From contig NZ_CVSQ01000052.1 of assembly GCF_001180165.1 (NCBI RefSeq), forward strand, positions 1 through 64,000: DNA of 64,000 bases, read 5' to 3'. The position numbers were made by a program, and so were the translations under genes. Of the stretch, positions 1 through 64,000 are shown in pieces (position 1 is the first letter of the stretch; each line of letters starts with the position of its first letter). The notes under the pieces are model-generated. The model made no database searches, was not told where the DNA came from, and worked only from the letters and a program-made list of their open reading frames with translations. This stretch comes from Candidatus Pelagibacter communis. GTDB taxonomy: Bacteria; Pseudomonadota; Alphaproteobacteria; Pelagibacterales; Pelagibacteraceae.

Positions 1-70
1 CTCTTTGGCATTATAATTCCGAGAGGAATTTATTTTTCGTTATTTTTTTGAAATATGAGCTGCTCAGCTA
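1..70. repeat. Left arm of a 70-bp inverted repeat
   Basis: Bases 1-70 are the reverse complement of 3092-3161, with one mismatch at base 63 (C here, T in the reverse complement of the other arm); bases 1-62 match without a break. The arm contains a small hairpin (AATTCC-GAGA-GGAATT, 15-30), a T-rich run, and the first five codons of the UxaA-type gene. It reaches base 1, so the repeat may continue outside the window. It may be a real rearrangement or a strand-switch artefact of amplification or assembly. Confidence 0.95.
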
Positions 71-1182
71 CTGTAACTAAAATGATAGTTGAGAGGATTA
101 AATATTCTGACATTTTAAAAGATTATCCAAATATTGATGGCATAGTTCCAATTACTCACTCAACAGGATGTGGAATGAATACTGAAAGTGAAGGAATGCA
201 AATTTTTCAAAGAACTATAGATGGATTTAAAAATCATCCCAATTTTTCTCATGTTTTTGTTATAGGTTTAGGATGCGAATGTGCTCAAGTCAGTTTGTTT
301 GATGAATCATTAAAAAAACATAACCGAATTCATTTTCTAACAATCCAAGATGAAGGTGGAACTAAAAAAATAGTCGAAAAAGTATTATCTCAAATTAAAA
401 ATTTGCTTTCAGAAGCTAATAATATTCAAAGAACTTCACAACCAGTAAGTCATCTAACTTTAGCTCTTCAATGTGGTGGTTCAGATGGATATTCAGGAAT
501 AACTGCAAATCCTGCACTAGGAGTTGCAGCAGATCTCTTGGTTAAAAAAGGTGGAAGTTCAATTTTATCCGAAACTCCAGAGATTTATGGAGCTGAACAT
601 TTATTAATTAATAGAGCAAGCTCACAAGAGACTGCTGATAAACTTATTAAAAGAATTGAATGGTGGAAACATTATACTTCAATTAATAATAGTTCTATGG
701 ACAACAATCCTGCGCCAGGAAATAAAAAAGGCGGCCTTATAACCATATTAGAAAAATCCTTAGGCGCTGTTGCAAAAGGAGGAAATTCAATACTTCAAGA
801 TGTTTTGCATTATGCTGAACCTTTAAAAAATAAAGGTTTTAATTTTATGGACTCTCCTGGTTATGATCCTGTATCTGTAACTGGTCAAGTTGCATCAGGT
901 GCTAATGTTATTTGCTTTACAACAGGACGTGGATCTTGCTTTGGTTGCAAGCCAGTTCCAAGTTTAAAACTTTCTACGAACTCAGCAATGTTTGAAAAAA
1001 TGTCAGAAGATATGGATATTAATTGTGGGACAATTGCTGAAGGAAAAGAAAAAGTTGAAGAAGTTGGTCAAAAAATATTTGAATTAGTTGTAAAGACTGC
1101 TTCAGGGAATAAATCAAAAAGTGAAATCAACGGCTACGGTGACGAGGAGTTTAATCCTTGGCAAGTTGGCGTTGTAATGTAA
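55..1182 (+). CDS. UxaA-family dehydratase/lyase large subunit, N-terminus missing
   Basis: This is the catalytic part of the altronate/galactarate dehydratase (UxaA/GarD) family, which also includes sulfolactate sulfo-lyase SuyB. Family features are the segment THSTGCGMNTESEG near residue 35, a glycine-rich centre, and FTTGRGSCFGCKPVPSLKL followed by DINCGTIAEG near the C-terminus. Relatives carry roughly 25 more residues before the SCSATVTK segment, including the conserved KRxDGxVGxRN stretch. Here the ATG directly precedes that segment, and an in-frame TGA lies at 49-51. The first five codons lie inside the inverted repeat, so the 5' end appears to be cut by the repeat junction. Two metabolic genes follow in the same direction. 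The substrate (sugar acid or sulfolactate) cannot be decided from sequence. Confidence 0.85.
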   Translation: MSCSATVTKMIVERIKYSDILKDYPNIDGIVPITHSTGCGMNTESEGMQIFQRTIDGFKNHPNFSHVFVIGLGCECAQVSLFDESLKKHNRIHFLTIQDEGGTKKIVEKVLSQIKNLLSEANNIQRTSQPVSHLTLALQCGGSDGYSGITANPALGVAADLLVKKGGSSILSETPEIYGAEHLLINRASSQETADKLIKRIEWWKHYTSINNSSMDNNPAPGNKKGGLITILEKSLGAVAKGGNSILQDVLHYAEPLKNKGFNFMDSPGYDPVSVTGQVASGANVICFTTGRGSCFGCKPVPSLKLSTNSAMFEKMSEDMDINCGTIAEGKEKVEEVGQKIFELVVKTASGNKSKSEINGYGDEEFNPWQVGVVM

Positions 1183-1194
1183 TTTATTTTTCCT

Positions 1195-2058
1195 GTGCCT
1201 CAACAAACATCCTTAATTAACGTAATTTTATTAGCTGCTGGTGGTTTTTTTATGTTTGTTTGTATGGACTCTACTGCAAAATATCTTGGAACAGTTATGC
1301 CAGTTACTCAAGCAATTTGGGGGAGATTTTTTTTTCACTTGGTATCTTTAATTATATTTTTTTTAATTTTTAAGCCAAAAGTAAATTTAAAAAAAAATTT
1401 TAAAGTCCAAATAATTAGATCAATATTAATGGTCACTGCTACCTCGTTTATGTTTTATTCTTTACAGAAATTTGACTTGGTAGATATTTATGTTGTTTTC
1501 TTTACAGCTCCTCTAATCGTTTCACTACTTTCAGCATACTTTTTAAAAGATATATTAAGTACCAAGGGTATACTTTTAATGTTATTAAGCTTTGGCTCAA
1601 TTGTTTATTCGCTAGGTCCAAGTATGAGAATATTTAGTTTAGATTTAATATTCCCTATTGTTCCTCCAATTTGTTGGGCTCTTTATCAATTTTTTACCAA
1701 AGTTGTATCAGGCGATAACGATCCATTTGCTGCTATATTTTATACTTCAATTTTAGGTGCAATAATTTTTAGTATTTTTATATTTTTTAATTGGGTGCCA
1801 TTAGAGAAGAATATCTTTTGGCTTTATTTGGTAATTCTAGGTGTGGCAGGTTTTGTAAGTCATTCTTTAATTATATATGCAATACAACTTTCTAACTTGT
1901 CATTTGTAACTAATTTTCAATATTCTCAATTAGTTTGGTCTACAATTATTAATTTCTTAATTTTCGGCGTACCGTTTGATTATAATAAAATTGTTGGGGT
2001 GATAGGAATTATTGTTTTTGGTATTATGTTCATAAGAACAGAAGGTAAAAAAAGTTAA
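1195..2058 (+). CDS. EamA/DMT-family transporter
   Basis: A 287-residue hydrophobic protein with about ten predicted membrane segments arranged as two EamA repeats, the usual length for drug/metabolite transporter family permeases. The start is GTG, 12 nt after the UxaA stop; an in-frame ATG at 1252 would remove much of the first membrane segment. It lies between a dehydratase and a dehydrogenase on the same strand, so it probably moves a related metabolite, but EamA proteins export many different compounds. The paralogue at 46382-47233 belongs to the same superfamily and is only distantly similar. Substrate unknown. Confidence 0.8.
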   Translation: MPQQTSLINVILLAAGGFFMFVCMDSTAKYLGTVMPVTQAIWGRFFFHLVSLIIFFLIFKPKVNLKKNFKVQIIRSILMVTATSFMFYSLQKFDLVDIYVVFFTAPLIVSLLSAYFLKDILSTKGILLMLLSFGSIVYSLGPSMRIFSLDLIFPIVPPICWALYQFFTKVVSGDNDPFAAIFYTSILGAIIFSIFIFFNWVPLEKNIFWLYLVILGVAGFVSHSLIIYAIQLSNLSFVTNFQYSQLVWSTIINFLIFGVPFDYNKIVGVIGIIVFGIMFIRTEGKKS

Positions 2059-2072
2059 ATAGTGAGGTTTAA

Positions 2073-2930
2073 ATGAAAAATATAGGTTTTATTGGTGTTG
2101 GATATATGGGCTATGGAATAGCTAAAAATATTTTAAAACACAAAAATAAACTTTTTGTCATTGCGAATAAAAATAGAAAACCAATTGAGAAAATTGTTAG
2201 CGATGGAGCTGAAGAAGTAAAATCTTTTGAAGATTTTTCTAGTAAAAATTTAGATGCAATGTTTATGTGTGTTACCAACACTCCTATAGCAAAATTAATT
2301 TCTGAAAAAATATCTGATATTTTAGATAGCAAAACTTTAATTATTGATATCACTACTCACAACAAAACTGGTTCAATGGAAACTGAGGCAATATTCAAAG
2401 AAAAAAATATTAATTATGTTGAATGTCCTGTGATGGGAGGACCTGTTCAAGCAGAGGAAGGTATATTGGGAGGAATTGTTGGAGCGTCAGATGAAAATTT
2501 TAAAATTGCTGAACCATATTTTAATTTTTTCTGTAAAGAATATTATCATTTTGGATCTGTTGGAATGGGCGCAAAGTCAAAGCTTTTAAATAACTTTTTA
2601 TCCCTTGGAAATGCTGCATTAGTTAATCATTTGGCTAAAAGTGCTACAGAAATGGGTTTAGATTTAAAAAAAGTATTTGATGTTGCAAAACTTGGTTCTG
2701 GAAATTCTGCAGCACTTAATAGAGTTTTTGATAATTTGTTAAAAGGAGACTTTACTGGCTTTAAGTTTACTGCAAGTAATTCTGTAAAAGATTTAACTTA
2801 TATTCAAGATTTATTAAAAAATATTCCTGAAGCTGAAAAAGTTGCTGAAGTAAATAAAAATTATTTTCAAAAAGCTGTCGATGATGGTTACGGTGAAAAT
2901 TTTATTAGTGAATTAATAAATAAAAAATAA
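2073..2930 (+). CDS. NAD(P)-dependent 3-hydroxyisobutyrate/tartronate-semialdehyde-type dehydrogenase
   Basis: A 285-residue beta-hydroxyacid dehydrogenase with an N-terminal Rossmann motif (GFIGVGYMG, residues 5-13), a substrate-binding segment CPVMGGPVQAEEG near residue 117, and the catalytic-lysine segment GMGAKSKLLNNFLS near residue 165. These are the marks of the HIBADH/GarR/glyoxylate-reductase family, and the length is typical. It follows the transporter by 14 nt with GTGAGG as a likely ribosome-binding site. Next to a UxaA-type dehydratase, reduction of a sugar-acid-derived semialdehyde is reasonable, but the exact substrate is inference. Confidence 0.85.
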   Translation: MKNIGFIGVGYMGYGIAKNILKHKNKLFVIANKNRKPIEKIVSDGAEEVKSFEDFSSKNLDAMFMCVTNTPIAKLISEKISDILDSKTLIIDITTHNKTGSMETEAIFKEKNINYVECPVMGGPVQAEEGILGGIVGASDENFKIAEPYFNFFCKEYYHFGSVGMGAKSKLLNNFLSLGNAALVNHLAKSATEMGLDLKKVFDVAKLGSGNSAALNRVFDNLLKGDFTGFKFTASNSVKDLTYIQDLLKNIPEAEKVAEVNKNYFQKAVDDGYGENFISELINKK

Positions 2931-3064
2931 TTTTGGAAGTAACTTAAGTTAGCGGGAATCTACTAAAGCACTAGGTTGTATTCAATAAATATATTTGCTC
3001 AAAATTAAAATAAATTAATTGAAATTGTACAATTTATAATTACCTTTTTTATAGAAGGAGGTTT

Positions 3065-3094
3065 ATGTTAATACTTTCACCACCTGATACTTAG
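3065..3094 (+). other. Nine-codon ORF with an ideal ribosome-binding site, ending in the repeat arm
   Basis: AAGGAGG (3054-3060) precedes ATG by four bases, and a TATAAT lies at 3035-3040 without a well-spaced -35 box. The frame reads MLILSPPDT and stops at TAG 3092-3094, exactly where the right repeat arm begins. It is either a leader peptide or the start of a gene cut by the repeat junction. The rest of 2931-3091 is AT-rich and holds nothing else recognisable. Confidence 0.4.
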
Positions 3095-3161
3095 CTGAAC
3101 AGCTCATATTTCAAAAAAATAACGAAAAATAAATTCCTCTCGGAATTATAATGCCAAAGAG
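3092..3161. repeat. Right arm of the 70-bp inverted repeat
   Basis: Reverse complement of 1-70 with a single mismatch at 3099. On the minus strand it reads from just past the terminator of the 3215-3742 gene into ATGAGCTGTTCAGCT and then diverges from the left arm. The shared end, AGCTGnnCAGCT, is a short near-palindrome that could serve as microhomology for template switching. Confidence 0.95.
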
Positions 3162-3167
3162 GCGATA

Positions 3168-3209
3168 AAAGGGAGCTCTTTAGGTATACACTTAAAGAGC
3201 GAACCCTTT
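3168..3209 (-). terminator. Intrinsic terminator of the 3215-3742 gene
   Basis: On the minus strand AAAGGG, three unpaired bases and GCTCTTTA pair across a ten-base loop with TAAAGAGC, one unpaired base and CCCTTT. This 14-bp stem is followed by TTTTATC and lies directly after the stop codon of the minus-strand gene ending at 3215. Confidence 0.75.
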
Positions 3210-3214
3210 AAAAA

Positions 3215-3742
3215 CTAATTTACAGATTTTAATATTTCTAGTGGAAGTGGAGCTTCTGGGTATTTTTTTTGACACAACTTTTCGTAGTTTTCACAAAAAC
3301 TCATGATAGTTTTTTGAACTTCTTTTTTATTTTTATTTGAAAGATTAAGGTCTTTAATTAATTCACTGCAATTTTTTTCTAATTCTTTTATTTGCTCTCC
3401 TGAAAAAAATTCTCCTGTTTCTATTTCCCAATAAGTGTCTTCAAGCTCGTCATCAGTTAAATCATTTAATTTTTTTTGTAATAATTTAATAGTTTCGTCC
3501 TCTGTTGCTTTATCTCTCATGGGAGAATTCTTAAGTTTCCCAAGGCATTTATCTCTTAATCCATCAATAAAATGAAAATAAGGTTTACCCTCTGAAAAAT
3601 CTCTAAAATGATTTGTGTTAAAATATTTATCAATAGCTGTTTCTGTTGAAACCTTTTCTTTGCCCTTAATTATAGCTACCTGAACATAAACTTCTTGGCT
3701 AATATATTCTTCAATATGATCTTTAACTTTTTGAGGTATCAT
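3215..3742 (-). CDS. Hypothetical soluble protein, 175 residues
   Basis: I do not recognise this family. The product is highly charged, with no signal peptide or membrane segment. Its second half is rich in Lys and Glu and probably helical (residues 75-165), and it ends in a proline-rich tail (YPEAPLPLEIL). Three cysteines (67, 125 and about 149) show no metal-site spacing. It follows the cytochrome c' gene by 13 nt on the same strand and is closed by a strong terminator, so the two probably share a transcript. No function can be assigned. Confidence 0.6.
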   Translation of the reverse strand: MIPQKVKDHIEEYISQEVYVQVAIIKGKEKVSTETAIDKYFNTNHFRDFSEGKPYFHFIDGLRDKCLGKLKNSPMRDKATEDETIKLLQKKLNDLTDDELEDTYWEIETGEFFSGEQIKELEKNCSELIKDLNLSNKNKKEVQKTIMSFCENYEKLCQKKYPEAPLPLEILKSVN

Positions 3743-3755
3743 TCCTGCTTGGTAA

Positions 3756-4223
3756 CTAATGTTCCTCTCTGTACCTGTTGTGACAAGCCTTACAATTACT
3801 CCACATAAATTTAGTTAGTGTGCCTCGAATATCATCTGCATCCTCGATTACTGAAACGAGTTTTGTCATATCATCTGAGGCTTTTTGCATTAATGCATTG
3901 AATTCATCTTTTTCATCCCAAATTGTTAGCAAAGCTCCAGTATCAAAACCCTCTTGAGTATTTTCGGGAAATAAATCTATCAAAACTTTATAATTTTCGC
4001 TCATTTCCTTCATCAATACTGTAGCTTCTTCAAAATCAAGATTCGATGCTAGCGATTGAACTTTTTTAGCAGTTCTATAATTTTTACTAAATAATGCCTG
4101 TCTACTTTTAATTATTTCCTCAGCAGTCATCTCTGCATTTGAATTAAATCCAATTAATATAATAATTGTTGATAATAAAATTATTTTAAACGAACTATTT
4201 ATGTGTTTTACTAAAGGATGCAT
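3756..4223 (-). CDS. Cytochrome c'-family periplasmic haem protein
   Basis: A 155-residue protein with a hydrophobic signal sequence (about residues 12-30, likely cleaved after SNA) and a single haem-binding CKACH (C144, C147, H148) almost at the C-terminus, followed only by NRYREEH. A C-terminal CxxCH on a four-helix body is the hallmark of cytochrome c'/c-556. The protein should sit in the periplasm and bind one c-type haem; family members bind NO or transfer electrons. It is divergent from a cytochrome b561 gene whose start codon directly abuts its own, which suggests a functional pair. Confidence 0.85.
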   Translation of the reverse strand: MHPLVKHINSSFKIILLSTIIILIGFNSNAEMTAEEIIKSRQALFSKNYRTAKKVQSLASNLDFEEATVLMKEMSENYKVLIDLFPENTQEGFDTGALLTIWDEKDEFNALMQKASDDMTKLVSVIEDADDIRGTLTKFMWSNCKACHNRYREEH

Positions 4224-4745
4224 ATAAAAAATACCATAACAGAGTATGGTGTTATTTCAAAGATTTTGCATTGGGTTAGTGCGTTACTACTATTTATTCA
4301 AATTCCACTTGGTTTCTATCTTGTAGATTTAGACTTTGGCGAACAAAGGATTAATATTGAAAATATCCATATAATAATAGGATTATCTATATTTTACTTA
4401 GTAATAATAAGATTGCTCATTAAGATATTTAATCCTACACCAAAATTAGAACCTAGTATTTTTAAAGGACAAAAGTTTTTAGCAAAATTAAATCATCTAC
4501 TTTTATATGTGACAATTTTATCAATCACAATTTCTGGGATTCTAAAAAAATTATTTAATGGAGAAACATTAATAATTTTATTCAAAGAAATAAAAATTCA
4601 AGATAACTTTGGATTAGCTGATCAATTTTATGAAATTCATATTTTATCTAATTATTTAATGATCGTTCTAATTTCAATTCATATATTAGCAGTGATAGTG
4701 CATAAAATTTTTTTTAATGATAATTTATTAAAAAGAATGCTATAA
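4218..4745 (+). CDS. Cytochrome b561-family membrane haem protein
   Basis: A 175-residue protein with four predicted membrane helices and the family opening YGVISKILHWVSALLLF. Histidines 18, 51, 93, 141 and 155 lie in or near the helices and include the likely haem b ligands. The family passes electrons between the quinone pool and periplasmic acceptors. Its ATG (4218-4220) is followed immediately by CAT (4221-4223), the start codon of the divergent cytochrome c' gene, so each gene's upstream signals lie inside the other. The pairing suggests a quinol-to-cytochrome c' route, which is inference. Confidence 0.85.
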   Translation: MHIKNTITEYGVISKILHWVSALLLFIQIPLGFYLVDLDFGEQRINIENIHIIIGLSIFYLVIIRLLIKIFNPTPKLEPSIFKGQKFLAKLNHLLLYVTILSITISGILKKLFNGETLIILFKEIKIQDNFGLADQFYEIHILSNYLMIVLISIHILAVIVHKIFFNDNLLKRML

Positions 4746-4750
4746 ATTTA

Positions 4751-5188
4751 TTAATGACAATTAATTCCAAATTTTTTTAATCTCCAATAATTATAAGGCC
4801 AAGGAGTTAAAAAACCTACGATTAGCATTATTGGCACCACCCACCAAGTTAAAATTGCACCTCCAGTTAATACATAGTCAGTCAAGTTCATCATAATTTC
4901 CATGCTGATCATTGAAATTAAGCTCATCCCACAAGCTGTTTTGAATGCGTTAATAAAATTAAAATTTTGTGTCATTAAAATTATTGTTTCTAAAATAATA
5001 CTTGTGATCAGTCCGTTAATAATTGCTAAAATCATTATTCCTAAAACTGGAAAAGGAATTTGAGTTAATTGAAAAAATAATATTGTTCCAAAATCTCCAA
5101 TTGCACAACCAAGTACACACCAAGCTGTGTTTTTTGCGCTTCTTTTCCAGGTATGTCTACAAGACCAATGAAATGTAGAGGTATTCAT
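4751..5188 (-). CDS. DUF4396 integral membrane protein
   Basis: A 145-residue membrane protein with about four hydrophobic helices. The opening WSCRHTWKRSAKNTAWCVLGCAIGD and the C-terminal WWVVPIMLIVGFLTPWPYNYWRLK match my recollection of DUF4396, a family with His and Cys residues near the N-terminus that is often found near copper or redox genes. It converges on the b561 gene (5-nt gap) and diverges from the persulfide dioxygenase (22-nt gap). Function is unknown; a role in metal or sulfur handling would fit the neighbours. Confidence 0.6.
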   Translation of the reverse strand: MNTSTFHWSCRHTWKRSAKNTAWCVLGCAIGDFGTILFFQLTQIPFPVLGIMILAIINGLITSIILETIILMTQNFNFINAFKTACGMSLISMISMEIMMNLTDYVLTGGAILTWWVVPIMLIVGFLTPWPYNYWRLKKFGINCH

Positions 5189-5210
5189 TATAATTTGATA
5201 TTAATGATAA

Positions 5211-5894
5211 ATGATTTTTAGACAAGTTTTCGATAATAAATCATCAACTTATACTTATTTAATTGCTTCGGCAAAAGGTCGCGAGGCAGTCATTATTGAT
5301 CCAGTAATTGAGAATGTTGAAAGCTACATTAAGCTGCTTCAAGAATTAGATTTAAAACTAGTTAAGGTAATTGATACCCATATTCATGCTGATCATGTAA
5401 CTGGTGCAAGTAAACTAAAGCAAGCAACAAATTGCTCTACACTTATGGGAGAACACACACCTGCTGATACTGTAGAAATTAAAGTAAAAGATGATGAAAT
5501 AATAAAAATTGACCAAATAGAAATTAAAGCGATGTATACACCTGGTCATACTTCTGACAGCTATAGTTTCTTAATGGATAAATATTTATTTTCAGGAGAT
5601 ACTCTTTTAATTAATGGCACTGGTAGAACAGATTTTCAAAACGGAAATTCAAAAGATGCATATAATTCGATCTTTAATAGATTGTTAAAATTACCTGAGG
5701 AAACCATTTTATATCCTGGTCATGATTATAACGGCAAAGAATCTAGTACAATTGGTAATGAAAAAAAATTTAATCCAAGATTGCAGGTTAAAAATGTTGA
5801 TGAATATGTTGAGCTTATGTCAAATCTTAATTTAGCAAAACCACAACTAATAGATATCAATGTAAGTAGAAATATAAAATTAGGTGCTAATTAA
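5211..5894 (+). CDS. Persulfide dioxygenase, ETHE1-type metallo-beta-lactamase fold
   Basis: A 227-residue glyoxalase-II-like protein. The motif THIHADH gives H57, H59, D61 and H62, followed by H113 (TPGHTSD), D130 (FSGDTL) and H171 (YPGHDY). In ETHE1 enzymes two His and one Asp, equivalent to H57, H113 and D130, bind the single iron that oxidises glutathione persulfide to sulfite. The RTDFQ segment (139-143) is also typical. It would act in the cytosol on sulfane sulfur arising from reduced organic sulfur, the main sulfur source of SAR11. It overlaps the convergent AzlD gene by 8 nt. Confidence 0.85.
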   Translation: MIFRQVFDNKSSTYTYLIASAKGREAVIIDPVIENVESYIKLLQELDLKLVKVIDTHIHADHVTGASKLKQATNCSTLMGEHTPADTVEIKVKDDEIIKIDQIEIKAMYTPGHTSDSYSFLMDKYLFSGDTLLINGTGRTDFQNGNSKDAYNSIFNRLLKLPEETILYPGHDYNGKESSTIGNEKKFNPRLQVKNVDEYVELMSNLNLAKPQLIDINVSRNIKLGAN

Positions 5895-6204
5895 ATACTA
5901 CAAATATTAAAAACCAATAAGAAACTAATCCAGCTGATATTGTTGCAATAATATTTTTTGAAAAATAACCTACAATTACAGCAACTAATGCTCCAAAAAT
6001 TTTAGGATCATTCATTTCTATAAAAGTTCCAAAATCATTTATAAATATTCCTGGAAATATTATTGCTGGGAATACCGCAGAGGGAACATATTCTAGCACT
6101 GCTTTAATTTTATCTCCCAACATATCTCTACTTATTAAAGCAATCATAGTCATTCTAGTGAAGTAAGTTAATATTCCGGCAAAAATAATTGAAGTAAGAG
6201 TCAT
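5887..6204 (-). CDS. azlD: AzlD-family small subunit of branched-chain amino acid exporter
   Basis: A 105-residue protein with four hydrophobic segments. YFTRMTMIALISRDML near the N-terminus and EYVPSAVFPAIIFPGIF in the middle are typical of AzlD. It overlaps the end of azlC by 4 nt (ATGA), giving the usual AzlCD two-component exporter of branched-chain amino acids or related compounds. The 3' end overlaps the convergent persulfide dioxygenase by 8 nt. Substrate assignment rests on family knowledge only. Confidence 0.8.
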   Translation of the reverse strand: MTLTSIIFAGILTYFTRMTMIALISRDMLGDKIKAVLEYVPSAVFPAIIFPGIFINDFGTFIEMNDPKIFGALVAVIVGYFSKNIIATISAGLVSYWFLIFVVFN

Positions 6205-6887
6205 TTTTTTAACCTCAATAGCAGCGCTGCTACAAATAAAGCAATTATCGGTGAAATAATTATGTAAGATTTAAATGGCGCATCAAAAAATAACAGTGAA
6301 CTCAAGCCACAAGTAATCATTACAATTACATGGTCTAATTTTTTTAAATCCTGAACAACAATTGCTATAAACGTTAGAGGAATTGCAAATTTTAACCCAA
6401 GTTCCTCTGGAACAAATGATCCTAAAACAATGCCTGATAATGTTGCTATCTGCCAACAAACCCACATTGTGCAACCTGTACCAATTAAATGATAATGTAA
6501 AAATTCCTCACTTCTATTTTTTTTGAAAAACTTATTAGACTCTGCAAAGCCTTGATCTACAACAACATAAGAAATTAATAATTTTTTTATAAAAGATAAT
6601 TTTTCCAAATATTCAGATAAAACAGCTCCATATAATAAATGTCTAGAATTTATAATTCCAACAGAAGCAACGGCAACTAAACTAGATGCACCTCCTGATA
6701 ACAACTGCAAAAATACTATTTGTGAAGCTCCTCCAAAAATGATGAAAGACATTGCATAAACTAAATACGGATGAAATCCAAGTTCAACACCGATTGCTCC
6801 ACAAATTATTCCAAATGGAATTACTGAAAGCATATGTGGGGAAATATCTAACATCCCTCGAGTGAATAATTGTTTTTTAGTAAGCAT
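6201..6887 (-). CDS. azlC: AzlC-family large subunit of branched-chain amino acid exporter
   Basis: A 228-residue membrane protein with the AzlC opening (GMLDISPHMLSVIPFGIICG), the conserved FIIFGGASQIVFLQLL segment near residue 50 and NSRHLLYGAVLSEYL near residue 81. It has about six to seven helices and is of normal length. It pairs with azlD downstream (4-nt overlap) and starts 12 nt after the iron ABC ATPase on the same strand, so it may be read through from the Fur-controlled operon. I see no terminator between them. Confidence 0.85.
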   Translation of the reverse strand: MLTKKQLFTRGMLDISPHMLSVIPFGIICGAIGVELGFHPYLVYAMSFIIFGGASQIVFLQLLSGGASSLVAVASVGIINSRHLLYGAVLSEYLEKLSFIKKLLISYVVVDQGFAESNKFFKKNRSEEFLHYHLIGTGCTMWVCWQIATLSGIVLGSFVPEELGLKFAIPLTFIAIVVQDLKKLDHVIVMITCGLSSLLFFDAPFKSYIIISPIIALFVAALLLRLKK

Positions 6888-6899
6888 TTGTTTGTTTTA

Positions 6900-7961
6900 T
6901 TAAAAACAAACTATGTGATCAATATGAATCGGTCTTTTAATTCCAAACTTTTCGTCTGCTTCATGTTGATGTTCATGATGAGAATGAACAAATACTGGTA
7001 TTAACAAATCGCTGCTTGTTTTTAAGGTATAAATAAAGTTGGTTCCTCTAAATTTTCTATCAACTACCTCTAATTTTAGATTACTTTTGTCATCGTGCTC
7101 AAGATCCTCTGGTTGTAATAATAATTGCACATTTGATCCTTTTGGATAATGTTTAATAAAATTTCCATTAATTGTTCCAAGATCTTCACTTTCTAATGAA
7201 TTTTCTCCAGTTACTTTTGCTGGAATTAAAATTCCACGATTTAAAAAATTTACTACTTCGACTGAATTTGGAAAATGATAGACATTATAAGGATCGTCAA
7301 ACTGTTTTATTTGACCATCTAATATAATTGCACATTTATGACCTAAATAAAAAGCTTCATAAGAGTCATGAGTAACGATTATTGTTGTAATTTTTAATTT
7401 ACTTAATATTTTTTTTAATCTTACTTGAATTTCTTCTTTAAAACTTTGATCAACATTTGATAACGGTTCATCTAATAACAAAAGATCAGGTTGTGTTAGT
7501 AAAGACCTTGCAAGAGAAGCTCTTTGGGCCTCCCCAGCACTTATTTCATGAGGATATTTTTTAAGTATTTTTGAAATATCTAGTAAATCAATAATCTCTT
7601 TAAAAGTTAGTTTTTTTTTCTTTTTTATTTTATTTCTCTCAGTGCCTAACAATATATTTTTTTCAACAGTGTAATGTGGAAATAAGCTATTATCTTGAAA
7701 AGCTAAAGATACATTTCTATCTTCAGGCTCAACATGTTTATCTTTAGAAGATATCAATTTTCCATTTAATTTAATTAAACCCTTCTCAACATTCTCTAAG
7801 CCAGCAATTGTTCGAAGGATTGTTGTTTTTCCAATTCCTGAGGGACCTAAAATACACAAAGTTTCTCCTTCATTTTCAATTGCAAATGAAGCGTTTTTAA
7901 CTTTGGTTTTTCCACCAATTATAAAATCAACACCTTTAATCTCTAAAAAATTATTTTTCAT
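6900..7961 (-). CDS. fbpC: Iron(III) ABC transporter ATP-binding protein
   Basis: A 353-residue ABC ATPase with Walker A GPSGIGKTT near residue 38, Walker B LLLLDEPLSNVD near 160, and H-loop TIIVTHDSYEA near 195, followed by a C-terminal TOBE-like domain (about 240-350). The signature loop is degenerate: SAGEAQ instead of LSGGQQ. The last 25 residues are histidine-rich (HSHHEHQHEAD). It overlaps the permease gene by 4 nt, with the binding protein further upstream, so it is the motor of a ferric iron importer. Confidence 0.88.
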   Translation of the reverse strand: MKNNFLEIKGVDFIIGGKTKVKNASFAIENEGETLCILGPSGIGKTTILRTIAGLENVEKGLIKLNGKLISSKDKHVEPEDRNVSLAFQDNSLFPHYTVEKNILLGTERNKIKKKKKLTFKEIIDLLDISKILKKYPHEISAGEAQRASLARSLLTQPDLLLLDEPLSNVDQSFKEEIQVRLKKILSKLKITTIIVTHDSYEAFYLGHKCAIILDGQIKQFDDPYNVYHFPNSVEVVNFLNRGILIPAKVTGENSLESEDLGTINGNFIKHYPKGSNVQLLLQPEDLEHDDKSNLKLEVVDRKFRGTNFIYTLKTSSDLLIPVFVHSHHEHQHEADEKFGIKRPIHIDHIVCF

Positions 7962-9577
7962 TTTTCTCTTAGAATATATTTAGATGTAAACATAATAAAT
8001 ATAGTTGCAATTAAAATTAAAAATAATGATGGAACTGCTGCAGCTTCTAACAGATCCTCAGATGCAGATATATAAGCTGTTGTAGCAAAAGTTTCAAAAT
8101 TAAATGGTCTTAAAATAAGTGTTATTGGCAGCTCTCTTATTATTTCTAAAGAAATCAATATAGCTACAAATAAAAGAGAATTTCTTAAGAAAGGAACGTG
8201 AATATTCATGAAGGTTTTCTTTTTGGAATAACCAAGCAGATATGAACTTTCATCAACTGAAATATTTATTTTTTCATAGCCTGACTTAATTCCATTAAAT
8301 GCTAATGAATAAAATCTTACAAAATAAACTAAAACAAGACCAAGAACAGAACCAATAAAGATTTTTTTAATAGACAAAAATCCTAGAGTTTTAACAATGT
8401 TTTCATCAAACCAAGCGATAAAAGTAATAAATGCTACAGCTAAAATAACACCTGGAATAGCATAACCTGATATGGATATAGTTGATAAAAAATTTAAAAC
8501 CTTATTTCTAGATACTCTATTTCCATAATTTGAAATTAAAGAAAACAAAATCAAGACTATGCTAGATAAAATCACCAAATAAATTGTATTTAAAGTGAGT
8601 GAAATTACATCAATATCATAAAGATTTTCTGGAAATTTAATTGTCCAATATAACATTTGGCTTAAAGGAAATAAAAAACTTAAAAAGAAAATAATAAAAC
8701 AAAACAAAAATGCAAAAAAAGATTTTTTTCCAGACAATGTAATTTTTTCTTTTTGTTTAAATCCACCTCTTGAATTAAAATGGTATTTGGCTTTTTTTCT
8801 AGAAAAATTCTCAATTATAAAACATGCAAATATAAATATTAGTAAGAAAAAGGACAATCTATTTGAAAAAGCCAAGTCATCAAATGTAATCCATGAATTA
8901 TAAATTCCAGTGGTTAAGGTGTTTATTGAAAAAAAATCAACTGCACCAAATTCTGCTAATGTTTCCATTGCAACAAGAGATAATCCAGCGACTATAGCTG
9001 GCCTAGCAGCTGGTAATATCAAAGAATATAAAGATTTGAATTTTGAAAAACCTAAACTTCTTCCTAAATCAATTAAGTTTTGAGATTGATATAAAAATGA
9101 GGCTCTAGAAAGTATATATACATAAGCGTATAATGAAAATGAAAGAGAAAGTACTGCTCCAAGAAGACCATCGAACTTTGGGATATGTTTGTTGTATTCC
9201 CCTTCTCCAAATAAATTTGTCAATATTGTAAAAGCTGTTCCATAATTTTCAAAAAAGGCCGTCAAAGAATATGCATAAATGTAAGGTGGAACAGCGAAAG
9301 AAAGTATAAGACCCCATTTAAAGAACTCACTAAAAGGAAATTTATAAAATGAAACCAAGTATGCAGATGTACTGCCTATTATAAATGTTAGGATTAAGAC
9401 GCAGAATAGTAGTGTGAAAGAATTAAAAATATATTCAAATAAAAAAGTATCTTTTAATACTTGATAATAATTTGAGGTCTCTTCAAAAAAACTAAAAAAA
9501 ACTGTTACGATTGGAATTAATACGCCTATAGACACCAATAAAGAGGATAGAAACCAGATATTTAAATTCTTTAACAT
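7958..9577 (-). CDS. fbpB: Iron(III) ABC transporter permease, fused double module
   Basis: A 539-residue integral membrane protein with about twelve helices in two homologous halves. The first half carries the permease EAA-type loop around residue 170 (DLGRSLGFSKFKSLYSLILP), and the second carries SSYLLGYSKKKTFMNIHVP around residue 445. This matches the FbpB/SfuB iron permease architecture and length. It overlaps the ATPase gene by 4 nt and follows the peroxiredoxin by 40 nt; the binding protein is three genes upstream. Confidence 0.88.
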   Translation of the reverse strand: MLKNLNIWFLSSLLVSIGVLIPIVTVFFSFFEETSNYYQVLKDTFLFEYIFNSFTLLFCVLILTFIIGSTSAYLVSFYKFPFSEFFKWGLILSFAVPPYIYAYSLTAFFENYGTAFTILTNLFGEGEYNKHIPKFDGLLGAVLSLSFSLYAYVYILSRASFLYQSQNLIDLGRSLGFSKFKSLYSLILPAARPAIVAGLSLVAMETLAEFGAVDFFSINTLTTGIYNSWITFDDLAFSNRLSFFLLIFIFACFIIENFSRKKAKYHFNSRGGFKQKEKITLSGKKSFFAFLFCFIIFFLSFLFPLSQMLYWTIKFPENLYDIDVISLTLNTIYLVILSSIVLILFSLISNYGNRVSRNKVLNFLSTISISGYAIPGVILAVAFITFIAWFDENIVKTLGFLSIKKIFIGSVLGLVLVYFVRFYSLAFNGIKSGYEKINISVDESSYLLGYSKKKTFMNIHVPFLRNSLLFVAILISLEIIRELPITLILRPFNFETFATTAYISASEDLLEAAAVPSLFLILIATIFIMFTSKYILREK

Positions 9578-9617
9578 TAAGGGTCTTATAATATAAAAAA
9601 ATTTTTTTAATATGATT

Positions 9618-10163
9618 TTACTTTGAAACAGAAAGGTATTTTAGTGTATTTTCTGGTGTTGTTTCTATATACGGGTCATCATCTGAGCCTGAATTATTAA
9701 TTCCAGGCTCTTGCCACCATTTTTCAACAATACCGTCATTAATGACTGCCATATATCTCCAACTTCTTTGGCCAAATCCATCATGGTCTTTGGAGATTAA
9801 CATTCCCATATATTTTGTAAAAAGTCCTGATCCATCTGGTATTACTTTAACATTAGAAATACTCATTTTTTTTGCCCAAGCATTCATGACGTATGAGTCA
9901 TTTACTGAACAACAATAAATTTCGTCAATACCAAGTTTTTTTAATTCATCAGCATTTTTTTCAAATCCAGGTAATTGCTGAGAGGAGCATGTTGGTGTAA
10001 ATGCACCGGGTAAACTAAATAAAATTACTCTTTTATTTTTAAAAAAATCATCAGTAGATTTATTTGTCCACTTCCCACCAATTGCACATGCAATTTCATT
10101 ATCCGAAGTATCACCTTCTCTAATTCTAAAAGTTACTTGGGGTATTTTAAATCCTTCAATCAT
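9618..10163 (-). CDS. Peroxiredoxin, Prx5-like
   Basis: A 181-residue thioredoxin-fold peroxidase with the peroxidatic site PGAFTPTCSSQQLPG (C59), which is the Prx5/AhpE-type signature. It should reduce peroxides in the cytosol using thiols or glutaredoxin. The gene is unusual in lying between the iron binding protein and the iron permease on one strand, downstream of a Fur-type box. Peroxide defence coupled to iron uptake would limit Fenton chemistry, which is inference. A structured spacer (10174-10229) lies just upstream of its ATG. Confidence 0.88.
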   Translation of the reverse strand: MIEGFKIPQVTFRIREGDTSDNEIACAIGGKWTNKSTDDFFKNKRVILFSLPGAFTPTCSSQQLPGFEKNADELKKLGIDEIYCCSVNDSYVMNAWAKKMSISNVKVIPDGSGLFTKYMGMLISKDHDGFGQRSWRYMAVINDGIVEKWWQEPGINNSGSDDDPYIETTPENTLKYLSVSK

Positions 10164-10173
10164 ATTTTTTTAA

Positions 10174-10229
10174 TGCCCACGACAATTTTTAGGAAAGGGT
10201 AAAGATCCTAAAGGAGAGTGACGTGGGCA
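10174..10229 (-). promoter_or_regulatory. Nested stem-loop RNA element upstream of the peroxiredoxin
   Basis: The outer 8-bp stem pairs TGCCCACG with CGTGGGCA (10174-10181 with 10222-10229). The inner 7-bp stem pairs TTTAGGA with TCCTAAA (10188-10194 with 10206-10212) around an 11-base loop. Both stems are perfect and unusually GC-rich for this genome. The element lies in the 88-nt gap between the 61-residue ORF and the peroxiredoxin. It could be an attenuator, an mRNA-processing or stabilising element, or an uncharacterised riboregulator. It lacks a clean U-tract and matches no riboswitch that I know. Confidence 0.6.
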
Positions 10230-10251
10230 CCGTCTAAAAAGAAATATATCA

Positions 10252-10437
10252 TCATTTAAAAGGAGTGAGGATGTCTAAAGCCTCGTCTTTTTCAATCTCA
10301 GATAATTTTCTATTATTTATTTTTCTTTTAATCTTTTCACACTCTGATGAGCATGGTTCACATGTTATCTGACCCTCAAGTGAACCGCTCATGACAGAAG
10401 AATTACTTAAATCAAAATTAAATAAATTCTTTTTCAC
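10252..10437 (-). CDS. 61-residue cysteine-cluster protein in the iron operon
   Basis: I do not recognise this protein. It starts with GTG six nt after the binding-protein stop, and GGAAG in the last codons of that gene is a plausible ribosome-binding site. There is no signal peptide. Cysteines C26, C29 and C33 (CEPCSSEC) form a compact cluster, followed by a charged helical tail ending in LTPFK. Its position inside an iron-uptake operon and the cysteine cluster suggest metal or redox binding, but nothing proves it. An internal ATG (M16) would give a 46-residue form that keeps the cluster. Confidence 0.6.
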   Translation of the reverse strand: MKKNLFNFDLSNSSVMSGSLEGQITCEPCSSECEKIKRKINNRKLSEIEKDEALDILTPFK

Positions 10438-10443
10438 TATGTG

Positions 10444-11472
10444 TTACTTCCAACCAGCAGCTGTCATAACTTCTAATGCAGCAGCTTGATTTTTTCCATA
10501 AGTTGAAACTTTAGTTACTAAATCTTGTTTAAAATCTAACCCTAAATTATTCACAACTAATGGACTTGGAGAAACACCATCAATCATTGGAAACTCAAAC
10601 GTATTATTCGTAAAGTGTTCCTGAGACTCTGGTGATAACAAAAAGTCAACAAGTGCAATCGCGTTTGCTTTATTAGGTGCACCTTTAACTAAAGCAGCAC
10701 AACTAATATTCATGTGTGTTCCTCTACCTTGCTGGTTAGGGAAAAACGCTTTAACTTTTTTTGCAGCTGCTTGTTGTTCAGCACCTTTTTTACCTGAAAG
10801 CATAAGTGCTAAATAATAAGTGTTAGCTACTGCAATATCAGCTTCGCCAGCTGCTACTGCCATAATTTGAGCTCTATCGTTTCCTTTTGGCTCTCTTGCC
10901 ATATTAGCAACAACACCTTTTGCCCATTCAGCTGTAGCTTTTTTTCCATTATTTGCAATTAATGAAGCTACAAGAGATTTATTATAAATATTGCTAGATT
11001 TTCTTATTACTAATCTACCTTTCCATTTTGGATCAGCTAAACCTTCATAAGTCAAACCTGATAACTCAGCTCCACTAACTCTCTCAGGTGAGTAATAAAT
11101 AATTCTTGCTCTTTTTGCTACTCCAACCCACTTATTAGTTCTAAAGTTTTTTGGAACAGAAGCTTTGATTGTTGCAGATGATAATCCGCCTTGAAGCAAA
11201 CCTTTTGCATCCATAGCACCACATCTTCCAGCATCCGCAGTAATATAAAGATCAGCTGAAGAATCTGCTCCTTCTTCGGCTATTCTTTTTTCTAAAGCTC
11301 CTGATTTGCCATTAATTAAATTTACTTTAATCCCTGTAGCTGCTGTAAATTTTCCATACATTTCAGCATCAGCCTTATAATGCCTTGCATTAAATACATT
11401 TACCTCATTCGCAATCGCAAAAGTTGATACAAATAAAGATGTAATTAACGCTAAAATTGATAATTTTCCCAT
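10444..11472 (-). CDS. fbpA: Iron(III) ABC transporter periplasmic binding protein
   Basis: A 342-residue secreted protein with a signal peptide of about 21 residues (cut after AIA). The mature start EVNVFNARHYKADAEMYGKF and the C-lobe segment NTYYLALML with paired tyrosines are typical of FbpA/FutA ferric-binding proteins. It captures Fe(III) in the periplasm for the FbpBC-type permease and ATPase encoded downstream. AAGGAG precedes the ATG. A Fur-like operator lies 50 bases upstream, so iron repression is expected. It is the first gene of the iron operon. Confidence 0.9.
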   Translation of the reverse strand: MGKLSILALITSLFVSTFAIANEVNVFNARHYKADAEMYGKFTAATGIKVNLINGKSGALEKRIAEEGADSSADLYITADAGRCGAMDAKGLLQGGLSSATIKASVPKNFRTNKWVGVAKRARIIYYSPERVSGAELSGLTYEGLADPKWKGRLVIRKSSNIYNKSLVASLIANNGKKATAEWAKGVVANMAREPKGNDRAQIMAVAAGEADIAVANTYYLALMLSGKKGAEQQAAAKKVKAFFPNQQGRGTHMNISCAALVKGAPNKANAIALVDFLLSPESQEHFTNNTFEFPMIDGVSPSPLVVNNLGLDFKQDLVTKVSTYGKNQAAALEVMTAAGWK

Positions 11473-11521
11473 TAAACTCCTTAATTATTACGTTATTTTT
11501 GAGAATGAGAACTATTCTCAA

Positions 11522-11536
11522 TGAGAATGATTATCA
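11522..11536 (-). promoter_or_regulatory. Fur-type operator upstream of the iron operon
   Basis: TGAGAATGATTATCA matches the classic 7-1-7 Fur box TGATAATnATTATCA at 14 of 15 positions. It adjoins a second palindrome, ATTCTCA-A-TGAGAAT (11514-11528), and an 8-bp repeat, TTGAGAAT/ATTCTCAA (11499-11521), so several overlapping half-sites span 11499-11536. Their position upstream of the binding-protein gene predicts Fe-dependent repression. Alphaproteobacterial RirA or Irr sites look different, so a true Fur is the better guess. Confidence 0.8.
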
Positions 11537-11595
11537 ATCGCAATAATGTCGCAGATTAAGGTTTATTAATAATTTAAGGGGTTTTTGACTATTAT

Positions 11596-12483
11596 CTATT
11601 TCCAGTCACCAATTTTACTGAATAAGAAATTTCTAAAAGCTTGAACTCTAGCTGTGTTTTTTAAGGATTGCGGGTACACAAAGTGTGCTTCTGTTATAGG
11701 TCCTTCTACTTTTGGAAGTACTTTAATTACGTTATTAGAATTTGATACCAAATATTCCGGAAGAGCTGCTAATCCAACACCAGACTCAACTGCCAACAAT
11801 AATCCCATTACACTATTTACTTTCATTATTGTTTTTCTTTTTTTTCCATCATGCATTCCAATTTTGAGTGCCCAATCAGGGTTATAAACTGGTGAAGGAG
11901 CACCTTTTCCAAAAGAAATGAATTTATGTTTATTTAAGTCACCTATTGTTTTTGGCATTCCATTTTTTTCTAAGTACTTATTTGATCCATAAATATAGTA
12001 CTTAATATCAACTAATTTTTTTTGAATATAATTAAGCTGTTTTGGTCTTCTCATGAAAATTCCAATATCAGCTTGTCGAGTACTTAAATCAAGTTCCTTA
12101 TCATCAAAAACTAATTCAATTTCAATTTCAGGATTAAGTCTCATAAATTCTTGAATTCTTGGTGTTAACCAGTGAGTTCCGAAACTTCTAACCGTCGTAA
12201 TTGTTAATTTGCCTGTTGGTTTATTTTTTTGATCCCCTAATGAAGTTTCTACTTCTTTAAGTTTACTTATTACTTCATGAGCTGTTTTAAATACATATTC
12301 ACCGTTTTCTGTAAGAGTTAATCCTCTTGCATGTCTTTCAAACAATTGAACTTTTAAATCTTGTTCTAATGATTGTATTTGTCTGCTAATTGCTGATTGG
12401 CTAAGGTTTAAATTGACAGTAGCATTCGTAAAGCTTCCAGCCTCAGCTACTGCGTGAAAAATTTTTAATTTGTCCCAATCCAT
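11596..12483 (-). CDS. LysR-family transcriptional regulator
   Basis: A 295-residue protein with the LysR winged helix-turn-helix at residues 1-60 (DKLKIFHAVAEAGSFT, then LSQSAISRQIQSLE) and a periplasmic-binding-like effector domain from about 90. Its ATG shares one base with the stop of the acuI-like gene (TAATG), so it is the last gene of a folE-acuI-lysR unit. Genes next to LysR regulators are often their targets, which makes control of acryloyl-CoA reduction a reasonable guess. The effector is unknown. It is convergent with nothing; its stop lies close to the Fur region of the iron operon. Confidence 0.88.
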   Translation of the reverse strand: MDWDKLKIFHAVAEAGSFTNATVNLNLSQSAISRQIQSLEQDLKVQLFERHARGLTLTENGEYVFKTAHEVISKLKEVETSLGDQKNKPTGKLTITTVRSFGTHWLTPRIQEFMRLNPEIEIELVFDDKELDLSTRQADIGIFMRRPKQLNYIQKKLVDIKYYIYGSNKYLEKNGMPKTIGDLNKHKFISFGKGAPSPVYNPDWALKIGMHDGKKRKTIMKVNSVMGLLLAVESGVGLAALPEYLVSNSNNVIKVLPKVEGPITEAHFVYPQSLKNTARVQAFRNFLFSKIGDWK

Positions 12484-13484
12484 TACTTATTTAAATCAAC
12501 TAATACCCTTCCAGAAATTTCACCTTTTAAAATTTTTGGATAAGTTTCAATCAATTCTTCTAAACTAACTGTTAAAACTGATTTTTCTAGTAAATCAAAA
12601 TCTATTAATTTTGGAGCCTCTGCCCAAATAAATTCTCTTCTTTTAATACTGCAATTAGCAGAGTCCATTCCCCAAACCTTAATACCTCTTAACATAAATG
12701 GAAGTAAATTTGTGTTAAGCTCATTACTGTTTGCATTTCCACAAACTGCTATAATTCCATTTGATTTTGTTTGAGCTATTGCGTTTGCTAAAATTTTTCC
12801 ACCTACAGTATCTACTACTCCATCCCATAAACCCTTATCTATTGGTCTTGGATCTTTATCAAATTCAGCCCTATTTATAATGTTTTTAGCACCTAATGAT
12901 TTTAAATAATCTGACTTAGAATCTTTTCCTGTTACTGCAGTTACATTATATCCTAATTTAGTTAAAGCCATCACAGCTACACTACCAACTCCACCTGTTG
13001 CACCAGTTACCAAAACATCGTTAACTTTTTCTCCTAACAAAATACTTTCTCTTGCTTGAATAGCAAAAGCACTCATTAAAGAAGTTAAACCTGCTGTTCC
13101 TAAAATCATTGCTTGTTTACTTGTCAAGCTATCTGGTTTTTTAACTAAAAAATCTCCACTTACTTTTGCAATTTGTGAAAACCCTCCAAAAAAAACTTCT
13201 CCTACTCTAAATCCAGTAAGTATTACTTCGTCACCTTCTTTAAATTTAGGATTATCACTTCCAATAACTTTTCCTGAAAAATCAATCCCCGGAATATGAG
13301 GATATTCCTTAACTAATCTTCCTCCATTTTTTAGAATCATTCCATCTTTAAAATTTAAATCTGAATATTCTACTTTTACTGTTACATCTCCATGTTTTAA
13401 AAAACTTTTATCTAAAGACTTTACTTCTCGCGAAAAATTTTCGCCTTCTTGATTAAGGACTATTGCTTTGAATTGATCGGACAC
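12483..13484 (-). CDS. acuI: Acryloyl-CoA reductase-type zinc-free MDR oxidoreductase
   Basis: A 333-residue medium-chain dehydrogenase of the YhdH/AcuI group. Features are DLNFKDGMILKNGGRL near residue 45, HIPGIDFSGKVIGSD near 65, the NADPH-binding segment VTGATGGVGSVAVMAL near 160, and the absence of structural zinc cysteines. AcuI reduces acryloyl-CoA to propionyl-CoA and detoxifies the acrylate released by DMSP lyases. A DddP-type lyase is encoded 14 kb away on the same strand, which supports that role. It lies between folE (1-nt gap) and lysR (1-nt overlap). Other enoyl-thioester substrates remain possible. Confidence 0.8.
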   Translation of the reverse strand: MSDQFKAIVLNQEGENFSREVKSLDKSFLKHGDVTVKVEYSDLNFKDGMILKNGGRLVKEYPHIPGIDFSGKVIGSDNPKFKEGDEVILTGFRVGEVFFGGFSQIAKVSGDFLVKKPDSLTSKQAMILGTAGLTSLMSAFAIQARESILLGEKVNDVLVTGATGGVGSVAVMALTKLGYNVTAVTGKDSKSDYLKSLGAKNIINRAEFDKDPRPIDKGLWDGVVDTVGGKILANAIAQTKSNGIIAVCGNANSNELNTNLLPFMLRGIKVWGMDSANCSIKRREFIWAEAPKLIDFDLLEKSVLTVSLEELIETYPKILKGEISGRVLVDLNK

Positions 13485-13485
13485 T

Positions 13486-14106
13486 TTAATCTTTTAACGT
13501 AGTGCTGATAAATCGTAAATATCTATTTTGATAACTTAAATCTTCTTTAAATTGGCCTAAGTAAAAATTAGTTACTGTTGTTGCTTGTTCTTTTTTAATG
13601 CCTCTCATAGTCATACACTGATGAGTTGAATCTATTGTAACAGCTACACCTTTTGCATCCAAAGCATCCATTAAAGTATTTGCTATCTGAACTGTTAATC
13701 TTTCTTGCGTTTGTAATCTCTTTGAAAATATTTCAACTACTCTTGCAATTTTGCTTAATCCTACAACTCTTTCATTGGGTATGTAGGCAACATGAGCTTT
13801 TCCTATAATTGGAGCCATGTGATGTTCGCAGTGACTTTGTACTGAAATATTCTTTTGAACAACCATATCGCTGTAACCTTCAACATCACCGAAAGTTTTA
13901 TCTAATACTTTTTTTGCATCCTCATTGTAACCTTGAAAATATTCTTTGAATGCTTTTACAACTCTTTTAGGAGTCTCTAACAAGCCCTCTCTTTTAGGAT
14001 CTTCACCCATCCAAGATAAAATGGTTCTGATAGCCTCTTCAGCCTCTTTGTCTGAGACCTTTTTTGTATCTATACTTTTGTCGTCTGAGTCTTTTACTAA
14101 TTTCAT
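13486..14106 (-). CDS. folE: GTP cyclohydrolase I
   Basis: A 206-residue enzyme making 7,8-dihydroneopterin triphosphate from GTP, the first step of tetrahydrofolate synthesis. Zinc ligands are visible as C93 and H96 in QSHCEHHMAPI and C164 in THQCMTMRG; KTSG-type and RLQTQERLT segments are also family-typical. The length is normal. It heads the minus-strand folE-acuI-lysR unit and is divergent from hisI. Folate supply matters in this window because most of the methyl-group catabolism passes carbon to tetrahydrofolate. Confidence 0.95.
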   Translation of the reverse strand: MKLVKDSDDKSIDTKKVSDKEAEEAIRTILSWMGEDPKREGLLETPKRVVKAFKEYFQGYNEDAKKVLDKTFGDVEGYSDMVVQKNISVQSHCEHHMAPIIGKAHVAYIPNERVVGLSKIARVVEIFSKRLQTQERLTVQIANTLMDALDAKGVAVTIDSTHQCMTMRGIKKEQATTVTNFYLGQFKEDLSYQNRYLRFISTTLKD

Positions 14107-14183
14107 AGCGCCTTTTTATACAGTAATTACCTTAATTTAAAAATATTTAATATATTTAGATATGTGCTACATAATCACCTCTT

Positions 14184-14651
14184 ATGTTCAAAAAAAGAGA
14201 AAATATCTACGATATTGAAGAGGGAAATCTTCTATCACCAAAATTTGATAATGATGGGTTAATCCCAGTTATTACTATGTGTTCAAAAACAAAGGATATT
14301 TTGATGCATGGTTATATGAATGTAGAAGCTCTTAAAAAGACAATTGAAACTAAAGAGGCACACTATTTTAGTAGATCGAGAAAAGCTATCTGGCACAAAG
14401 GTAAAACAAGTGGTTTTACTCAAAAGGTTACTGAAATAAGAATTGATGATGATCAAGACTCAATATGGATAACAGTTGATATCGGTGATGGAGCTAGTTG
14501 TCATGTTGGTTATAGATCATGTTTTTATAGATCAGTTCCTATGGGACCAATAGAAAACGGAAGAAAAGTTGAAATGGAATTTCTTGAAAAAGAAAAAAAA
14601 TTCGACCCTGAAGAAGTTTATAAAGGTCAACCAAATCCTACTAAAATTTAA
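14184..14651 (+). CDS. hisI: Phosphoribosyl-AMP cyclohydrolase
   Basis: A 155-residue enzyme of histidine biosynthesis that opens the purine ring of PR-AMP. The signature runs MLHGYMN-like (LMHGYMNVEALKKT), AHYFSRSRKAIWHKG near residue 70 and DGASCHVGYRSCFYR near 105, containing the zinc cysteines. It is about 25 residues longer than usual, with extra charged tails at both ends, and has no HisE domain. It shares one base with the DUF2237 gene downstream (TAATG). Its region upstream (14107-14183) serves both this gene and folE. Confidence 0.93.
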   Translation: MFKKRENIYDIEEGNLLSPKFDNDGLIPVITMCSKTKDILMHGYMNVEALKKTIETKEAHYFSRSRKAIWHKGKTSGFTQKVTEIRIDDDQDSIWITVDIGDGASCHVGYRSCFYRSVPMGPIENGRKVEMEFLEKEKKFDPEEVYKGQPNPTKI

Positions 14652-15025
14652 TGAGTGAAAAACAAAAAAATGTTCTAGGTGAAGACCTGGAAGAATGTTC
14701 AAATGATCCTTTAACAGGTTGGTTTCGTGATGGTTGTTGTAACACTGACGAGAATGATCATGGACTTCATACAGTTTGTGCCAAAGTTACTACCGAATGC
14801 CTAGAGTGGATGAAAGAAGCGGGTAACGATTTAATTACTCCACACCCTGAATTTGGGTTTCCGGGTTTAAAAGATGGAGATGGATGGTGTTTGTGTGCTA
14901 GTTGGTATGCAAGAGCAGTTGAGGCCGGTAAAGGATGTCCAATATTTTTGAAAAGAACCCATGAAAACACTCTTAAATATGTACCTATTGAAACTTTAAA
15001 AAAGTTTGCAATAGACTTATCTTAA
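14651..15025 (+). CDS. DUF2237 family protein
   Basis: A 124-residue soluble protein recognised as DUF2237 by KNVLGEDLEECSNDPLTGW, FRDGCCNT, GLHTVCAKVTTECLEW, and GFPGLKDGDGWCLCASWY. Eight cysteines (C17, C29, C30, C43, C49, C81, C83, C95 by my count) are a striking feature of the family and suggest metal or disulfide roles, but its function is not known. It is translationally coupled to hisI by a 1-nt overlap. Its stop codon directly abuts the stop of the convergent ETF-QO gene with no spacer. Confidence 0.8.
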   Translation: MSEKQKNVLGEDLEECSNDPLTGWFRDGCCNTDENDHGLHTVCAKVTTECLEWMKEAGNDLITPHPEFGFPGLKDGDGWCLCASWYARAVEAGKGCPIFLKRTHENTLKYVPIETLKKFAIDLS

Positions 15026-16645
15026 TTACATATTTCCATATCTTGGACCGCCGCTACCCTCTGGAGTAACCCAAGTAATATTTTGAGATGGTTCTTTAAT
15101 ATCACAAGTTTTACAATGGATACAATTTTGTGAATTAATTACAAATTTATTTACATCATTTTCTTTTTGAACTTCATACACACCTGCAGGACAATATCTT
15201 TGAGCAGGTTCATCAAATTTTTCTAAAGTATAATTGATTGGTAAATCAGGATCTTTAAGTTTTAGATGAACTGGTTGATTGTCTGCATGATTGGTGCCTG
15301 TTAGATAAACTGAACTTGTTTTATCAAAAGTAATTACATTATCGTATTTTGGATAATCTATTTTTGGCATTTGATTGGCAGGTTTTAATGTTTCATGATC
15401 AGCATGTTTATGTTTAAGTGTAAAAGGAAGTTTTCCTCTAAATAAAATTTGATCGATACCTGTGAAAATTATTCCTAAAATTAATCCCCAGCTAAAACTG
15501 GGTTTCACGTTCCGAGCTTCATAAAGCTCTTTATGTAACCAGCTATTTTTAAATTTATCTTCATAAATAGATAAATCTTTGTTTTCTTTTAAATGTTCAT
15601 TAATTGTTTCGGCTGCAATAATCCCACTCTTCATAGCTGTATGAGAGCCTTTAATTTTTGGCATATTTAAAGTTCCAGCATCACAACCAACCAACAAAGC
15701 TCCAGGCATGAACATTTTTGGCAAACTTTGAAATCCACCTTCAATTAAAGCTCTTGCGCCGTAAGAAATTCTTTTTCCACCTTCTATAATTTTTTTAATT
15801 GTTGGATGTGTTTTAAACCTCTGAAATTCATCATATGGAGAAAGGTGAGGATTTTTGTAATCTAGACCAATTACATAGCCCAGAAAAACTTGTTTATTTT
15901 CTGCATGGTACATAAAACTCCCACCATATGTATTGTTATCTAATGGCCATCCAGCTGTATGCATAACTAAGCCCTCTTCATGATTTTTATCCTCTATTTC
16001 CCAAATTTCTTTAAAACCAATTCCATATTGTTGGGGATCTTTACCTTTGTTTAATTCAAATTTTTCAATCAATTGTTTTCCTAAGTGGCCTCTGCAACCT
16101 TCGGCAAAAACAGTTACTTTACCTAAAAGCTCAATACCTGGTTCAAAACTATCTTTTTTATTACCATCTTTATCTATACCCATATCTTGAGTTGCAACAC
16201 CTTTAACAGATCCATCTTCGTTATATAAAATTTCACTTGCTGGAAATCCTGGAAAAATCTCTACACCTAGATTCTCAGCTTGTTCTGCAAGCCATCTACA
16301 CAGATTTGCTAAACTGATAATATAATTTTTATGATTTTGTTGCACCGCAGGTAGTAGCCAAGTTGGCCAACTTAAAGATTTGGTTTTTCCTAAAAATAAA
16401 AATTTTTCTTTAGTTACTTTTGTTTTGATTGGAGAATTTAATTCTCTCCAATTTGGTAGTAATTCATCTAAAGCACGCGTTTCAAATACATTTCCACTTA
16501 AAATATGAGCTCCAATCTCTGATGCTTTTTCTAATAAACAAACATTTAGATTTGGATCTAATTGTTTTAACTTTATTGCAGCTGATAATCCTGATGGTCC
16601 TCCACCAATGATTACAACATCATATTCCATTGATTCTCTAGACAT
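15026..16645 (-). CDS. etfD: Electron transfer flavoprotein-ubiquinone oxidoreductase
   Basis: A 539-residue membrane-associated flavoprotein that passes electrons from reduced ETF to ubiquinone. It has an N-terminal FAD motif (VVIIGGGPSGLSAAIKL, residues 10-26) and a C-terminal ferredoxin-like 4Fe-4S site (RYCPAGVYEV, then NCIHCKTCDIKEP near 505-520). Length and order fit the family. It follows etfA by 23 nt in the same direction, completing a dehydrogenase-EtfB-EtfA-ETF-QO unit that drains dimethylglycine/sarcosine oxidation into respiration. Confidence 0.95.
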   Translation of the reverse strand: MSRESMEYDVVIIGGGPSGLSAAIKLKQLDPNLNVCLLEKASEIGAHILSGNVFETRALDELLPNWRELNSPIKTKVTKEKFLFLGKTKSLSWPTWLLPAVQQNHKNYIISLANLCRWLAEQAENLGVEIFPGFPASEILYNEDGSVKGVATQDMGIDKDGNKKDSFEPGIELLGKVTVFAEGCRGHLGKQLIEKFELNKGKDPQQYGIGFKEIWEIEDKNHEEGLVMHTAGWPLDNNTYGGSFMYHAENKQVFLGYVIGLDYKNPHLSPYDEFQRFKTHPTIKKIIEGGKRISYGARALIEGGFQSLPKMFMPGALLVGCDAGTLNMPKIKGSHTAMKSGIIAAETINEHLKENKDLSIYEDKFKNSWLHKELYEARNVKPSFSWGLILGIIFTGIDQILFRGKLPFTLKHKHADHETLKPANQMPKIDYPKYDNVITFDKTSSVYLTGTNHADNQPVHLKLKDPDLPINYTLEKFDEPAQRYCPAGVYEVQKENDVNKFVINSQNCIHCKTCDIKEPSQNITWVTPEGSGGPRYGNM

Positions 16646-16668
16646 ACTCTAGTTTTTAACTGTAAGGA

Positions 16669-17622
16669 TTATTTTTGTATAGTGTTTAATTTGTTCAGCT
16701 CTTCCATGAACTGAGGCAGTGCCTCAAATAAATCAGCTTCAAGTCCATAATCTGCAACACTAAAGATTGGCGCTTCACCATCTTTATTAATTGCAACTAT
16801 AACTTTACTTTCCTTCATTCCTGCTAAATGCTGAATGGCACCTGAAATTCCAACAGCTATATATAGATCTGGTACTACCACTTTTCCTGTTTGTCCTACT
16901 TGATGATCATTACTTATGTATCCAGCATCTACTGCTGCTCTTGATGCTCCAATTGCTGCACCTAGTTTGTCAGCAATTTCTGTAATTAATTTAAAATTGT
17001 CCCCACTTTGCATTCCTCTACCACCTGATACAACAATTCTTGCTGTTCCAAGTTCAGGTCGATCAGATTTAATTTCTTCTCTTTTGATAAATTTTGTATT
17101 TGAAAACTCTTCACTAGCATCCACTTTTTCAATTGGGGCTGATCCACCTGTACTCTCACATGGATCGAAAGAAGTGGGTCTGATTGTAACGCACTTTTTA
17201 GCATCATTACTCTTAATTGTTGCAAAAGCGTTACCGGCATAAATTGGTCTTAAAAAAGTATCTGATGATATTACTTTAATGATGTCACTTACTTGCGATG
17301 TGTCAAGATGAGCTGCAATTCGTGGCATCAAATTTTTTCCAAATGTATTTGCTGAACAAACAATGTGAGAATAATTTTCTGCTAGTTTAACAATCACTGG
17401 AGCAAAATTTTCTGCTGTGAAGTTTTCATAGTGAGCTCCTTCTACACTCAATACTTTTTTTACTACTGGAAGTTCAGATAATTGTTTTGCAGCATCTGCA
17501 GAATTTTGACCAATAATTACAGCATGAACATCTGAATCGATTTGAGATGCTGCTGTAGCTGCATTAAGAGTAAATGGTCTTAATTCTTTATTATTGTGTT
17601 CTGCTATAAGTAAAACTGCCAT
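16669..17622 (-). CDS. etfA: Electron transfer flavoprotein alpha subunit
   Basis: A 317-residue EtfA with the N-terminal adenine-nucleotide-alpha-hydrolase-like domain and the C-terminal FAD domain. Diagnostic segments are [16 protein letters not shown] near residue 200, the FAD motif [20 protein letters not shown] near 255, and [20 protein letters not shown]. It forms a heterodimer with EtfB and shuttles electrons from the dehydrogenase encoded two genes upstream to ETF-QO encoded downstream. Its start overlaps the etfB stop by one base. Confidence 0.95.
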
Positions 17623-18371
17623 TAAATTACCTTCGCCTCATTTTTTAACTTTTGAACTAATTCAGCAACATTTGCTACTTTTATACCTGCTTTTCTTTTT
17701 GGAGGTTCCTCTACTTTTAATTGTTCTAATCTTGGTGATACATCTACGCCTAAATCAGAAGCAGCAATTTCCTCTATAGGTTTTTTCTTAGCCTTCATTA
17801 TATTTGGTAGTGATGCATATCTTGGTTCATTCAGCCTAAGATCACAAGTTACAATAGCTGGAACATTTATTTCAATTGTTTCAAGACCTTCATCTATTTC
17901 TCTAGTTACTTCTAATTTATTATCTTTAACATCAATCTTAGAGGCAAATGTTGCTTGTGGCCAATTTAATAAAGCACTCAACATTTGGCCTGTTTGATTA
18001 CAATCGTCATCAATTGCTTGTTTGCCCATAAATACTAAATCTGGTTTTTCTTTATCTACTATTTTTTGTAAAATTTTTGAAACAGCGAGTGGCTCTAGAA
18101 TTCCATCAACTTTTACATGAATACCTCTATCTGCACCAACTGCTAAAGCTTTCCTAACTGTTTCTTGAGCTTTTTCTTCTCCAACAGTTACTGCAACTAC
18201 TTCTGTAGCTTTACCAGCCTCTTTAATTTTTACAGCCTCTTCTATTGCATTATCATCAGGAGGATTGGTTGACATTTTAACATTGTCAGTAACTACACCC
18301 GTTCCGTCTTCTTTAACTCTGATTTGAACGTTGTAATCAATAACCCTTTTTACAGCTACTAAAATTTTCAT
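17622..18371 (-). CDS. etfB: Electron transfer flavoprotein beta subunit
   Basis: A 249-residue EtfB. It opens [19 protein letters not shown] and carries [20 protein letters not shown] near residue 125 (AMP-binding region) and [20 protein letters not shown] near 185-205, the ETF-beta recognition loop. It overlaps both neighbours by one base, between the 810-residue dehydrogenase and etfA. This tight coupling argues that the ETF pair is dedicated, at least in part, to dimethylglycine/sarcosine dehydrogenase. Confidence 0.95.
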
Positions 18372-20803
18372 TAAGCTCTTAATAAATTATTTTCTGAATC
18401 ATATGGACTCTCATCTAAAACAGTAGCGTCGTACATTTCACCTAATATATCAACTTGTAATTTGTCGCCCACATTTGAACAATCTGGCTTAACCATTGCA
18501 AGAGCTATTGATTTATCTAATCTAAATCCAAATTCGCCACCAGTTGCTCTTCCAACAACTTTTCCGTCTTTAAAAATTGGGTTATTTCCAAGCACATCGG
18601 CATCTTTAGTGTTATGAACTTCTAAAGTAACTAATTTGTTATCAAAACCTTTTTCTCTCCATTTATTAAGTGCCTCTAATCCAATAAAGTTTCCTTTATT
18701 TGGGTGAACAAATCTATCAAGACCAGACTCGTATGGTGAGTATTCAATTGATAATTCTGTGCCAACTAGTTTATAAGATTTTTCTACTCTTAAACTATTC
18801 ATTGCCCTAATTCCAAAAGGTTTAATTCCTAAATCTTTACCTGCTTCCATTAATTTATCAAAAATATGGTTTTGATATTCAATTGGATGATGTAGTTCCC
18901 AACCAAGCTCACCCACAAAGTTTACTCTCATTGCATTTACTGGAGCATATCCAACATTAACATTTTTAGCAGTCAACCATTTGAAATTTTCATTAGAAAA
19001 ATCGTCTGTTGAAACCTTTTGCATTAATTGTCTTGCTTTTGGACCAGCTACTACCAGAACTCCTGTACTATTTGTTAGATCTTCAAATATTACAGATCCA
19101 TCATCTGGCATCCATTTTTGTATCCAATCATGGTCTAATCTTAAATTTGCTCCAGCAGAAACTAGATAATAACTATTTTCCGCTTCTTTCATTATTGTAA
19201 ATTCTGAATGCACTCCACCTTTAGTGTTCAAGGCATGACATAAATTTATTCTTCCAATTTTTTTAGGAAGTTTGTTTGCAACCAAATAATCTAAAAATTC
19301 TTCTGCTTTAGGTCCCCTAATTCTACATTTTGCAAACGCAGTCATATCTAAAAGACCTACGTTTTCTTTAACATTTTGACATTCTTTTTTAATAGCATCA
19401 AACCATTTCGATCTTCTAAATGACCAATCATCTTTTTGTTCCATTCCATCTGTTGCAAAAAAATTAGGTCTTTCCCATCCAAACTTCTGACCAAACACAG
19501 CGCCTAAATTTTTCATTCGTTCATAACAAGGAGCTGTTCTTAATGGTCTTGCTGCTGGTCTTTCTTCATCTGGATAGTGAACAATAAATACATGGCTATA
19601 CGCTTCTTCATTTTTTGCTTTCAAATAAGATTTAGTTGCATAGTTACCGTAACGTCTTGGTTCAACTCCTAACATATCAATTGTAGGTTCACCATCAACG
19701 ATCCACTCTGCTAACTGCCAGCCGGCGCCACCTGCTGCAGTAATTCCAAAACTATGTCCTTCATTAATCCAAAAATTTTTAAGTCCCCATGCAGGACCAA
19801 CAATTGGGTTTCCATCAGGAGTATAACAGATTGCTCCATTATAAACTTTCTTTACTCCAACTTCTCCAAACGCAGGTACTCTGTGAATTGCACCTTCAAT
19901 GTGTGGAGCTAATCTGTCTAAATCTTCTTGAAATAATTCATATTCTGAATTTTTTGACGGACCTTCTACATAACAAGCTGGTGCTCCATCTTCATAAGGA
20001 CCTAAAATCAATCCTCCAGCTTCTTCCCTCATATACCATCTGCTATCACTATCTCTTAAGACTCCCATTTCTGGTAATCCATCTTTTTTTCTTTTTTGAA
20101 TTGCAGGATGTGGTTCTGTAACAATGTATTGATGTTCAACAGGTATTACTGGTATATCTAATCCTACCATTTCACCTGTTTGTCTCGCAAAATTTCCAGA
20201 ACAAGAAATAACATGTTCGCACTCTATTGATCCCTTATCTGTTTCCACAATCCATCCATCTTTAGTTTGCCTCATTGATAGGACAGTTGTGTTTCTATAA
20301 ATTTCTGCTCCTCTATTTCTTGCACCTGTTGCTAATGCTTGTGTTAAATCTGCTGGTTGAATATATCCATCTTCAGGGTGTTGTATTGCGCCAACTAAAT
20401 CATCTGTATGACATAATGGCCAAATTTCTTTTACTTGTTCTGGTTTCAAAAATTTAACATCTACTCCGATGGTTCGAGCGACGCCTGCGTATTGATGGTA
20501 TTCATCCATTCTATCTTTTGTACTTGCTAGACGAATATTTGAAACAACACTAAAGCCAACATTTTTTCCAGTTTCTTCCTCTAATGTTTTGTAAAGATTA
20601 ACTGCATATTTATGAAGTTGTCCAACTGAATAACTCATATTAAATAAAGGTAGTAGTCCTGCTGCATGCCAAGTTGATCCTGAGGTTAATTCTTTTCTTT
20701 CAACTAGAACAACATCAGACCAACCCTTTTTTGCTAAATGATACAGGGCACTTACCCCTACAACTCCTCCACCAACTACTACAACTTTAGTTTTTGTTTT
20801 CAT
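18371..20803 (-). CDS. Dimethylglycine/sarcosine dehydrogenase, FAD plus GcvT domains (copy 1)
   Basis: An 810-residue enzyme with an N-terminal FAD amine-oxidase domain ([17 protein letters not shown], residues 8-24), the STWHAAGL segment whose histidine carries covalent FAD in mammalian dimethylglycine dehydrogenase, and a C-terminal GcvT-type folate domain (about 430-800). It oxidatively removes a methyl group from dimethylglycine or sarcosine, hands it to tetrahydrofolate, and passes electrons to ETF. It overlaps etfB by one base, and ETF-QO follows. A paralogue of 801 residues lies at 29044-31449; which copy prefers which substrate cannot be read from the sequence. Confidence 0.85.
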
Positions 20804-20860
20804 TCTGCGATTCCTACTAAATTTTTAATTGTTACGAAACAAAAATGTATATGTGAAAAA

Positions 20861-21337
20861 TCAAATTGAGCTTCCAAGAGGGATTGGACTGGATACCATT
20901 GTGGTTAACCAACAGTCTTTCAAAATTCCCTCAAAGGTATACTTTTCGACTTGCCAATTGAATTTGTGATAAATTTTGTCCTTATCAAGAATAATAACTT
21001 CAAATTGAGCCCATTTGTCACTACTTCCAAGCTCAGTTATTGTGTGACTTAGGTGGTTAATCATCATCCCATAAGAGTCGCTTTTTATCATCATCTTAAA
21101 GTTGCTTAATGGCCCTGTTACTCTCTTATTATTTGGGTGAGCAAATTTCCAAGTTTGTTCTATGCCGCTATCTTTATATTCAAGATCATTTTGTTGAAGC
21201 CCACTCAATTGAATTTTAATAACTTCTTTCGGGCTTATAGTGCTATTGGGGCTTAATAATTCAGCGTAAGAAAATGAGATAAAGAAAAAATATAAGATTA
21301 CAGCCTTAAAGATTATTAGCGGTTTTTCTAACATCAT
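20861..21337 (-). CDS. Small exported protein, DUF4864-like
   Basis: A 158-residue protein with a clear signal peptide (residues 1-25, hydrophobic, ending SYA). The mature part (QLSGLQQNDLEYKDSGIEQTWKFAHP, then PLSNFKMMIKSDSYGMMINH) resembles DUF4864 exported proteins, which are short cystatin/NTF2-like folds of unknown function. Its start overlaps the preceding flavodoxin-fold gene by 32 nt, unusually deep for this genome. It is the last gene of the long minus-strand array, before a 57-nt gap leading to the dehydrogenase. The family call is from memory and moderate. Confidence 0.6.
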   Translation of the reverse strand: MMLEKPLIIFKAVILYFFFISFSYAELLSPNSTISPKEVIKIQLSGLQQNDLEYKDSGIEQTWKFAHPNNKRVTGPLSNFKMMIKSDSYGMMINHLSHTITELGSSDKWAQFEVIILDKDKIYHKFNWQVEKYTFEGILKDCWLTTMVSSPIPLGSSI

Positions 21338-21878
21338 TCAAAAATTCTTGTCTCTTTGCATCACTGACAAAGGGTACTGCAAAATATCTTCTATAGACAA
21401 TGTTATATATGCCACACATATGGAATACTCCTCTTTTTAATCTTCTAATTGGTAAGTTTAAAAAAAAAGTTGTAATTGCTAATCTTGGTGAACCATAAGT
21501 GCAGAATATTATAGCTTTTTTATCTCTTAAGTTTCCAATTGGATATCCATAGTTTCCAACTAACTGTTTAAATCTAAATGCCCATGGTGGAGCTAAAACT
21601 TTATCAATCCAACCTTCTACTATCGCTGGCATTCTAAAGTTCCAAATTGGTGCGATTAAAACAATAGTATCACTTTCCTCAATTCTTTTTCTATGATCTA
21701 AAACTTCCTGATCAGGTTCCTCACCAGCAAAAACTGGATTAAAGTTCTCTTTATATAAATCAACGACATCAACTTGATTTCCATTCGCTTTAGATTGTTT
21801 AACAAATTCATCTCGGATTGCCGCATTAAATGAACTGTCATTATAATGTCCGTAGACTAAGAAAATTTTTTTACTCAT
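21306..21878 (-). CDS. NAD(P)H quinone oxidoreductase-like flavodoxin-fold protein
   Basis: A 190-residue protein of the NQO1/MdaB/KefF-like flavodoxin-fold family. It opens KKIFLVYGHYNDSSFNAAI, with the FMN-binding segment APIWNFRMPAIVEGWIDKVL near residue 78, and PPWAFRFKQ following. Such enzymes reduce quinones or other electrophiles with NAD(P)H and flavin. It starts 52 nt after the glutamine amidotransferase gene, and its last 32 nt overlap the next gene. The physiological substrate is unknown. Confidence 0.8.
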   Translation of the reverse strand: MSKKIFLVYGHYNDSSFNAAIRDEFVKQSKANGNQVDVVDLYKENFNPVFAGEEPDQEVLDHRKRIEESDTIVLIAPIWNFRMPAIVEGWIDKVLAPPWAFRFKQLVGNYGYPIGNLRDKKAIIFCTYGSPRLAITTFFLNLPIRRLKRGVFHMCGIYNIVYRRYFAVPFVSDAKRQEFLNDVRKTANNL

Positions 21879-21930
21879 AATAATCTATATTCTTAAAATA
21901 ATTTAAATTTCTTTAATTAATTAATAATAT

Positions 21931-22530
21931 TTATAAAAGATATTTTTTGATCAAATTTTTGTCAAAATTTTTAATTTTTTTATATCTTTCTGGATGCCAC
22001 ATTATGCCTATCATCTTATACTTATTATGTGAAAAAGACTTTACAACTTTATCAGAGGAATAAGCTAATAATTTTAAATTATTTCCTAATGTGTTTTTAA
22101 AAAAACCAAAATCATGATAGGAATTTACTTTAATATCAATATTTTTAACTAACGGTCCGAAAATCCTATGATATTTTCTTACATGGTTAGAAACTCTTTT
22201 TAACTTTCCGCCAAAAAAAATATTTAAGGCTTGAGCACCTCTACAAATTCCTATTATTGGGATATTTTTATTTATTGAAATTTTAATTAATTTATTTTCA
22301 GTAAAATATCTTAAATCTTTTTTTAATGGATCGCCACCTCCTGACAAAATAATTCCTTTAGGAGCAATTTGTTTAATAAATTTACTTAAATTTTCCAAAT
22401 TATTTGGAACAAGTATTGGTGTATATCCTAATTTTTGAATTAAAGATGGTAACTTTGAATCTATATTATCTCTATATTCATTAAATTTTCCAATTTTTTC
22501 AAATCTTTGAGTAATAACAATTTTTTTCAT
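21931..22530 (-). CDS. Class I glutamine amidotransferase, gamma-glutamyl-GABA hydrolase-like
   Basis: A 199-residue peptidase C26-type protein. The catalytic elbow GICRGAQALNIFFGG contains the nucleophile cysteine near residue 96, and the His-Glu pair is in IMWHPERY near residue 177. PuuD-like enzymes of this family cleave gamma-glutamyl amides such as gamma-glutamyl-GABA; short versions like this one also act on other gamma-glutamyl compounds. It follows the membrane transporter by 10 nt. A second, unrelated amidotransferase-fold protein lies at 54156-54944. Confidence 0.8.
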   Translation of the reverse strand: MKKIVITQRFEKIGKFNEYRDNIDSKLPSLIQKLGYTPILVPNNLENLSKFIKQIAPKGIILSGGGDPLKKDLRYFTENKLIKISINKNIPIIGICRGAQALNIFFGGKLKRVSNHVRKYHRIFGPLVKNIDIKVNSYHDFGFFKNTLGNNLKLLAYSSDKVVKSFSHNKYKMIGIMWHPERYKKIKNFDKNLIKKYLL

Positions 22531-22540
22531 ATTTTATTCT

Positions 22541-24151
22541 TTACTCTGAAGTTTTATACTTACTTTTATTAATAATTAATACAAACACGATTGGGAGAAT
22601 TAAAGTTAAAAGTGTTACAAAAATCAATAAAATTCCAAGCTCAGAATAATCTGCTGTAGTTTGTATTTCGCCAGAAACTTTATCCTTAACCTCTCTTGTT
22701 ACAGTAAATATTTCATTCAAATATTTTGTACCCAGTGCACTTGCTGATAATGCAAGATTTGTAAACGATGCAAAAACTGCAAAAAAGGTTGCCTTTAAAT
22801 GTGCTGGAGCATTTTTTGCTATCCAAGCTAATAGAGGTATCATTGATACTTGGCCAAGCGGAGACTCCAACGCAGTATTAATTAATGCAATAAACTTAGC
22901 ATCAACAACTCCACCTGTTAACGAGGCTGTCCAGTTATGAAAACCATAATACATTCCAACACTTGGTAAAAACAAAATCGCACCCGCAATACTTAGAACT
23001 ACAATTATTTTAGCAATTGAATTATTTGCCATAAAAGGTCTAAACAATACAATTCCTGCTAATGTTAAAATTGATGCCAATAATGATAGAACAGAAAAAA
23101 ACTGCTCATTAAATCCAAGCTCATCAATTTCAAACCAAGTTAATCCTGGTCCAGGACCTGGCATGGCTCTAAATACAAAAATAATTACTGCTGTACCTAC
23201 AATTGTTAATCTTAGTTCCTGAGGTAATTCCTTAATAAGTTTAAACATTAAAAACAAAATGATTATGACTGAGCCAATAAATACAATTTCTTGTGCAAAC
23301 GGAACCTTAAAGGAACCAATAGATAATGTGAAAATAACAAAAACTAAACTTCCTCCTAATATCCACCAGTTTATTTTTGTTTTTTCGTTACCTCTTTCAT
23401 CTTTAAATTCTAGACCTTTAGATTTTAAATTTTGTATTTTTTTATGTCTTAAATAATTTGCTAAAATTACACCTAAGATAGAAACCAATGGTATTACAAG
23501 AGCATAAATATAAATAGTTCCATATAAATTTATCTTATCGGCCTGCTCAAGGCTTTCCACATCTCTAAACAATATTACATTAACTAATGCAACAAGTACT
23601 GTACCGCCAATAATAGCAAACCTTCCAAGTGTTTGCATTGTTGTATGCATTATTTTTATTTGATCTTTAGAATAATCATTTCCTGTTTCATCAACCAAAG
23701 GAACTGCCTCAACTGTCATAGCATCGGCTACAACGTCCTGAACCACATAACCAACTGGAGCTAAAATTACACTTATCACAAACCATGTTTCTACCGAAAA
23801 TACCTGGGCCATATCTTCAGTATGAATAATCAATCCATACATAATTAGTAAACTAAGAGCTATCAATGAAGCTCCAAAATAGACCATATAATTTTTTCTC
23901 TCCCAGATTAGATCTACTAAATGTCCTAATGGCATTTTTAATGCCCAAGGAATTCCAGCCCAAAAACCTAGGCCTGCTAAAAATGCTGCTGATAAATTTA
24001 AATAATCTTTAACAAAAAATGTACCAACAATACCTGTTAAACCAGAAATACCTGCAGCCATATAAACCATTAATGGAGGTAGATAAGTCCATTTAAATTG
24101 ACGACCCAAATCTAAAAATGTGCTGTCTAAAAATTTAATTATTTTGCTCAT
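22541..24151 (-). CDS. MFS/BT1-like membrane transporter
   Basis: A 536-residue membrane protein with about twelve to fourteen helices. The N-terminal run GLTGIVGTFFVKDYLNLSAA and GLGFWAGIPWALKMPLG recall the folate-biopterin (BT1) branch of the major facilitator superfamily, and a charged loop lies near residues 230-255. Substrate unknown; folate or pterin uptake would fit the folate-heavy surroundings but is only a guess. Its ATG overlaps the CoA-binding gene's stop by one base, and it is followed after 10 nt by the amidotransferase gene. Confidence 0.7.
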   Translation of the reverse strand: MSKIIKFLDSTFLDLGRQFKWTYLPPLMVYMAAGISGLTGIVGTFFVKDYLNLSAAFLAGLGFWAGIPWALKMPLGHLVDLIWERKNYMVYFGASLIALSLLIMYGLIIHTEDMAQVFSVETWFVISVILAPVGYVVQDVVADAMTVEAVPLVDETGNDYSKDQIKIMHTTMQTLGRFAIIGGTVLVALVNVILFRDVESLEQADKINLYGTIYIYALVIPLVSILGVILANYLRHKKIQNLKSKGLEFKDERGNEKTKINWWILGGSLVFVIFTLSIGSFKVPFAQEIVFIGSVIIILFLMFKLIKELPQELRLTIVGTAVIIFVFRAMPGPGPGLTWFEIDELGFNEQFFSVLSLLASILTLAGIVLFRPFMANNSIAKIIVVLSIAGAILFLPSVGMYYGFHNWTASLTGGVVDAKFIALINTALESPLGQVSMIPLLAWIAKNAPAHLKATFFAVFASFTNLALSASALGTKYLNEIFTVTREVKDKVSGEIQTTADYSELGILLIFVTLLTLILPIVFVLIINKSKYKTSE

Positions 24152-24585
24152 TAGTCACTTAAAACTGGAAAAGCTTGTCTAACTTTTAAAAAATATTTTT
24201 GATATTCCATTTTAGTACATTTATTTTCAATATACTTAATATCATTTTTTTCCATCAATTCTTTTGCCTTTTCGTCTCGTATTCCGAGTTGTAACCATAA
24301 AACTTTAGCACCAATTTTAACTGTATCTTCTGCAATAGAATAAACTTCTTTTGATGGTCTAAAAACATCTACAATATCAACCTTATCTTTAATATCAGAT
24401 ATTGTAGCAAAAACTTCTTCTCCTAAAATTTTTTGTCCCGCAGCTCTAGGGTTAACGGGATAAACTTTAAATCCATATTTTTGCATATATTTCATAACTA
24501 TAGTTGATGCTTTTGTAGTATCGTTACTAACTCCAACCATTGCGATTGATTTATATTTTGAAAGAATTTCTTTAATATCGCTCAT
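24151..24585 (-). CDS. CoA-binding domain protein (YccU-like)
   Basis: A 144-residue single-domain Rossmann protein with the CoA-binding family pattern: SIAMVGVSNDTTKAST near residue 14, YGFKVYPVNPRAAGQKILGE near 37, VDIVDVFRPSKEV near 68, and LWLQLGIRDEKAKELM near 93. Members bind CoA or a nucleotide, but the biological role is not established. It overlaps the small membrane protein gene by 4 nt (ATGA) and the MFS gene by one base. An enoyl-CoA hydratase two genes upstream is a possible functional link. Confidence 0.85.
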   Translation of the reverse strand: MSDIKEILSKYKSIAMVGVSNDTTKASTIVMKYMQKYGFKVYPVNPRAAGQKILGEEVFATISDIKDKVDIVDVFRPSKEVYSIAEDTVKIGAKVLWLQLGIRDEKAKELMEKNDIKYIENKCTKMEYQKYFLKVRQAFPVLSD

Positions 24586-24767
24586 TTATTATTTTTAATT
24601 TGTTCTTCACAAAATATTTTAGCTTCAGGGACTGTCATTGGTTTTTCTAATTTTTGGCTACCAGCAATACATGCATCTATTGCTCTTTTTTGATTATGAT
24701 CTTTAAAATTATAAATTACAAACATGCCAACAATAATAAAAACAACTATTAAAACATTCTTTATCAT
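24582..24767 (-). CDS. 61-residue single-pass membrane protein
   Basis: A small protein with one hydrophobic helix at residues 4-20 (VLIVVFIIVGMFVIYNF) and a charged C-terminal region with two cysteines (C33 and C53) in CIAGSQKLE and KIFCEEQI. The cysteine spacing and an N-terminal anchor suggest a periplasmic disulfide-bonded hairpin. It is joined to both neighbours by short overlaps (1 nt upstream, 4 nt downstream), so it is very likely real and translated. I do not recognise the family. Confidence 0.65.
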   Translation of the reverse strand: MIKNVLIVVFIIVGMFVIYNFKDHNQKRAIDACIAGSQKLEKPMTVPEAKIFCEEQIKNNK

Positions 24768-25546
24768 TATTTATTTTTCCATTTTGGTTTTCGTTTTTCG
24801 AGGAACGCAGAAATTCCTTCTTTTGCATCCATTGCCATCATATTAAGGGTCATCATTTTGCTTGTATAAGCGTAAGCTTTACTTAATGGCATTTCTAACT
24901 GTTTGTAAAAAGCTTGTTTTCCAATTTTTATTGTTAAATTAGATTTTGAGGCAATTTTGTTTGCTACTTTTAAAACTTCATTATTGAGTTTAGCTTTTGA
25001 AAAATTATCATTTATCAACCCTATTTCTTTTGCATAATTAGCATTGATAGGTTCTCCAGTTAATAACATTTTCATCATTGGTTTTCGATTTATCTTTCTA
25101 CTGACAGCAACCATAGGTGTACTACAAAATAAACCAATATTTACACCAGGAGTAGCAAACAACGCGTCCTTAGTACTATAAGCTAAATCACAACTTGCAA
25201 CCAATTGACATCCGGCTGCAAATGCTGCTCCATGAACTTTAGCAATTACAGGTTTCCTACCTTCAACAATCTGAAGCATTACTTTTGAGCAAAGATTAAA
25301 TAATTTTAAATATTTATCTCTCTTTTTTAAACCCCTAACTTCTTTTAAATTATGTCCTGCGCTAAATCCTTTACCAGCACCCTCTAATATTATTACTTTA
25401 ACTTTTTTATCAGTATCTAATTTTTTTAATGCCTTTAATAAATCTGAAAGATTCTTGAATGATAAAGAATTATAAGTTTTTTGTTCATCAATGATAATTG
25501 ATGAAACTTCTTTATTAATTTTTTTAATTTTAATGTTACTAGTCAT
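24767..25546 (-). CDS. Enoyl-CoA hydratase/isomerase family protein
   Basis: A 259-residue crotonase-fold protein. The oxyanion-hole segments are GAGKGFSAGHNLKEV near residue 58 and KVHGAAFAAGCQLVASCDL near 102, with ATPGVNIGLFCSTP near 131. The closest group I recall is the ECHDC3-like enoyl-CoA hydratase/isomerases. The usual catalytic Glu positions appear changed (CQ and FCSTP where classic hydratases carry E), so a different reaction is possible. It sits directly after the Fe/2OG oxygenase gene without a gap and before a small membrane protein (1-nt overlap). Confidence 0.8.
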   Translation of the reverse strand: MTSNIKIKKINKEVSSIIIDEQKTYNSLSFKNLSDLLKALKKLDTDKKVKVIILEGAGKGFSAGHNLKEVRGLKKRDKYLKLFNLCSKVMLQIVEGRKPVIAKVHGAAFAAGCQLVASCDLAYSTKDALFATPGVNIGLFCSTPMVAVSRKINRKPMMKMLLTGEPINANYAKEIGLINDNFSKAKLNNEVLKVANKIASKSNLTIKIGKQAFYKQLEMPLSKAYAYTSKMMTLNMMAMDAKEGISAFLEKRKPKWKNK

Positions 25547-26398
25547 TTAATCAGTTAATCCATCTGATCTGGCCTGATTTCTTTCTATATGAATTGGTAA
25601 AACTTTGCCATAAATTGCTTTGGAATGTTCTGGAGTGTTTACTCTCCAAGGATCTAAAACATAAGCTGGAATACACATATATCTTGATTTTTGGCCTTCA
25701 ACTTTTGTTACCCTATGTAATGTAAATCTACCTTTAAATATTTGTAAATCTCCTGGCTCTAATTTTAATTGTCTTACTCTTGTTCTGTCTCCTGCTATAA
25801 CTTTTTGAACTTCTTCAAAATTTTCATTTCCTGCTTCTCTTATATTTGGACAGTACTCAAATACACCACCCTTCTCAGGTTTTTGAATCATTAAACTAAG
25901 CGTAAATTCACAACTATCAAAATGCCATGGGAGTACTCCATCTGGTTTCATAACATTGTACGCATGACATGCTAAAGGATCTGCCCATCTATAAATAGGA
26001 GAAACACCTAAACAAGCAGATACAAATTTTAAAAGTTCTTCAGTTTCGTATAGATATTTCATCTCAGAATCTTTTGGAAAACAATCTGAATTTAAATATC
26101 CATTGTATCTATTCATAAAAGTTCTTTTTGGATGTTCTTTTGGTAATGAGGGATCATCCTTTGCATACAAATAAGCATTTATGCTCTCTTTAGACATATA
26201 AACTTCGTCTAATTGTTTTTCTAACTCAGAATTCATTACCTTAAGTGATTTAGGTAAAATAAAATTTGGAATTGTTGAACAACTATGTTGATCCAGTTCT
26301 TCTTTACATTTTTTAACTAGATTTTTAATTATTGGTGAATTTAAATCGTGTATTGGATATTTTTCTAAATCTACAATAGTCTTAAGTCTATCGTTCAT
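25547..26398 (-). CDS. Fe(II)/2-oxoglutarate oxygenase of the HalD/BesD-like family
   Basis: A 283-residue protein with the non-haem iron triad H159-x-D161 and H228 (WHFDSCEF and FTLHRV) and R239 as a likely 2-oxoglutarate-binding arginine. The overall pattern resembles proteins annotated as HalD/BesD halogenases, but true halogenases replace the Asp of HxD by Gly to make room for chloride. Here the Asp is present, so hydroxylation or desaturation is expected. It lies six nt after the nucleotidyltransferase gene and abuts the enoyl-CoA hydratase gene. Substrate unknown; free amino acids are the family's usual targets. Confidence 0.75.
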   Translation of the reverse strand: MNDRLKTIVDLEKYPIHDLNSPIIKNLVKKCKEELDQHSCSTIPNFILPKSLKVMNSELEKQLDEVYMSKESINAYLYAKDDPSLPKEHPKRTFMNRYNGYLNSDCFPKDSEMKYLYETEELLKFVSACLGVSPIYRWADPLACHAYNVMKPDGVLPWHFDSCEFTLSLMIQKPEKGGVFEYCPNIREAGNENFEEVQKVIAGDRTRVRQLKLEPGDLQIFKGRFTLHRVTKVEGQKSRYMCIPAYVLDPWRVNTPEHSKAIYGKVLPIHIERNQARSDGLTD

Positions 26399-26404
26399 TT
26401 AATT

Positions 26405-26779
26405 TTATTTTAACTTTCCCTCTTCTCTCATTTTTGCTCTTATCTTGGTAGCTGATATTTTTTGAGTTTCTTCATCTAAAACTATTTCCTCAATCTTATA
26501 TCCAACTCCCCTACCATAACAAATATTTGTAATATTAGGTACTAACATTATTTTAAATTGTCCTTCAAACTCAGGATTTAACCTGTCTTCAATGTTTTTT
26601 TTTACTGTTTCAAAATCAAAAGGATTATCATCTACACCTTGTACATCTCTAATTTGAATACAAACTTGTCCAGTTTTTTTAATAATTTCTTTAAACAAAG
26701 TATAATGTCCATCGTGAAAAGGTTGCCATCTTCCCAGCATTTGTGCTGTTGGTTTTTTGTTATCCCATTGATATGTCAT
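26405..26779 (-). CDS. NadM/RibL-like nucleotidyltransferase
   Basis: From the ATG at 26779 the protein has 124 residues (a longer reading from 26812 adds 11 unlikely residues). The HxGH-type site is GRWQPFHDGH (16-25), NPFDF follows near residue 53, and the C-terminal ISATKIRAKM matches the ISxTxIR nucleotide-binding motif. NMN or FMN adenylyltransferases and some cytidylyltransferases share this pattern. The chosen start overlaps the kinase-like gene's stop by 4 nt (ATGA). With a kinase-like partner upstream, a two-step phosphorylation and nucleotidyl activation of a small molecule is plausible; the substrate is unknown. Confidence 0.78.
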   Translation of the reverse strand: MTYQWDNKKPTAQMLGRWQPFHDGHYTLFKEIIKKTGQVCIQIRDVQGVDDNPFDFETVKKNIEDRLNPEFEGQFKIMLVPNITNICYGRGVGYKIEEIVLDEETQKISATKIRAKMREEGKLK

Positions 26780-27186
26780 TTTTTTATCTCCTCTATTATT
26801 TTTGGTGCCCAATTTTTTGCATCCTGAGATGTTACATGAAAATCAAAACTCTTAGGATTAACAAACATTTGATTAGTGTCTTCAAATCTTCCTTCTTTAA
26901 TTGTATCGACCCACACTCTAAAATCTGCTGGAAACAAACTTCTTGCTTCAGGAGTTGGTGCAATAAAATCAGCAATTACATAATGACCTTCTGCTTTTAA
27001 TTTTAAAGCAGCTTCAGCCATTCTTTTTGCCTGTCTTACTCTTCCCTCTGCGGAAAAATCCCAATCGTTTGCAGCTTTTCTTACTTCGTCTGCATTTAAT
27101 CTTTTTGCATTTAAAAGTGGTGCCATTTCATCTGCTAGAGTTGTTTTACCAGCTCCAGGCAAACCCATTACTAAAATAATTTTCAT
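26776..27186 (-). CDS. APS-kinase-like small P-loop kinase
   Basis: A 136-residue P-loop protein with Walker A GLPGAGKTT (8-16), then NADEVRKAANDWDFSAEGRV near residue 32 and FIAPTPEARSLF near 78, which correspond to the substrate and lid regions of adenylylsulfate kinase. It is shorter than normal CysC (about 200 residues), and the usual DGDNVRHG is replaced by NADEVRKA. No ATP sulfurylase or sulfite reductase is nearby, and SAR11 is known to lack assimilatory sulfate reduction. A different acceptor is therefore possible. It overlaps its neighbours by 1 and 4 nt. Confidence 0.75.
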   Translation of the reverse strand: MKIILVMGLPGAGKTTLADEMAPLLNAKRLNADEVRKAANDWDFSAEGRVRQAKRMAEAALKLKAEGHYVIADFIAPTPEARSLFPADFRVWVDTIKEGRFEDTNQMFVNPKSFDFHVTSQDAKNWAPKIIEEIKK

Positions 27187-28421
27187 TAAATATCTTCTAA
27201 CGGATGATGGGACATTAATTCAAGTCCATTTTCACCTACAAGATACTGTTGTTCAAGTTTTACACCTTCTTTACCACCAACTTTACCAATATAACTCTCA
27301 AGTGTAATTGTCATGTTCTTCTCAAAAGTTCCACCTTCTTCTCCACCATCAGTTGGATATCTTATTTGAGGCCACTCATCACACAACCCAATTCCATGAA
27401 CCATACATGAATACCTATTTCCATAATACGCATCAGGCAAAACCCAAGATTTTTTTATAAATTCTTTAAAACTCATTCCTGGTTTTATTAATCTAAAATT
27501 ATGATCAATTTGATTTCTAGCCATTGAATATAGTTTTTTTTGCTCATCATTAAATTTATGTCCAACTACAAAGGCTCTTGATATGTCAGCACAGTATCCA
27601 TAGGGACCAACCATATCTGTATCAAAAGCAACAATTTCTCCTTGTTGCATAACTTTATTACTACTCTCTTGCATCCATGGATTTGTTCTTTCACCAGACG
27701 ATAAAATCCTACACTCAATCCACTCACCTCCATTTTCAATATTCGTTTTATGTAAAATTGACCACAATTCATCTTCAGTCATTCCTGGCTTAAGATCTGA
27801 TCTCATTTTTGATACACCTTTTTCTGCAACTTCTATTGCTGCTTTCATACAAGTCAATTCATCAGGTGATTTTATTACTCTTGCTTGTTCTAAAATCAAT
27901 TTTGCATCTACAACTTCAATTCCTTCTTTATTTAAAGCTGTAACCGCAGGACCATTTAAAACATCGATTGCAATTTTTTTAGTTTTAAAATAATTTTTTG
28001 ATAAATCCTTAACTTCATTTATCCATTTTGATAATTGTAAATTTGCTTGATCTCCATTACTAAAATAATCCCATGTGATTGCGGGTCTGATTTCGTCAAT
28101 TAGATTTAAATGCTTCGATAATATTTCACAATTAAAATACTCATAAAGAATAGTTGGTCCATTGACCGGTACAAAACAATATCTTGTTAAGTTATGCATA
28201 TTATAGACACTCATGTTTACAGTATCTAAAGCATAACGAACATTCACTGGATCAAATAGAATACAAGCTTCTAAATTGTTTTTTACTAATTCTTTTCTAA
28301 CCCTATCTAAACGATATGATCTTAACTTATCAAAATCAATTTCATCTTCTCTTAATCTTTTTTTAGTAATAAAATTTTGTCTTGGTTTTATCTCAGGAGC
28401 TATTTTTCTACTAAACCTCAT
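27186..28421 (-). CDS. dddP: DMSP lyase DddP (M24 metallopeptidase-fold)
   Basis: A 411-residue creatinase/aminopeptidase-fold protein that cleaves DMSP to DMS and acrylate in Roseobacters. Predicted metal ligands D267, D269, D279, H342, E375 and E390 align with the six published ligands of Ruegeria DddP (D295, D297, D307, H371, E406, E421) at almost constant offset. Shared stretches include NGGEWIECRILSSGERTNPW and VHGIGLCDEWP. It overlaps the methyltransferase gene by 4 nt and the kinase gene by 1 nt. An AcuI-type acryloyl-CoA reductase at 12483-13484 would handle the product. Activity is inferred, because M24 relatives with other functions exist. Confidence 0.82.
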   Translation of the reverse strand: MRFSRKIAPEIKPRQNFITKKRLREDEIDFDKLRSYRLDRVRKELVKNNLEACILFDPVNVRYALDTVNMSVYNMHNLTRYCFVPVNGPTILYEYFNCEILSKHLNLIDEIRPAITWDYFSNGDQANLQLSKWINEVKDLSKNYFKTKKIAIDVLNGPAVTALNKEGIEVVDAKLILEQARVIKSPDELTCMKAAIEVAEKGVSKMRSDLKPGMTEDELWSILHKTNIENGGEWIECRILSSGERTNPWMQESSNKVMQQGEIVAFDTDMVGPYGYCADISRAFVVGHKFNDEQKKLYSMARNQIDHNFRLIKPGMSFKEFIKKSWVLPDAYYGNRYSCMVHGIGLCDEWPQIRYPTDGGEEGGTFEKNMTITLESYIGKVGGKEGVKLEQQYLVGENGLELMSHHPLEDI

Positions 28422-29044
28422 AATACTCTATACAAACCTAACCATGCGTTAACATCTTTGCTTGCAATATAGTCGGATTTAAAAAATTCTACTTCTTCCC
28501 ACTTCTTGCTATCTTTGAGTATATCAATTTTTTTATCAAAACCATACTCTTCATGAATTCCTTCATTAATTGTGAAACAAATTAAACCACCTGGTTTTGT
28601 TATTCTTATAAATTCATCTAATGCATTTGGTTTTACATGCCCAAAAGTAAATGTTCCAACACACATAACTCCACCATAAAAGTTGTCCTCAACTTCTATT
28701 GGTTTATTTAAATCAACCTTTACTAATTTTTGATAAAGATCTTTTGGTACAGTGTCTAATAAAGTTTGAGATAAATCGGCTCCATGAAAATTTTTAAAAC
28801 TATATTTTTTAAGCTCCAATCCCACTAAACCTGTTCCACATCCAGCATCAAAAATTAAAGTATCTTTATTTTTCTCATATTTGTTAAATATTTCAGCGGT
28901 TTCTTTGGGTCCAGTATAGTTCCAATCAACCATGTCTTTATTATATTTATCTTTGTCTCCCCACTCATCGTAGTACTTCATAACTTCATCAGTAGTTTTA
29001 AGTTTATAAATTGGAATTTTGTTTCCTACGTCTTTTTGTGCCAT
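28418..29044 (-). CDS. Class I SAM-dependent methyltransferase
   Basis: A 208-residue methyltransferase with the SAM-binding motif I LIFDAGCGTGLVGLEL near residue 63, FHGADLSQTLL (motif II) near 85, and ITKPGGLICFTINEG near 150. There is no accessory domain. It lies between the second dimethylglycine/sarcosine dehydrogenase (1-nt overlap) and DddP (4-nt overlap), so it is part of the osmolyte array. It might methylate an amine or thiol intermediate, but the acceptor cannot be inferred from sequence. Confidence 0.85.
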   Translation of the reverse strand: MAQKDVGNKIPIYKLKTTDEVMKYYDEWGDKDKYNKDMVDWNYTGPKETAEIFNKYEKNKDTLIFDAGCGTGLVGLELKKYSFKNFHGADLSQTLLDTVPKDLYQKLVKVDLNKPIEVEDNFYGGVMCVGTFTFGHVKPNALDEFIRITKPGGLICFTINEGIHEEYGFDKKIDILKDSKKWEEVEFFKSDYIASKDVNAWLGLYRVL

Positions 29045-31449
29045 TAACTTCTCATTTTTTGACCACTTGGATCATAAAGTGGTTCTTTAATAATTGAGCA
29101 ATTAAATAAATCTCCATTTATCTCAACTTGAATTTTATTTTCAGAATTAATGTTTTTTTGATCAACAAAAGTAAACGCCACACTTTTATTTACAAAATGA
29201 GCAAAACCACCTGAAGTAACGTAACCTATACTTTGATCTCCATTCATAACAGCTTCATTATTTGTTACATCAATATCATTTGTTTCAACAATTAATGGTA
29301 TGAGTTTATTTGAAGAATTTTCCTTTTGTGCACTTTCTTTACCAATAAACTCTTTGTCCCAATTAATAAAAGCATCTAAACCCGTCTCTTTTGCTGTAAA
29401 ATCTGTTCTATAATCTAATGTCCAAGCTCCCCAATTTTTCTCTAACCTCATTGACATTAATGCTCTTCCACCAAATGGTTTAATATTAAATTCTTTTCCA
29501 GCCTCCATTAATTCTTCATAAAGTTTTAATTGATAGTGAGGTGCTACATAAATTTCATATCCGAGTTCACCAGTAAATGAAATTCTATTTATTATTGCTG
29601 GAACTCCCCCAACAAACATTCTTCTAGAGTCTCTAAATTTAAATTTTTCATTTGAAACATCTTCTCTTACAATTTTTTCTAAAACTTTCCTTGAGTTAGG
29701 TCCTGCAATAGACAATCCATGATACTCATCAGATCTATTAGAATAACTTAAATTAAATTTATCTATGTGACTCTCAAACCAACGTCTATGCATTTCTTGA
29801 GCAGCTCCAGAACCAAATACCATAAATTCATTTTCATCTAAACAAGCAACCGTTAAATCACCACATAATTTCCCTCTATACGACAACATTGGAGATAAAG
29901 ATATTCTTCCTGGTTTTGGAAGTCTTCCAGCCATTATGTGATCTAAAAATTTTCTAGCATCAGGACCTTTGAATTCGTGTTTTGAAAAGTTGGCAACTTC
30001 GATTAAACCAACATTTTCTCTTACATTAATAACTTCTTTTGAAACATAGTCATGTGATCTTGATCTTTTAATAGTAGGTTCTTCATGAGCATCTTCTTTA
30101 TTATTTGCAAACCACAAAACATTTTCTAATCCAAAGCTATCTCCCATAACAGCACCTTGATTTACAAAACGATCATACAGTGCAGTAGTTTTTTGTTTTC
30201 TTCCCTTTGGTAAAGTTTCGTTTGGAAAAGTCATAATAAATCTTCGCTCATAATTTTCTGAGGATTTTATTGTTCCATATTGAGGTGATGCATAATCTCC
30301 AAAACGAGCAACATCCATTGCCCAAACGTCAATTGATGGTTCTCCATCAATAATCCATTCTGCTATACATTTTCCAACACCACCACCTTGACAAAATCCA
30401 GCCATAACACCAACAGCAACCCAATAATTTTTCATTCCTGGTACTGGACCAATAAGAGGGCTTCCATCTGGACCAAAAGTAAAAGGTCCATTAACTATAT
30501 TTTTTATTCCTGCCCGCTCTAATGCTGGCATTCTCTCAAAACCAATTGCTAGTCTATCTTCAATGTTATCTAACTTTGGCTCAAGTAACTCATGTCCAAA
30601 ATTCATTGGTGTGCCTTCAACTTTCCAAGGAGTTGATTTTGGCTCATAAGTTCCAAGCAACATTCCTTTTCCTTCTTGTCTAAAGTAAATATTTCCCTCA
30701 AAATCTGTTCCAATTGGTAATCTTTGGTCACCCATTGCTTCAATTTCTGGAATAGGTTCAGTGATCAAATAATGATGCTCCATTGGTTGAACTGGAAGAT
30801 TAAGCCCAGCTAGTTGACCAACTTCTCTTGCCCAAAGTCCTCCTGCATTAATTACTATTTCAGCATTGATGTTTCCTTTTTCAGTAAAGACATCCCAAGT
30901 TCCGTCCTCTTTTTGTTTCGTATCTTTAACAACAGTGTGAGTATAATATTTTCCACCATGAACTTTTGCAGCTTTTGCAAAAGCGTAAGTAACTCCTGAT
31001 GGATCGACTTCACCGTCAATAGGATCCCACAAAGCTAACAAATATCGAGATGGATCAATTAAAGGATGTTTTTTTTTCACTTCCTCTAGAGAAATAAACT
31101 CTTGATCAAGTCCCATGTATCTTGCTTTTGATCTTTCTCTCTTTAAATAATCAGCCCACACTTCATTTGACGCTAAGTAAAAACCCCCGCTAGGTTTAAA
31201 TCCAGTTGAGTGACCAGACTCTTTTTCAATCTCTTTGTATAAACCTATTGTGTAAGCCATCATCCTAGAGATATTAGGATCAGATGAAATCACGTGAACA
31301 TTTCCTGCAGCATGCCAAGAAGATCCTGATGTTAGTTCGTTTCTCTCAAGTAAAATACAATCCTTTAATCCAAATTTAGATAGATGATAAAGTATAGAGC
31401 ACCCAACTACACCACCTCCTATGATTACTACTTTGGCATGCTTTTCCAT
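29044..31449 (-). CDS. Dimethylglycine/sarcosine dehydrogenase, FAD plus GcvT domains (copy 2)
   Basis: An 801-residue paralogue of the enzyme at 18371-20803. The FAD motif is VVIIGGGVVGCSILYHL (residues 7-23), followed by SSWHAAGNVHVIS with the possible flavin-attachment histidine, and a C-terminal GcvT-type domain (about 425-795; GELGYEIYVAPHYQLKLY near 650). It overlaps the bhmT stop by one base, which places it directly downstream of the enzyme that produces dimethylglycine. That makes dimethylglycine the likelier substrate of this copy, leaving sarcosine or another N-methyl amine for copy 1. This division is inference. Confidence 0.85.
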   Translation of the reverse strand: MEKHAKVVIIGGGVVGCSILYHLSKFGLKDCILLERNELTSGSSWHAAGNVHVISSDPNISRMMAYTIGLYKEIEKESGHSTGFKPSGGFYLASNEVWADYLKRERSKARYMGLDQEFISLEEVKKKHPLIDPSRYLLALWDPIDGEVDPSGVTYAFAKAAKVHGGKYYTHTVVKDTKQKEDGTWDVFTEKGNINAEIVINAGGLWAREVGQLAGLNLPVQPMEHHYLITEPIPEIEAMGDQRLPIGTDFEGNIYFRQEGKGMLLGTYEPKSTPWKVEGTPMNFGHELLEPKLDNIEDRLAIGFERMPALERAGIKNIVNGPFTFGPDGSPLIGPVPGMKNYWVAVGVMAGFCQGGGVGKCIAEWIIDGEPSIDVWAMDVARFGDYASPQYGTIKSSENYERRFIMTFPNETLPKGRKQKTTALYDRFVNQGAVMGDSFGLENVLWFANNKEDAHEEPTIKRSRSHDYVSKEVINVRENVGLIEVANFSKHEFKGPDARKFLDHIMAGRLPKPGRISLSPMLSYRGKLCGDLTVACLDENEFMVFGSGAAQEMHRRWFESHIDKFNLSYSNRSDEYHGLSIAGPNSRKVLEKIVREDVSNEKFKFRDSRRMFVGGVPAIINRISFTGELGYEIYVAPHYQLKLYEELMEAGKEFNIKPFGGRALMSMRLEKNWGAWTLDYRTDFTAKETGLDAFINWDKEFIGKESAQKENSSNKLIPLIVETNDIDVTNNEAVMNGDQSIGYVTSGGFAHFVNKSVAFTFVDQKNINSENKIQVEINGDLFNCSIIKEPLYDPSGQKMRS

Positions 31450-32489
31450 TAATATTTAATTTCCTTGTTTACTTTTTTCAAAGATTTATCAGTACCGTGA
31501 TGAAAATGTTTGCTCATGTCAGGCATATATTTCATTGAAATTGGTTTCTTTCCAATCGCAACTGACATTTCTCTAACGTGGTGAGCTTCAGCACCACAAC
31601 ATATACCAATAAAATTTATTTTATTTTTTACACAATCTTTTGCAAATTCTGCCATTTCAAATCTGTTACAAAATAAGTTATCTAACGCAACTGGAAATGC
31701 ATTTCCACCTGGAATACAGTCACATCCATGATCAGTGATATTCAAGAAACCAGGTTCTTCTTCAGTAGTTCTATAAGGAACAGGAAGTCCTGATACATGG
31801 CATGAAACTTTATCTCTAACTTTTTTTAAAAGTTTCATTGTCATCTCGGGTCCTCTGTAACAATTTAATCCAACGACATCAGCGCCTAAATCCTCCATCA
31901 TCTTACATGCATCCTCAGCACTATGACCTTCTCTAGTTTTATCCCCTCTAGGGATTGCAAAATTACAAACTGCAATAAGTCCAGCATCTTTAATTGCTTT
32001 TAATGCAATTTTCATTTCGTCAGTCCAACTTATTGTTTCAGCAATAACAAAATCAACACCAGCTTCTTTTGCCCAAGCTACTTGTTCCTCATACATTTGT
32101 TGACACTGTTTATGAGTATTGGCATCACCTGGATCAAATACATTGGTGTTTGCCACATCTCCACAAACCATAAGATCTAAATCTTTAAACTCAGCTGCAG
32201 CATCTTTTGCAATTTTAAGAGCACCTTTTTGCATTGGTTCTAACAAGTGTTCTTTGCCAATTATTCTCAACTTTTCTCTATGACCATAATAAGTAAATGC
32301 CTGAACAACATCTGAACCAGCTCTAATAAATTCTCGATGTAATTGAGTTACTACTTCTGGATGTTCTAAAACCACTTCTGGAACAAATGGACCTGCTGAA
32401 AGATAACCTCTTCTTTCCATTGCAAAAAGATAGCCTTCTGCACACATTATTGGACCTTCATTTAATCTTGTAATTAGATCTTTTTTCAT
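31449..32489 (-). CDS. bhmT: Betaine-homocysteine S-methyltransferase
   Basis: A 346-residue zinc enzyme. The zinc ligands C210 (GLNC), C297 and C298 (GICCGA) correspond to C217, C299 and C300 of human BHMT, and the opening (CAEGYLFAMERRGYLSAGPFVP; HREFIRAGSDVVQAFTYYG) is family-typical. It transfers a methyl group from glycine betaine to homocysteine, giving methionine and dimethylglycine, and so supplies methionine in organisms lacking other routes. The dimethylglycine dehydrogenase is coupled downstream (1-nt overlap), and the Rieske oxygenase lies 11 nt upstream. Confidence 0.93.
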   Translation of the reverse strand: MKKDLITRLNEGPIMCAEGYLFAMERRGYLSAGPFVPEVVLEHPEVVTQLHREFIRAGSDVVQAFTYYGHREKLRIIGKEHLLEPMQKGALKIAKDAAAEFKDLDLMVCGDVANTNVFDPGDANTHKQCQQMYEEQVAWAKEAGVDFVIAETISWTDEMKIALKAIKDAGLIAVCNFAIPRGDKTREGHSAEDACKMMEDLGADVVGLNCYRGPEMTMKLLKKVRDKVSCHVSGLPVPYRTTEEEPGFLNITDHGCDCIPGGNAFPVALDNLFCNRFEMAEFAKDCVKNKINFIGICCGAEAHHVREMSVAIGKKPISMKYMPDMSKHFHHGTDKSLKKVNKEIKY

Positions 32490-32500
32490 AATTTACCCTC

Positions 32501-33688
32501 TCATTTTGTTAAGTTGGTTGCAACCCACTTATGAAACATCAAAGTAGGAGTATCCATTACAGGTGAAAAATTCCCACCATTGTAAGCTGGGGAATTTCGC
32601 CCGTTTTGCATTCCTTCTATTGCAGTTACATCTTCGTTCATAACTTCTTGCCAAAATGCAAAATTTTTTTCTCTTATGTCTTTAAACTCATCACTGGATG
32701 CGCTTTCATCTCCAACATAATATAATTCGAAATGTTCTTTTGTTTGATTGTTAGAAATTGGCTCTAACCAAAATGCATAAAAATGATCAATATGTATTCC
32801 TAACATTACGTTTGGATACAATGATACATATTCAGATTTTTCAGAAAGTTCAGTTGGCCAGTTAGGAAAGCATTTAAATTTAATATTTCCATCGAATTGT
32901 TGTGAATATTTATTACTTCCTTGTCCTGAAAAATTAAAATTATCATCCTCTATATGGTAGTGATCTGAAATATTTGAAACTTTATTTAGCTCTGGATGTA
33001 TCCAGGGCAAATGATAGCTTTCACAATAATTCTCAATTGCAAATTTCCAATTACTATTTACTGTCATATTAAAATATCCGTTATCAGTTGAATGTCTTAT
33101 TAATTTTTGATCTTTTTTAGAAATAAACTTAGACCATCTATCCTCTAGAGGTTTAATAAAATCTTCAAATGGTTTTGCATTAGAATTAATATTAATAAAA
33201 ATTAAATCCATCCAAATATTTGATTTAATTTCTTTTAAGTTACTCTTGTTTTTATCGAACCCTTCAACCTCATGTTTTCCTAGTCCTCCTATATGTGGAG
33301 TAACAGTTAATTTTCCATTAAAATCATAGGACCAAGAATGATAAGGGCATCTTATTACATTTTTTAATTTACATTCCTGATCAACTAATTTGAAACCTCT
33401 ATGACTACAAACATTATGAAAAACTTTTACTTCGTTATCTTTGTTTCTAACTATTAGTATTGGTATCCCTAAAAGATTAAAAGGTTTAGCATCGCCTGGA
33501 TTTGGTACAGAGCTTGCAACCCCAATCATAGTCCAATTATTTTTAAATATTTTTTCTTTTTCAAACTCTAAATAATCATTATTCAAATAACATTCATTAG
33601 GTAATCCATGAGCTTTCTCTATAGGATTTTTAACAACTTCTATTTTATTGGGATCTAAGATGTCTGATAATTTTTTATTTAAATTCAT
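32501..33688 (-). CDS. Rieske non-haem iron oxygenase alpha subunit, GbcA/CntA-like
   Basis: A 395-residue ring-hydroxylating-type oxygenase. The Rieske 2Fe-2S ligands are C94 and H96 (CSHRG) and C114 and H117 (CPYHSW). The catalytic iron site has H226 and H231 (YHLPWIH), with E223 in the bridging position, as described for the quaternary-amine oxygenase CntA. Family members demethylate betaines (GbcA, stachydrine) or cleave carnitine. Its place at the head of the bhmT-dehydrogenase array suggests a quaternary-ammonium substrate. No reductase component lies nearby. A strong AAAGGAGGTTT ribosome-binding site precedes the ATG. Confidence 0.83.
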   Translation of the reverse strand: MNLNKKLSDILDPNKIEVVKNPIEKAHGLPNECYLNNDYLEFEKEKIFKNNWTMIGVASSVPNPGDAKPFNLLGIPILIVRNKDNEVKVFHNVCSHRGFKLVDQECKLKNVIRCPYHSWSYDFNGKLTVTPHIGGLGKHEVEGFDKNKSNLKEIKSNIWMDLIFININSNAKPFEDFIKPLEDRWSKFISKKDQKLIRHSTDNGYFNMTVNSNWKFAIENYCESYHLPWIHPELNKVSNISDHYHIEDDNFNFSGQGSNKYSQQFDGNIKFKCFPNWPTELSEKSEYVSLYPNVMLGIHIDHFYAFWLEPISNNQTKEHFELYYVGDESASSDEFKDIREKNFAFWQEVMNEDVTAIEGMQNGRNSPAYNGGNFSPVMDTPTLMFHKWVATNLTK

Positions 33689-33960
33689 AAACCTCCTTTT
33701 TTTTAATTAATTAAAAAATTAATCGAGGCTTAAAATTATCTTTCTCTAATTATGATTTGTTGAAAAACAGTTTTGCAATTTAAAATATAAACAAATTCTT
33801 TGAAAAAAAAATTTGCAGAAAAAATCATATTAAAACCCTAAACAAAAATTTTGGTCAGTTAAAGACAATTTTACTGCAACCAATAGTTGAATTAAATTTG
33901 CATTATTATGCTCAATATGTTCAATTTAACTTTTTAATGAATCAAATGTTGGGAGATATA
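33689..33960. promoter_or_regulatory. Divergent regulatory region between the Rieske-bhmT array and the betaine-type binding protein
   Basis: A 272-base AT-rich gap separating two outward-facing transcription units. It contains the AAAGGAGG Shine-Dalgarno of the Rieske gene (33690-33700), AT-rich self-complementary tracts at 33700-33725, and GGGAG before the binding-protein ATG. I looked for SAM-II, SAM-V and glycine riboswitch cores and found none that convinced me. Promoters for both directions must lie here, but no -35/-10 pair stands out. Confidence 0.5.
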
Positions 33961-34971
33961 ATGAAGATTAAAAGAATACTTCTTTCACTAGCTGTTGTGT
34001 TTGGTCTTACTTCCTTTGGAAGTGTTGCGAATGCAGCTTGTGGAAATATAACAATTGCTAATATGAACTGGGCTTCAGCAAACTTTATGGCTGAAGTTGA
34101 CAAGATCATATTAGAAGAAGGTTATGGATGTTCAGTAGAATTAGTGCCTGGTGCTACAATGCCTACATTTACATCAATGCAAGAAAAAGGTGAGCCAGAT
34201 GTTGCTCCAGAGTTTTGGGCTAACGCTGCTATCATCGCTTTGAATAAAGCTGTTGATGAAGGTAAAATGCACTCACTTAACAAAGCGCCAATTACTGGTT
34301 TGGGTGAAGGTTGGTGGGTATTACCTCACACACTTAAAAAACATCCAGAGCTAACAACTGCTGAAGCAATTTTAGCAAGACCAGATCTGTTTCCTCATCC
34401 AGAAGATCCATCAAAAGGTGGTTTTCATATTTGTCCTCCAGGTTGGAACTGTGAGCTAAGTAATAGAAATCTTTACAAAGCTTTTGACATGGAAGCAAAA
34501 GGTTGGGCTATTGTTGAAACAGGTTCTGCTGCAGGATTAGATGGTTCAATTGCTAAAGCTGCTGAGCGAGGTGAAAACTGGTTTGGTTACTATTGGTCAC
34601 CAACAGCTATCATTGGTAAATATGATATGAGAGCTGTAGATATGGGAGCTTGGGGTGGAAAAGATAACTGGGATAAATGTATAGTTTTACCAGAACAAGA
34701 ATGTGGAGACCCTAAAGCAACTTCATGGACAAAATCTGAAGTTTACACAATCGTAACTGATAATTTCAAAAATACAGCTGGAAGTGCTGGTATGGAATAC
34801 TTTAAGAAGAGAACATACCCAGGTCCAGTTATGAACGGTATGTTAGTTTGGATGGGTGAAAACCAAGCAGAAGGTGCTGATGCTGCAATTGAATTCCTTA
34901 AAACTCAAGAGAGCGTTTGGAGTAAATGGGTTTCAAGTGATGCTGCAAAAAAAATCAAAAAAGCACTTTAA
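33961..34971 (+). CDS. Glycine-betaine/TMAO-type ABC transporter substrate-binding protein
   Basis: From the ATG at 33961 (a TTG at 33898 would add 21 residues that disrupt the signal peptide) the protein has 336 residues. The signal peptide ends VANA, and the mature part is an OpuAC/ProX-type domain (ITIANMNWASANFMAEVDKI; WYWSPTAII-like segment). Several tryptophans suit caging of a quaternary ammonium or sulfonium group. At least six cysteines (including ICPPGWNCE and CIVLPEQECG) suggest disulfides. A permease follows after a strong hairpin, but there is no ATPase. Substrate could be betaine, TMAO, choline or DMSP. Confidence 0.88.
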   Translation: MKIKRILLSLAVVFGLTSFGSVANAACGNITIANMNWASANFMAEVDKIILEEGYGCSVELVPGATMPTFTSMQEKGEPDVAPEFWANAAIIALNKAVDEGKMHSLNKAPITGLGEGWWVLPHTLKKHPELTTAEAILARPDLFPHPEDPSKGGFHICPPGWNCELSNRNLYKAFDMEAKGWAIVETGSAAGLDGSIAKAAERGENWFGYYWSPTAIIGKYDMRAVDMGAWGGKDNWDKCIVLPEQECGDPKATSWTKSEVYTIVTDNFKNTAGSAGMEYFKKRTYPGPVMNGMLVWMGENQAEGADAAIEFLKTQESVWSKWVSSDAAKKIKKAL

Positions 34972-34982
34972 TTAAAAATATT

Positions 34983-35008
34983 ATCAAACCCGCTTCGGCG
35001 GGTTTGAT
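34983..35008 (+). terminator. Strong hairpin between binding protein and permease
   Basis: ATCAAACCCGC-TTCG-GCGGGTTTGAT is a perfect 11-bp stem with a UUCG tetraloop, followed by TTAATAAAA. It lies 11 bases after the binding-protein stop and 12 bases before the permease ATG. Such intercistronic hairpins reduce downstream expression and stabilise the upstream mRNA, which keeps binding protein in excess over permease. Confidence 0.9.
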
Positions 35009-35020
35009 TTAATAAAAATT

Positions 35021-35908
35021 ATGGACTTCTTTAATAAAATTCCTGTAATGGATAGAACGGCTCTTAGAGAGCTTAAAAAAGGAATTGATTCTAGTTTCAA
35101 AGAATTTTCTAGAGCGTATGGTGATGGTATTGAAGGTTTTTTTGATCCACTGTTACATTTTTTAATTTGGTTAGAAAAATTATTAGTAAATAGCCCATGG
35201 CCTTTAGTAATCGGTATGTTTGCTATATTGGCTTGGATTGGATCAAGAAGTGTTAAGCTTGTAATTGGTACAGTGGTTTGTTTCTTGGTAATTGGCTACT
35301 TTGGAATGTGGAAAAATTGTATGGCTACAGTTGCAATCATTTCCGTTTCTACATTAGTTTGCATTGTTGTTGGAATTCCAATTGGAGTGTTAATGTCAAA
35401 ATCAGCAAGAGCAGAAAAAGCAATTTTACCTGTTTTAGATATGATGCAAACTATTCCAAGCTTTGTATATTTAATTCCAATCATTATGCTTCTTGGTATT
35501 GGTAAAGTTCCTGGTTTGCTTGCTGTATGTATTTATGCTCTTCCCCCTATTGTAAGATTAACAAATCTAGGGATTAGAGAAGTTGATAAAGAAACTTTAG
35601 AAGCCAGCGAAGCTTTTGGGGCAACCCCAATGCAAAAATTAAGATCAGTTCAAATACCGCTTTCTCTACCAACCATTTTTGCTGGGATTAATCAGACGAT
35701 TATGATGGCTCTAGCAATGGTAGTAATTGCTTCAATGATAGGTGTAAAAGGATTGGGAGTTCCTATTTTGCAGGCCATTTCTAACCAATATTTAGCCCTT
35801 GGAATGATGAATGGTTTAGCAATTGTAGCTCTAGCAATTATTTTTGATAGGGTGACACAGCAGTACGGACAACGAATTCAAAAGCACAGAGGCCAGCTGA
35901 AGAAGTAA
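35021..35908 (+). CDS. Betaine-type ABC transporter permease (ProW-like)
   Basis: A 295-residue membrane protein with about six helices and the permease EAA-type loop ETLEASEAFGATPMQKLRSVQIPL near residue 188. MQTIPSFVYLIPIIMLLGIG and the C-terminal GLGVPILQAISNQYLALGM are typical of ProW/OpuAB. Together with the binding protein upstream it forms an importer lacking its own ATPase. It may borrow the ATPase encoded at 62120-63151 or one elsewhere. A 58-nt gap separates it from the MetF-like gene. Confidence 0.88.
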   Translation: MDFFNKIPVMDRTALRELKKGIDSSFKEFSRAYGDGIEGFFDPLLHFLIWLEKLLVNSPWPLVIGMFAILAWIGSRSVKLVIGTVVCFLVIGYFGMWKNCMATVAIISVSTLVCIVVGIPIGVLMSKSARAEKAILPVLDMMQTIPSFVYLIPIIMLLGIGKVPGLLAVCIYALPPIVRLTNLGIREVDKETLEASEAFGATPMQKLRSVQIPLSLPTIFAGINQTIMMALAMVVIASMIGVKGLGVPILQAISNQYLALGMMNGLAIVALAIIFDRVTQQYGQRIQKHRGQLKK

Positions 35909-35966
35909 ATTTACCTCAATCGAATTTTCTAGACTCATATTTTAAAATAAATAAAGATCCAAGAAA

Positions 35967-36695
35967 ATGAATTTTTCTTTGGAAATAGGTCCTAAAACCG
36001 ACATTGAAACAGTCCCAGCTGTGAACGATGTATACATTACAATGCTGCCTGGCGGAGACTATAAAGAGACAGCTGAAAAAGCCATAGAGCTAGTAAAAAA
36101 AGGTTTTAATCCAGTGCCTCATTTTCCGGCGAGATCAATGCAGGATGAAAACGAACTTAAAGATTATGTTTCAAGATGTAAGGATGGTGGAGTTAAACAA
36201 GCTTTAATTATAGGCGGTGGAAGAGAGCCTGCTGGTAAATTTGACAGTTCGTTTCAACTTCTAGAAACAGGTTATTTTGAAAAAATGAAAATAGGAATTG
36301 CTGGACACCCAGAGGGGAGTCCTGATATATCCGACTCAGAATTAGAAAAAGCTATGATAGATAAAAAGCCTTATGCTGATTATATTGTAACTCAATGGTT
36401 ACTAGATCCTCAGCCTATTATAGATTTTATTTCTAAGCAAAGCGTACCAGTGCATGTGGGAATTACTGGGCCATTAAAAATATCTAGCTTAATTAAATTT
36501 GCTAATATTGTTGGGGCAAAAAATTCCTTAAACTTTCTTAAATCTAATTTTACTAAGGCATTAGATTTACTGAAACCTAAAGACCCTAATGATTTAATTG
36601 GGAAAGTTAAATCGCACACTGATAACTTCCACATTTATACATTCGGCGGCTTGAAGGAAACTAACAAGTGGTTGAAGGAGAATAGTTATGTCTAA
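35967..36695 (+). CDS. MetF-like methylenetetrahydrofolate reductase family protein
   Basis: A 242-residue TIM-barrel protein resembling methylenetetrahydrofolate reductase: NFSLEIGPKT at the start, GFNPVPHFPARSM near residue 48, ALIIGGGREP near 75, IGIAGHPEGSPD near 98, and VTQWLLDPQPIIDFI near 133. It is about 50 residues shorter than normal MetF and lacks some flavin-binding stretches. It overlaps the GcvT-fold gene by 8 nt, so the two should work together. A likely role is oxidising methyl-THF formed by that demethylase to methylene-THF, as in LigM/MetF aryl demethylation. This is inference. Confidence 0.78.
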   Translation: MNFSLEIGPKTDIETVPAVNDVYITMLPGGDYKETAEKAIELVKKGFNPVPHFPARSMQDENELKDYVSRCKDGGVKQALIIGGGREPAGKFDSSFQLLETGYFEKMKIGIAGHPEGSPDISDSELEKAMIDKKPYADYIVTQWLLDPQPIIDFISKQSVPVHVGITGPLKISSLIKFANIVGAKNSLNFLKSNFTKALDLLKPKDPNDLIGKVKSHTDNFHIYTFGGLKETNKWLKENSYV

Positions 36696-38046
36696 TGAAT
36701 TTGACTATACTAAACTAAAACATGTTACTTCTGTTGATCAATCTGACAGAGAAGTACCATATAACTTAAGACAAAGTGGGCCAACAAAAGTTGAAATGTT
36801 AATTTCAACAAGGGTAAGAAAATCACCTTATTGGCATTTATCAATGCAGGCAGGTTGTTGGAGAGCAACTGTATACAACAGAATTTATCACCCAAGAGGT
36901 TACGTAAAACCTGAAGATGGTGGAGCTATGGTTGAATACGATGCTATCGTAAACCACGTTACAATGTGGAACGTTGCTGTTGAAAGACAAATAAGAGTTA
37001 AAGGTCCTGATGCAGAAAAATTTACCGACTATGTGATTACTAGAGATGCAACAAAAATTTCTCCTATGCGAGCGAGATATGTAATTTTGTGTAATGCATA
37101 CGGTGGAGTTTTAAATGATCCAATTCTTTTAAGAATTTCAGAAGATGAGTTTTGGTTTTCATTATCAGACTCTGATATTGGAATGTATTTACAAGGTGTT
37201 AATGCTGATGGGAGATTCAATTGTACTATTGAAGAAATTGATGTCAGTCCAGTTCAAATACAAGGACCTAAATCAAAAGCATTAATGAAAGATCTATGTG
37301 GCGATCAAGTTGATTTTGATAATATGCCTTTCTACGGATTAGCAGCAGCTAAAGTCGGGGGAAGAGACGTTGTTATTTCTCAGTCTGGTTTCTCGGGTGA
37401 AGCTGGTTATGAGATTTATTTAAGAAATTCAACTTTGTACGCTGAAGATATGTGGAATGCTGTACTCGCGGCTGGAAAAAAACATAGCTTGATGGTTATT
37501 GCTCCTGCTCACCATAGAAGAATTCAAGCAGGTATTCTTTCATGGGGACAAGACATGGATCAGCAACACAATCCGTTCCAATGTAACCTTGGATATCAAG
37601 TTTCTTTGTCTGGAAAAGGAGAATGGAACAAAACTGCTGATTATGTTGGTAAGGCTGCACTAGAAAAAATGAAAGAAGAATTAAAAGCAGGAAAAAAACC
37701 TTATAAACTTCAATTAGTTGGTATGGAATTAGGTGGTAAACCTATTGATAATTATGCACCTGACTTTTGGTTAGTTTCCCCAGAAAGTGGTGGTGATCCA
37801 GTAGGATTTTTAACATCACCATGGTGGCATCCTGAAAAGAAAACAAACATTGCAATGGGATATGTTCCTTTCGATGGAACGTTAAATGCAAATGGTTTTC
37901 CAAAAGGAAAAGTGGGAACTAAATATAAAGTTCATTTACCAGAACAATATTCAGAAACTCCAGGAACACCTGTGGATGCTGTTGTGGTGGATATTCCATT
38001 TAAAGAGTCTTTCAACGCAAATACAAGAGAAGTTGTAAAAGGCTAA
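36688..38046 (+). CDS. GcvT-fold THF-dependent methyltransferase/demethylase, LigM/DmdA-like
   Basis: A 452-residue aminomethyltransferase-fold protein: ERQIRVKGPDAEKFTDYVIT near residue 90, QIQGPKSKALMKDLCGDQ near 190, SGFSGEAGYEIYLRN near 232, and a C-terminal GcvT tail. It is longer than glycine-cleavage GcvT or SAR11 DmdA (both about 370) and opens with a distinctive block (RKSPYWHLSMQAGCW, RIYHPRGYV) that recalls LigM/DesA-type O-demethylases. It probably moves a methyl group from an imported substrate to THF. Coupled to a MetF-like gene and downstream of a betaine-type importer; substrate unknown. A terminator follows. Confidence 0.8.
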   Translation: MSNEFDYTKLKHVTSVDQSDREVPYNLRQSGPTKVEMLISTRVRKSPYWHLSMQAGCWRATVYNRIYHPRGYVKPEDGGAMVEYDAIVNHVTMWNVAVERQIRVKGPDAEKFTDYVITRDATKISPMRARYVILCNAYGGVLNDPILLRISEDEFWFSLSDSDIGMYLQGVNADGRFNCTIEEIDVSPVQIQGPKSKALMKDLCGDQVDFDNMPFYGLAAAKVGGRDVVISQSGFSGEAGYEIYLRNSTLYAEDMWNAVLAAGKKHSLMVIAPAHHRRIQAGILSWGQDMDQQHNPFQCNLGYQVSLSGKGEWNKTADYVGKAALEKMKEELKAGKKPYKLQLVGMELGGKPIDNYAPDFWLVSPESGGDPVGFLTSPWWHPEKKTNIAMGYVPFDGTLNANGFPKGKVGTKYKVHLPEQYSETPGTPVDAVVVDIPFKESFNANTREVVKG

Positions 38047-38057
38047 AATTTATTAAG

Positions 38058-38079
38058 GGGGAGCTGATTTCAGCTCCCC
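38058..38079 (+). terminator. Intrinsic terminator after the GcvT-fold gene
   Basis: GGGGAGCTGA and TCAGCTCCCC form a 10-bp palindromic stem with a minimal loop, followed by TTTTC, starting 11 bases after the stop codon. It closes the transporter-MetF-GcvT unit. Confidence 0.88.
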
Positions 38080-38091
38080 TTTTCAATTCTA

Positions 38092-38202
38092 ATGACCAAA
38101 AGTTTTCTAATAGCAGTTTGCATTATCATTACTATTGCTTTAATAATATTTCCATTAATTGTTTCTTATAAGGCTCAAAAAAATAAAAATAAAAAAAATT
38201 AA
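38092..38202 (+). CDS. 36-residue single-pass membrane microprotein
   Basis: A short ORF of 36 codons plus stop. Residues 4-25 form one strongly hydrophobic helix (SFLIAVCIIITIALIIFPLI), and the tail is very basic (KAQKNKNKKN), predicting an Nout-Cin topology. Its TAA shares one base with the ATG of the next gene (TAATG), the coupling pattern used throughout this genome, which argues that it is real. No good ribosome-binding site is visible, and it starts 12 bases after a terminator. Function unknown. Confidence 0.5.
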   Translation: MTKSFLIAVCIIITIALIIFPLIVSYKAQKNKNKKN

Positions 38203-38747
38203 TGTTTGCTGAATTTTTAAATATAATTTTTAAGTCAATAAAATTAGATAAAACTCTTTATTCTGATAATAAAAATTTTGGAGAAGCATCAATATACTTT
38301 GCTGGTATTATAATGATCCTAGATGGTATCGCTGGCGCAGTTGCAGCTAATACCATTATTAAAACAGCTATTGCAATGTCTGGTCTAACTGCAATAGTTA
38401 CTTGGCTAATATGGGCAATTTTTATTTTTGTAATTGGAGTAAAATTATTTCCTGACAAACAAACAAAAGTTTCGTTCAAAAAAGTTTTAACAGCTGTTGG
38501 ATTTGCACATGCCCCTGGTTTATTAAGATTTTTTGCGGTCACACCAGATTTAATGATACCAATAATTTTTCTTACTCAGTTCTGGATTTTTGCAGGTTTA
38601 ATAATTTCAACTAAACAAATATTGAATTTGAAATCTAATTTTAAATCTTTTGGAATTGTGCTTTTATCCTTTTTAATTATTGCATTTTTATCTATCTCAT
38701 TTGTGATGAGTAGAATGAATATGCTTCCAGTAAGTCAAATCAGTTAA
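38202..38747 (+). CDS. YIP1-family integral membrane protein
   Basis: A 181-residue membrane protein with about five helices. FAGIIMILDGIAGAVAANTII, TWLIWAIFIFVIGVKLF and VGFAHAPGLLRFFAV near residue 98 match the bacterial YIP1 domain pattern, whose hallmark is the GFAHAP-type segment. The family's role is unknown. It is coupled to the 36-residue microprotein upstream and overlaps the convergent zinc-ribbon gene by 4 nt. Confidence 0.72.
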   Translation: MFAEFLNIIFKSIKLDKTLYSDNKNFGEASIYFAGIIMILDGIAGAVAANTIIKTAIAMSGLTAIVTWLIWAIFIFVIGVKLFPDKQTKVSFKKVLTAVGFAHAPGLLRFFAVTPDLMIPIIFLTQFWIFAGLIISTKQILNLKSNFKSFGIVLLSFLIIAFLSISFVMSRMNMLPVSQIS

Positions 38748-38911
38748 AGCGGAAAAATAGTCTTAGATACTCTACAAGATTTACATAATTTAAACCCAGT
38801 AAGAATTAAATTTTGAGTAACACTTTCGTCTTCCTCTTTGCATTCATCACAAATATTGTTTAATTCTTCAGTATCTACCTTTAGATTTTTTTCATCAATT
38901 TTATCAATCAT
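38744..38911 (-). CDS. 55-residue zinc-ribbon-like microprotein
   Basis: Reading the minus strand from ATG 38911 gives 55 codons ending at TAA 38744-38746. Two CxxC knuckles, C21-DE-C24 and C43-KS-C46, with 18 residues between them make a compact zinc ribbon. The ATG lies inside the end of the DUF3726 gene (8-nt overlap), and the 3' end overlaps the convergent YIP1 gene by 4 nt. It is the last member of the M19/553-residue/DUF3726 set. The family is not recognised; binding to a partner protein or nucleic acid is possible. Confidence 0.6.
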   Translation of the reverse strand: MIDKIDEKNLKVDTEELNNICDECKEEDESVTQNLILTGFKLCKSCRVSKTIFPL

Positions 38912-39515
38912 TATCTGTCAAACCAGCACCTGCTGCACCTTCTTTTAAACTATCACTCTCTTCAACAAAAGTTTCTTCGGATAACTTATATAAATTGTTC
39001 CATTCATCATCTGTAAAGTTATCTTCATTTTCAAATAGATTGACCTCAATTGTATTCGCTATCTTTGGAAATTCTTGATCAATAAAATTTGAAATAATAT
39101 TTACATTTAAATTTAGTAACATTTTTTTTTCATCTATTTTTACATTGATTTTTTTTCCAATAATTTCTGATGAACGACTTATGAAAGAAATAAAAATTAT
39201 TGGATAAGCAACATTTTTAAACTCAATTTTTTTTAAATTTTCTAAAACATTTATTTGATCTAAAAAACTAACACCTAAAGTAATTGGACAGTAAGGATTA
39301 TTTGATGAAGAGTTATTTTCACTAATTAAATTCAAATTTTCAAATTTACTTTTATTTTTTTGATTAAAATATTCATTAAGGTGCTTAATACCCGGTAAAC
39401 TAAATAGCTCTAACAATCTTATGCTTTTTCCTGTTTCCTCTGAAACTCCCCAAGAATATCCTGCTGCCTTTGAAGCTCTTTTAACAGTAGTTTCAATTTC
39501 ACTTAGTGATTTCAT
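38904..39515 (-). CDS. DUF3726 family protein
   Basis: A 203-residue soluble protein. The N-terminus (SLSEIETTVKRASKAAGYSWG, then SEETGKSIRLLE) and the invariant-looking tail EGAAGAGLTDND at the extreme C-terminus match my recollection of DUF3726, a family of unknown function common in marine alphaproteobacteria. A conserved glycine-rich C-terminal tail is odd and suggests a processing or docking role. It lies two bases after the 553-residue protein gene and overlaps the zinc-ribbon gene by 8 nt, so the set is probably one functional unit. Confidence 0.72.
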   Translation of the reverse strand: MKSLSEIETTVKRASKAAGYSWGVSEETGKSIRLLELFSLPGIKHLNEYFNQKNKSKFENLNLISENNSSSNNPYCPITLGVSFLDQINVLENLKKIEFKNVAYPIIFISFISRSSEIIGKKINVKIDEKKMLLNLNVNIISNFIDQEFPKIANTIEVNLFENEDNFTDDEWNNLYKLSEETFVEESDSLKEGAAGAGLTDND

Positions 39516-39517
39516 TA

Positions 39518-41179
39518 TTAAATATTGGTTTTATATACCCACTGCTCGTCATAACTTTTTAACTCATTTGGAAGTGGAGCACCTTGGAACATACAAATTC
39601 TTAACCATTTGTCAGATCGTGGATCAAATTTTAATGCGCCAAAAAAAGACAATTTTAGTCTAAGCATATCAATTGGCATTAAATCTTTACCAATTGTATT
39701 ATCTTGTATTTCTGAATAAGGAAATTTTTCTACAATGAATGCCCTCCTCACAACATGTCTTAATTCAGAATTTGATGTTAAAAATTCAGCAATAGTTAAA
39801 CTATTTTTTGAGACTAATAATTTGTCATAAAGTTTTTTTATATCTCTTGCTATTGCTAAAGGCTGTTCTAATTCTGATCCATGCTCCTCAAAACGATCAG
39901 CTAATCGAGGTTCCTCTTTATTTTTTGAAATAAACCAAAAGTTTTTATTATTTTCTTTTTCTTCAAAATTAATATCTAAAATGTTTGGATACTTTGCTTC
40001 AATGATATTACGCAATTCTTCAACTTTTCTATGAGTTGGAATATTAAAATATTTTTCTTCATCTGAACTCATTTCTTTTACCAAAGGATTTACAATATTA
40101 TTATAAGGTTCCATCATTATTGAAACAATGTATTCAATGCATTCCTCGCAAGTATTATCCTCCAACCATAGATATATTTTGTTAAAAGGATATTCGATCT
40201 CAAAATTAAAATCTTTGTTTATAAAATTTAAAAATTTTTCAACATCTTTTAGTAATGATGAGATTTTTGTTTGCTGATATTCGCTATCAGTATTCCAGCT
40301 TGTAATATTTTTTAAAGATTTTTTTACACAATCTATAAACAAATCACTATCTTGACTTTCTACATCTTTGATTTCTCTAATTTTCTTAAGTGCTTTTTCT
40401 CTACTTAAAATCCAATTATTTAATAGAGTAGGGTGATTGACTATAAATGGAGCCATACCCAAGCCTGTGGAATTACCTATTCCTAAATTTTTACAAATAT
40501 TTTCATCTAGCTTAACGGCTGTTTTTGGATTTTTATGATAAGCAACATGATTAACTTGATCAAAAGTAAATTGTCTTACCAAATATACCAACATCATTTC
40601 TAATCTGAATGGACCATTAATTTCTTCACGATTTTTAATTCTAAACCGATCTGCAAGACCAAATTTACCCGAGCCATATACTGCTGTAGTCCTATATAAA
40701 TAGCCTACTTTTGATAATAAGTTTAAATCTGGCTGCTGACCTTTGCTCAAACTTTCAACTACGTGATTATAAATTCTTACTGATTTGTTTGCTCTCGATA
40801 AGGTTAATTCTTTATAAGAAAGTCTACCAACTTCTTGTTTTGGAACTTCATTTTTTAATCTTTCAATATCTTTTTTTGTAGGAACTCCATCATGTAATGT
40901 AAAAGCTGCATCCCATTTTGTTGCAATAACTCTATCTGATCTTTCTTCATCTTTGATTTCATTTGCAAAACAAACTAAAGAATAAACTCTTTTATTTTTT
41001 TTAAATGAATAAACAGCTTCTCCAAAACCATTTTCGTTTAAATTAAATAAATCTCTTTTATACTCCCACTCTTTAAATTCATTAAGAAAACTTCTTAAAA
41101 AAGATAATTTTGATTGATGAAAAGATCCTAGCCTTGATAATTTCATTATCTTGTTTGGGTCTCTTAATTCAACTTTCAT
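39518..41179 (-). CDS. Unrecognised 553-residue soluble protein
   Basis: I do not recognise this protein. It has no signal peptide and no membrane helix. An N-terminal region (1-220) contains repeated aromatic/basic motifs (RLGSFHQSKLSFLRSFL, VIATKWDAAFTLHDG, YGSGKFGLADRFRI). A central stretch (270-350) is lysine-rich and helical, with CEEC at about 358-361. The C-terminal part ends SDKWLRICMFQGAPLPNEL. It follows the M19 dipeptidase gene by two bases and precedes DUF3726 by two bases, so the three are almost certainly co-transcribed. Large, conserved-looking and uncharacterised. Confidence 0.7.
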   Translation of the reverse strand: MKVELRDPNKIMKLSRLGSFHQSKLSFLRSFLNEFKEWEYKRDLFNLNENGFGEAVYSFKKNKRVYSLVCFANEIKDEERSDRVIATKWDAAFTLHDGVPTKKDIERLKNEVPKQEVGRLSYKELTLSRANKSVRIYNHVVESLSKGQQPDLNLLSKVGYLYRTTAVYGSGKFGLADRFRIKNREEINGPFRLEMMLVYLVRQFTFDQVNHVAYHKNPKTAVKLDENICKNLGIGNSTGLGMAPFIVNHPTLLNNWILSREKALKKIREIKDVESQDSDLFIDCVKKSLKNITSWNTDSEYQQTKISSLLKDVEKFLNFINKDFNFEIEYPFNKIYLWLEDNTCEECIEYIVSIMMEPYNNIVNPLVKEMSSDEEKYFNIPTHRKVEELRNIIEAKYPNILDINFEEKENNKNFWFISKNKEEPRLADRFEEHGSELEQPLAIARDIKKLYDKLLVSKNSLTIAEFLTSNSELRHVVRRAFIVEKFPYSEIQDNTIGKDLMPIDMLRLKLSFFGALKFDPRSDKWLRICMFQGAPLPNELKSYDEQWVYKTNI

Positions 41180-41181
41180 AA

Positions 41182-42147
41182 TTAAATAGCTTTATAAAAA
41201 TTGTACCAGTTATTTCCAAGTATTCCATGTGTCTCGGTTTCTGAAAAACCTGCTTTTTTTAGACCTTTTTCAATATTTGAGAACCCTCTTGCATCAAGAA
41301 ACCAGTCAGGTTGTTTTGGAAAACCTGGTTTATTTTTCGAACCTTCACCATAATTTTTACTTTTAGACCAAGAACCATTTCTCATCCACTCAACAACAGT
41401 ATCTGGGTGATCTAAACAAAGATCTGATCCTATTCCTATTTTTTTTACATCCATTATTTCAGCTGTTTTTGCCACCATTTCACAAAAACTATCTAGAGTA
41501 CAATTTGTGTTATCTTTTAAGTGATGTGGGTATAATGATAAACCCAACATACCACCACTATCACTTAAAATTTTTAATAAATCTGAGGATTTGTTTCTTT
41601 TAGCTGGATGCCAAAAAGATGGATTGGCATGAGTAATTGCAATTGGTTTTTGACTAAACTCAATTGCATCTATAGTACTTTTTTCTGCAGAATGTGACAT
41701 ATCAACTACAAGGCCAACTCTATTCATCTCTCTTATAACCTCACGTCCAAAATTTGTAACTCCACTATCTACTTTTTCATAACAACCTGTTGCTAGCAAA
41801 GACTGGTTATTATAAGTAAGTTGCATAAATCTGCATCCTAATTGATGAACCTTTTCAACAAGATTTATGTCATCTTCAATTGGTGAACAGTTTTGAAAAC
41901 CAAAAAATATTGCAGTTTTGTTTTCTTTATTAGCTTTCTCAATATCTTGGAAATTCTTACCAAGAAAAATTAAATCAGAATTTTCATGAAATAATTTTTC
42001 CCATTTTTTAATTTCAAGTTGTAATTCATCAAAATCTTCATGGTAGACAATGGTAACATGAACAGCATCTAATCCGGCAGATCTATTGATCTCAAAGATT
42101 TTCCTAGACCAATTACAATATTGAAGATTATCAATTTTATAATTCAT
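41182..42147 (-). CDS. M19-family membrane-dipeptidase-like amidohydrolase
   Basis: From the ATG at 42147 (a TTG at 42168 adds seven residues) the protein has 321 residues. Peptidase M19 segments are AVHVTIVYHED near residue 28, FFGFQNCSPIEDDI near 83, FMQLTYNNQSLLATGCYE near 106, VVDMSHSAEKST near 146, ITHANPSFWHPAKRN near 168, and GIGSDLC near 236. The first HxD-type zinc motif seems replaced, so hydrolysis of ordinary dipeptides is uncertain. From memory, a close relative sits beside the dimethylglycine genes of Pseudomonas, which would link this enzyme to betaine metabolism. Confidence 0.8.
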   Translation of the reverse strand: MNYKIDNLQYCNWSRKIFEINRSAGLDAVHVTIVYHEDFDELQLEIKKWEKLFHENSDLIFLGKNFQDIEKANKENKTAIFFGFQNCSPIEDDINLVEKVHQLGCRFMQLTYNNQSLLATGCYEKVDSGVTNFGREVIREMNRVGLVVDMSHSAEKSTIDAIEFSQKPIAITHANPSFWHPAKRNKSSDLLKILSDSGGMLGLSLYPHHLKDNTNCTLDSFCEMVAKTAEIMDVKKIGIGSDLCLDHPDTVVEWMRNGSWSKSKNYGEGSKNKPGFPKQPDWFLDARGFSNIEKGLKKAGFSETETHGILGNNWYNFYKAI

Positions 42148-42241
42148 AGTATGCTTAACTCTAATCAATATGTATTTTAAATACTATTAATTTTATTGAA
42201 ATTTTAAGTTAATTTTGAAATAAACAGATTGATCAATTTTC

Positions 42242-42733
42242 ATGAAAAAAAATAGTAAATTAAAAGTTTCAATCATAATGGGAAGTCAATCTGACTATAA
42301 AGTAATGAAACTAGCCGAAAAAACCCTAAAAAAAATTGGAGTTTCATTTGAAACAAAAATTATATCTGCTCACAGAACACCACAAAGAATGTATGAATAT
42401 GCTGCAAAAGTTGAGCAAAATAATATAGGAGTAATTATTGCGGGTGCTGGAGGATCTGCTCATCTTCCAGGTATGGTATCAGCACTTACACATGTGCCAG
42501 TACTTGGTGTTCCTGTTGAAAGTAAAAAACTTAAAGGTTTGGATAGTTTGTTATCAATTGCACAAATGCCTAAAGGAATTCCTGTAGGAACGCTTGCTAT
42601 AGGAGAGGATGGCGCTATTAATGCTGCTTTATTAGCTGCAGCAATAATTGCTAATAATAATTCAAATGTTCGAAAAAAACTTAAAAATTTTAGAACATCA
42701 CAAACTAAATCTGTAAAGAAATCTCCAAAATAA
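42242..42733 (+). CDS. purE: N5-carboxyaminoimidazole ribonucleotide mutase
   Basis: A 163-residue class I PurE. It opens VSIIMGSQSDYKVMKLA, with ISAHRTPQRMYEYA near residue 42 and VIIAGAGGSAHLPGMVSALT near 64, then PVGTLAIGEDGAINAALLAA near 117; these contain the conserved SAHRTP and GGAAHLPG-type active-site residues. It interconverts N5-CAIR and CAIR in purine synthesis. purK follows after one base. The C-terminal 20 residues are a lysine-rich extension. Confidence 0.95.
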   Translation: MKKNSKLKVSIIMGSQSDYKVMKLAEKTLKKIGVSFETKIISAHRTPQRMYEYAAKVEQNNIGVIIAGAGGSAHLPGMVSALTHVPVLGVPVESKKLKGLDSLLSIAQMPKGIPVGTLAIGEDGAINAALLAAAIIANNNSNVRKKLKNFRTSQTKSVKKSPK

Positions 42734-42734
42734 A

Positions 42735-43781
42735 ATGTCAGAAATTACTCTTGGTATCATTGGGGGTGGACAACTTGGAAGTATGCTTGCAATAGCGGCT
42801 AAAAAATTAAATGTTAAAACTGTTGTTTTTTGTGATGACATAGATGCGCCAGCACAAAATTTTTGTAATCAATTTGTTACAGGAAGTTATGATAATAAAG
42901 AAAAAATATCAGAATTTATAAATCAGGTTGATTTAGTCACTTATGAATTTGAAAATATTCCTTATGAAACATTAAATGAAATAAACAAATTTAAACCTGT
43001 TTTGCCAAAGCCTTCAGTTAACAGATTAATTCAACATCGATTGGCTGAAAAAGATTTTGTTAATAAATTAAATATTAGAACAACCAGATATGTTTCAATC
43101 GAAAAAAAATCTGACATAGATGCTTTAGAAGATTTTTTGCCAGGAATATTAAAAACAACAACACTTGGTTATGATGGCAAAGGTCAATATCCAATTAAAT
43201 CAGGTGATGATCTTAATTCATTGAATATTGATTTTTCAAAAGGATATATTCTTGAAAAATTTGTAAAATTAAAAAAAGAGATTTCAATAATAATCACAAG
43301 ATTTAGTAATAATAAATATGAAATTTATGAACCAATAGAAAACACTCATGAAGATCAAATTTTAAAGTATTCAAAAATACCTGCTGATATTAATGAAAAG
43401 ATTTTTAATCAATCTAAAGATTGGGCAATGCTAATAGCTGAAGAACTTAAATATATTGGAACTTTGTGTGTAGAATTTTTTATTGATAGAAATGATAATC
43501 TTTATGTTAATGAGATTGCTCCAAGAGTGCATAATTCAGGTCATCTAACAATAAATGCTTTTAATGTGAGTCAATTTGAAAATCACGTAAGAGCTGTTTG
43601 TGGTTTAGAACAAATTCCTTTAAAAAAAATATCTAATGCTAAAATGATGAATTTGCTTGGTGATCAAATTACTCATTATAGAAATATGCAAAAGTTTAAT
43701 GACAACGAATTTTTCTTTGATTATTTGAAAAAAGATATAAAAGAAAAAAGAAAAATGGGTCATATCACAACTTTAGTATAA
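42735..43781 (+). CDS. purK: N5-carboxyaminoimidazole ribonucleotide synthase
   Basis: A 348-residue ATP-grasp enzyme: LGIIGGGQLGSMLAIAAKKL at the start, YEFENIPYETL near residue 75, ILKTTTLGYDGKGQYPIKS near 136, and ENTHEDQILKYSKIPA near 205, plus VNEIAPRVHNSGHLTINA near 258. It makes N5-CAIR from AIR, bicarbonate and ATP, feeding PurE encoded just upstream. It is followed without any spacer by a GNAT gene, so all three form one unit. Confidence 0.95.
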   Translation: MSEITLGIIGGGQLGSMLAIAAKKLNVKTVVFCDDIDAPAQNFCNQFVTGSYDNKEKISEFINQVDLVTYEFENIPYETLNEINKFKPVLPKPSVNRLIQHRLAEKDFVNKLNIRTTRYVSIEKKSDIDALEDFLPGILKTTTLGYDGKGQYPIKSGDDLNSLNIDFSKGYILEKFVKLKKEISIIITRFSNNKYEIYEPIENTHEDQILKYSKIPADINEKIFNQSKDWAMLIAEELKYIGTLCVEFFIDRNDNLYVNEIAPRVHNSGHLTINAFNVSQFENHVRAVCGLEQIPLKKISNAKMMNLLGDQITHYRNMQKFNDNEFFFDYLKKDIKEKRKMGHITTLV

Positions 43782-44249
43782 ATGTTAAAATCAATAGAAG
43801 GTAATTTTGATAATCCAGAAGTTAATGAGCTTCTAACTAAGCATTTTGTTGAGCTTAGAGCTGCTTCTCCAGAGGGAAGTGCTCACGTCCTTGACATTCC
43901 AGGTTTAAAAGTTCAATCAATTAAGTTTTGGAGTTTGTGGGATGATGAAAAATTGATCGGTTGTGGTGCTTTAAAATTTTTAGATAAAGAACATGGGGAA
44001 TTTAAATCTATAAGAATTCACGATAATTTTAGAAAACAAGGTAAAGGGATCCATGTAATCAATCATTTAATCGATGAAGCTAAAAAGTTAAAAATAAAAA
44101 GATTAAGTATCGAAACAGGGGCAGGTGATTTTTTTATACCCGCAAGAAAACTTTTCAAAAAAACTGGTTTCACCGTATGCGAACCTTTTGCACACTATAA
44201 AGAAGACATCAATTCTGTTTATTTAAGTATGTTTATTGACGATAATTAA
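43782..44249 (+). CDS. GNAT-family N-acetyltransferase
   Basis: A 155-residue acetyltransferase with the GNAT core: IGCGALKFLDKEHGEFKSIR near residue 65, the acetyl-CoA-binding loop NFRKQGKGIHVINHLI near 88, and LSIETGAGDFFIPARKLFKK near 110, then GFTVCEPFAHYKED. The pattern resembles the YjgM/PhnO-like branch. Its ATG follows the purK stop directly. Acceptor unknown; the purine context gives no hint. Confidence 0.85.
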   Translation: MLKSIEGNFDNPEVNELLTKHFVELRAASPEGSAHVLDIPGLKVQSIKFWSLWDDEKLIGCGALKFLDKEHGEFKSIRIHDNFRKQGKGIHVINHLIDEAKKLKIKRLSIETGAGDFFIPARKLFKKTGFTVCEPFAHYKEDINSVYLSMFIDDN

Positions 44250-44311
44250 AAAATTATTTTTAATTGTTGTTCTATTTTGTTGACAAAACCCAATAAAATC
44301 TAAAGAAAGCC

Positions 44312-44337
44312 ATTATTACTTAATTATAAGTAATAAT
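44312..44337 (+). promoter_or_regulatory. Perfect 11-bp hairpin in the cold-shock gene leader
   Basis: ATTATTACTTA-ATTA-TAAGTAATAAT is a perfect 11-bp inverted repeat with a 4-base loop, 29 bases before the csp ATG. In RNA it is an all-A/U stem that would melt at modest temperature, which invites comparison with the temperature-responsive cspA leader. As DNA it could be a protein-binding palindrome. A TTGACA at 44280-44285 lacks a properly spaced -10 box. Confidence 0.55.
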
Positions 44338-44366
44338 TAAACATAACAAAAAGTAAGAAGATAAAT

Positions 44367-44573
44367 ATGAGTCTACAAGGTAAAGTAAAGTGGTTCAATC
44401 CAACCAAAGGTTTTGGTTTTATTGAAAGAGAAGATAAAGAAAAAGATGTGTTTGTACATGTTTCAGCAGTAAGAGATGCTGGTATGAACGGTTTAGATGA
44501 GGGTCAAGCTTTGACTTTCGATGTTGAAGATGGTCCTAAAGGTCCTTCAGCAGTTAACTTAAAAACTGCATAA
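44367..44573 (+). CDS. Cold-shock (CspA-family) protein
   Basis: A 68-residue single cold-shock domain with the RNA-binding motifs RNP1 (GFGFIERE, from residue 15) and RNP2 (DVFVHVSAV, about 28-36). It acts as an RNA chaperone that melts secondary structure. Base use is less AT-skewed than its neighbours, as expected for a highly expressed gene. AAGAAG precedes the ATG. It stands alone between a hairpin-containing leader and a long-stem terminator, so it is probably monocistronic. Confidence 0.95.
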
Positions 44574-44586
44574 TTTCACAACTTCC

Positions 44587-44637
44587 TATTGGCTGAAAAA
44601 TTTATTTAACTTTAAAAAATTTATTATTCAGCCAATA
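44587..44637 (+). terminator. Long-loop hairpin terminator after csp
   Basis: TATTGGCTGAA (44587-44597) pairs perfectly with TTCAGCCAATA (44627-44637) around a 29-base A/T-rich loop that can pair further. It begins 14 bases after the csp stop. The rest of 44638-44714 is plain AT-rich spacer. Confidence 0.7.
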
Positions 44638-44714
44638 CCTTGTTTAATAACAATCTTTAAACACAATTATTAATTATAGATTTAAAATAAAAAATTAATA
44701 AATTAATCAAAATT

Positions 44715-45461
44715 ATGATTGGAATTTTAGGTGGAATGGGAACTCAAGCAGGTCTTGATTTTTGTAATAAACTTGCAGTTTTAAATAGAGGAAAAATTGA
44801 TCAAGAGTATCCATTATTTATACTTTATAATAAATCAAATATTCCTGGTAGACCTGAATCTATTGGCTCTCAAACTAAAAATCTTTCAAACAAATCTACA
44901 AATAAAATAAGTAGAGCAAAATATAACAAAGTTTTAAAGAGTTTGCTTAAAGGTTGTAAACTTTTGGAAAAGAATAAATGTAAATTTATAGTTATACCTT
45001 GTAATACAGCTCATTATTGGTTCGATGATTTGCAGAATAAAATTAATATTCCAATAATCAATATGCCAAAAGAAGTTTTCAAATTTACAAAAAAAAAATG
45101 CAAGAGAAACTCCAAAGTTGGTCTCTTAGCAACAGAGGGCACTCTTAAAACTGGAGTTTACAAAAAATTTTTTGAAAAAGATTATCAATTAATTGAGCCA
45201 TCTCAAAAAATACAAAAAATGTCAGTTAATAAAGCTATTAAATTAGTTAAAATGGGCAATGTAAAGGCTGCAGCAAAAGCAATTAAACCTGCAATTGACT
45301 CCTTAATTAAAATGAAGTGCAAAAAAATTATTTTAGGTTGTACAGAGCTCCCTATTGCAATTTTTGCATTTAAATCATTTAAAAATGTTAAATCCTCAAA
45401 AATTTTCTTAGATCCTAATTTAATTTTGGCTCAGTCAGCTATGGTTAAACATAAAAACTAG
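44715..45461 (+). CDS. Aspartate/glutamate racemase family protein
   Basis: A 248-residue PLP-independent racemase-fold protein. It opens MIGILGGMGTQAGLDFCNKL and carries both catalytic cysteines, C96 (VIPCNTAHYW) and C209 (ILGCTELPIA). It is most similar in pattern to aspartate racemase, supplying D-aspartate, but other family members act on different acids. It is very lysine-rich. A hypothetical gene follows after 3 nt on the same strand. Confidence 0.88.
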   Translation: MIGILGGMGTQAGLDFCNKLAVLNRGKIDQEYPLFILYNKSNIPGRPESIGSQTKNLSNKSTNKISRAKYNKVLKSLLKGCKLLEKNKCKFIVIPCNTAHYWFDDLQNKINIPIINMPKEVFKFTKKKCKRNSKVGLLATEGTLKTGVYKKFFEKDYQLIEPSQKIQKMSVNKAIKLVKMGNVKAAAKAIKPAIDSLIKMKCKKIILGCTELPIAIFAFKSFKNVKSSKIFLDPNLILAQSAMVKHKN

Positions 45462-45464
45462 TTT

Positions 45465-45905
45465 ATGTCTAACAAAACTGAAAAGCCATATGTGTTGAGA
45501 GCTGCTGAATTTGTTTATTCAAATATAATAGAAATTAAAAAACAAAATCCCGAAATCAACAATATTCAGGCATTTGAAATTTTTATGACTACTAAAGAAT
45601 ATGATATTTTAAGCTCAGGAGAATTTCATGATAAATGGTTTTTAGAGCTTAAGAATAATAAATTTATTGACCAAATAACTAAAAAAAAAATAAATGAAGA
45701 AACTTTAAGACTTTTGGAACTACAAAAAGATTCTATGATAAAATTTTTAATGAAGATACCTAAACTTTATTATACTAAAAGTCATTTTCCACTAGAAATT
45801 TCACAACGAGCTTTTAATCATTTATGGAGAGTTTGTGAAAGCTATGAAATGTGGTGCAAGGAAACTGATCAAAAAGATTTGATATATCTAAATATTATTG
45901 AGTAA
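45465..45905 (+). CDS. Hypothetical protein, 146 residues
   Basis: I do not recognise this family. The protein is soluble, mostly helical and charged, with aromatic residues near the C-terminus (HLWRVCESYEMWCKETDQ). It has no signal peptide or membrane segment. It follows the racemase gene by 3 nt on the same strand, so the two may share a transcript. Its 3' end overlaps the convergent exported-protein gene by 11 nt. Confidence 0.6.
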   Translation: MSNKTEKPYVLRAAEFVYSNIIEIKKQNPEINNIQAFEIFMTTKEYDILSSGEFHDKWFLELKNNKFIDQITKKKINEETLRLLELQKDSMIKFLMKIPKLYYTKSHFPLEISQRAFNHLWRVCESYEMWCKETDQKDLIYLNIIE

Positions 45906-46281
45906 TATTATTTAAATCAAGTATCGATCTAGTAACCTCAATTCGCTTTTTAAGTAATTTTTGTAAATTTTGATTATCTAGTTTTTGTCTAGTCATTTTT
46001 ATTCTTGTTTCAACTAATTGTCTTAAGTCCTCATCAAAAGAATTTTTTTTAATTTTTATATCTTTTTCTTCGACCAACGTTTCTTTAATTAAAGCCAAAG
46101 AATTCTTTCCAGTTTCTTTTTCTATACGTTGATTAACTATAAATTGTGCACTCGCTTTATAGATATTACCTGAAGTAAGAGCGGTTACACCTGGACCAAC
46201 AAATGAAAGAATGGGTACAAAACCTGTCAAAAAGAAAAAAGACAGTATAATTGTTAAAATTCTAAATAACCTAAAGTTCAT
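45895..46281 (-). CDS. Hypothetical membrane-anchored protein, 128 residues
   Basis: A small protein with a hydrophobic N-terminus (residues 5-35, containing LSFFFLTGFVPILSFVGPGV), which could be an uncleaved signal anchor. A lysine-rich, coiled-coil-prone C-terminal half (60-125) follows, with repeated heptad-like RQLVETRIKMTRQKL and LKKRIEVTRSILDL. It has no recognised domain. It stands alone on the minus strand between two plus-strand genes; the region 46282-46381 upstream shows no clear regulatory site. Confidence 0.55.
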   Translation of the reverse strand: MNFRLFRILTIILSFFFLTGFVPILSFVGPGVTALTSGNIYKASAQFIVNQRIEKETGKNSLALIKETLVEEKDIKIKKNSFDEDLRQLVETRIKMTRQKLDNQNLQKLLKKRIEVTRSILDLNNITQ

Positions 46282-46381
46282 AGTAGAACATTAAGTGATT
46301 TGGCATTTTGTTTCTACATCTAATTTGTTCATTATAGGTACTGATTTGTTTGATTTTATTTAATTTATTTGTTTATTAAAC

Positions 46382-47233
46382 ATGATGATTAAAATATTCC
46401 CTTTTATATTTATACTTTTATGGTCTTCTGCTTTCATAACAACCAAACCTATTATAGACAACAGTGATCCATTTGCGGCTCTAGCTTTTAGATTTGCTTT
46501 AGTTGCTTTAGGTTTTTTTTTATTTTCTATTTATTCAAAACAAAAAATTCTAGTTAGTAAACGAAACTTTTTTGAATCTTTTTTTAGTGGTGTCTTGTTT
46601 CATGGGTTTTATCTCGGAGGTGTATTTTACTCAATTTCAATAGGTATGCCTACGGCAATTGCAGCGTTAATTGTAACCCTTCAACCAATTCTTACAAATG
46701 CATTAAGTGGTCCAATATTAAATGAGAAAGTATCTACAAAACAATGGATAGGTGTCTTATTGGGATTTGCTGGCGCAGGACTTGTATTGGGTTTTGATAT
46801 TGGTTTAAAAATACCGGCAGCAGGATTGATCGCAACAATAATTGCTTTATTAGCAATTACATTTTCAACTTTATGGCAAAAAAAATTAAGTAACAACTTA
46901 CCATTGTCTGTAAGTAATATGAATCAAGCTGTTGGCGGATGTTTATTTCATTTATCAGTAATTATATTATTTGTTGATCCGTATATTGATTTTTCACAAA
47001 CATTTATTATTGCAATGAGTCATCAAATATTTTTAGTGTCATTTGGTGCGTTTACAATATTGATGTTTTTAATAAAAAATAATTCTGCAAGCAAAACTGT
47101 TTCTATATTTTTTTTAATTCCAGCAACTTCTGCCTTTATGGCATGGCTTTTCTTAAATGAGAGTTTGACTAGCTTAGATTTAATTGGATTTCTTGTAACT
47201 TCTATAGGCGTTTATATTGCAACAAGAGATTAA
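46382..47233 (+). CDS. EamA/DMT-family transporter
   Basis: A 283-residue membrane protein with about ten helices in two EamA repeats: FILLWSSAFITTKPIID near the start, GMPTAIAALIVTLQPILTN near residue 88, and FLIPATSAFMAWLFLNESLT near 243. The conserved LQP and NE(S/K) positions are family-typical. It is convergent with the sarcosine oxidase gamma gene (10-nt gap). Export of an amino acid or metabolite is likely, but the substrate is unknown. Confidence 0.85.
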   Translation: MMIKIFPFIFILLWSSAFITTKPIIDNSDPFAALAFRFALVALGFFLFSIYSKQKILVSKRNFFESFFSGVLFHGFYLGGVFYSISIGMPTAIAALIVTLQPILTNALSGPILNEKVSTKQWIGVLLGFAGAGLVLGFDIGLKIPAAGLIATIIALLAITFSTLWQKKLSNNLPLSVSNMNQAVGGCLFHLSVIILFVDPYIDFSQTFIIAMSHQIFLVSFGAFTILMFLIKNNSASKTVSIFFLIPATSAFMAWLFLNESLTSLDLIGFLVTSIGVYIATRD

Positions 47234-47243
47234 AGATTTAGGC

Positions 47244-47831
47244 TTATATAGATTTAAAGCCAAACTCAAGAGATGCGTCTGTAATTGAATGATATAAAGA
47301 TTCGCCAAAACTTCTTAGAGCAAATAACCTTACTTTATTTGGATTTTCACTCAGCCTATCTACAGTGAAGGCTATTCCATTATAAGTTGAGTTAATTGAA
47401 TTATTTTTATCCAATGTATTAAAATTAAAAGGACATCCTTTTTTCAAAACTTCTATCGTATCATTTCCTTCAATTTCAATAATAGCTCTAGAATGAGATA
47501 AATCTGTTACAGCAAAATCTGTATCTTTAAATTTTTCTAATACATTTTTTATTAAATCTTTTTTTGTTGAAACTAAAAGCCAGTTTTTTGGTCCATTCCA
47601 CATAATCCTTGTATTTTCATTGAATAATACAGTTAAAGGTTCATTTTTTAAATTTAAACCATCAATATCAATACCCTCAAATGAAACTGAAGAATTCTTG
47701 TACTGAACTATTTGAACAATTAATAAATTTTTAATTTCAGATATTTTAAGTATATCATTTTCATTTTTACCTTCATAATCTCCGAATTGACCTTTTGTGT
47801 GAACATTTGATAAAGCTGAAATTAATGTCAT
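47244..47831 (-). CDS. soxG: Sarcosine oxidase gamma subunit
   Basis: A 195-residue protein matching SoxG of the heterotetrameric sarcosine oxidase: [21 protein letters not shown] near residue 112, [23 protein letters not shown]-type stretch near 137, and CPFNFNTLD. It overlaps soxA by 4 nt and is the last gene of the soxBDAG cluster. SoxG is structurally related to GcvT and needed for complex stability. The context makes the call firm despite the family's low sequence conservation. Confidence 0.9.
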
Positions 47832-50824
47832 GATCTAACTCTTTCACCTTTCGGGTCGACATAATGTGATGAAACTATCTCAACTGGTATTACTTTGTTT
47901 TTAAGTGGGGACATCGCAAAAAGCTTTTGACCAATCATATTTTTTCCATCTTTCAAAATTGCCAAAGAAAAAGGATTATCATATTCAACACTCCAACAAG
48001 ATGCAGAGATATGACCTAATTTTGGATTTGGTAACGGTGCTTTATCATCTTTAACTAAGTGAGAGCCTTCTGGTATGCTTGTTTGTTTGTCTAATGGAAC
48101 TACGCCCACTATTCTTTGTCTATCTTCAGCTATAAATGCAGATCTTTGTAATGATCTTTTTCCAATAAAATCTTTCTTTTTACTAATAAGACCTTCTAAG
48201 GCGTTATCGAATGGAATTGTTCTGCCATCAAGTTCTGATCCAGCAACATGTCCCATTTCAATTCTAAGAGTTGATAATGCTTCAGTTCCATATGGTTGAA
48301 TATTAAATTCTTCACCAACTTCAATTATTTTTTCCCACATAAAATTTCCATAATCAGACTCAACATTTACTTCATAAGCAAGCTCGCCTGAAAACGAAAT
48401 TCTAAATATTCTTGCTTTAACACCAAATAAATCTCCCTCCATATAGCCCATAAAAGGTAAGCCTTCATTTGATACATCAGAGTTTGGAAATAATTTTTGT
48501 AATAAATCTCGAGATTTAGGTCCAGCGATAGCTGCTCCAGCCCACTGTTCTGTCGTTGAAACTACATTCACATTTAATTCAGGCCAAACGAGTTGCAAAT
48601 AATATTCTAAATGCGAAAGAACGTTTGCTGCTTGAGCTGTAGTAGTGGTCATATGATAATGATTTTCAGAAATTCTTGTAGTTGTTCCGTCATCCATTAC
48701 AATTCCATCTTCTCTTAACATTACACCATATCTTGCTTTACCAACTGGTAGCTTCAACCATGCATTTGTATAGACCCTATTTAATAACTCCGCTGCATCT
48801 GGTCCTTTAATATCTATTTTACCTAATGTAGTTACATCGCAAACACCTACATTTGTTCTCACATTTTTTGCTTCTCTTTTTGATCCCTCAAATAAATTTT
48901 CATTTCCTCTTTTATAATACCTAGGTCTTAACCAAACACCCGCATCAACAAAAACTGCATTATTTTTTTCATGCCATGAGTGCATTGGAGATTTTCTTGT
49001 TGGTTTTGAATGTTTTCCAACCTCTCTTCCTACTATTGCTCCAATAGAAACAGGAGTATATGGGGGTCTAAAAGTTGTATGACCTACTGCAGGAACAACT
49101 TTATTTTCAATTTCGGATACTAATTGCAATCCATTTAAATTACTTGTTTTTCCTTGGTCTGTTGCCATACCTAGAGTGGTATATCTTTTAACGTGCTCAA
49201 TTGATCGATACCCTTCTCTTAAAGCTATTTCCACATCAGATACCGCTACATCATTTTGAAAATCTAAAAATCTTTTATAATTTTTACCTTTTGGTAACGG
49301 AACACACCAAAACTTATCATGTTGAGAAGATTTTTTTTCAACAACATTTGGAATAGCTATCTCATTATTATTTTCAGTAATTTTTTTTGATAATTCACTT
49401 CCTGCTTTAAATGAAGTTTTTAATGTTTCATCAAGTGAAAATACACCATTAGCTGCACCTAAAGTGATTTCATTTTGTTTTGATTGCCCTGGAACAAATG
49501 CATCAATTTCCTCTTTAAACTTTGTTTTATTTCCTGATTGTGAAGCTAAATGGATAGTTGGCGTCCAAAAACCTGAAACACAAATACAATCACATTGAAT
49601 ATTTTCTATTTTACCAAGTTGTTTTTTATCATCTGAAATACTTGCAATATCTGCAGATTTTACTTTTTTGTATCCTTGTGCTGCAACCACAACATATGAA
49701 TTTTTAATGTTAATTCCTAAATTTTTTGCTTCATCTATTATTTCTGACTCAGCGCTTTTCCTTGAGTCTAAAACAACTGGATCTACTCCATATTTTTTAA
49801 ATTCAATTGCTGTTTCATATCCACTATCGTTATTTGTAAATACCAATGGTTTTCTTCCAACTAAAACACCATATACTTTTAAGTATTCTTTAGCAGCTGA
49901 AGAAAGCATAACTCCTGGCGTATCATTATTTCCAAAAACTATCGGTCTTTCAATTGATCCAGAGGAAATCAAAACTTCTTTTGCACGAATGTACCATAGT
50001 CTTTTATTAGGATGGTATTTTTTAGTTGATGGTAAATGATCACTAACTTTTTCTGACATCACAAGCATGTTGTGATCATAGTATCCAAAGATTTGGGATC
50101 TATTTTTTACAACAACATTTGGCATTGTTTTAAGTTCTGCAATTATTCCCTCAGCCCAATCTTTTCCTGATTGATTTCCAATATTGACATCACTAGTTAG
50201 TAAAGATCCACCAAATCTTGGTTTATCCTCAGCTAAAATTACTTTAGCTCCATTTTTTGCTGCAGCATACGCACCTGCTAATCCCGAAGGTCCTGAACCT
50301 GCAATTAATAAATCACAATATTCGTATTTATGTTCATACCTTTCTTTGTCATGTTTAGTTGAAGCTACACCTAAACCAGCTGCTTTTCTTATAAAAGGCT
50401 CATAAATTCGATACCAAAAACTTTTTGGCCACATAAAAGTTTTGTAATAAAAACCTGCTGGTAAAAAAATTTTTAGAAAATTATTGATTGCACCTATGTC
50501 AAAATTAACACTTGGCCAACAATTAACACTTTTAGCCTCTAAACCCTCAAACAACTCCTGTTCTGTAGCTTTTATATTTGGCTCTGTTTCACCATTTCTA
50601 TAAAGTTGAACAACTGCATAAGGTTCATCTACACCTGCTCCAAAGAAACCTCTGGGTCTGTGATATTTAAAACTTCTTCCTATTAAATGAACTCCATTTG
50701 CTAATAAAGCTGAAGCTAATGTGTCACCTTCATAACCAAAGTAAGTTTTTCCATTAAATTTAAAAGATAATTTTTTATCTCTATTTATTAACCCACCATT
50801 TTCAATTCTAAAAGCTTGAGTCAT
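47828..50824 (-). CDS. soxA: Sarcosine oxidase alpha subunit
   Basis: A 998-residue SoxA. The N-terminal region (1-120) resembles a 2Fe-2S ferredoxin-like fold, but the cluster cysteines are absent, as in other SoxA proteins. A dinucleotide-binding motif ([19 protein letters not shown], from about residue 171) follows, and a C-terminal GcvT-type folate domain starts near residue 610 ([20 protein letters not shown]). It channels the methyl group of sarcosine to methylene-THF. It overlaps soxD by 1 nt and soxG by 4 nt. Confidence 0.94.
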
Positions 50825-51093
50825 TAAGCAACTTCCTCATCAGCTTTAAAGGTTCTGAAAATTTCATGGGTTGCGGTATCTCTCTCAACCTTTATCCATT
50901 GTCGACATCCAGAAATATGTTGCCATAGCTCTAAATGCTTTCCTCTTAAACTTTTTCTATTGTAAACAAAATTATCCCATTCTTGATCAGAAACTTCTTT
51001 ATTAAGTTCTGGTCTTTTAACGCTTGCATCGCCACCATACGAAAATTCATTTTGAGACCTCATTCCACAGTGCGGACAATTTATATAAAGCAT
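50824..51093 (-). CDS. soxD: Sarcosine oxidase delta subunit
   Basis: An 89-residue zinc-binding SoxD. The zinc site is C6, C9 (CPHC), H59 and C63 (HISGC), as in characterised tetrameric sarcosine oxidases, and EFSYGGDASVKRP and LWQHISGCRQWIKVERDT are family hallmarks. It lies directly after soxB with no spacer and overlaps soxA by one base. Confidence 0.95.
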   Translation of the reverse strand: MLYINCPHCGMRSQNEFSYGGDASVKRPELNKEVSDQEWDNFVYNRKSLRGKHLELWQHISGCRQWIKVERDTATHEIFRTFKADEEVA

Positions 51094-52350
51094 TTACGAT
51101 ATCCAGGTTTTTGTTCCAAGTCCCTTTTCATCAATAAGATGGCCAGTACTAAATCTATTTAAACTATAACCAGCATTTAATTCGTGAACTCTATCTTGCG
51201 CAATTGTGTGTGCAAATGTCCATCCTGATGCAGGTGTGGCTTTAAATCCTCCGTAGCACCATCCACAATTTAAATACAATCCTTCAATGTGTGTTTTATC
51301 AATAATTGGTGAACCATCCATTGACATATCCATTATACCGCCCCAAGTTCTCAACATTTTTAATTTACTTAAAAAGGGCATCATCGCTATTCCTTCAGTT
51401 AAAACATGTTGTAATGTTGGAAGATTACCTCTTTGAGCGTAACTATTGTAACCATCAAGATCACCTCCCATTACCATCTCACCTTTATCTGATTGACTCA
51501 CATAAAAATGACCAGCACCAAATGTAACTACTTTATCTAAAACTGGTTTAACTGGTTCAGAAACGCAAGCTTGAAGTAAATGTGTTTCAATTGGTAAAGT
51601 CATATTTAATTTTTCAGCTAATATATTTGTGCTACCGGCAACACAAATACCAACTTTTTTTGCTTTAATATTTCCCCTTGAAGTTCTTATGCCTTTTATT
51701 TTACCTGCGTTAACATCAAAACCAATTACTTCACAATTTTGAATTATATCTACACCCATAGAGTCTGCTTGTCGTGCATAACCCCATGCAACAGCATCGT
51801 GTCTTGCTGTACCTGCACTTGGTTGCATCAAACCACCAAAAATTGGAAATCTAACGTTGTCAGAAAAGTCAGCCATTGGAATAATTTCTTTAACTTGTTC
51901 TCTATTTAAAAGAACTGCATCAATTCCATTTAACCTCATCGAATTTCCTCTTCTCGCGTATGCATTCATTTGTGCATCAGAGTGCGCAAGGTTAATTATT
52001 CCTCTTGGAGAAAACATTACATTGTAGTTCAAATCCTGACTCATCTTTCTCCATAAATCCATTCCAAACTCACTGAACAATCCATTTTCATCGTGCATAT
52101 AATTGGATCTAATAATTGTAGTGTTACGTCCTACATTTCCTCCTCCAATCCAACCTTTCTCGATAATTGCTACTTTTGTAATGTTGTGTTCTTTAGCTAG
52201 GTAATATGCGGTTGCTAATCCATGACCACCACCACCTATAATTACAACATCGTATTCTTCTTTAGGAGCTGGATCTTTCCAGGCTAAATCCCAATTTTCA
52301 TGGTTTGAAAAAGCATTTTTAACTAAGTTAAATATTGAATACTTCTGCAT
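51094..52350 (-). CDS. soxB: Sarcosine oxidase beta subunit
   Basis: A 418-residue flavoprotein with FAD motif VVIIGGGGHGLATAYYLAK (residues 35-53) and H184 in the segment ARHDAVAWGYARQA, the expected covalent FMN attachment site. It oxidises sarcosine to glycine, producing hydrogen peroxide, in the SoxBDAG complex. It is the first gene of the cluster and lies divergent from formate-THF ligase, with which it shares a 128-base upstream region. This fits joint control of sarcosine use and folate C1 flux. Confidence 0.95.
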   Translation of the reverse strand: MQKYSIFNLVKNAFSNHENWDLAWKDPAPKEEYDVVIIGGGGHGLATAYYLAKEHNITKVAIIEKGWIGGGNVGRNTTIIRSNYMHDENGLFSEFGMDLWRKMSQDLNYNVMFSPRGIINLAHSDAQMNAYARRGNSMRLNGIDAVLLNREQVKEIIPMADFSDNVRFPIFGGLMQPSAGTARHDAVAWGYARQADSMGVDIIQNCEVIGFDVNAGKIKGIRTSRGNIKAKKVGICVAGSTNILAEKLNMTLPIETHLLQACVSEPVKPVLDKVVTFGAGHFYVSQSDKGEMVMGGDLDGYNSYAQRGNLPTLQHVLTEGIAMMPFLSKLKMLRTWGGIMDMSMDGSPIIDKTHIEGLYLNCGWCYGGFKATPASGWTFAHTIAQDRVHELNAGYSLNRFSTGHLIDEKGLGTKTWIS

Positions 52351-52478
52351 TAAATAATTTTATAACAAAGAATATAAATAGTGCTTATTTTTTTTATATA
52401 TATTTTTTAGAAGTTTCCAAATATCTCAAAAAAGGATAAGAAGTCACAGTTAAATGTTTTTAATTTAAAGGATTATTC
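52351..52478. promoter_or_regulatory. Shared upstream region of soxBDAG and fhs
   Basis: A 128-base AT-rich divergent gap. AAAGGA (52466-52471) is the fhs ribosome-binding site. A long T/A stretch (52388-52411) is the most likely promoter area. No palindrome or riboswitch core is evident. Confidence 0.45.
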
Positions 52479-54164
52479 ATGAGCGATGTAAAGTCAGATA
52501 TTCAGATAGCTAGAGAAGCTAAAATGCAACCAGTTAATGATATTTTAGCAAAGATAAATGTTCCTGATGAGAGTGCAGCTTTCAGCCCAATGGGAAGACA
52601 CATCGCAAAAATAAATTTGGAATATTTAGACACTCTTAAAGATAAACCAGATGGAAAATTAATTTTAGTAACTGCAATCACTCCAACTCCAGCTGGTGAA
52701 GGTAAAACAACTACTTCTGTTGGATTGAATGATGGATTAAATAAAATTGGAAAAAAATCTATTGTTTGTTTAAGAGAACCAAGTCTTGGTCCCTCTTTTG
52801 GAATGAAAGGTGGTGCAGCTGGCGGAGGATATGCTCAAGTTGTTCCTATGGAACAAATAAATTTACATTTCACAGGTGATTTTCATGCAATCACATCAGC
52901 TCACAATTTGTTATCTGCATTAATTGATAATCATATTTATTGGGGAAATAAATTAGATATAGACGTAAGAAGAATTGTTTGGAAAAGAGTTATGGATATG
53001 AATGATAGATCTTTAAGATCAATAAACATAAATCTAGGTGGTGTTGCTAATGGATTCCCAAGAGAGGATGGTTTTGATATTACTGTTGCATCTGAGATAA
53101 TGGCAATCTTTTGTTTATCAAATGATCTAGAAGATTTAGAGAAAAGAATTGGGAATATTACAATTGGATATAATCGAGATAAAAAACCAGTTTATGCAAA
53201 AGATTTAAATGCTCAAGGGCCTATGACTGTACTTCTTAAAGAAGCTATTAGACCAAACGTAACACAAACATTAGAAAACAATCCTGCAATTATACATGGA
53301 GGACCATTTGCAAATATAGCTCATGGATGTAACTCGGTTATTGCAACAAAAACTGGTTTAAAACTTGCAGATTACGTTGTGACTGAAGCAGGATTTGGTG
53401 CTGATCTAGGTGCTGAAAAATTTTTAGATATTAAATGTAGAAAATCAAATTTAAAACCTAGTTGTGTAGTTATCGTTGCAACAATCAGAGCATTAAAAAT
53501 GCATGGTGGAGTTGCAAAGGAAGATTTAAAAAACGAAAATGTAGATGCACTTAAAAAAGGATTGGTTAACCTTGAGAGACATATTGAAAATGTTAAAAAA
53601 TTTGGGTTACCAGTTGCAGTTGCTGTTAATCATTTTATTAAAGATACAGACAGTGAAGTAAAAGCACTAATAGATTTTTGTAATGATTTAGGAGTTAAAG
53701 CAAGTCTTTGCACTCATTGGGCAAATGGTGGAGAAGGAACAAAAGATTTAGCTGCACATGTTGCTGAATTATGTGAAAAAGATGAGGCAAAATTCAAATT
53801 CTTATACGAAAGTAAAACTCCATTGTTCAAAAAAATTGAGACAATAGCAAAAGAAATTTATAGAGCTGATGAAGTAATTGCTGACACTAAAATAAGAGAA
53901 CAACTAAAAAATTTTGAAGCAGCGGGATACGGTGAATTACCAATTTGTGTTGCGAAAACTCAATATAGTTTTTCAACTGATCCTAATTTAAAAGGTGCTC
54001 CATCAGGTCATTCTCTTCCAATAAGGGAAGTAAGACTATCATCAGGTGCTGAGTTTATAGTTGTTATTTGTGGAGCGATAATGACAATGCCTGGTCTTCC
54101 AAGAGTTCCAGCAGCAGACTCGATTAAGTTAAATAAAAAAGGTGAAATAGAAGGTTTATTCTAA
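52479..54164 (+). CDS. fhs: Formate-tetrahydrofolate ligase
   Basis: A 561-residue ATP-dependent enzyme with the P-loop [16 protein letters not shown] near residue 69, [20 protein letters not shown] near 102, and the [19 protein letters not shown] segment near 307. It activates formate to 10-formyl-THF, or in reverse recovers formate and ATP. With several folate-linked demethylases in this window, it closes the C1 branch toward purines or energy. It is divergent from soxBDAG and overlaps the end of the convergent amidotransferase gene by 9 nt. Confidence 0.96.
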
Positions 54165-54944
54165 ATTTAGAAAGTCTAACCAGTTCTCTAATTCTCTCAT
54201 TCTAGAAACTTTATCTAATTTATTATTCTCACTTTCTATATGTTTAATGTGATTATTTATTTCATTCTCATCTTTAAAAGCACCTTTTGCCAAAAGTCTT
54301 TTTTTTCTGAAAATAATCAAGTTGATCATTTTGTTATAAGTAATCTCAGGGTGGTATTGAAGACCCCATATATTACAGTTACCAACTTTAAAATTTATCC
54401 CTTGAACGTTATTTATTGAGTTTGAGGCTAATAAAATTGAATCTTTTGGCATTGTTACGACTTCATCAAAATTAAATGCTGGTGTATTAAATTTTTGATC
54501 TTTATTTTTATAGAGTGGATGATTTAAACCATTTTCATTAATTTCTATATTTGAAGCAATGCCTCTATGAGATCCTTTTGTAGCTTTTTTAACTTTCCCT
54601 CCTGCTGCTGTTACAGCTACTTGCATGCCCCAACATATTGCTAAAATTTTTTTTATTTTTTTCTGACATTCTCTCATAAATTCAATTTGTCTTTTTATTT
54701 CTGGGGTATTGTTATAGATGTTTAAACTACTTCCTCCCCAAATAAGACCATCGTAGCTTTCAAGTGCATCAATATTTTGATCGATATTTTCATCTGAAGA
54801 AGGATTAACAACGTGGGTTTTTAATTTATCTGTGAAAAACGCTAAGCTATCTTTAAGACTTTCTGTATGTGTTTGAATTCCAGCCTCAGAAAAACTTTGG
54901 TTTTCTTCTCGTAAGTTTCCTTCTACTATCAATATTTTTTTCAT
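54156..54944 (-). CDS. Class I glutamine amidotransferase-like protein
   Basis: A 262-residue GATase1-fold protein. The nucleophile elbow is [16 protein letters not shown] near residue 105, and the His-Glu pair is in [10 protein letters not shown] near residue 197. [11 protein letters not shown] near 70 forms the oxyanion strand. Its GMP-synthase-like N-terminal family acts on gamma-glutamyl or related amides, but no specific substrate is clear. It overlaps the Fe-alcohol dehydrogenase gene by one base and the convergent fhs gene by 9 nt. Confidence 0.8.
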
Positions 54945-56101
54945 TAAAATAATTCTCCAGAAATACTTTTTATATACATTTCTTTTAGATCCTTTTGACT
55001 TAATTTCTTGGGATTTCCTCCTGTTGATGGATCTTCAAATGCCATTGAAGAAAGTTCATCTAAATCAATATTATTACAATCCATCACATCTGATAATTTG
55101 TGTGGAATATTTAAATTTTTTCTTAATTCCAAAATCCAATTTAAAAAACTATCAAAATTTTTATTTAAATTAAGATAATCACAAATTGATATTATTTTAT
55201 TTTCAATTGAGGATTTATTAAATGTTAAAACATAAGGCATAAATATTGCGTTTGATAAGCCATGGTGAACATTAAATTTACCATTTACTGGGTGACTTAA
55301 TGAATGAATTGCTCCCAGTCCTTTTTGAAACGCAGTCGAGCCCATTGAAGCTGCTGAAAGTAAATCCATTCTAGCGTTAACATCTTTTCCATTTGTAAAT
55401 GCTTTTAATAAAGAATTTTTAATTAACTTCATTCCTTCCATTGCCATTCCATCGGCCATTGGATGATATCCTGGTGCACAAAACGCTTCTAAATTATGTG
55501 CAAGTGCATCCATACCTGTTGCTGCTGTTAATCTTGGAGATAAATCTAGTGTAAGTAAAGGATCTAAAATAACAATCGAAGGTAACATTTTTGGATGAAA
55601 AATAATTTTTTTTGCACCTGTTTCTTTATTTATGATTGCAGATGCTCTACCAGTTTCGGATCCAGTCCCGGCAGTGGTTGGAACTGCAATAATTTTTGAA
55701 ATTTTAGAACTATCAGCTCTTGTCCAGTAATCACCAATATCTTCGAAATCCCATAACGATCGAGATTGATTACACATAAAAGCTACAGCTTTTCCAACAT
55801 CTAAACCACTTCCGCCTCCTAAAGCAATTACACCATCACAGTCCAAGGTATTATAAACTTCGACACCTTCTTCTATATTTTCTCCAATTGGATTTCCCGT
55901 AAAATTAGAAAAGATAGCTAAATTTTTAAAATTTTTTTTTAATCTTAATATTATATTTTTTATTAAATCTAAGTTAATTAAATCCTTGTCTGTTACAAAT
56001 AATGGCTTTGAAATATTTAACTCTTTACATGCCAAAGATAAATCTTCAATTCTATTTTCTCCTATCCACATAGTGGTTGGATAATTCCAATTAATACCCA
56101 T
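54944..56101 (-). CDS. Iron-containing alcohol dehydrogenase family protein
   Basis: A 385-residue group III alcohol dehydrogenase: GGGSGLDVGKAVAFM near residue 97, VPTTAGTGSETGRASAII near 140, then the metal-binding His residues in DALAHNLEAFCAPGYHP near 198 and LSHPVNGKFNVHHGLSNA near 270. It oxidises an alcohol or reduces an aldehyde with NAD(P). It is divergent from the trimethylamine monooxygenase gene, so handling of formaldehyde or a C1 alcohol is tempting but unproven. Confidence 0.87.
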   Translation of the reverse strand: MGINWNYPTTMWIGENRIEDLSLACKELNISKPLFVTDKDLINLDLIKNIILRLKKNFKNLAIFSNFTGNPIGENIEEGVEVYNTLDCDGVIALGGGSGLDVGKAVAFMCNQSRSLWDFEDIGDYWTRADSSKISKIIAVPTTAGTGSETGRASAIINKETGAKKIIFHPKMLPSIVILDPLLTLDLSPRLTAATGMDALAHNLEAFCAPGYHPMADGMAMEGMKLIKNSLLKAFTNGKDVNARMDLLSAASMGSTAFQKGLGAIHSLSHPVNGKFNVHHGLSNAIFMPYVLTFNKSSIENKIISICDYLNLNKNFDSFLNWILELRKNLNIPHKLSDVMDCNNIDLDELSSMAFEDPSTGGNPKKLSQKDLKEMYIKSISGELF

Positions 56102-56178
56102 AACAAAATATAATTTTATTTTTTTAAAAATTGTTAGTAAGATATATTTATAAATTTATTAATGATAGGAAAAATTCT

Positions 56179-57510
56179 ATGTCAAAAGTAGCAATCATAG
56201 GTGCTGGTCCATGTGGACTTTCAATTTTAAGAGCATTTGAGCATTTAGAAAAAAAAGGAGAAAAAATTCCTGAAATAGTTTGCTTTGAAAAACAAGAAAG
56301 TTGGGGTGGTTTATGGAACTACAACTGGAGAACTGGTTCAGATCAATATGGAGATCCTGTACCTAATAGTATGTACAGATACTTATGGTCTAATGGACCT
56401 AAAGAGTGTTTAGAATTTGCTGATTATTCTTTTGATGAACATTTTGGAAAGCCAATTCCCTCTTTCCCTCCAAGAGAAGTACTACAAGATTATATTCTGG
56501 GAAGAGTGAGCAAAGGAAATATAAAAAGTAAGATTAAATTTAATACAAGAGTTACAAATACTGTTTATAAAAATGATAAGTTTGAAATTAGCTACCAAGA
56601 TAAAGTTAATAATAAAATTTTAAATGATACGTTTGATTATGTGGTAGTCTCTACAGGTCATTTTTCAGTACCTTTTATACCTGAGTACGATGGAATGAAT
56701 TCTTTTCCAGGAAGAATAATGCACTCACATGATTTTAGAGATGCAGAAGAGTTCAGAGGAAAAGATGTGATTGTTTTGGGAAGCAGCTATTCAGCTGAAG
56801 ATGTAGCCCTACAATGTAATAAATATGGTGCTAAAAGTGTAACAATTGGTTACAGGCATAACCCAATGGGCTTTAAATGGCCAAAAGGCATGAAAGAAGT
56901 TCATTACTTAGATAGGTTAGATGGAAAAAAAGCTATATTTAAAGACGGAACAGAACAAAATGCCGATGTAGTGATCTTGTGTACTGGATATCTTCATCAT
57001 TTCCCATTTTTAGATGAAAGTTTAAAATTAAAAACACATAACAGATTATATCCACCAAAACTTTACAAAGGAGTTGTGTGGCAAGATAATCATAAACTTT
57101 TATACTTAGGTATGCAGGACCAGTTTCATACATTTAACATGTTTGACTGTCAGGGATGGTATGCGAGAGATGTGATCATGGGAAAAATCAAAATGCCTAG
57201 TGACGACGAGATAGATAAAGACATAAATAAGTGGGTTTCAATGGAGGAAAAATTAGAAAATCCTGATCAAATGATAGATTTTCAAACAGAATATACCAAA
57301 GAACTTCATGATATGTCTGATTATCCTAAAATTGATTTTGAATTAATTAGAAAACATTTCAAAGAATGGGAACACCATAAAGTAGAGGATATTCTAACTT
57401 ATAGAAATAAATCGTTTTCATCTCCAGTGACTGGATCAGTTGCGCCAATTCATCATACGCCTTGGGAAAAAGCGATGGATGACTCTATGGAAACTTTTTT
57501 AAATAAATAG
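56179..57510 (+). CDS. tmm: Trimethylamine monooxygenase
   Basis: From the ATG at 56179 (a TTG at 56131 adds 16 unlikely residues; AGGA lies 8 bases upstream of the ATG) the protein has 443 residues. It is a flavin monooxygenase with FAD motif AIIGAGPCGLSIL near residue 5, the marker block CFEKQESWGGLWNYNWRTG near 36, SMYRYLWSNGPKE, FMO-identifying PGRIMHSHDFRDA near 188, and NADPH motif VIVLGSSYSAEDVA near 207. These closely follow bacterial Tmm, which oxidises trimethylamine to TMAO. No TMAO demethylase (tdm) is present in the window. Confidence 0.92.
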   Translation: MSKVAIIGAGPCGLSILRAFEHLEKKGEKIPEIVCFEKQESWGGLWNYNWRTGSDQYGDPVPNSMYRYLWSNGPKECLEFADYSFDEHFGKPIPSFPPREVLQDYILGRVSKGNIKSKIKFNTRVTNTVYKNDKFEISYQDKVNNKILNDTFDYVVVSTGHFSVPFIPEYDGMNSFPGRIMHSHDFRDAEEFRGKDVIVLGSSYSAEDVALQCNKYGAKSVTIGYRHNPMGFKWPKGMKEVHYLDRLDGKKAIFKDGTEQNADVVILCTGYLHHFPFLDESLKLKTHNRLYPPKLYKGVVWQDNHKLLYLGMQDQFHTFNMFDCQGWYARDVIMGKIKMPSDDEIDKDINKWVSMEEKLENPDQMIDFQTEYTKELHDMSDYPKIDFELIRKHFKEWEHHKVEDILTYRNKSFSSPVTGSVAPIHHTPWEKAMDDSMETFLNK

Positions 57511-57514
57511 AAAA

Positions 57515-58471
57515 TTAATATTTAATTTTTAATTTTTTGTTTTTAACAATTGCCTCTAATAAAGAGATCATTAACGGAACTTTTCGTTTATTAATTTTTT
57601 TAAATACAAAAGGAGCAATTTCTATTGCTAAATCAGCACCTTCTACTGTATCGTTTTTCATAAACTTTTTCTTTGCTTGGGTAAAAGTATAGCCTTTACC
57701 TAGATATTCTCCCATTTTACTATTTCTTCCTCCCATTGCACTCACGTATAAATCTCCTAAACCTGCCAGACCATAAACAGTTTCTTTTTTTCCTTTAAAA
57801 TAATTTGCAAGATATTTCATTTCATCAATTGATTTTCGGAATAAAGCCGATGATGTATTATGCCATTGTCCAGCTCCAATGATCATTGAATAAATATTTT
57901 TTATAGCAGATAAAAATTCAACTCCATTAACATCTCTACTAAATTCAGTTTGATAATAATTTGTTGAAATTAATTTTCCTATTTTTTTTGCAGTATTAAT
58001 ATTTTTGTTCGCAACAACAGTGAAACTTTTAACTTTTTTAGCTAATTCTTTTGCTAAACACGGGCCTTTCAAAACTGAAATATTTAAATTCTTATTATAT
58101 TTTCTTAATAAGCTAGACATTGAAATTAAATTCCTACCATCTAATTTAAGACCTTTTGTTAATACTAAAATAGGCAATTTATTTTTTATTTTTGAAAGAT
58201 TTTTTCCAATTAAGTCTATTCCAATAGAACTCACAGCAATTACAATTAAGTCCCATTTTTGATTTAAGATGTCGCTTGAAAATTTATTTATTTTTAATTT
58301 TTGTGGTAAATTTATATTTAATGATGGGTGAATTTTTTTTTTTAAGTTTAATTTTTGTAATAATTTAAAATTATATGGCTCTGTTAATGTAACCAAGTGA
58401 CCATTATCTAACAATGGTATCGAGAAAGCAGCTCCCATAGCTCCAGCGCCAACAATTAAAATTTTTTTCAT
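57515..58471 (-). CDS. gpsA: NAD(P)H-dependent glycerol-3-phosphate dehydrogenase
   Basis: A 318-residue GpsA-type enzyme. The Rossmann motif is ILIVGAGAMGAAFSIPL (residues 4-20), the active-site lysine region is GVEFLSAIKNIYSMIIG near 190, and AGLGDLYVSAMGGRNSKMGE near 240 is diagnostic. It interconverts glycerol-3-phosphate and dihydroxyacetone phosphate. It lies 8 nt after glycerol kinase on the same strand, making a two-step glycerol route or a lipid-precursor supply. The protein is lysine- and asparagine-rich. Confidence 0.9.
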   Translation of the reverse strand: MKKILIVGAGAMGAAFSIPLLDNGHLVTLTEPYNFKLLQKLNLKKKIHPSLNINLPQKLKINKFSSDILNQKWDLIVIAVSSIGIDLIGKNLSKIKNKLPILVLTKGLKLDGRNLISMSSLLRKYNKNLNISVLKGPCLAKELAKKVKSFTVVANKNINTAKKIGKLISTNYYQTEFSRDVNGVEFLSAIKNIYSMIIGAGQWHNTSSALFRKSIDEMKYLANYFKGKKETVYGLAGLGDLYVSAMGGRNSKMGEYLGKGYTFTQAKKKFMKNDTVEGADLAIEIAPFVFKKINKRKVPLMISLLEAIVKNKKLKIKY

Positions 58472-58479
58472 TTTTATCT

Positions 58480-59958
58480 TTATGCTAAGGTTTTTTTAAT
58501 TGCTTGCTTCCAACCATGCAATATATGATTTCTAAGTTTTTTATTAATTTTTGGCTTAAAAGCTTTATCTTTTTTCCATGTATTTTTTATCTGGTTTAAT
58601 GATTTGAATTCTCCTACTTGATATCCTGCAAACAGCGCAGCTCCTAGTGCGGTGGTTTCTAAGACTTTCGGTCGAATTACTTTTAGATTAATTACATCTG
58701 CTAAAAATTGTGAAAACCAATTATTAGCTATCATACCCCCATCAATCTTTACTATCCTAGGCTTCAAACCATCTTTATTCATTGAATAAAATAAATCATA
58801 ACTTTGATAAGCAACAGACTCGACGGTTGCTCTCACTAAAGTTTTCCAATCACTATCTCTTGTAAGTCCTGTTATTAAGCCTCTTGCATCAGGTCTCCAA
58901 TAAGGTGCGCCTATTCCACTAAAAGCTGGTACAACATAAACCTCATTATTGCTTATTGTTGATTTAGCTATTTTTTCAGTTTCATAAGCATTGTTAATTA
59001 ATTTAATTTTATCCCTTAACCATTGTACGCCTGCTCCTGCTATGAAAATAGATCCTTCAAGAGCATACGTGGTCTTATTATTCAATCGATAACAAATTGT
59101 AGTTAATAACTTATTTTTTGAATTTATTTTTTTTGATCCAGTGTTCATTATTATAAAAGCACCAGTGCCATAAGTGCTTTTTATAGATCCTTTTTCAAAA
59201 CAAGCTTGTCCTACAGCTGCTGCTTGTTGATCTCCTAAAACAGCTGAAATGGGTATTTCTTTTCCTGTAACTCTCTTATCTGTTTTTCCAAAATTATCTG
59301 CAGAATTTTTTACTTCAGGCAAGATACTCCTTGGAATTTTTAATTTCTGTAAAATTTCATTATCCCATTTATTGTTATTGATATTAAACAACATGGTTCT
59401 ACTTGCATTGGTAGCTTCGGTTAAATGCTGTTTACCTTTGGTTAATTTCCAAATCAAGAAGGTATCCACTGTACCAAACAATAAATTATTAGTTTTTAGT
59501 AATTTTTTTGAAACTTTAACATTATCTAAAATCCATTTTATTTTAGTGGCAGAAAAATAAGGATCTATAAATAACCCTGTTTTTTTTCTAAAAGTATTTT
59601 CATAATTTTTATTCTTTAGAGATTTACAATATTCCTGGGTTCTTCTATCTTGCCAAACGATTGCATTATAAATAGATTTTCCAGTTTTTTTATTCCACAA
59701 AATTGTAGTTTCCCTTTGATTTGTAATTCCAATAGTAAGTATATTACCTTTTAAACTTTTAGCTTTTTTAATTACTTGCTTTAATGCTTTAAGTGTTGTC
59801 GACCAAATTTCATTTGGATTATGTTCTACCCAGCCATTTCTAGGAAAGTATTGTTTAAATTCATATTGAGAAATAAATTTAATGTTCCCTTTAGTGTCAA
59901 ACAAAACAACTCTTGACGAGGTTGTTCCTTGATCAATGGAGACAATAAATTTTTTCAA
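58480..59958 (-). CDS. glpK: Glycerol kinase
   Basis: A 492-residue FGGY-family kinase: SIDQGTTSSRVVLFDTKG near the start, GITNQRETTILWNKKTG near residue 78, WQDRRT, GDQQAAAVGQACFEKGSIKSTYG near 240, and IDGGMIANNWFSQFLADV near 400. It phosphorylates glycerol to glycerol-3-phosphate. It lies 4 nt downstream of the betaine-type permease and is followed by gpsA. This suggests that the transporter may import glycerol or a glycerol-bearing head group, but that remains inference. Confidence 0.93.
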   Translation of the reverse strand: MKKFIVSIDQGTTSSRVVLFDTKGNIKFISQYEFKQYFPRNGWVEHNPNEIWSTTLKALKQVIKKAKSLKGNILTIGITNQRETTILWNKKTGKSIYNAIVWQDRRTQEYCKSLKNKNYENTFRKKTGLFIDPYFSATKIKWILDNVKVSKKLLKTNNLLFGTVDTFLIWKLTKGKQHLTEATNASRTMLFNINNNKWDNEILQKLKIPRSILPEVKNSADNFGKTDKRVTGKEIPISAVLGDQQAAAVGQACFEKGSIKSTYGTGAFIIMNTGSKKINSKNKLLTTICYRLNNKTTYALEGSIFIAGAGVQWLRDKIKLINNAYETEKIAKSTISNNEVYVVPAFSGIGAPYWRPDARGLITGLTRDSDWKTLVRATVESVAYQSYDLFYSMNKDGLKPRIVKIDGGMIANNWFSQFLADVINLKVIRPKVLETTALGAALFAGYQVGEFKSLNQIKNTWKKDKAFKPKINKKLRNHILHGWKQAIKKTLA

Positions 59959-59962
59959 AATA

Positions 59963-62116
59963 CTAATCTATGCCAAGATGTTTTTTTCTTTTTCCAACCC
60001 AAGTTCTAATCAAATTATCAAAAATCAATCCTATAAACGCAACACAGATACCGAGAGTTAAACCAATTCCTGCTCCATTTTTATCTGAAAGTGCTTTTAA
60101 AATGTATTGACCAAGATCTTCTGTTCCAATGAAAGCTCCAATTATCACCATAAATAAAGCAAAAACTATTGTTTGATTTAAACCAAGCATCATATGTGGA
60201 AATGCTAATGGAAACTCAATTTTTGTTAATCTCTGAAATTTATTTACACCAGACATTGTTGCAGCTTCATGTAAGCCAACCGGAACGCTTCTTAAACCTT
60301 CAATTGTGTATCTTGTTGCAGGAATTGTTGCATAGACAATTACAGCAATTAAAACAGATGTATCTGTTATTCCAAAAAGCATCATTACAGGAATTAAATA
60401 TACAAATGATGGGAATGTTTGAAATATATCGCAAACACCTAGCATAAATGCTGCAGATTTTTTATTTTGAAAACATATTGTACCAACTGTAAATCCTATT
60501 AAACAAGAAATAACTACACCAAAAGTTGCCATGTATAACGTTACTAGCGCTCTATCCCACCATGGACTTAAAGCTATAAATAAAGTTAAAGCAGCAACAA
60601 CTAATGCTGATCGAATTCCTCCAATTAAATATCCAGCCCCAACTGCCAGTACTAATGTAGCAACTGCAGGCATTCTTAAATATAAAGCTCTCATCGGCTG
60701 AAGCACATCTTGAATTAACCATGTGTTGAATGCTTTAATATACACGAAGAAAGTATCAAAAATCCAATCAACTCCTTTATTCCAAAAATCTGCTGTTGAT
60801 ATTCCTTTATTATGAGGAATTTCAAATAAGTAATTAAAACTACCTTTGAAAATAAAAGTCCCAACATATGCGAGAATTATTCCTATTACAAATGAAGCTG
60901 CAAAAAATATTACGTTTTTATTTCTTTGGAAAAATGAAAGATTACCAAAATAATCTTGTTGTTGATTTGCCCAAGCTAAAGACATTTTATCAAGAAGAAT
61001 TGCAATTAAACTAATACACAATCCTGCTTCTAATGCTAATCCAATATTTAGTTGGTTCAAAGCTAATAATAAATTAAATCCTAATCCTTTGGCACCAATA
61101 AAAGCAGAGATAACTGCCATTGAAAAACAAACCATAATAACTTGATTAACTCCAATTAAAATATCTCTTCTTGCTGTTGGAATTAGTACCTTAAACATTA
61201 ATTGCCAATTAGTACACCCGCTCATTCTTCCTGCTTCAATTACTTCCGGCGGTATGGCTCTTAAGCCTAAAATTGTAAGTAATATCATTGGTGGAACTGC
61301 AACAACCATTGTAATGATTACAGCAGCATGATCACCAACACCAAATAGAACAAGTGCAGGAACTAAAACAGCATATTGTGGCATGGTCTGCATCACTAGA
61401 AGAATTGGGTACAAAGCTTTTTCAATACGTTTGCTTTTGTAAGCTGCAATACCAAGACCTAAACCAAAAATAAATGAAAGTGGAGCCGCAACAAGTATAA
61501 AAGAAAGTGTTTGCATTGAAGGTTTCCATTGACCAAATATAGAAATATAGATCATTGTTAAGCCTGCAAACAAAGCTAATCCTTTTCCACTTAATTTATA
61601 AGAAAGTATCGCTGCTCCAGCTGCAACAATAGTCCAAGGTAAACCTGGTAACTCTAACCAAGGATAAGCATCAATAAAATCCCAGCTAGTAAATGCAACA
61701 ATAGTTTCTAAACCTCCAAGTAAAATCTCTCTAATTAATTCAATTAAAAAGGTCATAAATGAAGTTAAATTTCTACTTACCTCTAATAGTAATGGTCGAG
61801 TTTTAAATTCTTGAGTATCTTCATTCCAAAACTCCATCGGCATCCACTCATTCATTAAGAAAAACAAGGAGTCGTTTATCCAAATAGGTAGCCATCCTAG
61901 AAGTGGAGGCAATCTCCAAAATACATCAAAGGCATAATACCTAACCTCTTTACCTAGAAAAAAGTAAACACTTTGGTTTGGATCTTTAACAAATTCAGCC
62001 TGGCCTCTTATAAATTTATAAGTTTCAGGAACATCAATTGCAAAACATAAAGCAAAAAATACAATTAATAAAAATAACCATTGAAATAATTTTGGATACT
62101 TTTTTAAATACTCCAT
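59963..62116 (-). CDS. Double-module betaine-type ABC permease
   Basis: A 717-residue membrane protein with two complete ProW-type permease modules (about residues 200-395 and 500-710). Each has the EAA-type loop (PPEVIEAGRMSGCTNWQLMF and PVGLHEAATMSGVNKFQRLT) and an MQTMPQYAVLVP/FQTFPSFVYLIP segment. A long N-terminal region (1-130) has its own helices. This fused form supplies both halves of the channel from one gene. The ATPase gene is 3 nt upstream; the binding protein is not nearby. Betaine, choline or TMAO (TmoW-like) are candidate substrates. Confidence 0.88.
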   Translation of the reverse strand: MEYLKKYPKLFQWLFLLIVFFALCFAIDVPETYKFIRGQAEFVKDPNQSVYFFLGKEVRYYAFDVFWRLPPLLGWLPIWINDSLFFLMNEWMPMEFWNEDTQEFKTRPLLLEVSRNLTSFMTFLIELIREILLGGLETIVAFTSWDFIDAYPWLELPGLPWTIVAAGAAILSYKLSGKGLALFAGLTMIYISIFGQWKPSMQTLSFILVAAPLSFIFGLGLGIAAYKSKRIEKALYPILLVMQTMPQYAVLVPALVLFGVGDHAAVIITMVVAVPPMILLTILGLRAIPPEVIEAGRMSGCTNWQLMFKVLIPTARRDILIGVNQVIMVCFSMAVISAFIGAKGLGFNLLLALNQLNIGLALEAGLCISLIAILLDKMSLAWANQQQDYFGNLSFFQRNKNVIFFAASFVIGIILAYVGTFIFKGSFNYLFEIPHNKGISTADFWNKGVDWIFDTFFVYIKAFNTWLIQDVLQPMRALYLRMPAVATLVLAVGAGYLIGGIRSALVVAALTLFIALSPWWDRALVTLYMATFGVVISCLIGFTVGTICFQNKKSAAFMLGVCDIFQTFPSFVYLIPVMMLFGITDTSVLIAVIVYATIPATRYTIEGLRSVPVGLHEAATMSGVNKFQRLTKIEFPLAFPHMMLGLNQTIVFALFMVIIGAFIGTEDLGQYILKALSDKNGAGIGLTLGICVAFIGLIFDNLIRTWVGKRKKHLGID

Positions 62117-62119
62117 ATT

Positions 62120-63151
62120 TTAGCTACCGTTTTTTCTTCCTCCAAAAACTGTATCAATTATTTTTGAAGGTTTAATTGATCCTACAATATTATTATTTGA
62201 GTCAACTACTCCTACTAATTTTTCTTGAGTAAGTATTTTTTCTGCAACATTTTCTATAATTTCATCTTTTGATACTTTTAAATCTCCTAAATTATCTTTG
62301 CTTGAAGCATCCATTACATCCTCAATAATTAAAACTTTCTCCCTTGGAACTTCTTCAGTAAACTTTCTTACATATTCTGTTGCAGGATTTAATACAATGT
62401 TCGCAGGTGTATCTAATTGTTCAATGATACCATCTTTCATAATTGCTATACGATCAGCCAACTTTAATGCCTCATCAAAATCATGGGTAATAAACATAAT
62501 TGTTTTTTGTAATTTTTCCTGAAGTCTTAAAAACTCATCTTGCATTTCTTTTCTTATTAATGGATCTAATGCAGAAAAAGGTTCATCTAAAAACCATATA
62601 TCAGGCTCTACTGCTAATGACCTTGCGATTCCTACCCTCTGTTGTTGTCCACCTGAAAGTTCTCTTGGAAAATAATTCTCTCTTCCATCTAGTCCAACTA
62701 GTTTTACCATTTCCATTGCTCTACTAATACTCTCTTCAGTATTAGTGCCTTTTATTTGAAGCGGAAAAGCAATATTTTCAACAACTGTTTTATGAGGTAA
62801 CAAAGCAAAGCTTTGAAAAACCATTCCCATTTTATTTCTTCTAAGCTCAATAAGCTCTTTATTATTTAATTCTAATAAATCTTGACCTTCGATAAAAATT
62901 TTTCCACCGGTAGCATCCGTTAATCTTGAAATACATCTAAGAAGTGTTGATTTACCTGAACCAGACAAACCCATTACTACTAACATTTCTCCTTTTGCAA
63001 CTTCAAAAGAAGCATTATTTACTCCAACAATACATCCTCTTTCCTGAAAGGTTTTTGCATCTACATTGCCATTAGACTCTTCAAGCATCTTTTTGGCATT
63101 TTCTCCAAAAATTTTGTAAACCGATTCACATTTGATTACAGTTTCAGACAT
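62120..63151 (-). CDS. Betaine-type ABC transporter ATPase with CBS-like tail (ProV-like)
   Basis: A 343-residue ATPase: Walker A GLSGSGKSTL near residue 61, signature LSGGQQQRVGIARSLA near 165, Walker B IWFLDEPFSALDP near 185, and H-loop MFITHDFDEAL near 220. The C-terminal tail (about 285-340) with LTQEKLVGVVDSNNNIVGSI resembles a single CBS-type unit found in ProV/OpuAA sensors of osmotic state. It drives the double permease encoded 3 nt downstream, and could also serve the orphan importer at 33961-35908. Confidence 0.9.
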   Translation of the reverse strand: MSETVIKCESVYKIFGENAKKMLEESNGNVDAKTFQERGCIVGVNNASFEVAKGEMLVVMGLSGSGKSTLLRCISRLTDATGGKIFIEGQDLLELNNKELIELRRNKMGMVFQSFALLPHKTVVENIAFPLQIKGTNTEESISRAMEMVKLVGLDGRENYFPRELSGGQQQRVGIARSLAVEPDIWFLDEPFSALDPLIRKEMQDEFLRLQEKLQKTIMFITHDFDEALKLADRIAIMKDGIIEQLDTPANIVLNPATEYVRKFTEEVPREKVLIIEDVMDASSKDNLGDLKVSKDEIIENVAEKILTQEKLVGVVDSNNNIVGSIKPSKIIDTVFGGRKNGS

Positions 63152-63216
63152 AAATTTTTTTAAAGTTATCTTAAATTCAATAAAATTAAAATGTTAATAA
63201 TTGTTACCTTTCTTAA

Positions 63217-63768
63217 TTAAAAATTTTTAATAAAATAAACTCTAGTATCAATTCCGGTACTTAAAAAACTTAAAGCTTCTCCACTTATAGTAATACTTTC
63301 ATCAACACCTACGTTATTTCCACTAACTGTAAAACCCGCAAAACATTTGTTTTTTTCTTCATCCCATTTGACAAAAGTTTCATCAATTTTATTTCCATTA
63401 ATTGTATAAAGCTCATGTGCTCTAAAATTTAAAAAATTAGCTCCCATAATTGCTCTTTGTGGAATTAGTTTAGTAGCCTTACATACTTGCTCATATACCT
63501 CATCGGATAATTTATAATGATCTGTGCCATCAAATGAGACCAATATACCAGAAGGTAATTTAGATATTAATTCACTAAGCTTTTTTTCCTCAGCAATTCT
63601 TTCTTCTTCTAACTTCATTCTTTTTACCAAATCATCACCCTGACCAAAAATTCCATTTAAAATGCTAAAAGACATAATCACTAGAAGAGTAATAATTATG
63701 AGACCAATAAATTGCCTTAAAGATTCAGGTAAAGCTTTTATTTTGTTAATATAATTTTCTTTTGACAT
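63217..63768 (-). CDS. Hypothetical single-pass membrane protein, 183 residues
   Basis: A protein with one transmembrane helix (about residues 18-40, QFIGLIIITLLVIMSFSIL) and a predicted periplasmic C-terminal part rich in beta-strand-like segments. It has cysteines at about 95 (EQVCKATKL) and 142 (KNKCFAGF). No family is recognised. Its ATG shares one base with the stop of the MORN-repeat gene (TAATG), which argues for joint function at the cell envelope. Function unknown. Confidence 0.65.
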   Translation of the reverse strand: MSKENYINKIKALPESLRQFIGLIIITLLVIMSFSILNGIFGQGDDLVKRMKLEEERIAEEKKLSELISKLPSGILVSFDGTDHYKLSDEVYEQVCKATKLIPQRAIMGANFLNFRAHELYTINGNKIDETFVKWDEEKNKCFAGFTVSGNNVGVDESITISGEALSFLSTGIDTRVYFIKNF

Positions 63769-64000
63769 TATTCTTGTAACTTACCGTTTTTCCAAATACC
63801 TGATTTTTGTTTTCCATCTGCCCAAGTAAATGTTCCTTGTCCATTCATAAAACCTTTAGACCACTCTCCTTCATAAGTAGACCCGTCAGGAAAGGTTAAA
63901 GTTCCTTGTCCGCTCCATTGACTATTTTTAAATTCCCCTTCATAGATGTAACCATTAGGCCAAGTTTCGATTCCTTGACCTTGTTTTTTTGTATTAACCC
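63768..64000 (-). CDS. MORN-repeat protein, C-terminal part (runs off the window)
   Basis: The last 77 codons of a protein continuing beyond 64000. It contains three MORN-type repeats visible as GYIYEGEFKNSQWSGQG, GSTYEGEWSKGFMNGQG and a degenerate GKQKSGIWKNGKLQE at the C-terminus. MORN repeats bind lipids or organise membranes and often accompany envelope proteins. The stop codon overlaps the start of the 183-residue membrane protein gene by one base. The N-terminus and any other domain lie outside the window. Confidence 0.85.
   Translation of the reverse strand, partial: VNTKKQGQGIETWPNGYIYEGEFKNSQWSGQGTLTFPDGSTYEGEWSKGFMNGQGTFTWADGKQKSGIWKNGKLQE

Follow-up and report, generated by a model that had tools for sequence, protein, structure and literature searches.

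The window, i.e. the whole stretch of 64,000 nucleotides analyzed here, carries a cluster of four genes on its forward strand, and all four reading frames were open at the coordinates given below. The first gene encodes a DmpX-type substrate-binding protein with a conserved DMSP pocket (33961–34971, ATG at 33961; OpuAC domain, E = 2.5e-46), which is probably not a dedicated importer of the substrate of the downstream enzyme. The second encodes a ProW-like ABC permease (35021–35908; BPD_transp_1, 1.4e-25) of the same importer. They are followed by a short MetF of 242 aa (35967–36695) and by a GcvT-fold protein of 452 aa, probably a THF-dependent methyltransferase, which we named AMT (36688–38046; GCV_T domain, E = 3.1e-39). 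The sequence-only reading had described these four genes and an 8-nt overlap of the last two, and both were confirmed (overlap at 36688–36695). The MTHFR domain of the short MetF (6e-5, 23.0 bits) was just below the 24-bit cut-off; the protein was the sole MTHFR-family match in the source genome, which is 66% complete. Both importer genes were present, but a hairpin separates them (34983–35008; the scan scored the minus strand, and the inverted repeat reads on both) and no ATPase gene was found between 33961 and 38046. The terminator claimed 3' of AMT was recognized by eye as a G+C-rich hairpin followed by a T tail (about 38058–38083, + strand), but the consensus scan did not list it. At the gathering threshold, Rfam detected a single RNA in the window, distant from the cluster.

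AMT is a member of the GcvT-fold aminomethyltransferase superfamily. Its AF2 model (pLDDT 85.8) matched DmdA best among solved structures (3tfh, Z = 45.4; 1wos, Z = 42.3), which together with the GCV_T domain confirmed the fold. DmdA was also the best NCBIfam model for AMT (NF009133). However, the score of 234.7 bits was far below the cut-off of 410, whereas the positive controls, DmdA of the same genome and DmdA of HTCC1062, reached 582.3 and 638.2 bits, respectively. AMT also missed the cut-offs of the GcvT models (145.9 of 300 bits for NF001567; 128.4 of 235.85 for TIGR00528) and of the LigM/DesA models (35.9 of 580 for LigM, and 43.1 of 800). LigM-like aromatic demethylation was rejected on these low scores and a remote fold match.

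In the phylogenetic check AMT was placed apart from DmdA, LigM and GcvT, and in both computed trees it belonged to its own clade, outside the DmdA clade, with support of 100/100. The first tree, for which the long frames of L048, L050, L051 and L053 were trimmed to the last 440 residues, carries a long-branch warning for the LigM rows, GcvT and the HTCC1062 1303/1304 protein; the second tree leaves these out and the AMT clade was kept. The enzyme had been described as longer than DmdA or GcvT, and for DmdA this held: AMT exceeds the HTCC1062 protein (369 aa) by 83 residues, partly through an N-terminal block. This block, also noted from the sequence, comprises approximately 30 residues with the motif VDQSDR-x-VP-x-NLRQSG, conserved across the AMT clade. 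Residue comparison revealed 35 positions invariant in all three groups compared and 37 invariant positions specific to the AMT clade. An 861-aa frame in G174 (L046, the same as L093) was considered as a fusion of AMT to an upstream domain and rejected, as Pfam showed AMT domains alone. The shared fold and invariant residues would also fit an ordinary glycine-cleavage aminomethyltransferase or a redundant paralogue without a distinct substrate. We consider this very improbable, since the same genome encodes a separate GcvT-type protein (L001), which clusters with an HTCC1062 protein (position 649975) that we take to be GcvT, and AMT reached about half of the GcvT cut-off of 300 bits. Redundancy is further argued against by the strong conservation of AMT from SAR11 to archaea.

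The short MetF was related to the methyl-THF-oxidizing enzyme of SYK-6 (115 bits; phmmer to 7xg9, E = 2.6e-32). It was located immediately 5' of AMT in all 24 opened loci of the window's family, an adjacency that exceeds chance. The SYK-6 MetF-type enzyme (S6MTHFR) oxidizes 5-methyl-THF (PMC12585457, meeting abstract). According to excerpts of PMC12478193, SAR11 lack MetH, MetE and MtgBCDE; therefore methyl-THF has no methionine sink there. Because a GcvT fold is coupled here to a SYK-6-related MetF, it is sound to infer that a methyl group would be transferred to THF by AMT and that methyl-THF would then be oxidized by MetF, the logic suggested in the sequence-only reading.

At E 0.001, 7yle was the sole relative of the binding protein with a solved structure; based on the DmpX paper cited below, we take it to be the structure of DmpX. 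The two proteins were 36% identical, and seven of the eight pocket residues named for DmpX (W35, T64, W84, E113, W152, A153, Y200 and W202; excerpts of PMC10030565) were identical. The exception was A153, named in the same excerpts as forming a hydrogen bond with the carboxyl, which is replaced by N in the window's protein and kept as A in its relative L068. The comparison covered 13 of 22 loci, with nine, TmoX among them, left out; the four low-identity OpuAC proteins among the 13 did not have the full pocket set. A relative of the binding protein at 83% identity is carried by G035, which we take to be HTCC7211. A DmpX homologue from HTCC7211 bound DMSP with a Kd of 100 nM (excerpts of PMC10030565).

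Permease, MetF and AMT followed the binding protein in 76 of the best 80 binding-protein loci, and within those relatives the linkage is tight. On the side of the AMT family it is not: the importer adjoins MetF-AMT in three of the 24 opened loci and is absent beside the pair in 21. Moreover, in one f31 genome (L319) an importer relative lies directly 5' of a DmdA relative. The claim that the importer feeds AMT was thus not supported, and we rejected the importer as proof of the AMT substrate. We regard it as a neighbor in some SAR11 lineages, which probably brings in DMSP. That the importer adjoining AMT in the window is of the DMSP type speaks against a glycine betaine substrate.

AMT could take part in DMSP catabolism, demethylating MMPA, as proposed earlier (excerpts of PMC3160333), or, as an isozyme resembling DmdA and supplied by the DmpX importer, DMSP itself. 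The closest solved fold, the best NCBIfam model, the DmpX-type pocket of the importer, the gene order in 76 of the best 80 importer loci and the arrangement in L319 are in line with this. Nevertheless, we find it unlikely, given the score far below the DmdA cut-off and the importer present beside so few of the family loci. In addition, four genomes with AMT (G221, G430, G507 and G391) contained, beyond AMT and one protein of GcvT size and score, no short GCV_T protein (E 1e-10). They therefore have no upstream DmdA for an MMPA role, and MMPA was rejected as the main reading. The neighbors of AMT in several alphaproteobacterial families and in haloarchaea, described below, are dimethylglycine- and sarcosine-type enzymes, which also argues against DMSP or MMPA.

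Other genes in the window, all on the minus strand, encode two dimethylglycine dehydrogenase-like FAD/GcvT enzymes (29044–31449, 801 aa; 18371–20803, 810 aa), a betaine-homocysteine methyltransferase-like (BHMT) protein (31449–32489), and members of the sarcosine oxidase alpha (47828–50824; TIGR01372, 1319.8 bits, cut-off 1164) and beta (51094–52350; TIGR01373, 666.3 bits, cut-off 529.45) subunit families. Reading frames at 15026–18371 agree in size and order with an ETF and ETF-QO set that was assigned by Pfam in L088.

AMT was also found next to dimethylglycine or sarcosine oxidases in several other families of Alphaproteobacteria. In f31 (L089, L091, L092) soxBDAG-like genes, so named from their size and order and from weak matches, form one row with a dimethylglycine oxidase, MetF and AMT, in this order. 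The f31 oxidase matched 1pj5 best (732.6 bits), and the neighbor in f30 (L099) matched human DMGDH best (655.6 bits). We counted as FAD/GcvT genes all frames of at least 750 aa with a GCV_T match. Within 12 kb, a limit chosen post hoc with the data already seen, such a gene accompanied AMT in 13 of 19 genomes, some of them incomplete, and it accompanied 3 of the 31 other short paralogues of AMT; five families remain at 5 kb. As 3 of the 19 AMT and 15 of the 31 control genes lay on contigs without a FAD gene, we also compared contigs holding such a gene (13/16 for AMT vs 3/16 for controls within 12 kb). At least 7 of 10 families were reached in 0 of 1,000,000 simulated draws, in which FAD-gene numbers and genome sizes were approximations; the 10 families included neither f17 nor f124 and f81, whose contigs are shorter than 17 kb. 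In f17 there was no FAD/GcvT gene on the 38-kb contig, and counting it as a miss gives 7 of 11 families. On the long contigs of f29, f105 and f120 AMT was at least 120 kb from any FAD/GcvT gene. Pfam analysis of AMT neighbors in f65, f29, f81, f120, f105 and f17 gave nothing pointing to a substrate. In G026 the FAD/GcvT neighbor was 7.6 kb from AMT. We take G026 to be HTCC1062, as the positions of AMT, DmdA, GcvT and BHMT follow the locus-tag order; by position, this neighbor is probably SAR11_1253. The latter was named dimethylglycine dehydrogenase (excerpts of PMC3160333).

Orthologues of AMT with 51–57% identity were present on haloarchaeal megaplasmids. We opened the loci of 12 of the 16 records. 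MetF was located within 5 kb of AMT in 10/12, and FAD enzymes of approximately 850 aa, the size of dimethylglycine oxidase, within 12 kb in 9/12, while in two loci (H14, H15) the whole cluster was missing. The loci further contained ilvA (8/12), dihydrofolate reductase beside AMT (6/12), glyA (4/12) and a BCCT transporter (3/12). Both FAD enzymes of Haladaptatus matched dimethylglycine oxidase best. Several haloarchaeal AMT copies are accompanied by creatininase-family and aspartoacylase-family genes, and a Rieske oxygenase gene lies in the vicinity of AMT both in SAR11 and in Haloarcula marismortui (229 aligned columns, 29% identity). Such neighbors would suit demethylation of a different N-methyl compound (choline, carnitine, proline betaine, a creatine-type compound or a pyridinium betaine) that is likewise degraded to dimethylglycine, sarcosine or one-carbon units bound to THF; several of these compounds are substrates of BCCT and ABC transporters of these families. 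We hold this to be unlikely, as the three demethylating steps match the three methyls of glycine betaine, and the Haladaptatus cluster (L324) consists of AMT, MetF and two FAD enzymes, with creatininase, aspartoacylase and Rieske genes absent in the stretch seen.

We also searched for genes of alternative glycine betaine demethylation (BHMT at E 1e-15, MTTB at E 1e-10, GbcA at the model cut-off). GbcA was above the cut-off in none of 20 genomes. Six of the 19 AMT genomes (G306, G265, G221, G402, G430, G162) had no BHMT, MTTB or above-cut-off GbcA. Counting against this line of evidence, five of the six had Rieske matches of lower score (95–139.5 bits, with a cut-off of 670). BHMT was present in all three SAR11 and all three f31 genomes searched; therefore AMT is not their only candidate.

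In summary, MetF-AMT is fairly likely to be a cobalamin-independent, THF-dependent demethylation module with glycine betaine as its most likely substrate; DMSP, MMPA or another N-methyl compound is a possible one. We also lean towards a glycine betaine:THF methyltransferase with a methyl-THF-oxidizing MetF common to SAR11 and haloarchaea. We infer that AMT would bind THF in its GcvT/DmdA-type fold and remove a single methyl directly from an onium osmolyte, with glycine betaine the most likely one, to yield dimethylglycine and 5-methyl-THF. MetF would convert the latter to methylene-THF for THF-linked oxidation, and the dimethylglycine dehydrogenase and sarcosine oxidase enzymes of the neighborhood would convert dimethylglycine to sarcosine and on to glycine. 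To our knowledge, no quaternary ammonium has been described as being demethylated directly with THF, and this reaction is chemically harder than that with the DMSP sulfonium. Between a new substrate and an unusual route, left open in the sequence-only reading, we favor the second: the osmolyte is known and the route to its demethylation unusual.

If true, this would be a further route from glycine betaine to dimethylglycine beside BHMT, GbcAB and the MtgB type, and SAR11 could burn the first methyl for energy, beyond its transfer to homocysteine. With the THF route, the catabolic oxidation of this methyl by SAR11 would have an explanation, ocean surveys would gain a marker gene, and the conserved enzyme reported in 2011 would have a substrate. 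Cultivable Haloarcula has these genes as well, which makes the hypothesis directly testable.

The MetF-AMT pair is orthologous to SAR11_1264/SAR11_1265 of Ca. Pelagibacter ubique HTCC1062, with AMT at 93% identity and the same adjacency (L074). Sun et al. (2011, excerpts of PMC3160333) described that pair as metF and an aminomethyltransferase of unknown substrate, and guessed MMPA demethylation. Hence the system is distinct by its clade but not new as a pair; what is new here is glycine betaine as the substrate suggested by context. The excerpts do not mention orthologues outside SAR11 or in archaea. In the literature searched, which included few subscription papers and some sources in excerpt, we found no characterized SAR11_1265, substrate test or GcvT-type betaine demethylase. 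With DmdA (3tfh; SAR11_0246) AMT shares the GcvT fold, the 35 invariant residues and, presumably, THF as methyl acceptor, but it is 27% identical and differs in its clade, N-terminal block, 37 clade-specific positions and MetF partner. In Sphingobium SYK-6 LigM/DesA make 5-methyl-THF, which S6MTHFR oxidizes (PMC12585457), and the MetF partners are related by sequence; LigM, however, is remote from AMT (Z = 25.8, 22% identity) and acts on an aromatic O-methyl. The window's importer resembles the DMSP importer DmpXWV (7yle; PMC10030565) in identity and pocket, but has no adjacent ATPase gene and is linked to MetF-AMT. An earlier paper, in its excerpts, credits SAR11 with BHMT alone for glycine betaine, and BHMT flux there should be tied to homocysteine supply. 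The cobalamin route of MtgBCD, BHMT and GbcAB (excerpts of PMC12478193) carry out the step proposed for AMT, glycine betaine to dimethylglycine, whereas AMT would do so without a cobalamin protein, homocysteine or an oxygenase.

On the forward strand of the window, at 33961-38046, reading-frame and domain analysis identified four genes in the order substrate-binding protein (33961-34971), permease (35021-35908), short MetF (35967-36695) and the 452-residue GcvT-fold protein, AMT (36688-38046). The MetF and AMT frames share 8 nt. A hairpin scan placed one hairpin between the genes for the binding protein and the permease, and a second was seen by eye 3' of AMT. The four-gene cluster proposed in the sequence-only reading was therefore recovered, together with its overlap and terminal hairpin. 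Short MetF was the sole MTHFR-family match in the window genome, which is 66% complete and, judged by its relatives, a Pelagibacter. We observed GGG in a conserved stretch of this protein where the SYK-6 enzyme has GDP; we take this stretch to lie close to an active-site aspartate of E. coli MetF.

Upstream of the cluster a divergent set encodes a Rieske oxygenase, BHMT, a dimethylglycine dehydrogenase-like enzyme, a SAM methyltransferase and a DddP-like M24 protein. More distant in the window, at 18371-20803, was another dimethylglycine dehydrogenase-like enzyme, and at 47828-52350 lay genes for the alpha and beta subunits of sarcosine oxidase, which both exceeded their curated cut-offs. The Rieske oxygenase (32501-33688, -) is found near AMT in SAR11, and its likeness to GbcA is weak (127.4 of 670 bits); a Haloarcula marismortui cluster holds a distant relative (L321:20028-21164, 29% identity over 229 columns). 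The M24 protein (27186-28421, -) resembles the DMSP lyase DddP, yet is far under the cut-off (350.9 of 600 bits). A potC RNA motif (RF01751) was detected at 10167-10236 (-), with 93.8 bits against a gathering score of 44.

The MetF-AMT pair is the one described in 2011 as metF SAR11_1264 and SAR11_1265 of HTCC1062 (PMC3160333). That paper places SAR11_1265 next to metF and near dmdA and describes it as an aminomethyltransferase whose substrate was unknown; Sun et al. guessed that it removes the second methyl of DMSP. In PMC5069961, the two mRNAs of HTCC1062 drop together in stationary phase relative to exponential phase (0.20 and 0.12 for metF, 0.10 and 0.10 for AMT; Table 1), while both proteins are slightly up (1.29 to 1.46). 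Our literature search on SAR11_1265 function, with most subscription papers outside it, found no paper testing the AMT substrate.

AMT was matched at E 1e-60 or better in 85 of 147 genomes of the window's family, many of them incomplete; three (G105, G116, G122) had only a 38-41% paralogue, leaving 82 with AMT. A class-level search of 385 genomes gave 57 matches at E 1e-40 or better, 19 with at least 52% identity. Sixteen of these were new genomes; 15 were put into the first tree and all fell within the AMT clade. MetF stood immediately 5' of AMT in 24/24 family loci opened, and at one sister-family locus (L088) no such MetF preceded AMT. One family copy (G128:C4:80884-82221) has an in-frame TAG stop. 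It is likely that AMT is a demethylase dependent on THF and that MetF is the partner that oxidises methyl-THF.

The sequence-only reading had coupled import to this enzyme. Gene linkage favoured this in 76 of the best 80 binding-protein loci (of 312 found, from named Pelagibacteraceae records), which have all four genes in order; of the other four, two were cut by a contig edge after MetF, one at once, and one was different. Against it, the importer adjoins MetF-AMT in only 3 of the 24 family loci, and its pocket is of DMSP type. In other SAR11 genomes (L086:6804-8024, likewise L083-L085) the same variable site 5' of MetF-AMT is occupied by a gene for an FGE-sulfatase and DinB protein, of EgtB-like make-up, with a 304-320 aa partner. 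In a comparison with the DMSP-specific binding protein DmpX (22 loci submitted, 13 returned), the window protein retained 7/8 pocket residues, A153 being replaced by N; the four low-identity OpuAC proteins among those returned did not retain the full set. An 83% relative lies elsewhere with its permease in G035. In one genome of family f31, a DmpX-like binding protein, permease, 352-aa ORF and DmdA relative stand in line (L319, G480; 6727-10991), and in another f31 genome DmdA lies about 6 kb past the permease (L320). Because of the pocket and these relatives, we read the importer as a putative DMSP importer adjoining MetF-AMT in part of SAR11. PMC10030565 states that its dmpXWV genes do not sit together with genes known to act in DMSP catabolism, whereas in L319 a putative DMSP importer is linked to DmdA.

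The adjacent importer suggests DMSP as the AMT substrate, and DMSP, MMPA or another N-methyl compound is possible; the neighbours of AMT elsewhere point to glycine betaine. In f31, soxBDAG-like genes (named from size, order and weak matches), dimethylglycine oxidase (732.6 bits against 1pj5), MetF and AMT are consecutive. Dimethylglycine dehydrogenase-like or sarcosine oxidase-like genes also lie near AMT in f76, f30, f16 and f141. Within 12 kb, a limit set after the fact, such a FAD gene accompanied AMT in 13/19 genomes versus 3/31 for other short paralogues (13/16 versus 3/16 on contigs holding such a gene). However, AMT is distant from such genes in three long-contig families, and the f17 contig has none.

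A tblastn search of plasmids found matches in 27 records, of which the top 16 were haloarchaeal (51-57% identity to AMT). In 12 haloarchaeal loci opened, MetF was within 5 kb in 10, and nine had FAD enzymes of roughly 850 aa no more than 12 kb away; both Haladaptatus FAD enzymes best matched dimethylglycine oxidase. The same loci held ilvA (8), an AMT-adjacent dihydrofolate reductase (6), serine hydroxymethyltransferase (4) and a BCCT transporter (3), counts that include two closely related records (H8, H10) and stretches stopping short of where ilvA or BCCT would appear. In H14 and H15 all these neighbours were absent. The archaeal MTHFRs are 33-35% identical to the window MetF. Such a gene set would turn glycine betaine into pyruvate by way of glycine and serine and use folate to carry the methyl groups. 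In six of 19 AMT genomes the searches found neither BHMT nor an MTTB-family protein, and nothing that passed the GbcA cut-off; five of the six carry weaker Rieske matches, and GbcA exceeded its cut-off in 0/20 genomes searched. BHMT is, however, also present in the SAR11 and f31 genomes searched. Given the neighbours, the archaeal clusters and the missing BHMT, MTTB and above-cut-off GbcA hits in six genomes, we lean towards glycine betaine as the predicted substrate.

The phylogeny suggested earlier as a check set AMT apart. In the first tree (86 rows) a 23-row AMT clade with 100/100 support, including SAR11_1265 and other alphaproteobacterial proteins, was separate from the DmdA clade, LigM rows, GcvT and a third DmdA-like clade, which holds another paralogue from the window genome. 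The second tree (61 rows, LigM and GcvT left out) again gave 100/100 for 28 rows, with eight haloarchaeal rows nested within. A third DmdA-like paralogue of the window genome (L007:1156-2292, contig C53; 395.1 bits, where the DmdA model requires 410) stood in a separate well supported clade in both trees. A Phaeobacter plasmid member of that clade (L333) adjoins OsmC, enoyl-CoA hydratase and acyl-CoA synthetase genes. In an alignment of 27 AMT, 7 DmdA and 11 third-clade rows, 37 positions were invariant in AMT and absent from the others; nine fall within the N-terminal block, at positions 16-31, and the rest include H68, F235 and Q298. AMT scored 234.7 bits with the DmdA model (cut-off 410), and DmdA of the same genome 582.3.

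In summary, AMT belongs to a known kind of enzyme, and its substrate and route are probably new. Its closest solved structure is Pelagibacter DmdA (Z 45.4, 368 residues, rmsd 1.8 Å), ahead of GcvT (Z 42.3), and LigM is remote (Z 25.8).
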